Source: a virus. Taken from it: DNA of 28,154 bases. The translations under genes were made by a program, and so were the position numbers. The stretch's first letter is position 1; each line of letters begins with the position of its first letter. The stretch covers positions 1 to 28,154 of IMG/VR virus record IMGVR_UViG_3300032265_002658; one strand, given 5' to 3'. The notes beneath the pieces were generated by a model. It ran no database searches. It had not been told where the DNA came from and was given only the letters and a program-made list of their open reading frames with translations. Positions 1 through 28,154 of this stretch are shown piece after piece.

Positions 1-136
1 GATAGGCTTCTGCTGCGTCTATGGCGGCAGCAACACTTGGGTGCTTGTTGAGGTGCTGCACGCGCTTCGCGCACCACGTGGCAAACCTAAGGCATTCTAT
101 ATTAGACCAGGTTTGCAGTGTTTCTTTTAAGGTCAT
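1..136 (-). CDS. Small phage protein, C-terminus cut by window edge
   Basis: The minus strand is open from an ATG at 136 to the left edge, giving at least 45 residues. An SD-like AGGTGGG lies about 5 bases before the ATG. The start falls 13 bases after the stop of the upstream 38-residue gene, so the two are probably co-transcribed. Visible features are a motif reading roughly LRFATWCAKRVQHL followed by an Ala-rich AAAIDAAEAY stretch. This resembles the helical 'L-x-C-A-x-R-V-x-H-L ... A-I-x-A-A' pattern of small phage proteins often annotated as putative immunity-like or hypothetical. That link is recalled pattern similarity, not a search result. No function is assigned. Confidence 0.6.
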   Translation of the reverse strand, partial: MTLKETLQTWSNIECLRFATWCAKRVQHLNKHPSVAAAIDAAEAY

Positions 137-149
137 GGCAACCCACCTA

Positions 150-266
150 TCAGATAACGTTCTCTTCAACCCACGCCACCAGCGATGGTCTAGGACCGCC
201 GCTAACAGCGTCAATAGGTAGGTCTTCAAGATCAAGATCAAGAACAACATCGGCTTGTTGGCTCAT
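150..266 (-). CDS. Acidic 38-residue hypothetical protein
   Basis: A short ORF starts at an ATG with a strong ribosome site: AGGAGG lies four bases upstream (positions 271-276 on the plus strand). The 38-residue product is acidic, with an alternating D-L-D-L-E-D stretch near residues 10-16 and no cysteine or membrane segment. A partial copy of the regional box (TAGGATCG, 301-308) lies 35 bases upstream. The product is not recognisable. The ribosome site and the tight link to the next leftward gene are the reasons for calling it. Confidence 0.55.
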   Translation of the reverse strand: MSQQADVVLDLDLEDLPIDAVSGGPRPSLVAWVEENVI

Positions 267-300
267 ATAACCTCCTGATATCGTTGTGTGCGTGCGACGA

Positions 301-309
301 TAGGATCGC
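301..309 (-). promoter_or_regulatory. Variant CCGATCCTA box
   Basis: The plus strand reads TAGGATCGC, matching 8 of 9 bases of the box found before many minus-strand genes here. It lies 35 bases upstream of the ATG at 266. It is probably a promoter or operator for the 38-residue gene. Confidence 0.35.
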
Positions 310-310
310 G

Positions 311-460
311 TCAATCCTCGACCTCGATCGGCTCGATGACGTCGATCTCGTTCAGCTCTCCACCATGGGTCAACGCTATTTTCTCGAGCTCGCTCAAGAT
401 ATCGTCTGCGACCTTGGGGTCAACGACTATAACACCCTCAAAACGAATCACGTGCTTCAT
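311..460 (-). CDS. Acidic 49-residue hypothetical protein
   Basis: An ATG at 460 has GGAGG six bases upstream (467-471). The 49-residue product starts MKHVIRFEGV and has a DP-K-x-A-D-D helix-like middle. Its tail is very acidic (E-I-D-V-I-E-P-I-E-V-E-D). It has no membrane segment. A perfect regional box (517-525) lies 57 bases upstream of the start. The product is unrecognised; such small acidic proteins are common in early or accessory regions of large phages, and a role is not inferable. Confidence 0.6.
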   Translation of the reverse strand: MKHVIRFEGVIVVDPKVADDILSELEKIALTHGGELNEIDVIEPIEVED

Positions 461-516
461 ACCAAACCTCCGCAGGGATCGTGGATTTCATCAGAATAGT
501 TGATCGTGGGTTTAAA

Positions 517-525
517 TAGGATCGG
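517..525 (-). promoter_or_regulatory. CCGATCCTA box
   Basis: Perfect copy (TAGGATCGG on the plus strand), 57 bases before the start at 460. It is followed on the minus strand by an AT-rich TTTAAA stretch. Confidence 0.5.
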
Positions 526-667
526 ATCCCCTTCACCTTGGGAGTACCAAGGTAGCTTCACCCAGTGAAACACCTCACCCTCGGCTTCACCTTGATGGCC
601 ACGACGCTCTCTTCTGGAGAGAGAGGACGGATCAGACCGGGCTCATGCCCAAGGTGTCTAGCTTAAC

Positions 668-697
668 TAGCTTAAAGCCAAGAGAAAGTTTAAGCTA
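668..697 (-). terminator. Stem-loop after the 83-residue gene
   Basis: TAGCTTAAA (668-676) pairs perfectly with TTTAAGCTA (689-697) around a 12-base loop. It lies seven bases beyond the stop codon at 704-706 on the minus strand. There is no clean T-run, so it may be a weak terminator or an RNA-end stabiliser. Confidence 0.35.
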
Positions 698-703
698 AAG
701 TAG

Positions 704-955
704 CTAAAATTTAGGCAACACGTCAGCAGGGGAAGGAGCGGGGTCGGAGAGAACCTCTTCCCCGGGGCAAGGTTCTAGTGTCAAAAACTTTCCAACCCCC
801 GACAGCGCTTGATGTGTCACCCACGTTCTCAACATCTCTTCGTGGTTGGAAGAAATCTTAAGTCTTCGCGCTAACTCAAAAAACCAGAACACGCCCACGT
901 ACGCGCGACGATAAGGGCTGCTATCTCTTTCTGTATCAACGTGATACGTTTTCAT
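704..955 (-). CDS. 83-residue hypothetical protein
   Basis: An ATG at 955 is preceded by GAGGAG about eight bases upstream. The 83-residue product has a basic aromatic N-terminal half (YRRAYVGVFWFFELARRLK) that could form an amphipathic helix. A Pro/Glu-rich tail follows, with P-C-P-G-E-E and DPAPSPADVLP segments. There is a single cysteine and no signal peptide. It is not recognised. No copy of the regional box lies directly upstream, so it may have another promoter or be read from an upstream transcript. Confidence 0.6.
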   Translation of the reverse strand: MKTYHVDTERDSSPYRRAYVGVFWFFELARRLKISSNHEEMLRTWVTHQALSGVGKFLTLEPCPGEEVLSDPAPSPADVLPKF

Positions 956-1199
956 AGGTCACGCTCCTCGCGCATCGCGTGGGCAGCATCCGGCACCTCG
1001 GAGGTAGGAGGACCGCCCTAGTTAACTACGGCTCGTGGCAGGGCGAGAAGGATTCTCCCTACCCGTTAGAGGAACAGGTGGGATCTGGTGAGGTGCAGTA
1101 GAAGAGGGTAGGGGTGTAGCAACGCCCATCCTCGACACCAGCGTAATCCTTGCATCCAACCTAGCTGGAGCTGATCCCGCCCCGTACTGCGAGCTTTCC
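956..1199. other. 244-base gap without a convincing gene
   Basis: The gap holds the ribosome site for the 83-residue gene and two small inverted repeats (ACCTC-GAGGT near 996-1008 and GAGAA-gga-TTCTC near 1045-1060). A 72-codon frame on the minus strand starts only at a GTG inside the next gene and has no ribosome site. Nothing else could be supported. Confidence 0.5.
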
Positions 1200-1409
1200 T
1201 CAACCGTTATCTGGGGGTAGGTCGAATATCCAGCCCTCACCCTGGCACCAGGTGCCGCAGTGGACCGAGTCCACGTAGTAGAGCATCATGCTGATCTCGC
1301 CTTCGAGACCAGACTCCCTGTAGGGAGACTTGCTCAAGCTGTTGCCTTCAAACATGGCGATAAGCTTGCTCTCGAAGTCCTTCTTGTCGATCTTGTCCTT
1401 GAAGATCAT
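1200..1409 (-). CDS. 69-residue hypothetical protein
   Basis: Two in-frame ATGs lie at 1415 and 1409. The GGAGG at 1416-1420 abuts the first but stands six bases before the second, so 1409 is the better start (product beginning MIFKDKIDKK). The 69-residue protein has a charged N-terminus, a hydrophobic MMLYYVDSV strand near the middle and a Cys pair (HCGTWCQGEGW) that could bind metal or form a disulfide. It ends in DLPPDNG. Its family is unknown. A TATATATA run about 15 to 20 bases before the ribosome site could be a -10 region. Confidence 0.6.
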   Translation of the reverse strand: MIFKDKIDKKDFESKLIAMFEGNSLSKSPYRESGLEGEISMMLYYVDSVHCGTWCQGEGWIFDLPPDNG

Positions 1410-1449
1410 GAGCATCCTCCTGTCTGCGTATATATAGGTATGATCCGCG

Positions 1450-1468
1450 TCTCGGTTCGGTAACGAGA
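1450..1468 (-). other. Hairpin in the leader of the 69-residue gene
   Basis: TCTCG (1450-1454) pairs with CGAGA (1464-1468) around a loop containing GGTTCGG, a partial form of the regional box. It could be a terminator for the 67-residue gene to its right or part of a regulatory site. Confidence 0.25.
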
Positions 1469-1531
1469 GAGTTCCTCTACCCCCTAGGGAGATAGTTTAG
1501 GAGGAGCGTCGGGTAAACCTCGCGGGTTGGT

Positions 1532-1735
1532 TCAGGCTTCTTCTACCGTGACGCGGTAGGACTTACCTTGGTGATCCTTGGCGAGTATGGTCTTCTTGGT
1601 GGAGACCAGGTAGCCGTCGGGCGAGAGGTCAGCCTGAACCCTCGACACTTCGAGCCAGGAGATCAGGCCGGAGTCGTCTTCGGCCAGCGAGTCGCGGAGT
1701 AAGCTTGCTATGTAGTCGCAGTACGCTAGTTTCAT
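1532..1735 (-). CDS. 67-residue hypothetical protein
   Basis: An ATG at 1735 has AGAGG five bases upstream. The 67-residue product (MKLAYCDYIASLLRD...) is mixed alpha/beta in appearance. A C-terminal stretch of alternating charged and hydrophobic residues suggests beta strands (GYLVSTKKTILAKD, KSYRVTVEEA). It has one cysteine and no membrane segment. A perfect CCGAACCTA box (1780-1788) lies 45 bases upstream, inside a repeated promoter unit. Its function is not recognised. Confidence 0.6.
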   Translation of the reverse strand: MKLAYCDYIASLLRDSLAEDDSGLISWLEVSRVQADLSPDGYLVSTKKTILAKDHQGKSYRVTVEEA

Positions 1736-1772
1736 GATAACCTCTTAAGTATACTTATTATTTTCTTTACAC

Positions 1773-1821
1773 GTTTATGTAGGTTCGGAAACCTACTGCG
1801 TGGGCGTAACAGTGTCGGTTG
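1773..1821 (-). repeat. Duplicated promoter-region unit, copy A
   Basis: These 49 bases match 2682-2730 at 42 positions by eye. The unit carries the CCGAACCTA box plus a conserved GTGGGCGTA core flanked by ACTG and CAGT half-sites. It sits between the gene-end hairpin of the 49-residue membrane protein and the leader of the 67-residue gene. Confidence 0.7.
1780..1788 (-). promoter_or_regulatory. CCGAACCTA box
   Basis: Perfect copy (TAGGTTCGG on plus), 45 bases before the ATG at 1735, followed on the minus strand by an AT-rich leader. Confidence 0.5.
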
Positions 1822-1837
1822 CCTTCGGAGGCAACCG
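1816..1837 (-). terminator. Gene-end hairpin
   Basis: CGGTTGCCT (1816-1824) and AGGCAACCG (1829-1837) form a perfect 9-base-pair stem with a 4-base loop. It lies ten bases past the stop of the 49-residue gene on the minus strand. There is no T-run, so termination strength is uncertain. Confidence 0.4.
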
Positions 1838-1846
1838 GGTTGCACG

Positions 1847-1996
1847 CTATCTGCGACGACGGCGGTTTGCGATGGACTTGCGGGGGATATCGCTTAGAGC
1901 AAATATGCCCGTAAGAACCGTAAGCATCGCAAACGCACCGGAAAGAAGTGCGAACACAGCAGTAAACCGAATGATCTCGATAGCTAGGTCAAACAT
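1847..1996 (-). CDS. 49-residue single-pass membrane protein
   Basis: An ATG at 1996 follows a GAGG site within a few bases (TGAGGAAGT then ATG). The 49-residue product has one long hydrophobic segment of about 24 residues (roughly 11-34, FTAVFALLSGAFAMLTVLTG and on). A short polar link follows, and the C-terminus ends in five arginines. By the positive-inside rule the C-terminus would be cytoplasmic. It lies ten bases downstream of the 72-residue gene and ends at a strong hairpin. Small phage membrane proteins include holins, spanins and superinfection-exclusion factors. It is far from the endolysin, so none of these can be chosen. Confidence 0.6.
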   Translation of the reverse strand: MFDLAIEIIRFTAVFALLSGAFAMLTVLTGIFALSDIPRKSIANRRRRR

Positions 1997-2005
1997 ACTT
2001 CCTCA

Positions 2006-2224
2006 TCACTTCTTTAAGTTGGTGTAGTTAGATTTACTTAGCTGGATCTTAGCCACGCGCTCGCGGTCGCTCATCACCCGACCAGGCGTTGACTTGCTGA
2101 TGCTGACCTTCTTCGTGGGACGGGCATCGGGTAAACTATAGAACTTCTTCAGGCTGCGGTAGGTTTCAAGACCAAACGTGCCGTCGTAGCGCTTACTCTG
2201 ACTCACTGCGTCTCTGCGTTTCAT
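2006..2224 (-). CDS. Basic 72-residue hypothetical protein
   Basis: An ATG at 2224 has AAGGAG about seven bases upstream. The 72-residue product is strongly basic, rich in Lys, Arg and Ser (KKVSISKSTPGRVMSDRERVAKIQLSKSNY), and ends in KK. It has no cysteine or membrane segment, which suggests a nucleic-acid-binding or otherwise polyanion-binding protein. That is inference from composition only. Its 24-base start region is identical to that of the gene starting at 3281. A box variant (2259-2267) lies 35 bases upstream. Confidence 0.6.
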   Translation of the reverse strand: MKRRDAVSQSKRYDGTFGLETYRSLKKFYSLPDARPTKKVSISKSTPGRVMSDRERVAKIQLSKSNYTNLKK

Positions 2225-2244
2225 GGTAAACTCCTTAGTTGTTG
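2221..2244 (-). repeat. Shared translation-start leader, copy A
   Basis: These 24 bases, covering the ATG, the AAGGAG site and a CAACAACT leader, are identical to 3278-3301. The two copies drive unrelated proteins, so the leader itself was duplicated or conserved. Confidence 0.7.
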
Positions 2245-2258
2245 GTTATACTAGGGTT

Positions 2259-2267
2259 TAGTATCGG
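2259..2267 (-). promoter_or_regulatory. CCGATACTA box variant
   Basis: The plus strand reads TAGTATCGG, one base off the regional consensus, 35 bases before the ATG at 2224. Confidence 0.4.
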
Positions 2268-2298
2268 AAGAGAGCCATCCATAGCCCAAGAGTCAACC

Positions 2299-2568
2299 TC
2301 AGATCACGACGCCAAATTTTGCTAAGATCTGACGATACTCAGGTTGACGCAACACCGTCATCCTCGCCAAGATCCGCGAGCTGTACCGAGAGAAGAAGTC
2401 TTCGAGAGATCGCGGTGCACCGTCTTCATGACGCCATATCACGAAGTACGGTGATGTATCACCAAGATTCTCATACACCTCCCAGAGCATCCCATCGCGC
2501 TCAGTGCATCCGAGTGATTGGTACTCATAGCTGTTGCTGCTGCTGTCGGTTAGTTTGAGTGTTTTCAT
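2299..2568 (-). CDS. 89-residue hypothetical protein
   Basis: The open frame extends further upstream, but the ATG at 2568 has GAGGAGG about six bases upstream, so the product begins MKTLKLTDSS. The 89-residue protein has an N-terminal beta-like half rich in Ser and aromatics (YEYQSLG, MLWEVYENLG, SPYFVIWRHEDG). A helical, Arg-rich C-terminal half follows (SLEDFFSRYSSRILARMTVLRQ). It resembles a small alpha/beta fold, but no family is recognised. A perfect box (2596-2604) lies only 28 bases before the start, implying a very short leader if it is a promoter. Confidence 0.6.
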   Translation of the reverse strand: MKTLKLTDSSSNSYEYQSLGCTERDGMLWEVYENLGDTSPYFVIWRHEDGAPRSLEDFFSRYSSRILARMTVLRQPEYRQILAKFGVVI

Positions 2569-2595
2569 GTTGAACCTCCTCATTATGCTTATGTT

Positions 2596-2604
2596 TAGGA
2601 TCGG
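2596..2604 (-). promoter_or_regulatory. CCGATCCTA box
   Basis: Perfect copy, 28 bases before the ATG at 2568. The ribosome site follows the box by about 17 bases, which limits where transcription could start. Confidence 0.5.
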
Positions 2605-2627
2605 GATGCCACCGTTCAAACCATCAT

Positions 2628-2681
2628 AACCATTTATTTATATATGGTTATTTATTTATATATGGTTATTTATTTATATAT
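2628..2681. repeat. Three 18-base AT-rich tandem repeats
   Basis: Three consecutive 18-base units end in the same 14 bases (ATTTATTTATATAT). Units two (2646-2663) and three (2664-2681) are identical; unit one starts AACC instead of GGTT. They lie between two promoter boxes (2596-2604 and 2689-2697). They could be an UP-like or bent-DNA element, protein-binding iterons, or slippage-generated sequence. Confidence 0.75.
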
Positions 2682-2730
2682 GTTTATATAGGTTCGGTAT
2701 ACCACTGTGTGGGCGTAGCAGTGTCGGTTG
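2682..2730 (-). repeat. Duplicated promoter-region unit, copy B
   Basis: Partner of 1773-1821 (42 of 49 bases identical). It contains CACTG, an 11-base core with GTGGGCGTA, and CAGTG as an inverted repeat, next to a CCGAACCTA box (2689-2697). Confidence 0.7.
2689..2697 (-). promoter_or_regulatory. CCGAACCTA box
   Basis: Perfect copy followed on the minus strand by TATATAAACATATATAAATAA and the AT-rich tandem repeats. It lies 121 bases before the nearest start (2568), the longest leader in the set. Confidence 0.45.
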
Positions 2731-2739
2731 GGTTCGGTG

Positions 2740-2762
2740 GGGACCACCTCGGTGGTGGTCCC
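2740..2762 (-). terminator. Gene-end hairpin
   Basis: GGGACCACC (2740-2748) pairs perfectly with GGTGGTCCC (2754-2762) around a 5-base loop, 13 bases past the stop at 2775. It is GC-rich with no T-run. It occupies the same place relative to the promoter unit as the hairpin at 1816-1837, although its sequence is different. Confidence 0.45.
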
Positions 2763-2774
2763 GAGCTTCAGCTA

Positions 2775-3281
2775 TCAGCCAACCAGGTGGCGGATAGCTT
2801 CGGGCAGGATGTCAGCGTTGATCTCGACCGTCTTGGTGGCTACGGCACCGATCTCAGCGAGGCGGTCGGCGATGGCGGCGTCCACCTGCGCGACGCCGTC
2901 AGCGTTGCCAAGATCCGCGAGCTGCTTGCGGAGCAGACGCATCTGCTTGATCTGCTCGTCGCCCGTACCAGCTCTCGATCCGGGATTCTTGATCTCGTAC
3001 TTCAAGCCACCGTTCAGCTCCTTGCTCTTGTTGAACCAGTTCGTCACCATGCCCATGACGTACTTGGAGACAAGCGATTCGATGGAGGTGGCGTACTTGG
3101 CCTTCGCGGCGTCGCTCAGCTCGACCTCGCCGTTCATCATGCCTTCGGCAACCGCCAGCGCGACGGCGTGCTTGTCGGCCTTGGTGGCGTAGGTCTTGAC
3201 GTCGGTCCCGACCCGGAACCGCTCGCCGAACCACGTCTTGGTTGCTTCAACGACGGCAGCGTGCTGTGATAACTTGCTCAT
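2775..3281 (-). CDS. 168-residue hypothetical protein, probably abundant
   Basis: An ATG at 3281 has AAGGAG about seven bases upstream; the open frame runs further but lacks a better site. The 168-residue product (MSKLSQHAAVVEATKTWFG...) is Ala-rich and appears almost wholly helical. It has several charged helices and a K-Q-M-R-L-L-R-K-Q-L segment that may form a coiled coil (about 105-145). There is no cysteine, signal or membrane segment. It is GC-richer than the tail genes, and the clean leader, promoter box and terminator hairpin suggest a strongly expressed single-gene unit. The family is unrecognised. Confidence 0.75.
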   Translation of the reverse strand: MSKLSQHAAVVEATKTWFGERFRVGTDVKTYATKADKHAVALAVAEGMMNGEVELSDAAKAKYATSIESLVSKYVMGMVTNWFNKSKELNGGLKYEIKNPGSRAGTGDEQIKQMRLLRKQLADLGNADGVAQVDAAIADRLAEIGAVATKTVEINADILPEAIRHLVG

Positions 3282-3301
3282 GGTAAACTCCTTAGTTGTT
3301 G
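3278..3301 (-). repeat. Shared translation-start leader, copy B
   Basis: Identical over 24 bases to 2221-2244, covering the ATG and the AAGGAG site. Confidence 0.7.
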
Positions 3302-3316
3302 ATTGATGCTTAAGAT

Positions 3317-3325
3317 TAGGATCGG
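3317..3325 (-). promoter_or_regulatory. CCGATCCTA box
   Basis: Perfect copy immediately after the stop codon of the 51-residue gene (3326-3328) and 36 bases before the ATG at 3281. Upstream gene and promoter are packed without a gap. Confidence 0.5.
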
Positions 3326-3481
3326 TCATGCTGCTAAGTAAACCACGTTGCTCACCTCATCCTCGCTCACCCATGTCGGTGAGCCGTAGGCTATCAGATA
3401 CTCGTTTCGGTTCTTCACCGTGCTCCAGATCACGTCTATCACCACCACCGTCTCGTCTCGGTAAACCAAGGTTCCGATCAT
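3326..3481 (-). CDS. 51-residue hypothetical protein
   Basis: An ATG at 3481 has GGAGGTGA about five bases upstream, one of the strongest ribosome sites here. The 51-residue product (MIGTLVYRDETVVVIDVIWS...) begins with two beta-like strands. It contains SPTWVSEDEV, then ends in a hydrophobic VVYLAA tail. The pattern suggests a small SH3-like or beta-barrel fold, which is inference only. A perfect box lies 44 bases upstream. It is not recognised. Confidence 0.6.
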   Translation of the reverse strand: MIGTLVYRDETVVVIDVIWSTVKNRNEYLIAYGSPTWVSEDEVSNVVYLAA

Positions 3482-3524
3482 AGCTCACCTCCCGTTGTTT
3501 CCACTAGAAGTGGTTGGTGATCAA

Positions 3525-3533
3525 TAGGATCGG
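3525..3533 (-). promoter_or_regulatory. CCGATCCTA box
   Basis: Perfect copy, 44 bases before the ATG at 3481. Confidence 0.5.
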
Positions 3534-3553
3534 AGGAAGATACCCACTACCCT

Positions 3554-3655
3554 CTAAATCATAGGGAACCCTAGTTTCGGAGGCCTCCGACGCTGCGCAA
3601 ACTGTCTATAATGGTGGAATATCTCCAGCACGCTGCTATTATCAACTATCAACAT
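3554..3655 (-). CDS. 33-residue peptide, possible decayed paralogue
   Basis: An ATG at 3655 opens a 33-codon frame (MLIVDNSSVLEIF..., basic middle QRRRPPK). The first six residues (MLIVDN) match the MLSVDN start of the 56-residue gene at 3877. Both are preceded by the same 53-base cassette, so the start regions are duplicates. After that the proteins differ. The ribosome site is weak (GGTGGG well upstream). It may be a real small gene or a decayed copy. Confidence 0.4.
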   Translation of the reverse strand: MLIVDNSSVLEIFHHYRQFAQRRRPPKLGFPMI

Positions 3656-3670
3656 GCCGGGCCCATACCC

Positions 3671-3723
3671 ACCCGCTGGCCTTGAGCCTATTAGGTTCGG
3701 GGTCCCCTATACTTGATCTTCGT
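3671..3723 (-). repeat. Intergenic cassette, copy A
   Basis: These 53 bases match 3883-3935 at all but two positions. On the minus strand the unit carries the last codons and stop of one gene (E-D-Q-V-stop), the palindrome GGGGACCCC, the CCGAACCTA box, and the GGCCAGCGGGTGG leader of the next gene. Confidence 0.8.
3692..3700 (-). promoter_or_regulatory. CCGAACCTA box
   Basis: Perfect copy inside cassette A, 37 bases before the ATG at 3655. Confidence 0.45.
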
Positions 3724-3877
3724 GTTTTATGGGGAGTACGCGGTACACGTCCGCCACTGAGCGATAGCAGTTCATCGGCGTTCCCACCCTGAGTCTCCTG
3801 ATCACGTACATCATGCTGAGAACTACGAGCATGCCGTTAATCCACTTCCTGTTCATGGTGTTATCAACAGATAGCAT
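3707..3877 (-). CDS. 56-residue hypothetical protein
   Basis: The frame is open far upstream, but the ATG at 3877 matches the start position of the paired cassette and follows a weak GGTGG. An alternative ATG lies at 3856. The 56-residue product begins MLSVDNTMNRK and has a hydrophobic stretch (MLVVLSMMYVI, about 16-26) followed by RRLR, so it could be membrane-associated. It ends KHEDQV, the same EDQV end as the next gene to its right, because the stop region lies inside the duplicated cassette. It is not recognised. Confidence 0.45.
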   Translation of the reverse strand: MLSVDNTMNRKWINGMLVVLSMMYVIRRLRVGTPMNCYRSVADVYRVLPIKHEDQV

Positions 3878-3882
3878 TATCC

Positions 3883-3935
3883 ACCCGCTGGCCTTGGGTC
3901 TATTAGGTTCGGGGTCCCCTATACTTGATCTTCGT
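3883..3935 (-). repeat. Intergenic cassette, copy B
   Basis: Partner of 3671-3723, 212 bases away. It contains the stop of the 52-residue gene, the GGGGACCCC palindrome, the box and the start leader of the 56-residue gene. Confidence 0.8.
3904..3912 (-). promoter_or_regulatory. CCGAACCTA box
   Basis: Perfect copy inside cassette B, 27 bases before the ATG at 3877. Confidence 0.45.
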
Positions 3936-4077
3936 CGGTAGGTGCCATCACCGACATCATCAATTTCGATATCATGGAGTGGCAATCCACCGCTGCCCCG
4001 ATCCTGAACCTGTAGAGCATCTCAGCGAGGCGGATGATCAGGTTCGCGCGACGCCCAAAGCCTAAGTCCTCGCTCAC
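3919..4077 (-). CDS. 52-residue hypothetical protein coupled to the HNH gene
   Basis: A GTG at 4077 overlaps the TGA stop of the HNH gene (GTGA), an arrangement typical of translational coupling; there is no separate strong ribosome site. The 52-residue product begins VSEDLGFGRRANL. It has an amphipathic helix-like segment (LIIRLAEMLYRF), one Cys-His (VDCHSM), a Met-rich stretch and the shared EDQV end. An ATG at residue 20 is an alternative start but lacks a site. The product is unrecognised. Confidence 0.4.
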   Translation of the reverse strand: MSEDLGFGRRANLIIRLAEMLYRFRIGAAVDCHSMISKLMMSVMAPTDEDQV

Positions 4078-4670
4078 GACCGCACCAGCAGGTATCGATC
4101 TATATCCTCGCACAGCATGGCCAGTATCTCCGGTGTTGGGTTCGATTTGTAAAGAAGTGCCATCTCGCGCAGGTAACCGTGCACGCCTAGGGCACGCCGC
4201 TCATCGCCGGGCTCGTAACCGCTGAACTGCGCAGAGCTTTCGACGATCTCGTCGTTTATGGCTGCGCTCATCTTGCGGTTGGCTTCGGCGAGGCGCAAGA
4301 GCTGCGAAGCGTCCAGTTGGACGACATCGTCTTGCTTCTTGCGGTTGCACTGCGTGCACAGCGGTACGGCGTTGTTTACGAGCCTACCCGTAGACCTGAG
4401 ACGCATGGTAAAGCAGCCGCCATGAGACTTGGGTATCCAGAAGTGGTCCAGCTCGATGCCGTCGCGATCTTCGCCGCAAAGCCCGCATCGACAATCATAG
4501 ATGCGCATAAGCGTAGCCCACCACTTTATCTTGTAGAGTCTTTCGTCAGAATTACTTCGGGAATAGCTGCGGCGTTCTATGACGTAGAAATCTGGTCCAG
4601 TGGGTGGAAGACTCTGTGTCAGTAGACGAGAGTTGTGCTCGCGGCGAGCTTGTAAACTGAGCTTAGACAT
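4074..4670 (-). CDS. HNH endonuclease
   Basis: The 198-residue protein carries an HNH / beta-beta-alpha-metal nuclease core. Two zinc-type CxxC knuckles (C62-x2-C65 and C105-x2-C108) flank the catalytic E-L-D-H (D75-H76) and the N99-N100 region before V-P-L-C. This layout is that of metal-dependent nicking or double-strand DNA endonucleases found as free-standing homing enzymes, packaging nucleases or host-degrading enzymes in phages. The N-terminal 60 residues are basic; the C-terminal 85 are helical without a recognised domain. No Shine-Dalgarno is visible before the ATG at 4670, only AT-rich DNA, so translation may be weak or leaderless. Being next to the lysozyme gene fits a mobile homing gene, but that is inference. 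Confidence 0.85.
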   Translation of the reverse strand: MSKLSLQARREHNSRLLTQSLPPTGPDFYVIERRSYSRSNSDERLYKIKWWATLMRIYDCRCGLCGEDRDGIELDHFWIPKSHGGCFTMRLRSTGRLVNNAVPLCTQCNRKKQDDVVQLDASQLLRLAEANRKMSAAINDEIVESSAQFSGYEPGDERRALGVHGYLREMALLYKSNPTPEILAMLCEDIDRYLLVRS

Positions 4671-4717
4671 GTAAGTGTTTATTTTATTTAGTAAAAATGA
4701 TGTTTAAAAACAAAAAA

Positions 4718-5263
4718 TCACCCCTGACTCAGGAACAGTCTGCGCTCGGCCTCGCGTCTGCGCACCAAACCCGGAAGAACTCTACCGCCTGACCTTGTCC
4801 ATCTTAAGAACTCATCTGCAGCATCGACTATGTCGCCGTTATTAATTTTTAGTAGCAAAGACGACGTTTTGAGGTTGTTGGGGCCGCAGTTGTACGCAAA
4901 GCTAACTAAAGCCGCAAACTGATTGTCGCTTATGGGATACTTAACTAGTTTTGAAACGACATCGCAAAATATCTGCAACTGCTCTATCTGGTGCTGGTCT
5001 GCCTGGTCTTGCGTCCAGGTCGTGTTTGGACCTATCGGCTTTGGTCTACCGGAGTCGTCTAGGTTGAACTGATCTAGACCAGTAGATCCCCAACCTACGG
5101 TCCACGGATTACCGGGTAAGTTCTCCCACCCGTTCTTGCGGGCATTTGGAGTTTTTGCTAGTTCTAGTGCCAGCGGAGATCCTGGATCTGGATATGCGGT
5201 AAGTTTACAGCCTTCGAATGATCTTATTAAGATTAATCCGGTATCGTTGATTTTTCTTTGCAC
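4718..5263 (-). CDS. Endolysin, GH24 (T4-type) lysozyme
   Basis: The 181-residue protein is a muramidase that cleaves the beta-1,4 bond of peptidoglycan for host lysis. Seen in sequence: R-S-F-E-G with catalytic Glu17, A-Y-P-D-P with Asp26, and W-T-V-G-W-G with Thr55, matching the Glu-Asp-Thr triad of T4 lysozyme. A helical C-terminal lobe with Q-F-A-A-L-V-S-F-A-Y-N-C-G and R-R-R-E-A-E-R-R-L-F closes the fold. The D-to-T distance is 29 residues, against 6 in T4 lysozyme, so there is an inserted loop (about 28-53). No signal peptide, SAR segment or cell-wall-binding domain is present, so release would need a holin, none of which is certain here. GTG start at 5263 with AGAGAG upstream. Confidence 0.92.
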   Translation of the reverse strand: MQRKINDTGLILIRSFEGCKLTAYPDPGSPLALELAKTPNARKNGWENLPGNPWTVGWGSTGLDQFNLDDSGRPKPIGPNTTWTQDQADQHQIEQLQIFCDVVSKLVKYPISDNQFAALVSFAYNCGPNNLKTSSLLLKINNGDIVDAADEFLRWTRSGGRVLPGLVRRREAERRLFLSQG

Positions 5264-5373
5264 TGGTCATCTCTCTTACGCAGGTGTTTAAGCATTCTTG
5301 GCTCGAAAGGCGAAGAGCAAGAAGCGTATAAAGCATCATTATAGCCTTCGAGCTATATACAAGTGAGTTGTTG

Positions 5374-5640
5374 TTATTTATCTTTCTCACTTTTATCCGG
5401 TTGCGATATGATTTCTTCAATAGCGATTTCCAACAGCTTCGCGCGGGCAGCTTCTTTATACTTTTCTTTTATATTTTCGAAGGATGAGCCTGCTATGGCC
5501 TCAAGGCAACTAAGCCAACCGATTCCATTTGGTCGTTTTTTCAGCTTGGATAGCGGACAATGAAAGCACGCGTCTACGGGCAGGGTGTCGCATCTACCTG
5601 TGTCGGCTATTTGCTGTAATATTTGTATTTCTTTAGTCAC
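5374..5640 (-). CDS. 88-residue cysteine-containing protein
   Basis: A GTG at 5640 has GGAAGG five bases upstream. The 88-residue product has cysteines at 17, 25, 28 and 45 (GRCDTL, ACFHCPL, WLSCL), a spacing that could bind zinc. A Lys/Glu-rich helical C-terminal half follows (KEKYKEAARAKLLEIAIEEI). It ends in a charged tail. No family name is recalled, although small phage proteins with a C-x2-C-P-L knuckle are common. The gene is divergent from the late operon and shares an overlapping promoter region with it. Confidence 0.7.
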   Translation of the reverse strand: MTKEIQILQQIADTGRCDTLPVDACFHCPLSKLKKRPNGIGWLSCLEAIAGSSFENIKEKYKEAARAKLLEIAIEEIISQPDKSEKDK

Positions 5641-5650
5641 TGGTACCTTC

Positions 5651-5667
5651 CAGTATAATTATAACTG
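5651..5667. promoter_or_regulatory. Divergent promoter with overlapping -10 boxes
   Basis: The near-palindrome CAGTATAATTATAACTG carries TATAAT on the plus strand (5654-5659) and on the minus strand (5658-5663). It is placed to serve the start at 5684 to the right and the GTG at 5640 to the left. The plus-strand form CAGTATAATTA recurs at 13987-13997. Confidence 0.55.
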
Positions 5668-5683
5668 AACCCAGGAGTGAAGT

Positions 5684-6502
5684 ATGACGGAAACCATGAC
5701 AAAACCCAGCGGAACATTCCCAACCAGCGAGACGTCTACCCCGTCTTTCTTCCCCCCAAACTTACCGGATCCATCTGGATATAAGCAGAACTTTGATCAG
5801 CTGATAAACAGAAGGGGTATAAAGTTTATGCATTATAAGAGCTTACCATGCCCCAACATAAAACTATTAGACGATAACTCGCACGATCCTTTATGCGAAC
5901 AATGCGATGGTTCTGGAATTATCTATTATGAACCCAAGGAGATAGTGGGAATTCTCACGTCTAACTCAGTAGAGAAGCAGTTTGAATATCAGGGAGCGTG
6001 GGAGATAGGAAGCGCCGTGGTCACCATGCCGTCGGAATACGCGGATGGTGAGCAGGCAGATTTTACGCTCTACGACAAGCTAGAAGTCTTAGACTACACG
6101 GTAAGACTATGGGAATTAAAAGAATACGAACCGCGCCCAGGCGGAATCCAGCAACTACGATATCCCATAGAGAAAGTTGGGTATCTCATCACGGCAACCG
6201 ACAGTAAGATAACAGAATTTAAACAAGATGTTGATTTTACTATAAACAATGGGCTAATAGTATGGATACCAGGACACGAGCCGAGTTACGATAACATCAA
6301 CGAAATGGGTCAAACGTACTCAGTAGCTTACTGGGCACATCCAGTATACGTAGTGCTCCAACCGATGAGAGAACTCAGAGTAACTCAACAAATGATGCCT
6401 GATGGTACAAAGATATCTGTTAGACTTCCGCAGCAACTAGTTATAAAGAGAGACTTTTTGGTCAACAAGCCAGAAAAAATAGTAGCGGGTATCGGAAGTT
6501 AA
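5684..6502 (+). CDS. Virion structural / neck-region protein with Zn-ribbon-like knuckle
   Basis: The 272-residue protein starts at an ATG with AGGAG upstream. After a Pro/Ser/Thr-rich leader (1-30) it has C56-P, then a D-P-L-C71-E-Q-C74-D-G-S-G motif like one half of a zinc ribbon. A long beta-rich body follows with no recognised enzyme motif. It is the first gene of the rightward structural block, five genes before the sheath, the position of head-completion or neck proteins in contractile-tailed phages. The Cys-rich 'CP...C..C.GSG' pattern occurs in structural proteins of other large myophages, as I recall it. The exact role is not known. Confidence 0.7.
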   Translation: MTETMTKPSGTFPTSETSTPSFFPPNLPDPSGYKQNFDQLINRRGIKFMHYKSLPCPNIKLLDDNSHDPLCEQCDGSGIIYYEPKEIVGILTSNSVEKQFEYQGAWEIGSAVVTMPSEYADGEQADFTLYDKLEVLDYTVRLWELKEYEPRPGGIQQLRYPIEKVGYLITATDSKITEFKQDVDFTINNGLIVWIPGHEPSYDNINEMGQTYSVAYWAHPVYVVLQPMRELRVTQQMMPDGTKISVRLPQQLVIKRDFLVNKPEKIVAGIGS

Positions 6503-6516
6503 CTAACGAGATTGTA

Positions 6517-6522
6517 TATAAT
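6517..6522 (+). promoter_or_regulatory. Candidate TATAAT promoter core
   Basis: TATAAT within TTGTATATAATGATC, 22 bases before the ATG at 6544 and just after the previous stop. It matches the core of other plus-strand candidates; there is no obvious -35. Confidence 0.35.
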
Positions 6523-6543
6523 GATCTGAGAGGTATTTTGCGC

Positions 6544-8055
6544 ATGCCCGCCTTCGCTTCTAAAAAACAATACAGACTCATGATGGCCATTCTTCACGGC
6601 AAGCCAGGAACTACGGCTCGCGGTGACAAAGGCCCGCCAAAATCTGTTGCTGAAAAATACACGGGTTCAGGCAAAAACGTACCGGATAGTAAAGACAAGG
6701 CTCATCACGGCGGCAAGTGGACTGCAGAACATCATAAGCGTCATGCTGAAAAACATCGTAGTAAAGAAAAAAAGCTAGAAAAAGGTAGAGGTGGCTCTGC
6801 CGTGGTGGTTGTCAACGACAAGGGGCAACTTCTTATGGGTCGTCAAGTGAAAGACGACTATAGATGGTCGTTCCCCGGTGGTCACATTGACGATGGAGAG
6901 TCGCACAAGGATGCCGCGGTAAGAGAACTAGAAGAAGAAACAGGTGTGAGTATCGATAAAGGCTCATTAATCAAGCTACACGAAGACGGTAAAGACAAGG
7001 TGTATTTGGTTCGTCTTGATCACACCCCCGCATCGCACTCAACCGAGGAGCTTGCTGACGTTGGTTTTTACGACATAGACGATCTGGACTTTAATAAGCT
7101 CAGAGATTGCTGCACAGAAACGATGGCAATCTATCTTAAAACTAGATTAGCTAAAGGCAATAAGCCCCTTAACGAGTTGATTAAATTAGAAGAAGTAGAA
7201 ACCTTAACTAAGAACATAATCAGAACCGGTCAAGTCGCGGATGCGGTTTATGAATTTCGCCACGGCGATGCCATGAGATTGGTTGGCAACGGTGCCTTTA
7301 GGGCCTTAAAAAGAGGCGTTGAAGGCATGGGGGATGACGAGATAAGAGATGTAAATTTTGGCAACTATACTCTTCATGTTCGTAAGCACGCTAACGATAT
7401 CTACTCCGGCAGGATCGACGATGGATTAAAAACGATCCATCAGTTTGTCAACCGCTCACTACCCGCACTAACAGGCGAGCTGATGAGCGTGTTTGAGTGG
7501 TATGATTCCGATCAAAATCCTGATATGCAGTTTCATGAAGATCACGAACTCAGTGACGAAACCATAACAGACGGTATGCACAAGCTCATAAGCAACTATC
7601 GTTCTTACAATATTGCAGATATATATGACGAGATGGAAACCATCCGAGAGGAGATTAGGCAGGGCAACGCCGTAGACCTACAGCAAGCAGAGCAGAAGAT
7701 AATGGGCTTGTTCGATAGGTTGGAAGAACAACTAGATCTATTCCGAGATAAGCATAATGGTTTGACCTCTAGGTTAGGAGACGAGATAGACGAGATAGAG
7801 CAGCGACTTATATCGATGCAAAATTCTATCGACAAGTTGAGCAGCAAGCCATCCAAAATAGAGGCATTTTCTTCTAATCCAGCTAATCCCAGCATAGTTC
7901 ATTCTCAATACTACGAATATTTATCAAGACCCAAGGTCGTCATTAGTCCAACTGGACACGTGGTCGTAGATTTCAACGCGGATTGGACTAGCGGCGACAA
8001 AGAGAACTTTTTGGGCGATCTCAGGGTTAAGGTAATCAAAAAGAGCAAGAAATGA
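6544..8055 (+). CDS. Structural-region protein with N-terminal Nudix hydrolase domain
   Basis: The 503-residue protein has three parts. The N-terminus (1-40, FASKKQYRLMMAILHGKPG...KSVAEKY) resembles the short basic motif of DUF3008-type phage proteins. A basic His/Lys-rich linker precedes a Nudix domain (about 84-205) with a complete Nudix box, G113-x5-E119-x7-R127-E-L-x-E-E-x-G134-V, which binds metal and hydrolyses nucleoside-diphosphate-linked substrates in the family. The C-terminal 290 residues are helical, with a probable coiled coil (about 365-435). I chose the ATG at 6544, ten bases after GAGAGG. A TTG six bases earlier has closer spacing and would add two residues. Its place among neck genes suggests a virion or assembly role; the substrate is unknown. 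Confidence 0.8.
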   Translation: MPAFASKKQYRLMMAILHGKPGTTARGDKGPPKSVAEKYTGSGKNVPDSKDKAHHGGKWTAEHHKRHAEKHRSKEKKLEKGRGGSAVVVVNDKGQLLMGRQVKDDYRWSFPGGHIDDGESHKDAAVRELEEETGVSIDKGSLIKLHEDGKDKVYLVRLDHTPASHSTEELADVGFYDIDDLDFNKLRDCCTETMAIYLKTRLAKGNKPLNELIKLEEVETLTKNIIRTGQVADAVYEFRHGDAMRLVGNGAFRALKRGVEGMGDDEIRDVNFGNYTLHVRKHANDIYSGRIDDGLKTIHQFVNRSLPALTGELMSVFEWYDSDQNPDMQFHEDHELSDETITDGMHKLISNYRSYNIADIYDEMETIREEIRQGNAVDLQQAEQKIMGLFDRLEEQLDLFRDKHNGLTSRLGDEIDEIEQRLISMQNSIDKLSSKPSKIEAFSSNPANPSIVHSQYYEYLSRPKVVISPTGHVVVDFNADWTSGDKENFLGDLRVKVIKKSKK

Positions 8056-8762
8056 TATCGCACAAAATATCAATTTTACGCTCTCGTCTTTCATCCATGG
8101 GTATTCGCGGAACGCAATTAGATAAAATAATAGATGCTGCATCTGAAGATATAAGCAATGCTGTAAAAACTATAGTAGAAGAAGCAGTATATCAAGCAGA
8201 AAGCTTTGGCTCGTCTATGGGCGCAGAGGAATTCCTCTCGCAGATAAAATTAGATGCCAGCTCGGGATACATCGAGATATCAACCGACTCTGGTAGGTTG
8301 AATTTTAGTACACCACCCGTGCCCATGCTTCCTTGGCTCTTAAAAAATGCTAAAACGGCAGAGGATGGTAGCAGATATAAGGTCATTCCGGTTGGCGGTG
8401 GCGGTCTAAGCTCAAAGCCCAAACCCGTAGCTCGCGATATTACGGCAGGACTTAAAGCGCTGTCTAGCGAGGAGTCATCCGCCACCAATATGGCAGAAAA
8501 GATGGCTGCCGCTTTTGGCATGGCAGCGACTACAGGAACATCTCAGAGACAGGAACCAAAATCTATCGCCAAACCAGAGTTTAGAGTTGCATCCAGTAAG
8601 CAAGATGCCACGAGGCAATGGGTTGCACCGTCTAAAGAATTAGACATGAGTGGTATAGTTATGTCTATAAACGCATCTGTGCGATCTAGGATCGATCAGG
8701 CGTGCGATGAAGTTATAAAACGTTACGAAAAGGAGGCGATAAATGGCCTGGGTGATGCCTGA
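8052..8762 (+). CDS. Probable neck / head-tail joining protein
   Basis: The 236-residue protein starts at an ATG that overlaps the previous stop (ATGA), so it is translationally coupled. The N-terminal 70 residues are helical. The middle is Gly/Pro/Ala-rich and low in complexity (VGGGGLSSKPKPVA, residues about 110-170). The C-terminal part has FRVASSKQDATRQWVAPSKELDMSGI, a pattern like the 'R-x-V-S-x-x-x-D-x-x-x-W-V-x-P' motif seen near the tail genes of other large phages. A terminal helix follows. Position and motif suggest a connector or tail-completion component. This is inference; no fold is certain. Confidence 0.65.
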   Translation: MISHKISILRSRLSSMGIRGTQLDKIIDAASEDISNAVKTIVEEAVYQAESFGSSMGAEEFLSQIKLDASSGYIEISTDSGRLNFSTPPVPMLPWLLKNAKTAEDGSRYKVIPVGGGGLSSKPKPVARDITAGLKALSSEESSATNMAEKMAAAFGMAATTGTSQRQEPKSIAKPEFRVASSKQDATRQWVAPSKELDMSGIVMSINASVRSRIDQACDEVIKRYEKEAINGLGDA

Positions 8763-9372
8763 GATCGCAGTTCAGCGATTGATCCAGTATGGTATAGCAC
8801 AACTACGGCAAGATAAGCCTGCTTTCGACGAGATATTCGCATATTCTGTCAAGCATCCGCTGGTAGCAGAAGCTTATGGACAAGAATACGTCGACAAGGT
8901 GTGGACTTGGTTTACCACTGAGCGGATTCGAGTAGTCCAATCCTGGATTCTTAGTCCTCAAACAGTTCCGTGTTTCAGTATACACCTTTCCAACGAGAAC
9001 GAAGACGAGTCCAAGGCAGCTATAGGTGACTATTACGGCCATGGCGAGGACTCTGAGATAGGCATCAACTCGATGAACGTCCTGGTCGATATAGGCATAC
9101 ACGGCAGTAAAGCAGCAGACCAGGTCTTATGGATGTATTACATCATATCTTATGTACTTTTTAAGTACAAACCTATAGCGCAGGATCTAGGTATAGCTAT
9201 ACAGACTTACAGCGCATCAGACTGGCAGAAAGATGCGACCAAGATGCCAGAGAACATATGGACCCGTTGGTTAAGGATGAGATGTACAGTATTTAACACT
9301 TGGAACGCAGAAGCGTACCAAGTAGCCACAGAAATAGACACAAGCATGGAATTTGAACCAGCTTTAACGTAA
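8743..9372 (+). CDS. Probable tail-terminator or neck protein
   Basis: The 209-residue protein overlaps the previous gene by 20 bases. Its ATG follows AAAAGGAGG, a near-perfect ribosome site inside that gene. It is Trp- and Tyr-rich, with an N-terminal helical part (RLIQYGIAQLRQDKPAFDEIF) and a beta-rich centre (VPCFSIHLSNENEDE, MNVLVDIGIHG). A hydrophobic helix follows (VLWMYYIISYVLF). It lies two genes before the sheath, as tail-terminator or sheath-completion proteins do in many contractile phages. No specific family motif is recognised, so the role rests on gene order. Confidence 0.6.
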   Translation: MAWVMPEIAVQRLIQYGIAQLRQDKPAFDEIFAYSVKHPLVAEAYGQEYVDKVWTWFTTERIRVVQSWILSPQTVPCFSIHLSNENEDESKAAIGDYYGHGEDSEIGINSMNVLVDIGIHGSKAADQVLWMYYIISYVLFKYKPIAQDLGIAIQTYSASDWQKDATKMPENIWTRWLRMRCTVFNTWNAEAYQVATEIDTSMEFEPALT

Positions 9373-9376
9373 AACA

Positions 9377-9390
9377 AGAGAGAGAGAGAG
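9377..9390 (+). promoter_or_regulatory. (AG)7 tract serving as ribosome site
   Basis: Seven AG units end two bases before the ATG at 9393. GAGAG-type sequence can pair with the 16S tail, but no GGAG core is present. As a dinucleotide tract it is prone to slippage. Confidence 0.5.
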
Positions 9391-9392
9391 AA

Positions 9393-9662
9393 ATGTCTAA
9401 GAAAAATCAAGAAAATCAAATAGATGCACAATCTATCAAAGAGTATGAAAATGCACAACGGATCAAGAATACGCCCATGCCGCCACTAGAACTCGTCGAC
9501 ATGGACGAGTGGTGGGCAAAACGCGCACCTGCTTTAAGTCAACCATCTCATATTAAAGAAATTCTTAAAGCTGATGCGGCCGGTAGAAAGATATCGGGAA
9601 AGCAGACGGTTGAGCGCTGGGACTGGGCTGCACGCCAGTTTGGCTTAACTTTTGATATCTAA
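9393..9662 (+). CDS. 89-residue hypothetical protein before the sheath
   Basis: The 89-residue protein starts at an ATG after the AG tract. It has a charged N-terminus (MSKKNQENQIDAQSIKEYENAQR), a Pro-rich turn (TPMPPLELVDMDEWWAKRAPA) and a C-terminal helical patch ending TVERWDWAARQFGLTFDI. There is no cysteine or membrane segment. It lies 21 bases after the neck-region gene and is probably co-transcribed with it. The product is unrecognised; it may be a small assembly or structural factor, judged only from its place. Confidence 0.6.
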   Translation: MSKKNQENQIDAQSIKEYENAQRIKNTPMPPLELVDMDEWWAKRAPALSQPSHIKEILKADAAGRKISGKQTVERWDWAARQFGLTFDI

Positions 9663-9666
9663 ATAC

Positions 9667-9685
9667 TATTATTTAAGCAATAATA
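9667..9685 (+). terminator. Weak AT-rich hairpin before the sheath promoters
   Basis: TATTATT (9667-9673) pairs with AATAATA (9679-9685) around a 5-base loop, followed by a T-rich stretch. All pairs are A-T, so it is at best a weak terminator. Confidence 0.3.
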
Positions 9686-9712
9686 AGTTGTTTAAATTTC
9701 AAACTATATTGT

Positions 9713-9723
9713 CAAGTTATAAT
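9713..9723 (+). promoter_or_regulatory. Sheath promoter candidate 1
   Basis: CAAGTTATAAT, identical to 9789-9799, in the 173-base gap before the sheath gene. The TATAAT core is at 9718-9723. Confidence 0.5.
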
Positions 9724-9788
9724 ATATAGTGTCTATACAGCATGTTGTCGTCCAATGTTCCTAATATCCTGATCCTCAGCTGCCCATA

Positions 9789-9799
9789 CAAGTTATAAT
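9789..9799 (+). promoter_or_regulatory. Sheath promoter candidate 2
   Basis: Second copy of CAAGTTATAAT, 37 bases before the sheath ATG (TATAAT at 9794-9799). Tandem copies fit the high expression a sheath needs. Confidence 0.55.
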
Positions 9800-9835
9800 G
9801 AAAAGGATCTTTTAGAAAAGAATGGAGATCGAATA

Positions 9836-12010
9836 ATGGCTATAAATGTATCATTTAACGGGTCAACTATCTATAAGCCTTCAGCTTATTCTCAGACCAC
9901 AATTGACCTAAGCGGCAACGTTCCGCTTGGACCAGCGGGTTTGATCGCCATTTTCGGTGAATCAGATGCTGGTGCACCTGGTGCCTCCGAGACGGATATC
10001 TCTAGCAATTACTTTACTGCAGAAAACTTGATCAGCGCTCGCAACAAGTATCGCTCTGGTCCAGTCGTAGACGCGTTAAATTTTCTCTTCTCACCTGCCT
10101 CAGATGGATCGATTCCAAGTGGTGCTCAAGCTGTCTGGGTATACAAGACCAACGCCTCAGTAAGAGCATCTTTAATACTTGCCGGATCATACGGTACGGT
10201 TCGCGCGCAAGAATGGGGTGCCGGCGGTAATCAAGTTTCCGCTAGGGTCTTGGCCGTAGCAGAGACACCGGCTACTGTTACTGGTACTACTCCAGCTTCT
10301 CTTGGCGTATCGCTCAATGGTGCTTCTTTCACCGTACGTGTCAACGGCGGCATCGCAACTGTGGTTACGCTTAGCAGTACTAGCACGGATCACGATACCA
10401 TAGCTCATTTAGTCAATGAGTTAAACACCCACCTACCAGCTAGCATAATTGCTTCTGTTTCTAGCGGCGCGGTGCAACTAACCATGGCGGCATCTGCTGG
10501 TCAATATGCATTGGGCTGGGGACGTTCGTTCGAGCTAGTTGATTCAACAGTAGGAAATCTGGCAAAACTTGGTCTAGTTGCAGGACTGCACTCTGCTTCC
10601 GTAGAACCAAATGCTACTATCACGATCAACCAGAAGCGCGATCTTCTGGTAGAAAGTGACACCGTCGGTGGTAACGTAGTTTTGACCATCGGACGCGACT
10701 CGACCGGTGGTGCGACCTCAGCTTCAGTAACGGTTACTCCGACTGCTGTCGTACTAACTGACTCCATTGGCTCGATCACCTTTGATCAGGCAGCTTTTGT
10801 GACCATCAGCCAGCTGGCACAATCAATCTCGCTGCAACCAGGTTGGTCTGCTAGTGTTACCAACTCGATCTATAACCAACTCGGTCTCGGCGTGCTAGAT
10901 CAAGTTTCTGCCGTTGGTGCCTTGGGTGCCACAGGTAGTCAACCTGCTCGCTTGAAAAAAGATGCTTATGAAGTTCAGGCTGTGTTTGCGCAGTCAAACG
11001 CTGCAGATCTAATAAGTCCTGCGGTAGTTGGTCTACCGGCTTCTCTATCAGAGACGTTGCTAACAGGTGGCGCTAAGGGCGGCACCATGACCACCGACAT
11101 CGTGAATGCACTTGCTAAGTTTGAAAAATTACAAGTAAACTCGATTATCCCATTGTTCTCTCGCAATGCTTCTGCCGATCTTGCTGACGGTCTTACTGAC
11201 ATATCTTCGACCTATACTGTTGACGGTATCCATCAGGCTGTAAAGACACACATCAGTTTGATGAAGACGACCAAGAAGAAAGGCGAGCGTCAAGGTTACC
11301 TGTCGGTGAAAGATTCGTATGCCAATAGCAAAACTAAGGCTGCTAACATGGCCGACGCGCGTATCCAGATGGTTATCCAGGATGTGCGCCAGTCTACTGC
11401 GGGTGGCGTGATCCAGTGGTTTCAGCCATGGGCTCTTGCGTGCTTGCTGGCTGGTGCTCGCGGTGGTGCACCTATCGGGCTACCGCTAACCTTCAAGTTT
11501 CTCAACTGTTCTGGCATTCGTCAGACAGTTCAGCCAATGACCACTGCCGAAGCTGATATCGTCATCGGCTTTGATCCGGACGTTCAGTATGACGATGCGA
11601 TCCAGTCCGGTATCACGTTTATGGAAGCTCCTCGCACCGGCGGCTATCGCGTGGTGGTAGATAATACCACGTATGGTATCGATGACAACTGGGTGTATAA
11701 TCGCGCGAACGTACTGTATGCCGCAGATATCGTAGCCTATAATTTTCGCAACGTCATGGAACTACGTTACGTCGGCGTGAAGAACAACCTGCAAGCTAGC
11801 GAAGTTAAAGGTACAGCAGAGTCAGTGCTCGCGACCTTCTTAGCGCAAGGTATCACGGTAAGCACGGCCGATGCACCGCAAGGCTTTAAGTCGCTCACGG
11901 TCGCGATCAACGGTAACGTGATCAACATCTCAGTGACGATTAAGCTGGTAGAAGGTATTGATTTCGTTCTAGAAACTATCTCCCTGCAGCGCGCTAGTCA
12001 GACAGCTTAA
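9836..12010 (+). CDS. Tail sheath protein
   Basis: The 724-residue protein polymerises around the tail tube and contracts to drive injection. Seen in sequence: the N-terminal G-P-A-G-L-I-A-I-F-G-E-S-D-A-G-A-P-G segment and the A-x-N-L-I-S-A-R-N-K-Y-R-S-G-P-V-V-D-A-L-N-F-L-F-S-P pattern typical of large-phage sheaths, with G-A-Q-A-V-W-V-Y-K-T-N. The C-terminal domain follows (NVMELRYVGVKNNLQ..., ending VEGIDFVLETISLQR), the conserved part that packs on the tube. Roughly residues 150-375 look like inserted beta-rich domains with LNGASFTVRVNGG-like strands, making it longer than T4 gp18 (659 aa). It has its own promoters and terminator, so it is a separately tuned unit. Confidence 0.92.
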   Translation: MAINVSFNGSTIYKPSAYSQTTIDLSGNVPLGPAGLIAIFGESDAGAPGASETDISSNYFTAENLISARNKYRSGPVVDALNFLFSPASDGSIPSGAQAVWVYKTNASVRASLILAGSYGTVRAQEWGAGGNQVSARVLAVAETPATVTGTTPASLGVSLNGASFTVRVNGGIATVVTLSSTSTDHDTIAHLVNELNTHLPASIIASVSSGAVQLTMAASAGQYALGWGRSFELVDSTVGNLAKLGLVAGLHSASVEPNATITINQKRDLLVESDTVGGNVVLTIGRDSTGGATSASVTVTPTAVVLTDSIGSITFDQAAFVTISQLAQSISLQPGWSASVTNSIYNQLGLGVLDQVSAVGALGATGSQPARLKKDAYEVQAVFAQSNAADLISPAVVGLPASLSETLLTGGAKGGTMTTDIVNALAKFEKLQVNSIIPLFSRNASADLADGLTDISSTYTVDGIHQAVKTHISLMKTTKKKGERQGYLSVKDSYANSKTKAANMADARIQMVIQDVRQSTAGGVIQWFQPWALACLLAGARGGAPIGLPLTFKFLNCSGIRQTVQPMTTAEADIVIGFDPDVQYDDAIQSGITFMEAPRTGGYRVVVDNTTYGIDDNWVYNRANVLYAADIVAYNFRNVMELRYVGVKNNLQASEVKGTAESVLATFLAQGITVSTADAPQGFKSLTVAINGNVINISVTIKLVEGIDFVLETISLQRASQTA

Positions 12011-12025
12011 TAGAGCTAGATATCT

Positions 12026-12062
12026 AATTAAAGCCTCCTAGTAAATCTAGGAGGCTTTAATT
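12026..12062 (+). terminator. Strong terminator after the sheath gene
   Basis: A perfect 16-base-pair stem (12026-12041 with 12047-12062) with a 5-base TAAAT loop and a GCCTCCTAG core is followed by TTATTTAAA. It sits 16 bases after the sheath stop. Because the outer pairs are A-T, it could also work on the opposite strand. Confidence 0.85.
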
Positions 12063-12166
12063 TATTTAAACTATCCGCTTTCATGATAGTATATCTATGT
12101 GGTGCGGTCGCGTGGTGCGATGCAACCCTAACGTATTATGGGCTCTAGGGTCCCAGGAGAAGAAAG
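12063..12166 (+). promoter_or_regulatory. Leader region before the tube genes
   Basis: The 104 bases after the terminator must contain the promoter for the second tail block if the terminator is efficient. The best core is GATAGTATATCT near 12085-12096, weaker than the other candidates. An AGGAGAAG ribosome site precedes the ATG at 12167. Confidence 0.35.
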
Positions 12167-12712
12167 ATGGCTAATTTAAAACCAGGTTTAGTCACAGGTA
12201 GTAACGCGAAACTGAAGATTGCTGGACGAACAATGGCTTATGCCACAGACGTTCAGTATTCAGTCGATGTAGCGGTAGTTCCAGTTGAAGTTATGGGAAG
12301 ATACGAAGTAATCACGAACGAACCCATCGCAACTAGCGTGAATGGTTCATTTACTGTTGTCCGCTATACGGCAGGAAACGCTAACGTACCAGATGCTGCA
12401 AAAAGTGGCAACGGCGTTGGTCAATTTGGCAACGGAGGTGCAAGCGGAGGAAATCAAGCAAACGCCTTTAACCCTGGTCAGATGTTGAGCTCGTCAACTG
12501 TCGATATCGAGATCTATCAAAGAAAATCTGATGCCGGCTTTGAAAAAACGACACCGTTGGTTAAGATACAAGATTGTCGCTTGACAAGACTGAGTTCTAG
12601 TCTAAATAAGCGCGGTATAATGACGGAATCATACCAGTTTGTAGGTATTCTATACGGCGATGACTCGTTTATTGTTCAAGGCACCACAACCGGTGGTGAT
12701 CTTTCGCCCTAA
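12167..12712 (+). CDS. Tail tube protein (tube paralogue 1)
   Basis: The 181-residue protein has the pattern V-T-G-S-N-A-K-L-K-I-A-G-R-T-M-A-Y-A-T-D-V-Q-Y-S-V, then a turn and N-G-S-F-T-V-V-R-Y. A C-terminal D-I-E-I-Y-Q-R strand follows, ending with YQFVGILYGDDSF. This beta-rich layout, its place right after the sheath and the two similar genes that follow mark it as a tube-fold protein. A Gly/Asn-rich loop (about 80-105, SGNGVGQFGNGGASGG) is an insertion. It has the best ribosome site of the three paralogues and is first after the terminator, so it is the likeliest main tube subunit. That ranking is inference. Confidence 0.8.
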   Translation: MANLKPGLVTGSNAKLKIAGRTMAYATDVQYSVDVAVVPVEVMGRYEVITNEPIATSVNGSFTVVRYTAGNANVPDAAKSGNGVGQFGNGGASGGNQANAFNPGQMLSSSTVDIEIYQRKSDAGFEKTTPLVKIQDCRLTRLSSSLNKRGIMTESYQFVGILYGDDSFIVQGTTTGGDLSP

Positions 12713-12729
12713 TCTCTCAGCGGTAAGCT

Positions 12730-13311
12730 ATGGCTAACATCACCCCATTCTTCGTAACTGGAGCCAATTGTAAGCTCAAGATAAATGGGGTAACTTTAGC
12801 TTTTGCTACAGACGTTAGTTATACTGTTTCAGTACCGCACGCAAGACCTAAGATTCTTGGCATGTATGAGTCTAGTTCTCTAGAGCCATTAAGCTACGAT
12901 GTTAGTGGAACTTTTACTGTAATTCGATATGTCAGTGATTTAAAGAGTACTTTAAATCGTTTAGGTTTATCTGCTCCAAATAGCGCCAGCAACCTAGGCA
13001 ACGGCATTGGATCGTGGACTACGCTTAACGCAAAGAACATAGTTACGCAAAATTTAGGCAACGGCGTAGACGGCATGGCGGATAAGTCGCTTAATCCAGC
13101 ATCTCTTCAAGATGGCGTAACGTTCGACATAGAGGTATATCAACGTTTGCCGGACGGTAATATGCTTGGCATATCTCGCGTTAGGAACGCTAGGATAGTT
13201 CAAATGGGCGCTCAAATCCAAAAACGCGGCAACATGATACAAAATTTTCAATTTATAGCGCAATACTTAGACGAAGATAGCTTCATAGCTGATTCTTCTA
13301 GCTATTTTTAG
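12730..13311 (+). CDS. Tube-fold protein (paralogue 2)
   Basis: The 193-residue protein is clearly related to the previous one. F-V-T-G-A-N-C-K-L-K-I-N-G-V-T-L-A-F-A-T-D-V-S-Y-T-V lines up with it, then S-G-T-F-T-V-I-R-Y, D-I-E-V-Y-Q-R and a final N-F-Q-F-I-A-Q-Y-L-D-E-D-S-F. The middle loop is longer and contains two N-L-G-N-G repeats. It starts 17 bases after paralogue 1 with only a weak ribosome site, so it is probably made in lower amount. It may be a tube initiator on the baseplate, a tail-end cap or a second tube subunit. Confidence 0.8.
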   Translation: MANITPFFVTGANCKLKINGVTLAFATDVSYTVSVPHARPKILGMYESSSLEPLSYDVSGTFTVIRYVSDLKSTLNRLGLSAPNSASNLGNGIGSWTTLNAKNIVTQNLGNGVDGMADKSLNPASLQDGVTFDIEVYQRLPDGNMLGISRVRNARIVQMGAQIQKRGNMIQNFQFIAQYLDEDSFIADSSSYF

Positions 13312-13323
13312 TAGGTAAAAAAA

Positions 13324-13968
13324 ATGGCCAATAACATTAAGGTACCTCGTAAATACAAAGCACCTAATCGTAGAAGAGGCTTTAATAGAAACGAAAATAC
13401 CTTAACGCCTCAAGACGTGGCGTCTAACGCGCTTTCTTCTTTTAGTACTATATTCACGCTGCGTCCACAAGCTAAGTATGTTACCGGCGCAAGAACGATC
13501 CTCAGGATCAACGGAAGTCCGGTGGCTTTTGCGTTTCAAATATCGTGGAACGTGAGAACAGATGCCACCGAGATATACACGATAGATGATCCGCTTCCGT
13601 GGGAGATAGCACCAAAGCAAATAGAGGTAACAGGTACTCTGGGATTACTGCAAATACCCGGTCAATCGCCAAACGCCATGAACTATCAGGCAGATATTGG
13701 TGCCTTTTTGATGAACCGCTATATCTCTATTGAAGTAAAAGACGCGACCACGGACGCCATCTTGTTTAAAGCTGGAAGCGCTATGATAGTTGGGCAGCAG
13801 GGTGAGATAAACTCAGAGCAAATAGGCCGCACAACACTTACATGGCGAGCCATAGGTTGGCAGGCTGAAAATCCGTCTACGCCGCTTAAACCAGAGGCCA
13901 ATGATAACAGCAACCCTAATGGGAACACTTTAAATAAGACGGCGTCTTGGATAAAGAGTAAGTTTTAA
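13324..13968 (+). CDS. Tube-fold protein (paralogue 3), divergent
   Basis: The 214-residue protein shares the core Y-V-T-G-A-R-T-I-L-R-I-N-G-S-P-V-A-F-A-F-Q-I-S-W-N-V with the two preceding genes. E-V-T-G-T-L-G-L-L-Q-I and I-S-I-E-V-K-D follow at the right places. It has an extra basic N-terminal arm of about 50 residues (KVPRKYKAPNRRRGFNRN) and a polar C-terminal tail instead of the common D-D-S-F end. It starts 12 bases after paralogue 2 with only a poor ribosome site. The added arms suggest a specialised tube protein, for instance at the hub or the neck end. Confidence 0.75.
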   Translation: MANNIKVPRKYKAPNRRRGFNRNENTLTPQDVASNALSSFSTIFTLRPQAKYVTGARTILRINGSPVAFAFQISWNVRTDATEIYTIDDPLPWEIAPKQIEVTGTLGLLQIPGQSPNAMNYQADIGAFLMNRYISIEVKDATTDAILFKAGSAMIVGQQGEINSEQIGRTTLTWRAIGWQAENPSTPLKPEANDNSNPNGNTLNKTASWIKSKF

Positions 13969-13983
13969 ATTTTCTTAATAATT

Positions 13984-14013
13984 CCTCAGTATAATTAGTT
14001 TGTCTAACTGAGG
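13984..14013 (+). promoter_or_regulatory. Promoter inside a hairpin that hides the chaperone ribosome site
   Basis: CCTCAGT (13984-13990) pairs with ACTGAGG (14007-14013), and TAG with CTA inside. The right arm contains the GAGG of the ribosome site for the ATG at 14027. The left arm overlaps a TATAAT (13990-13995). RNA started from this box would lack the left arm and leave the site free, whereas read-through RNA could fold and hide it. Confidence 0.55.
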
Positions 14014-14026
14014 AGAGTAAGAAAAA

Positions 14027-14404
14027 ATGGATTTACCTAAAAAAGAACGAACTTTTTCTTTTAATTATAAATCGTTAGAAGTTGGTTTGCCATATGAAGG
14101 TACTTTTACTATAAAATGTAAGCTCAATGTGGGCGAAAAATACCAGTTAGAGCTTGAAAAAAGTCGCTTGATGTCCGACATGATCAATCCCACTAATGGT
14201 TTAGCTGGGATCGCTATTGCTATCAGCACCTTGCGGGCTAAAATAATCGATGGACCAAACTGGTGGGCACAGGGTAAGGGTATTGGTATCGAGGACGAGG
14301 ATGCTCTTGTTGCCTTATACGACAAGGTTGAAGAAGAGTGTCAAAGTTGGCGCAAAGAATTAGAAGAAAAAGCTAAATTAGCTCAGCAGGAACTGGGAAA
14401 ATAG
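14027..14404 (+). CDS. Tail assembly chaperone, upstream frame (G-like)
   Basis: The 125-residue protein (MDLPKKERTFSFNYKSLEVG...) sits directly before the tape measure with a -1 frameshift site at its end, the hallmark of the lambda G/GT-type chaperone pair. It has a beta-rich first half (YEGTFTIKCKLNVGEKY), a helical middle (GLAGIAIAISTLRAKI) followed by DGPNWWAQGKGIG, and a charged C-terminal helix. Such proteins coat the tape measure protein and recruit tube subunits, then leave. Most ribosomes should stop at TAG (14402-14404); some shift to make the 278-residue fusion. Confidence 0.85.
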   Translation: MDLPKKERTFSFNYKSLEVGLPYEGTFTIKCKLNVGEKYQLELEKSRLMSDMINPTNGLAGIAIAISTLRAKIIDGPNWWAQGKGIGIEDEDALVALYDKVEEECQSWRKELEEKAKLAQQELGK

Positions 14405-14423
14405 AAGCCGACTATATGTCGGC
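14395..14423 (+). promoter_or_regulatory. -1 programmed ribosomal frameshift site
   Basis: The heptamer GGGAAAA (14395-14401) lies in the correct phase (G GGA AAA) just before the TAG stop. Five bases later GCCGAC (14407-14412) pairs perfectly with GTCGGC (14418-14423) around a TATAT loop. Shifting back one base continues as I-E-A-D-Y-M-S-A-L into the second frame. Lambda uses GGGAAAG for the same purpose. Confidence 0.9.
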
Positions 14424-14862
14424 ATTATCAGCTATAGATCTTATCGTAGAACGCGCAGCTCGCGAGTCACTAGACAACGAGGCTGCGCAAATGCGTTTTC
14501 TGACATACTGGTGGTCCAAAACGTACTCAAGGCCAATGAAAGATCCTTTGCTCAAAGAGTATACGCTAGAAGAGTTATATTATGAGTTTAAGGAACATTC
14601 AGAAAGAGAGAAAGCAGCAAAAGAACGCGCTGAGCAAGAAACTGATAATATAGAACAAGCCAAGACAGATGACGCTTTAGCTTGGGCTGAAGCCGAAGAG
14701 AAGAAAGAAGCCGAAGAGGCCAGGAAGAAGGATTCTAACTTTAGAGACTCGGACTTCCAACCGACACCGGAAGACAAGGCATGGATGGAAGAAGAGCTGG
14801 TAAGAGCTAAAGAAGCTTACGGAGAAGACTTCGGGGAAGACATAGACGAGGAATTTGACTGA
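14416..14862 (+). CDS. Tail assembly chaperone, downstream frame (T-like extension)
   Basis: This is the -1 frame extension of the upstream chaperone. It is open from just before the slip site, so the natural product is a 278-residue fusion (125 + 153 residues) rather than a separate protein. The ATG at 14416 lies in the frameshift hairpin loop and has no ribosome site. The extension has W-W-S-K-T-Y-S-R-P and L-E-E-L-Y-Y-E-F-K-E, a pattern of tail-chaperone C-terminal parts. A long Glu/Lys/Ala coiled-coil-like segment (about 65-100) and a very acidic end follow. It overlaps the tape measure start by one base (TGATG). Confidence 0.85.
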   Translation: MSALSAIDLIVERAARESLDNEAAQMRFLTYWWSKTYSRPMKDPLLKEYTLEELYYEFKEHSEREKAAKERAEQETDNIEQAKTDDALAWAEAEEKKEAEEARKKDSNFRDSDFQPTPEDKAWMEEELVRAKEAYGEDFGEDIDEEFD

Positions 14863-17800
14863 TGGCCAATGATAATAATAACAACAACGACAATCCATTG
14901 CTAAATCGTAAGCCGAATTCCCTAGACAATTTAGGTTCGCAACCCGCATCTAATCCCCTTGAAAGAATTGGTTCTAGGGATTTCTCGTCGTCGTATCGTC
15001 GCGACATAGCCATCGTAGACCAGCGCTCGCGGATACAGACCGTCGAGATGCAGCGTCTTGCCAAGCAGATTGAAGATCTAAATCGTCAGTTTGTGCAGAA
15101 TATGGCAGAAGTTGCTCGAGTTAGAGCTGGACAACAACCCGCAACCGAGAATCTCTTTAGATCGTTAAACCTACCAGCAGATCAAGCTCGAGCTGCGATG
15201 GCCAGTATCCCACAGGCCAACATGATAAAGGCGGTAGTGCGACAATCCGCTGATTATGAGGCAAGCACTAGACAAAATCTAGCTCAGATGTCCGAAAGAT
15301 ATGCCGGACTTGAAGCTTCTCGTCGCGTAGATGCAGAACGCCTACTTCAACAGCATGCCCTATCTAGGGCGTCTAATCCCCGAGAAGGGGTTAGATCGCT
15401 TATGGAAGAACCCGAAGTTCAAGCTATGGCCGCAGAGTATGCCAGAATAGGCACGACTAGTAGCTTAACAAAAGGTCTGCGACGTACCGCCAACCAACGC
15501 GAAACGGCGGGTTTAAATCTAGCTCAGACTGCGGGAAATATCAGCGAACTTGGCTCGGAGGTTTACGTTGGAGCTGGTCGAGAGTTTGAGCGCATAAGGC
15601 GCAAAGAAGCAGCAATAGAGCTAGCCATAACCAGTAAATCTCAAGAATACGAGAGGAACAAAGAGCGCCAAGAAGTAGGAGAAAGAATACGAAATCGCAT
15701 CTTAGAGGGCAGATCCATTGAGTCTGTCAAGCAGGGTGTGACCAGCGGTCAATATGGTTCCTTAAAAGAAGAGTCACAAAAGCTTGGTCAGCGAGAAGAT
15801 GAATTTCTAAATGCCTTAGATCATTTCACGTCAAAACTACAGACCACCCGTGAAGTAACTGAGGAACTTAATAAGAATCTTAAAGATACTTCGAAAGCTT
15901 ATGAGGATCAGCGCAAGATCGTTAAAGAAATATCATCTAGTGGTGGCGATGGCGGTAGGATAGGTTCTGTTGCGGCCGCCATGGCTAACTGGATGCCAGC
16001 AGTTAGAGGCGCGATAGGCGTAGCTCAATATGCCGCGGTGGGTGCAGATGAGCAGCAGATGGCATTGCGAACCGTAGCTGCAAATCTTATTTCGCAAAAA
16101 AACATGGACGTCTTCTCAGCTACGCAAGGCGACATGGCGGCACTTCGTCGCATAACATCTAGGCAGTACGAAACAGCTGCAGCTTTTGGTGGTGCATATA
16201 GAAATAGAGCAGAAGGCGCCAAGGGTCTAGACATAGGCGCTCAAACCGCCTTGTCGGGAGTGCAAGCTGGTACGGCGATAATCGGAGGAGGTTCCCTTGC
16301 TGAAGCCGCTAAAACTGCCGCCGGTGCAGCAATGGGCGGTGTTGAGCTAGCTAAGGGGATAACCGGAGCATCTACTGAGCTAGGTTTCGCGGGTCTATAT
16401 GGTAATTTGATGAATGCTGTGAACCAGGTGCCGGATGCCGCTAAGCAGGCTTTCTTCGATTATCGGATGGGTGCATTTGGTGCCATGGGAAATGTAGCTG
16501 GTAGTAGAACTTCAGCTCTTTATGCTCAAGCAACAAACAAACAAACTATAAACCAGATGGCAGCACTGGGTATCACGCCCGATCAGACAGCTGAACTTTT
16601 TGGCCTGGGTGCTAGAGCTATCGGATCTCAATTCTTGAGATCTCCAGACACCGGTCGCAGTATCATTGGTCGTGCTGGCGAGGTTCAAGCCGCTGGTGTA
16701 ATGTCAGCTCAAGAATACATACAACGCGTTGGACAGATGACTGCTGCGGGCGGTAGTCAGAAAGATATCGAAAAAATACTAGAAAATGCGATCACTAGAG
16801 GTGTTGACAACGCTAAATCACTAACTGGATTGATGGAAGCAGCGCAGGAAATGTCTAGAGCTGCGGCTAGTCGCGGTATAGGAATGCTTCCTGAAGTGCG
16901 AGCATCTATGCTGGCCGGCATGGAAAGTGTAAACAACCTACCGATCGATGAAGCATTAAAGCAGAATCTAATTGCTTCTCGTCAGCAGTCCGCTTTAGGA
17001 GCTATTCAGGCTGCAGGTTCTAGAATAAGCATGGGTTCACTAGCCTTTATGGGCGGTGTACGAGCACAACTACCGGGGTTTAGTGCGCTAGGTCTTAGTC
17101 GTGCAGCAAACCAAGATCCAAGAATATTAGAGGCTACGTATAGACAATACGCAGGACAGTTGGCAGAAGGTCGGGTTGTTAACCCAGAAACTATAGCTGC
17201 CTTAGGCGAGCAAGCAGAGATATTTGTAGATCCGGCAACAGGAAAAGCTCGCGGTCGTAAGGCATTAGATATCGTTAAAACACAGTTACTTAAAGAAGGT
17301 CTTGCAGATTACGTAGCTGCCGGCATGATGTCAACAGGAGACGTGAACAAGCTTGATAAAGCTATAAGTACTGGCGACATCTCACAGCTATCTAAGGAAA
17401 CGCAGGTTCATTTTGGTTACAGAATCAAAGGACTGAGTGAGCTCAATCAAAGAACAGATCAAGAAACAGGCGGTCTAGCAAAACTCCCTACTTTAGGGGG
17501 CGAAGCTAAATCTGCTTTAGATATAAAAGCTACTAGTTCCGCTGGTCAAGCTAAACAAATAGCACAAGGTGGTGCACCTTTTGGCGATAGTCTAGCGCCA
17601 ATTGCACAGCGTATGAAAGATGCCGTATCACAATACGACGTCACGAAAGCGACCGAAGAGGCAGCTGGCGCAGCGAAAGCAATGACACTTGATGCTAGTC
17701 AGTTTAACCAGGGCGTGGCAGATTTTAAAACAGCAGTTGATACACTTGCTAAGGCAATAGCCCCTCTCCGTGTTAGCAATGCGACAAATTACGGCAATAA

Positions 17801-17864
17801 TGTGTACAACAGCGTGGCGAACTATTTGCGCAATGTTTGGCCGCACGGATCGTCACATCATTAA
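14862..17864 (+). CDS. Tape measure protein
   Basis: The 1000-residue protein is predicted to be largely helical, rich in Ala, Gln and Arg, with an Asn-run at the N-terminus. Coiled-coil-like stretches cover about 40-350. A Gly/Ala-rich hydrophobic segment starts near 370 (IGSVAAAMANWMPAVRGAIGVAQYAAVG), with more around 460-500, which may insert in the host membrane at injection. There is no recognised lysozyme or peptidase domain. Position after the frameshifted chaperones and before the hub is diagnostic. With about 0.15 nm of tail per residue, as known for this family, 1000 residues imply a tail near 150 nm. GAGGAA, inside the chaperone gene, serves its ATG. Confidence 0.9.
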   Translation: MANDNNNNNDNPLLNRKPNSLDNLGSQPASNPLERIGSRDFSSSYRRDIAIVDQRSRIQTVEMQRLAKQIEDLNRQFVQNMAEVARVRAGQQPATENLFRSLNLPADQARAAMASIPQANMIKAVVRQSADYEASTRQNLAQMSERYAGLEASRRVDAERLLQQHALSRASNPREGVRSLMEEPEVQAMAAEYARIGTTSSLTKGLRRTANQRETAGLNLAQTAGNISELGSEVYVGAGREFERIRRKEAAIELAITSKSQEYERNKERQEVGERIRNRILEGRSIESVKQGVTSGQYGSLKEESQKLGQREDEFLNALDHFTSKLQTTREVTEELNKNLKDTSKAYEDQRKIVKEISSSGGDGGRIGSVAAAMANWMPAVRGAIGVAQYAAVGADEQQMALRTVAANLISQKNMDVFSATQGDMAALRRITSRQYETAAAFGGAYRNRAEGAKGLDIGAQTALSGVQAGTAIIGGGSLAEAAKTAAGAAMGGVELAKGITGASTELGFAGLYGNLMNAVNQVPDAAKQAFFDYRMGAFGAMGNVAGSRTSALYAQATNKQTINQMAALGITPDQTAELFGLGARAIGSQFLRSPDTGRSIIGRAGEVQAAGVMSAQEYIQRVGQMTAAGGSQKDIEKILENAITRGVDNAKSLTGLMEAAQEMSRAAASRGIGMLPEVRASMLAGMESVNNLPIDEALKQNLIASRQQSALGAIQAAGSRISMGSLAFMGGVRAQLPGFSALGLSRAANQDPRILEATYRQYAGQLAEGRVVNPETIAALGEQAEIFVDPATGKARGRKALDIVKTQLLKEGLADYVAAGMMSTGDVNKLDKAISTGDISQLSKETQVHFGYRIKGLSELNQRTDQETGGLAKLPTLGGEAKSALDIKATSSAGQAKQIAQGGAPFGDSLAPIAQRMKDAVSQYDVTKATEEAAGAAKAMTLDASQFNQGVADFKTAVDTLAKAIAPLRVSNATNYGNNVYNSVANYLRNVWPHGSSHH

Positions 17865-17876
17865 CGAGATTAAGGT

Positions 17877-19502
17877 ATGGTTAAGGTAGTAAACCCAACC
17901 GCGGGAATAGTAGTTTATAGCTACCTGGATAGAGGTGGCTCTAAAAACATTCAAGATCACCGTCAACAGACAGAAACTATACTGATCACGAAATCTATCG
18001 TATCTATAAGCACCCTCAAGAGCAAATCTAAACCAGCTGGTACATTTGAGGTACGTTTAGCACCAACAAAAAACTGGGTAGCAATATTATCTCCAGGCAG
18101 CTGGATTGAGATCCATATGTCGCCTAAGGTAATGACGGAGGATGATTTGAATGCTGCTAGTCAGAAAACGTTGAAGATGATTGGCACGATAGATTCCGTT
18201 AGATTGGACGTGAACGTAGATCAGGCTACTGGTGCTAGATATACGTATTACACCCTAATAGGCAGAGATTGGGGATCGGTATTTGAATCATATCTGTACA
18301 TCGACCCCACCGTTGAGTCGTCTGAGGATTCACCGTTGAAGAATGCTGTGATGTTAGGACTCAAAAAAATGAAGGGTAACGATACCGCCCTCAACGCACC
18401 GCACACTACAACAAAATTAATAAGCAACATATTGAGTGCCTTTGGCAATACTGCCATATTGGCAATCACCTCCAATTCTTTGCTGAGTCAATATCAGTCC
18501 TTTGCTTCCTACACATTACCAGTGGCACTAACGCAAAAACTATTAGGCGCGGGATATACTACTCCGGTTTCTTTAGCTGCAAATATAAAATACGTAGCGG
18601 GAAAGCTGAATGGATACGATACTTATTCAGATTCCCCTGAGGCACAGGGACCATTCGACTCTGAGAGCTTCATAGGCATGAACACGGTTTGGCAGCTCAT
18701 GATGGCGCACTGCAATAGTATATTAAACGAACTGGTAACAGATCTGCGCTGGGAAGGTGAAGACAAGCGCGCACCGTCTCTAGTCCTCTATAAAAGAATA
18801 AGACCGTTTAATTTTCATAGCAGCAATGAGCCATATTCTTCTAGTTTCTTCAACGTGAGGCGTACAGATATCGATAAGAATGACGTAGTTTCTATTAATG
18901 CTGGCAATAACACGCTAGATATTGTAAACTTCGTTCAAGTACTGCCGGACTTTTCTTTCTACACGATCGATAATCAAGATACCTTAGGTGCTATCGCTAA
19001 TGCAAAGAAAGCAGCAAAATACGATCCGTTATCTTTTGCTCGGGTTGGTTTCAAGCCACTAACTTACTCAACCAGATTTGGTCCCATTGGCTTAAATGGC
19101 AGTACGAACTGGAGCTCAATAGGTCAATGGTCTAATGTTTTAGCAAAATGGTATTTTGACTCACATAAGATGCTGAATGGAACCATAACCATAGTTGGCC
19201 AAGACGAATTTATAGGCGTCGGCGAAAATATAGCTATTGACTCATCGGTGTTAGGTCAGACATCATTTGTGGCAAACAGTAGTAATACTAAATTTCTAGC
19301 GCACGTGGAATCTATCGGGCATCGCTTCTTTTACACGGACAATGGTTCGCGATCCTTCGTGACGACCATATCGTTTATCCGCGGCGTTATAAGTGACTCC
19401 AACTCTTTAAACTTAGTTAGCGATGATGCATATGCTATAGAGACAATCTCTACCTCGCTACCGGCCTCGCAAAGCAAAATAAATAACACGTATAAAGAGT
19501 GA
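17877..19502 (+). CDS. Baseplate hub protein (gp27/gpD-like)
   Basis: The 541-residue protein begins with beta strands and has a S-K-P-A-G-T-F-E-V-R-L-A-P segment. It is followed by P-G-S-W-I-E-I-H, then G-T-I-D-S-V-R-L-D and Y-T-L-I-G-R-D-W-G. This is the 'define a function, give its limits, report the domain' layout of hub proteins of the T4 gp27 / Mu gp44 / P2 gpD fold. Its place between tape measure and spike agrees. It would form the trimeric channel base between tube and spike. No lysozyme or peptidase domain is fused to it. It ends four bases before the next start. Confidence 0.7.
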   Translation: MVKVVNPTAGIVVYSYLDRGGSKNIQDHRQQTETILITKSIVSISTLKSKSKPAGTFEVRLAPTKNWVAILSPGSWIEIHMSPKVMTEDDLNAASQKTLKMIGTIDSVRLDVNVDQATGARYTYYTLIGRDWGSVFESYLYIDPTVESSEDSPLKNAVMLGLKKMKGNDTALNAPHTTTKLISNILSAFGNTAILAITSNSLLSQYQSFASYTLPVALTQKLLGAGYTTPVSLAANIKYVAGKLNGYDTYSDSPEAQGPFDSESFIGMNTVWQLMMAHCNSILNELVTDLRWEGEDKRAPSLVLYKRIRPFNFHSSNEPYSSSFFNVRRTDIDKNDVVSINAGNNTLDIVNFVQVLPDFSFYTIDNQDTLGAIANAKKAAKYDPLSFARVGFKPLTYSTRFGPIGLNGSTNWSSIGQWSNVLAKWYFDSHKMLNGTITIVGQDEFIGVGENIAIDSSVLGQTSFVANSSNTKFLAHVESIGHRFFYTDNGSRSFVTTISFIRGVISDSNSLNLVSDDAYAIETISTSLPASQSKINNTYKE

Positions 19503-19505
19503 TAT

Positions 19506-20495
19506 ATGTTGGTCAGAGACTCTTCGCTATATTCTAATGGCTATACGCAAAATATAAAGCGTCTTAATGGTGAACTAAAGGTTGGAATTACCAAAGAAGT
19601 CAGACACGACGACGCGTTTGGATGTCTGCTATATCTAGTAGAGGTGACCACGCATGGTCTTACATACATTCTTAACTGCAGGCTGATGTCGCGGTTTGGT
19701 GATGCATATAACTACGAGGAGTGGGGACGCCGCAGCATCCATACGCCTAGTCCTGTTGGTCAAAAACTCGAGTACTCTAAGAAGGTAGGTGAGGTCGTTC
19801 TCGTGGCGCACATCGGTGGCTCTACGTCGGACGGTGTGATCGTTGGTAGTCTGAGTCATCCGGCTAGACAAAGTAAACTTCAACCCAACGAGATCGCGTA
19901 TTATTCCGAGTTCAACGGATTAGAAACTAAAATCGATCCAGATGGCGCTTATACAGTCACCTTTAAGGGAACACCCACAACTGTCAGCAGTTTAAACGGG
20001 GCAGCAGGGAGCGGTAAGATACCAGATCCTGAATACAACGAGAATATAGCAGGTTCTTATTTAGGTTTTGATAGTAAGGGCAATTTTACCGTAACGGATT
20101 CTGGATCTAAAACTGAGCAATCAATAAAGATAGATAAATCAAATGGCAAAACAACCATCACGTCAGGCACCGTGACACTTGAGATATCCGGAAGTAATAA
20201 GGCGATCAGCGTAACGGCCGACGACGTAAAGATAAATGGATCAAAAACATTTGCTGTCAAAAGCAAGACGGTGTCGATCGAGGCATCAGACTCTGCCAAG
20301 CTGAAAGCCAGTAAGGTAGCTATAGGTTATGGCAGCGTAGAGCTCATAGATACATTGATAAAACTCATTGATGCCGTGGGGACACTAGTGGTCTCTTCGC
20401 CCGTGGGACCGTGCTCACCGATTCAGACTGCCCCTACGTGGGCGCAACTAATCCAGATAAAGACGCAGCTATCCAGTATCAAGGGTAGTCTGTAG
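19506..20495 (+). CDS. Baseplate spike protein (gp5/gpV-like)
   Basis: The 329-residue protein has an N-terminal OB-fold-like part (about 20-130) with the recurrent S-D-G-V-I-V-G-S-L-S-H-P-A motif. A beta-rich stretch follows (about 135-290) of short G/S/T/K-rich strands (TITSGTVTLEISGSNKAISVTADDV) that would form the intertwined beta-helix. The C-terminal helix pair (LIDTLIKLIDAVG) then leads to P-V-G-P-C and a final helical end. Trimeric spikes of this type sit under the hub and pierce the outer membrane. No lysozyme domain is inserted, unlike T4 gp5. The tip lacks an obvious HxH iron motif. Confidence 0.8.
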   Translation: MLVRDSSLYSNGYTQNIKRLNGELKVGITKEVRHDDAFGCLLYLVEVTTHGLTYILNCRLMSRFGDAYNYEEWGRRSIHTPSPVGQKLEYSKKVGEVVLVAHIGGSTSDGVIVGSLSHPARQSKLQPNEIAYYSEFNGLETKIDPDGAYTVTFKGTPTTVSSLNGAAGSGKIPDPEYNENIAGSYLGFDSKGNFTVTDSGSKTEQSIKIDKSNGKTTITSGTVTLEISGSNKAISVTADDVKINGSKTFAVKSKTVSIEASDSAKLKASKVAIGYGSVELIDTLIKLIDAVGTLVVSSPVGPCSPIQTAPTWAQLIQIKTQLSSIKGSL

Positions 20496-20530
20496 TTTTT
20501 AATGGTATCATTGTACTAGGAGGTCGCACT

Positions 20531-21529
20531 GTGGATAGTATAAGCAGCATAATTAGTACCGTTAAAAGCAAGGTATCTAGTACTATTTCTAAGTCTAATA
20601 GCGGCGGTAATAATAAAACGCTTTATACTGTTCAGACTGAAAACTGGTATCAGTCGTATCCATACGGCTTTAAGGCGCAGAGGGGCGGTAATCACTTTAC
20701 TTTTTATCTTCCCATAAATCCACAAAATATCAATATCGTTACACATTTTGCTACAAACGTAGTATCTACACTATACGGCACCGTAGAGGAGCACTCTGAG
20801 CAACGATATTTTGATATCACTATTTCTGGAACAACGGGTTTTTCACCTCAATATACGCAAGAATATCTAAGCGATGGAAACATTGGACCACCGACCCCAG
20901 ATAGATTAAGAAAACCACTCGCACAACCGGGTCGTCTGCGGTACGATGACTTTTCTATATCTTCTCTTTTGGGTGGTTTCTTTACGAAAACCGCTGCAAA
21001 GATTGATGGAGTCGTAAATCAAGCTGGCAGTATAACGAAGTCTATAGCGGGATCTAACGGTTTCAAATCTGGAGTATATAACAATACCAGCGGATATGCT
21101 GCATTTCATAATTTTTATCAGTTTCTTTTACGCTATAAGATTAATGCCTCTAGTGGTGGTTCGCCAAATACAAAAAACTCTGAGTCTATGTCGCCAAGTG
21201 TAGCTGCAGATGCTCCACTTATATTTCTAAACTTTAAAGACAATAATCAGTATTCTTGTGCTATACAGCGATTCACGCTGGTGCGTAGCGCAGATAATCC
21301 GATGCTCTATAACTACAACATCCAGATGCGAGCGTACGATCTTCGTCCTATAACCAACGACAAGGCGCCAACGCTAAGAGATCGTTACGCAGATCTCGGA
21401 TTGGATACAAAGATGAGCATAGCAGCAAGAATTAAACTTCCTATAAGTCTTGGTAAGACCATTCTATCTTCTGGAAAAGGTGCCCTAAAGACATTGGGCA
21501 AAGGTGCCTTAAAGGGCGTAGGTGGATAA
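20531..21529 (+). CDS. Baseplate / tail structural protein, unassigned
   Basis: The 332-residue protein starts at GTG with AGGAGGT six bases upstream. After a Ser-rich leader it has P-Y-G-F-K-A-Q and F-Y-L-P-I-N-P-Q-N-I-N-I-V-T-H-F-A-T-N-V-V-S-T-L-Y-G-T-V-E-E-H-S. F-D-I-T-I-S-G-T-T-G-F-S-P-Q-Y follows. This resembles the N-P-x-x-I, E-x-x-G-T and I-x-G-x-T-G pattern of baseplate proteins that contact the hub or tube. The C-terminus is Gly/Lys-rich (GKGALKTLGKGALKG). Gene order between spike and gp25-like protein suggests a hub-to-wedge connector. The family name is not certain. Confidence 0.6.
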   Translation: MDSISSIISTVKSKVSSTISKSNSGGNNKTLYTVQTENWYQSYPYGFKAQRGGNHFTFYLPINPQNINIVTHFATNVVSTLYGTVEEHSEQRYFDITISGTTGFSPQYTQEYLSDGNIGPPTPDRLRKPLAQPGRLRYDDFSISSLLGGFFTKTAAKIDGVVNQAGSITKSIAGSNGFKSGVYNNTSGYAAFHNFYQFLLRYKINASSGGSPNTKNSESMSPSVAADAPLIFLNFKDNNQYSCAIQRFTLVRSADNPMLYNYNIQMRAYDLRPITNDKAPTLRDRYADLGLDTKMSIAARIKLPISLGKTILSSGKGALKTLGKGALKGVGG

Positions 21530-23140
21530 ATGAGCGCCATAAACACTGCGTATAGTGCGTACTCAGATCTTAATCTCTGGTTAAAAGTTACAAACGGCGA
21601 TAATCTAAAATTATCCGATATTCCTGCGCTAATTGGAATAAGATTGCCGTACATAGTGGAAAATTGGTCCATAATCAGGCCAACGGTGTCGAATAGGGTC
21701 CCATACTCGGACGATCCATCGCGCATGCTGATTGAACTAAAAGCTTTTGATTCTTTTGTAGATTTTGCTAGAACTCAGTTATCATCGTTGCTAGAGATAA
21801 ATAGCAATTCTATCTTACTATCTACGTATTACACTGTTTTTGATCAGATGTTCTTAAACGATATTTCGATATCTCTCATAGAGAGCAATCTTATCTCGTC
21901 AGAAATACAACGCGTATCTTCTTTTAATCGCAATAGTTTTTTAAAACTTAAGGATCAGCTAACGGCCGGTAGAGATGCTATAGCTGATATTATAGGTGCC
22001 ACCGATCTAACTTACAATTCCATATATGGTCGAAGCCCGCTTCCTGCGCTGCTGTCTACGTCTCCACTAGATATCGTATCTTCGTCTGTTTTTCAAACTG
22101 CCATCGTAGCTATTGATGGTATTCTTGCCAACGAGACGAACCTTTCGTCCGCGGCCGCAATCGATCCATTCGCGTTTGCTCGTATCAACGCCAACAACCC
22201 CGCCATCGATATCGCATCTTATGCCTCTGGCACGTTGGTTAAACTAAATTATAACGAAACGCTTCAAGCTTTAGCCAGCAGAACCATGGGCAGCGCCGAT
22301 AAATGGCCAGAAATAGCTATCGCTAATGGTTTGAAACCGCCCTATATAGACGAGATTGGACAGAAGATATCGCTTCTATCTAACGGCAACGGCAACCAGA
22401 TCGTTATAGCTGCAATTGGTGCCTCAGGAATCCTCAATAGCGAAAGGATCTACGTTAATCAGCTTTTATTTGTTCAGTCAAATACGTATCGCCAGCCAGA
22501 TCAGAGAACAATAATCAGCATCAAAGAGGTGCCCATATCCGGCGATCTGATCATCCAGTTAGATGGGTCTTCTAATCTCGATCAATATAAAACAAGTGAT
22601 AATGCTAGCATATTGATATTCCAGAAGAATACTATAAATAGTAATTTCTTCGTACTGATACCATCAGACAATCCGCTACCTCCTACGCTAAACAAGACCA
22701 CACCGTGGTTCTTGCGATCCAGCAGCCAGGATGAAAGAAACGCGGGCGTAGATCTTCTCCTGGGGAGCGGCGGAGATCTAATACTTACACCATATGGCGA
22801 TATTCAGTTGGCATACGGAATAGAGAACGCCATGCAGGCGGTAAAGATACTGATGAGTACCGTTGCTGGTGACTTGAGTCGACACCCTGAGTACGGTATC
22901 GTAAATGTGGTGGGTCAGACAAACGCCAATCCTGGAGTCATACAGCAAGTTCTAACAGAAAGTATAGCAAGACAAATACTTAGTGATACCAGATTTAGTA
23001 GATTAGATCATTTAACGGTAGAATACCTAAGCAAGGACGCAGTGGGTCCTTCGGCATATAAGATCAGTTTGGGTGTGGTTTTATCTGGCGGCGGCGACAC
23101 CGTAATTCCGATATCATTTGGGATCAATCTTCCGCAGTAA
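21530..23140 (+). CDS. Baseplate wedge protein with LysM-like and gp25-like domains
   Basis: The 536-residue protein starts directly after the previous stop, with GGTGG upstream. Three parts are visible. The N-terminal half (1-230) is helical and unassigned. A LysM-like motif (about 234-280) follows (Y-N-E-T-L-Q-A-L-A-S-R-T-M-G-S-A-D-K-W-P-E-I-A-I-A-N-G-L), as in T4 gp53-type wedge proteins. The C-terminal domain (about 405-525) matches the GPW/gp25 family (D-L-L-L-G-S-G-G-D-L, D-I-Q-L-A-Y-G-I-E-N-A-M-Q-A-V-K, T-V-A-G-D-L-S-R-H-P-E-Y-G). T4 keeps the two functions in separate proteins. It would build the wedge core with the J-like protein downstream. Confidence 0.82.
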   Translation: MSAINTAYSAYSDLNLWLKVTNGDNLKLSDIPALIGIRLPYIVENWSIIRPTVSNRVPYSDDPSRMLIELKAFDSFVDFARTQLSSLLEINSNSILLSTYYTVFDQMFLNDISISLIESNLISSEIQRVSSFNRNSFLKLKDQLTAGRDAIADIIGATDLTYNSIYGRSPLPALLSTSPLDIVSSSVFQTAIVAIDGILANETNLSSAAAIDPFAFARINANNPAIDIASYASGTLVKLNYNETLQALASRTMGSADKWPEIAIANGLKPPYIDEIGQKISLLSNGNGNQIVIAAIGASGILNSERIYVNQLLFVQSNTYRQPDQRTIISIKEVPISGDLIIQLDGSSNLDQYKTSDNASILIFQKNTINSNFFVLIPSDNPLPPTLNKTTPWFLRSSSQDERNAGVDLLLGSGGDLILTPYGDIQLAYGIENAMQAVKILMSTVAGDLSRHPEYGIVNVVGQTNANPGVIQQVLTESIARQILSDTRFSRLDHLTVEYLSKDAVGPSAYKISLGVVLSGGGDTVIPISFGINLPQ

Positions 23141-23149
23141 GAGGCGCAA

Positions 23150-26100
23150 ATGGCAATAAGTCTTCAATCTTACAACGAAATATTAGGGAAGCTGGTCCGC
23201 AAGATTATAGCAGAAACGTCGGTAAACGACCTGAACACTGGATCTGTACTTCTGACTCTTTTAGAGGCTGTTGCTTCTCAGGACTTTGAGAATAACGCCG
23301 CAATTCTTAGTGTCCTGGAAACCTTAAACATAGATGCCCTAAATAACTCCGATCTAGATACCCGCGCCGCTGATTACGGTCTATCGCGTAACACTTCTAC
23401 CAGCGCTACTGGTTTCGTAAGCATCGGTGATTCTGCGATTAAAAAACGCAGCACTACACTATACGCCGTTAAACCAGCGCCTATAGTTGGTTCTAGCATT
23501 ATATACGTCAATGATGCCTCAAAGTGGAATCCTGCTGGAGGAAAACTGTACATTGGTCGCGGTACGCGTCAGTTTGAAGGTCCAATCGCGTACACGTCGA
23601 TCGTCAATAATGGTAGCTTCTATGCCATTAATCTTCAAGGTAGTCTTCAGAAGAATCACCTCATATCAGACACGGTCATTGATAGTCAGGGAACGACCGA
23701 CAGATTGATACCATCGGGCACCAAGATTCAGATACCGGCCAATAACACCTCTCCTACAGTGCTATTCTTAACGCTTAGAGATGCCGTAATTCCCGCAGGG
23801 GAAGATACCGTGAGTAACGTTGCCATCGTGGCGCAGAATCCAGGACTACCAGGTAATGCTGGTTCTAATACCATAATCTCGTTCTATGCTGCGCCTTTTG
23901 TCACTGCTACGGTAACTAATCCAACGCCAACTACCGGCGGTAGAGACACCGAATCTGACAACGATCTCCGCCAGAGATTGAAAAACTATACTACTACGTT
24001 AGCTAGAGGGACGGCAAACTCAATACTAGCTGCTGTAATTGGTGTATCTGACTCTGTTGACGGTAAGCAGGTATCATCGGCGATCGTCAGCGAGCCCACT
24101 GCCTTGGGTAAACCTTCCATCATGTACATCGATGATGGCACTGGTTTTCAGCCTAGTTTTACCGGTCAATCGGTGGACGTTCTTTTAGCTGCCGCGAAAG
24201 GTGGTGAGCAGTTCTTGCAGCTATCAAACTTCCCCTTACCCCGTCCCCAATTAACCAATCAGGCTTCTGGACCTATTCAGCTCTTAGATGGCTCCATCCT
24301 GGTGGTGTCGGTAGACGGTTTGGAGCAGGAAGTCGTCTTCTCAGTATCTAGCTTTGCTAACATTGCTGCTGCAACACTCACAGAGATAGCGATAGCGATC
24401 AATGATCAGGCTATTGCTAATAACTATAATTTTCGCTGCCAATTGACCAATTCTTCTAACAGTATACTTCTGTATCCCGCGGACTTTAATGCTGAGTTTA
24501 TCCAGGTTGCTGCAAATCTTGCAGAGGGTAAGGTAAACGCAAACGACTCAATAGCGTTTCCTACCGTAAAAACGTCGTTCATCTCGCTATACAAAAACAA
24601 TCAGCTTTTGACAGCCAGCGAATCTGCGGCAACGCTGTATACGAGCGCTTATCCATGGGGCGTATCTTCTTCGGGTGATATAGTGATCGCGGTAGATGGT
24701 ACGCCGTCGCAGACAGCTATCTTCACGAGCGCGGATTTTGGCGGTATGCCCTTATCATCGGTGCCGGTGTCGAGTTGGGCAACCGCCTTGAGCTCTAAGA
24801 TCGCTGGCATCACGGCATCGGCTACGTCAACTGGTAAGCTAGCCATCTCGTCCAACAAGATTGGCGCAATGTCTTCTATTCATATTATCGGCGGCTCTTA
24901 TATCGCAAACTGGTTTTCTGGATTGGCAACGTATGCCGTTGGAGCAACCTCAGATTTCTCTATAAATCGCCAAACGGGCAGCATAAGACTGGCAATACCC
25001 GCCGCAACAGGTGACTCAATAACCGCGGGAAGCGGCGACACTAAGGGTTATATAACTTCCACGTCAACTAGTATCGGCTCGTATTCACTGGATCTAGATG
25101 CCAACGGAAGGCCAGCTGAGATGGTCGTCGTCTCAGACGGAGTGTCTGTAGTTCCGCGAGCAGTAGTACCGGCACTTAATAGCGGCATAAAGTCATTAGT
25201 ACCATCACCTGGTATCATGCGCTTGATGTGCGATAATGTGACCACGTTTCAAGCGGCACTTATTGGTGACTTTCTGTTTCTCTGTCCGCAAACCGTAGGT
25301 AGCACGATCTGGTTCTCCAGCAATAATACTGGTCTCTTCAAGATAGTGGCTAAAGGCGCCAATCTGATGGCGGGCGTAGATTCCTACGTAGATGTAGTAA
25401 ACTCGCTCGCTACTGCACAGACGGGTTCAGACGGTTACTACCGCTTCCCGTCGCAGAGTGATCTCCAGGTATTTGGATCCGATGCTTATCCTCAGATCTG
25501 GAACTCCTCGCTAACAAGCACTCCAGCATCGGTATCGTTAGCTACATTGATCAGCAGCATAAATGAGCAGCTATCCAGCGTGGTTGGTTCTACGTTCGAG
25601 ACCAGTTCGGTAAAGATGACAAGTACGACCGAAAACGGCGGCGCCATAGCCGTTCCCGTGTCGGTTGGAAACCTATCGTCAGTCTTTGCAACTGGTCAAG
25701 CTTCTCAGTTGGGAAGCGAATCGCATGTAGCATCGCGCATAACTAGTAGCGATCTGGTCTCAACGTTCAAAAGATCTAATCCAATAGTGCGAACATCATC
25801 GAACACGCTTCTACCCGATCGCCATCGTTATTATGATATATCGGGTAACCTAACCACTGGAGCAATCCCCAACTCAACCAGCGAATATAGCGAGATCCTA
25901 ACATCGTCGGTTCTTAATAATTCCAGCATAGACTACGGTGATATTTTAAGCATTACGTCTGGCACCAACAAGCTTCAATTCAGATATCCATTGGATATCT
26001 TGTCGGGTAATCAAGTTGGTACTCGCGTCTCAACACCTAATACCTTATTTGATTATCTGACAGGCGACAGCATCGAACTGATCAAGGGCATTACGCTAGG

Positions 26101-28154
26101 ATCTGACGATTCGATAATCTTCATCATGGACGGTGACGCCGTAAAAAACACCGTGAACGTGAACCTCTGGAGAGCTGGCCGAGTAAACTCTAATTTTAGT
26201 GCAACCAATAATTCGCTGTCAGCTGATGATATCGACAACGAGCCTGGTAAAAACTTTTCAGATCTAGTTACCTGGCCTTCGTTTATAACTAACTTCGATG
26301 ATTACGCTGTATGGTTTAGAAGCCATAACTGGTATAGAACCGGCGGTGTTGCTGGCACAGATGGCACCATGATCATTCGCGCCCAAGAATACGGACCGGT
26401 GGGCGATTCTTATCGCTTTTCGATTCAATATCCATCGTTACCAAATCAGGTTGCTAGCTTTAGCACCACTAACAATCCAGAATACACACTAGGTACTTAT
26501 TATTTCGCATCAGGCGGTATTAGGCCAACCAATATAACCAGTAATACGCTCTTTACGGTAAGACGTGCGCAAACCTTAACCACTACAGCTCAAGGCTCTG
26601 GAGCTGGTCAAACGTCTAGCGGTGATTATTTCTATCTTTACGATGGCATCACTACGGCTGCGGTCTTCTGGTACGCGGTAGATAACGACGGTACGTCTCA
26701 GCCAAGCGTATCTGTGCCGGGCGTCACGCTGAGATACGTCAAGATCAACACCGTCAACTCAGGTGATACCGCTAACTCTGTTGCTTCAAAAACTGCTTAT
26801 GCGATAGATAACGACAATAGCTTTGCCGCTACCAGTGTTAACAGCGTAATATCGTTTTTTAATAACTTTAACACAACTGTTCCTAACGCAGGTCAAAATG
26901 CTGGTCTTGGGTTCTTATTCAACCAAGATACCGGTGTCTGTAGATATGCGTTTGACTCGTCCGCCACACTTTCATCCGTGCTGGTAGGAGATGTCCTGTC
27001 GGTGCCTCAGGGTGCTGGCGTGGACCCTGCTAATGCAGGATCTTTTAGAGTTAATGCGCTTGACATCGGCAACAATTACGTAGATGTCTTAAACCCTAAT
27101 GCCAACCCTACGCTAGTTGGTTCTGTTAATAAAGTAGACATAAGCAACATCACCAGTGCGGGCGTAAAGATGGTGCAGACTGTCACAACTACTGCAACTA
27201 CCGGCGGACTTCCTAGGGTTGATAATGGCCATTATTTTACACTTTCTGATTCGACTGGTTTACCTGTGGTTTTCTGGTACGATTTGAACGGATCGGCAAC
27301 TCAACCCAGCGTAACAGGCGCTGTACGGTACGTTAAGATCTCTACAGTAACATCAGGAGATAGCGCCGCAACTGTAGCCTCCAAGACTGCAGCTATAGTC
27401 AGCGTGGATCCACTTTTCAATGCTAGCTATACAAGCGGTAACACGTTTATTGTAACTAACGATTTTATCGGCTCTACTACAATTGCTGCAGATGGTTTAT
27501 CGGGTAATGCTACCGGCTTTACTTTTGTGACAAACACGGTAGGCGTGGCAGATGCTCTTGGTGGAACATATTTCGTACTTTATTGTCAAAGCGGAATGTT
27601 TCAAAATCAAAGCGTGGCAGTATGGTTTAACGTTAGCGGAAGCGTGGAGCCACCACACGGATGTAATCGAGCAATACAGGTAATACTTGCTCCAGGCGAT
27701 ACTGCAGCAACGGTGGCGGCTAAACTATCAGCAGCATTAGACGCAGATTCACAGTTTATCGCTAATGTTGATAGCGTAGTGAATACCAAAGTACACGTCT
27801 ACAACTATTATAATGGTAGTCGCAATAATGCCGTCGATGGCGTATCGCCGTATGGTACAAGCTTTACGGTGACGGTAATATCCACCGGCAGTAATGATTA
27901 CAAGAATGCATCTAACTGTGCAATCTTTCCGCTCTCTAGCAATGACGTCCAATCGATATGCGACACCATCAATACTAGTAAAGCATTTTTAGCCGTACCA
28001 GTAGGGGATACTACGAAGACCATCTCGCATGCCACTTCCGAGGAAGTGCAATCGGTTGGCTATGGTCACACGCCGACTCCTGGTCAAGCTTCTGGTTCTT
28101 ATATCAGTCTTTACGATAGTTCGTCGTACGTCAGGGACTTCCGACCAAACGCGC
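23150..28154 (+). CDS. Baseplate J-like protein (gp6-type), giant, cut at right edge
   Basis: The frame is open from the ATG at 23150 (AGAGG six bases upstream) to the window edge: at least 1668 residues without a stop. The N-terminus has the baseplate J signature: N-D-L-N-T-G-S-V-L-L-T-L-L-E-A-V-A near residue 25, then L-D-T-R-A-A-D-Y-G-L-S-R and A-T-G-F-V. After it, T-G-G-R-D-T-E-S-D-N-D-L-R-Q-R-L-K near residue 265 precedes L-A-R-G-T. T4 gp6 has 660 residues, so this one is more than twice as long. The extra region is beta-rich, Ser/Thr-rich, and carries at least three related repeats near its visible end. It should join wedges in the baseplate ring, with the extension exposed. Confidence 0.85.
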   Translation, partial: MAISLQSYNEILGKLVRKIIAETSVNDLNTGSVLLTLLEAVASQDFENNAAILSVLETLNIDALNNSDLDTRAADYGLSRNTSTSATGFVSIGDSAIKKRSTTLYAVKPAPIVGSSIIYVNDASKWNPAGGKLYIGRGTRQFEGPIAYTSIVNNGSFYAINLQGSLQKNHLISDTVIDSQGTTDRLIPSGTKIQIPANNTSPTVLFLTLRDAVIPAGEDTVSNVAIVAQNPGLPGNAGSNTIISFYAAPFVTATVTNPTPTTGGRDTESDNDLRQRLKNYTTTLARGTANSILAAVIGVSDSVDGKQVSSAIVSEPTALGKPSIMYIDDGTGFQPSFTGQSVDVLLAAAKGGEQFLQLSNFPLPRPQLTNQASGPIQLLDGSILVVSVDGLEQEVVFSVSSFANIAAATLTEIAIAINDQAIANNYNFRCQLTNSSNSILLYPADFNAEFIQVAANLAEGKVNANDSIAFPTVKTSFISLYKNNQLLTASESAATLYTSAYPWGVSSSGDIVIAVDGTPSQTAIFTSADFGGMPLSSVPVSSWATALSSKIAGITASATSTGKLAISSNKIGAMSSIHIIGGSYIANWFSGLATYAVGATSDFSINRQTGSIRLAIPAATGDSITAGSGDTKGYITSTSTSIGSYSLDLDANGRPAEMVVVSDGVSVVPRAVVPALNSGIKSLVPSPGIMRLMCDNVTTFQAALIGDFLFLCPQTVGSTIWFSSNNTGLFKIVAKGANLMAGVDSYVDVVNSLATAQTGSDGYYRFPSQSDLQVFGSDAYPQIWNSSLTSTPASVSLATLISSINEQLSSVVGSTFETSSVKMTSTTENGGAIAVPVSVGNLSSVFATGQASQLGSESHVASRITSSDLVSTFKRSNPIVRTSSNTLLPDRHRYYDISGNLTTGAIPNSTSEYSEILTSSVLNNSSIDYGDILSITSGTNKLQFRYPLDILSGNQVGTRVSTPNTLFDYLTGDSIELIKGITLGSDDSIIFIMDGDAVKNTVNVNLWRAGRVNSNFSATNNSLSADDIDNEPGKNFSDLVTWPSFITNFDDYAVWFRSHNWYRTGGVAGTDGTMIIRAQEYGPVGDSYRFSIQYPSLPNQVASFSTTNNPEYTLGTYYFASGGIRPTNITSNTLFTVRRAQTLTTTAQGSGAGQTSSGDYFYLYDGITTAAVFWYAVDNDGTSQPSVSVPGVTLRYVKINTVNSGDTANSVASKTAYAIDNDNSFAATSVNSVISFFNNFNTTVPNAGQNAGLGFLFNQDTGVCRYAFDSSATLSSVLVGDVLSVPQGAGVDPANAGSFRVNALDIGNNYVDVLNPNANPTLVGSVNKVDISNITSAGVKMVQTVTTTATTGGLPRVDNGHYFTLSDSTGLPVVFWYDLNGSATQPSVTGAVRYVKISTVTSGDSAATVASKTAAIVSVDPLFNASYTSGNTFIVTNDFIGSTTIAADGLSGNATGFTFVTNTVGVADALGGTYFVLYCQSGMFQNQSVAVWFNVSGSVEPPHGCNRAIQVILAPGDTAATVAAKLSAALDADSQFIANVDSVVNTKVHVYNYYNGSRNNAVDGVSPYGTSFTVTVISTGSNDYKNASNCAIFPLSSNDVQSICDTINTSKAFLAVPVGDTTKTISHATSEEVQSVGYGHTPTPGQASGSYISLYDSSSYVRDFRPNA
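26621..28154 (+). repeat. Degenerate protein repeats in the J-like protein
   Basis: Repeats begin near residues 1158, 1360, 1472 and (cut off) 1649. Each starts G-x-Y-F/I-x-L and continues with V-F/V-W-Y/F, then D/S-G-x-x-x-P-S/P, R-Y/A-V/I-K/Q-I/V and S/P-G-D-T/S-A-x-x-V-A-x-K. A D-x-x-F-x-A end follows. Spacing varies (202, 112, 177 residues), so other segments are interleaved. Similarity is at protein level only. Confidence 0.6.

Follow-up and report, generated by a model that had tools for sequence, protein, structure and literature searches.

A probable single-element promoter class on the small-gene strand of an uncultured myovirus group

The box in the virus fragment

The nine-base word CCGAWCCTA lies ahead of small minus-strand genes in this virus DNA, which raises the question of what the box does and what reads it. 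The window, that is, the whole 28,154-base stretch analysed, is a fragment of a virus genome. Its plus strand carries virion genes from 5684 onward, including those for the tail sheath and baseplate, and its minus strand at 1-5640 carries small genes together with an HNH nuclease-like gene and an endolysin gene. A UvsX-like recombinase is also encoded on the virion strand, as is a 505-aa protein with a NUDIX hydrolase domain (6538-8055), which adjoins the virion genes; a NUDIX protein is also found in the structural cluster of Myxococcus phage Mx1. The terms early and late, when applied to the two strand classes, are presumptive labels.

A near-identity search of named phages gave no DNA match to the window, and the nearest named relative is Mx1, with about 31% identity in the tail sheath. 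A related sheath is encoded at at least 283 loci in IMG/VR, and the window belongs to a large myovirus group that is wholly uncultured, widespread in metagenomes and without a close cultured member. A single scan of isolate and metagenome-assembled (MAG) genomes for a host turned up no relative. The comparison genomes (G002-G023) are IMG/VR records with a related sheath and include contigs of 85-176 kb, in which genes were called by our own simple script. The copies of the box and the associated features of the window are as follows.

301-309, minus strand: near copy of the box, GCGATCCTA, 34 nt before the ATG at 266; the homologous copy in L031 is an exact box
517-525, minus strand: box, CCGATCCTA, 56 nt before the ATG at 460; homologous box at 4395 in L031
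1452-1460, minus strand: box variant, CCGAACCGA, 42 nt ahead of the ATG of the gene ending at 1200, which has a Shine-Dalgarno sequence
1780-1788, minus strand: box, CCGAACCTA, 44 nt before the ATG at 1735; preceded by the inverted-repeat module
2259-2267, minus strand: near copy of the box, CCGATACTA, 34 nt before the ATG at 2224; CTAGTATAAC downstream fits a pyrimidine-A initiator
2596-2604, minus strand: box, CCGATCCTA; the ATG at 2568, with its own Shine-Dalgarno sequence, follows after 27 nt
2689-2697, minus strand: box, CCGAACCTA, followed by tandem repeats; no start codon within 60 nt
2775-3281, minus strand: box-preceded gene, 168 aa; family present in box-bearing relatives and in G013
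3317-3325, minus strand: box, CCGATCCTA, 35 nt before the ATG at 3281 of this conserved small-gene family
3525-3533, minus strand: box, CCGATCCTA, 43 nt before the ATG at 3481; the homologous G004 gene is also boxed
3572-3580, minus strand: box variant, CCGAAACTA, upstream of the 3525 box
3692-3700, minus strand: box, CCGAACCTA, in one copy of the 58-nt duplication; not followed by a clear Shine-Dalgarno-led gene
3904-3912, minus strand: box, CCGAACCTA, in the second copy of the 58-nt duplication; likewise without a clear Shine-Dalgarno-led gene
5653-5659, plus strand: GTATAAT, virion-strand promoter class; the ATG of the first virion gene, at 5684, follows after 24 nt
13989-13995, plus strand: GTATAAT, virion-strand promoter class, 31 nt before the ATG at 14027

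The exact box occurs eight times within 517-3912, always on the minus strand, and is absent from the plus strand, whereas 2000 dinucleotide shuffles of positions 1-5640 gave a mean of 0.05 copies and a maximum of 2. Its two forms, CCGAACCTA and CCGATCCTA, are the two most frequent 9-mers on the minus strand of that region. The earlier note had listed these eight perfect copies on one strand, two near copies (301 and 2259) and none in the plus-strand late genes, all of which we confirmed, and had overlooked the variants at 1452 and 3572. It had also placed every copy except that at 2689 some 27-57 bases before a start codon; seven copies (301, 517, 1780, 2259, 2596, 3317 and 3525) stand 27-56 nt ahead of a Shine-Dalgarno-led ATG, and those at 3692 and 3904 have ATGs close by but no convincing gene.

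Two pairs of exact copies sit in duplicated segments, so the eight amount to six independent contexts: 3692 and 3904 lie in the 58-nt segment (3666-3723 and 3878-3935, 95% identity), and 1780 and 2689 lie in a 76-nt module (1761-1836 and 2670-2745, 78% identity). The 58-nt segment resembles one in L031 near 2739, and its two boxed copies could drive a small RNA. In the 76-nt module the box is closely preceded by an inverted repeat, CACTG-YTACGCCCAC-CAGTG, whose core CTRYTACGCCC is present in 22 of the loci retrieved, in several cases immediately ahead of boxes. The inverted repeat (CACTGYTACGCCC...CAGTG) was considered as part of a core promoter and rejected, as only a subset of boxes has it. 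Directly after the 2689 box, three 18-bp AT-rich tandem repeats occupy 2632-2687. Members of the 2775-3281 family are 153-171 aa long, often with two or three copies per genome; the family is absent from Mx1 and gave no match in the named-phage collection. When it was considered as a DNA-binding reader of the box, its G004 relative gave no family match.

Motifs on the two strands of related genomes

Motif discovery by expectation-maximisation on intergenic upstream regions, with each strand class treated separately, recovered two strand-specific motifs de novo in the relatives: CYGAWnCTA on the small-gene strand and TGGTATAAT on the virion strand. Nearly all genomes searched gave tGGTATAATa, or a word close to it, as their top virion-strand motif. 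The box was the top motif ahead of small-gene-strand genes in the window combined with L031 (16/20, CCGAt.CTAta), in G004 (19/47, TT.CCGATCCTAta), in G002 (22/50, TCCGAAtCtAtTaa) and in G006 (21/37, tTCcGAA.ctAtta). Variants of the box were the top motif on the same strand in G012 (CtGA...TAt), G014 (tCtGAt.ctA), G015 (AccgataCgA or ACCGAt.CGA), G016 (tatCtGAaactA), G017 (C.GATc.Tata) and G019 (AaCcGATaCg), and the top motif in G023 was.cGAaTcGtt. Searches that were cross-seeded with the wrong starting motif reverted to the proper one in several genomes. G013 and G018 had no clear box, though both carry the sigma-like domain described below.

The exact box is found 11 times in G004, all on the small-gene strand, and 10 times within 8 kb of L031. 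At 12 bits, matrix sites on the small-gene and virion strands numbered 19 and 0 in the window, 28 and 0 in G004, 29 and 2 in G002, and 23 and 0 in G006, counts that come from matrices trained on the same strand that they scored. The fair test is the cross-trained one, in which a matrix built from G004 only and applied to window positions 1-5640 at 8 bits or more gave 15 sites on the minus strand, against 2.7 expected from shuffles, and 4 on the plus strand. Orthologous genes retain the box as its letters change, for example those at 91514-93310 in G004 (CCGAATCTA) and 52502-54289 in G002 (CCGAATCAA), and the distance from box to start codon is typically 20-45 nt, with a Shine-Dalgarno sequence in between. 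What had been described as a signal of one phage is present there and belongs to the whole group: it recurs in at least eight relatives, with diverged letters and the same role, down to about 49% sheath identity.

Start-site signature and competing explanations

A pyrimidine-A step stands 17 or 18 bases after the first C of the box in 55 of 107 non-redundant sites, compared with a mean of 15.4 at other positions (binomial p 2e-19); before removal of similar sites the proportion was 53% of 116 good sites. These two positions played no part in the choice of sites. The signature puts the predicted RNA start about 9-10 bp after the 9-mer. On the virion-strand motif, the pyrimidine-A count peaks 7 nt after the last T of TATAAT, and a sigma-70-type -10 element starts transcription 7 bases after that T, which supports the use of the initiator as a ruler for start sites, one that needs no RNA. 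Upstream of the box, 186 sites revealed neither a word at a fixed distance nor a -35 element, leaving one conserved word, as in single-element promoters read by phage sigma factors; downstream, the sequence leans to TAtaaaT. Since the initiator sits at a fixed downstream place, the box would span about -18 to -10 of a single-element promoter.

We consider it highly probable (about 0.87), from the sequence comparisons, that the box forms the core of a bacterial-type promoter with a single element, which serves the small-gene strand throughout this myovirus group. The proposed group consensus is C(C/T)GA(A/T)nCTA-ta--T---Y(A+1), in which RNA would start at the A about 10 bases past the box and continue through the Shine-Dalgarno sequence to the start codon; both this start and the timing of the two classes are predictions. 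A second class without a -35, TGGTATAAT, would serve the virion strand, so that the finding amounts to a two-class promoter map for the group, obtained from sequence alone. The core promoter proposed in the earlier note is upheld by recurrence, restriction to one strand, intergenic placement and the start-site signature at a fixed distance. Copies 3692 and 3904, which lack a convincing gene, and 2689, which lacks a nearby start codon, count against a promoter. So do the lack of a clear box in G013 and G018, the virion-strand-type word ahead of the sigma-like gene and the mismatch with the FliA register, the last two taken up below.

The same note had stated that the box does not look like a sigma-70 pair, and this was borne out. 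TTGACA and TATAAT 16-18 bases apart are not enriched in the clade: box-strand regions had 0 pairs versus 2.2 in shuffles in G004, 1 versus 4.2 in G012 and chance numbers in the others, and window positions 1-5700 had 8 versus 5.1 (sd 2.4). Mx1, the control, had 18 versus 1.6.

Other functions for the box fit the same data less well. The clustering of two or three box-like words at window 2729-2803 and L031 2914-2988 would be in keeping with an operator, bound by a repressor or activator that controls the small genes. Such a function is improbable nevertheless, because an operator needs no single orientation, no fixed distance to an initiator and no downstream Shine-Dalgarno sequence, all of which the box has, and because the same regions yielded no other promoter motif; the earlier suggestion of a repressor site controlling the whole cluster is disfavored on these grounds. 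The short distance to the Shine-Dalgarno sequence could instead point to part of an RNA leader, acting as a processing or translation signal. The initiator signature lies downstream of the box, which would put the box outside the RNA, and no Rfam match was found at gathering thresholds, making this explanation very improbable. Just as remote is a promoter for a phage single-subunit RNA polymerase, to which a compact word near the start site and without a -35 would be suited: conservation ends after about 11 bases, short of +1 to +6, a stretch included in the roughly 20 bases conserved in a T7-type promoter, and the search for such a polymerase gave no matches, with its positive controls silent too. 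An archaeal BRE/TATA arrangement, with TATA about 26 bp before the start, was rejected because the boxes can lie as close as 20-27 nt to the start codon with the Shine-Dalgarno sequence between, which would then go untranscribed.

A different rival accepts the promoter and assigns it to the host holoenzyme, containing either an alternative sigma or sigma-70, with or without a phage activator; in the activator version, a phage factor would bind CYGAWnC beside a weak TA-rich -10, like T4 MotA. The host enzyme alone is available right after entry, the degenerate TAtaaaT stretch after the box could act as a -10, and the box letters vary by sub-group, as expected if hosts differ. Set against this are the absence of a -35 or any positional upstream word at the 186 sites, a motif so unlike TATAAT that it would be unusual for a primary sigma, and the genome scan for a host, which gave no relative. 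We regard a host holoenzyme as a serious possibility, somewhat short of an even chance.

Candidate readers and the closest known systems

For the single-element promoter, the reader is most likely the core RNA polymerase of the host, directed by a specificity factor other than sigma-70. The earlier note had offered a phage RNA polymerase or an altered host enzyme; the latter fits better, because a search of the large relatives, in which the controls were positive, yielded no large subunit of a multisubunit RNA polymerase. A search for sigma region 2 identified a small protein in G006; G004 and G005 matched weakly, and a G002 homolog was recovered by similarity. The best solved structure for the region-2 profile is E. 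coli FliA (E 2e-12), and the G006 protein, which consists of region 2 only, matches the phrog_351 sigma factor (E 1e-9). The region-2 protein stands alone in G002, G004, G006 and G023 and forms the C-terminal part of a protein of ~500-640 residues in G012-G018. Among the fusion loci are G012 8228-9880, G013 147656-149581 and G017 100195-102006, in each of which a long acidic protein from the virion-strand cluster ends in the FliA-like domain. A second small protein in the same genomes weakly resembles sigma region 4. Relatives accordingly encode a phage sigma that lacks region 4, whereas no sigma gene was found in the window fragment. Two other sigma factors were set aside as readers: no homolog of the Mx1 sigma factor was found in the relatives, and an RpoD-like protein (G019 17720-18406, 228 aa, incomplete in region 4) was found only in G019.

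By sequence comparison, the sigma-like domain appears to be the only phage specificity factor common to the group, and the leading candidate reader is the phage's FliA-like, region-2-only sigma, whose gene is expected in the portion of this genome that the fragment lacks. Its role as reader of the box is a tentative proposal, to which we give somewhat less than even odds, the same as for a host holoenzyme. The domain could equally read the virion-strand word, by analogy with T4 gp55; the stand-alone gene itself follows a virion-strand-type word, which we counted against that assignment. At the position of FliA R91, a residue to which Koo et al. (2009) reportedly assign a role in FliA, sub-groups with K mostly have CCGA boxes and those with T or A have mixed CC and CT boxes; the match is loose and on the tree may reflect one single ancestral change. 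In a more elaborate and unlikely version, a FliA-derived region-2 domain carried in the virion would read the box and switch the small genes on at entry without host sigma-70. Virion-strand promoters would drive synthesis of the domain, which in several relatives is the C-terminal part of a head-cluster protein; the fusion among head genes, the virion-strand motifs at stand-alone copies and the residue-91/box match point in this direction. Should the phage domain prove to be the reader, it would represent a naturally occurring miniature sigma of non-TATAAT specificity, and the promoter word and the minimal sigma domain form a testable pair.

In Mx1, unlike the group studied here, small genes are under ordinary TTGAC-n-TAGTAT sigma-70 promoters. 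T4 late promoters (TATAAATA, gp55/gp33) are likewise a one-element class with a region-2 type phage sigma and a separate region-4-like small protein, but T4-like letters are found here on the virion strand and the box makes up a separate, second class. Sigma-28 (FliA) promoters have the form TAAAGTTT-n11-GCCGATAA, with the start 6 bases after GCCGATAA (PMC2859248). They share the CCGA core with the box, and the phage domain is FliA-like. The box promoters, however, have no TAAA -35 at the 186 sites and no GCCGATAA that stops about 6 bp short of the predicted start; CCG precedes the start by ~13 bases in FliA promoters and by ~18 in box promoters, about 5 bases nearer in the former. The sigma-28 register, favored at first because CCGAT resembles GCCGATAA, was dropped once the initiator signature set CCGA at 18 bases from the start instead of 13. 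The nearest described arrangement is that of the phiEco32 middle/late promoters, which are read by phi32_gp36 and have the element tAATGTAtA with a start 6-8 bp downstream (PMC8948821). Predicted transcription from the box looks like this arrangement in layout, with a single element, no -35, a start predicted shortly downstream and a phage sigma without region 4; the element is tAATGTAtA there and CYGAWnCTA here, and for phiEco32 both the reading sigma and the host are known.
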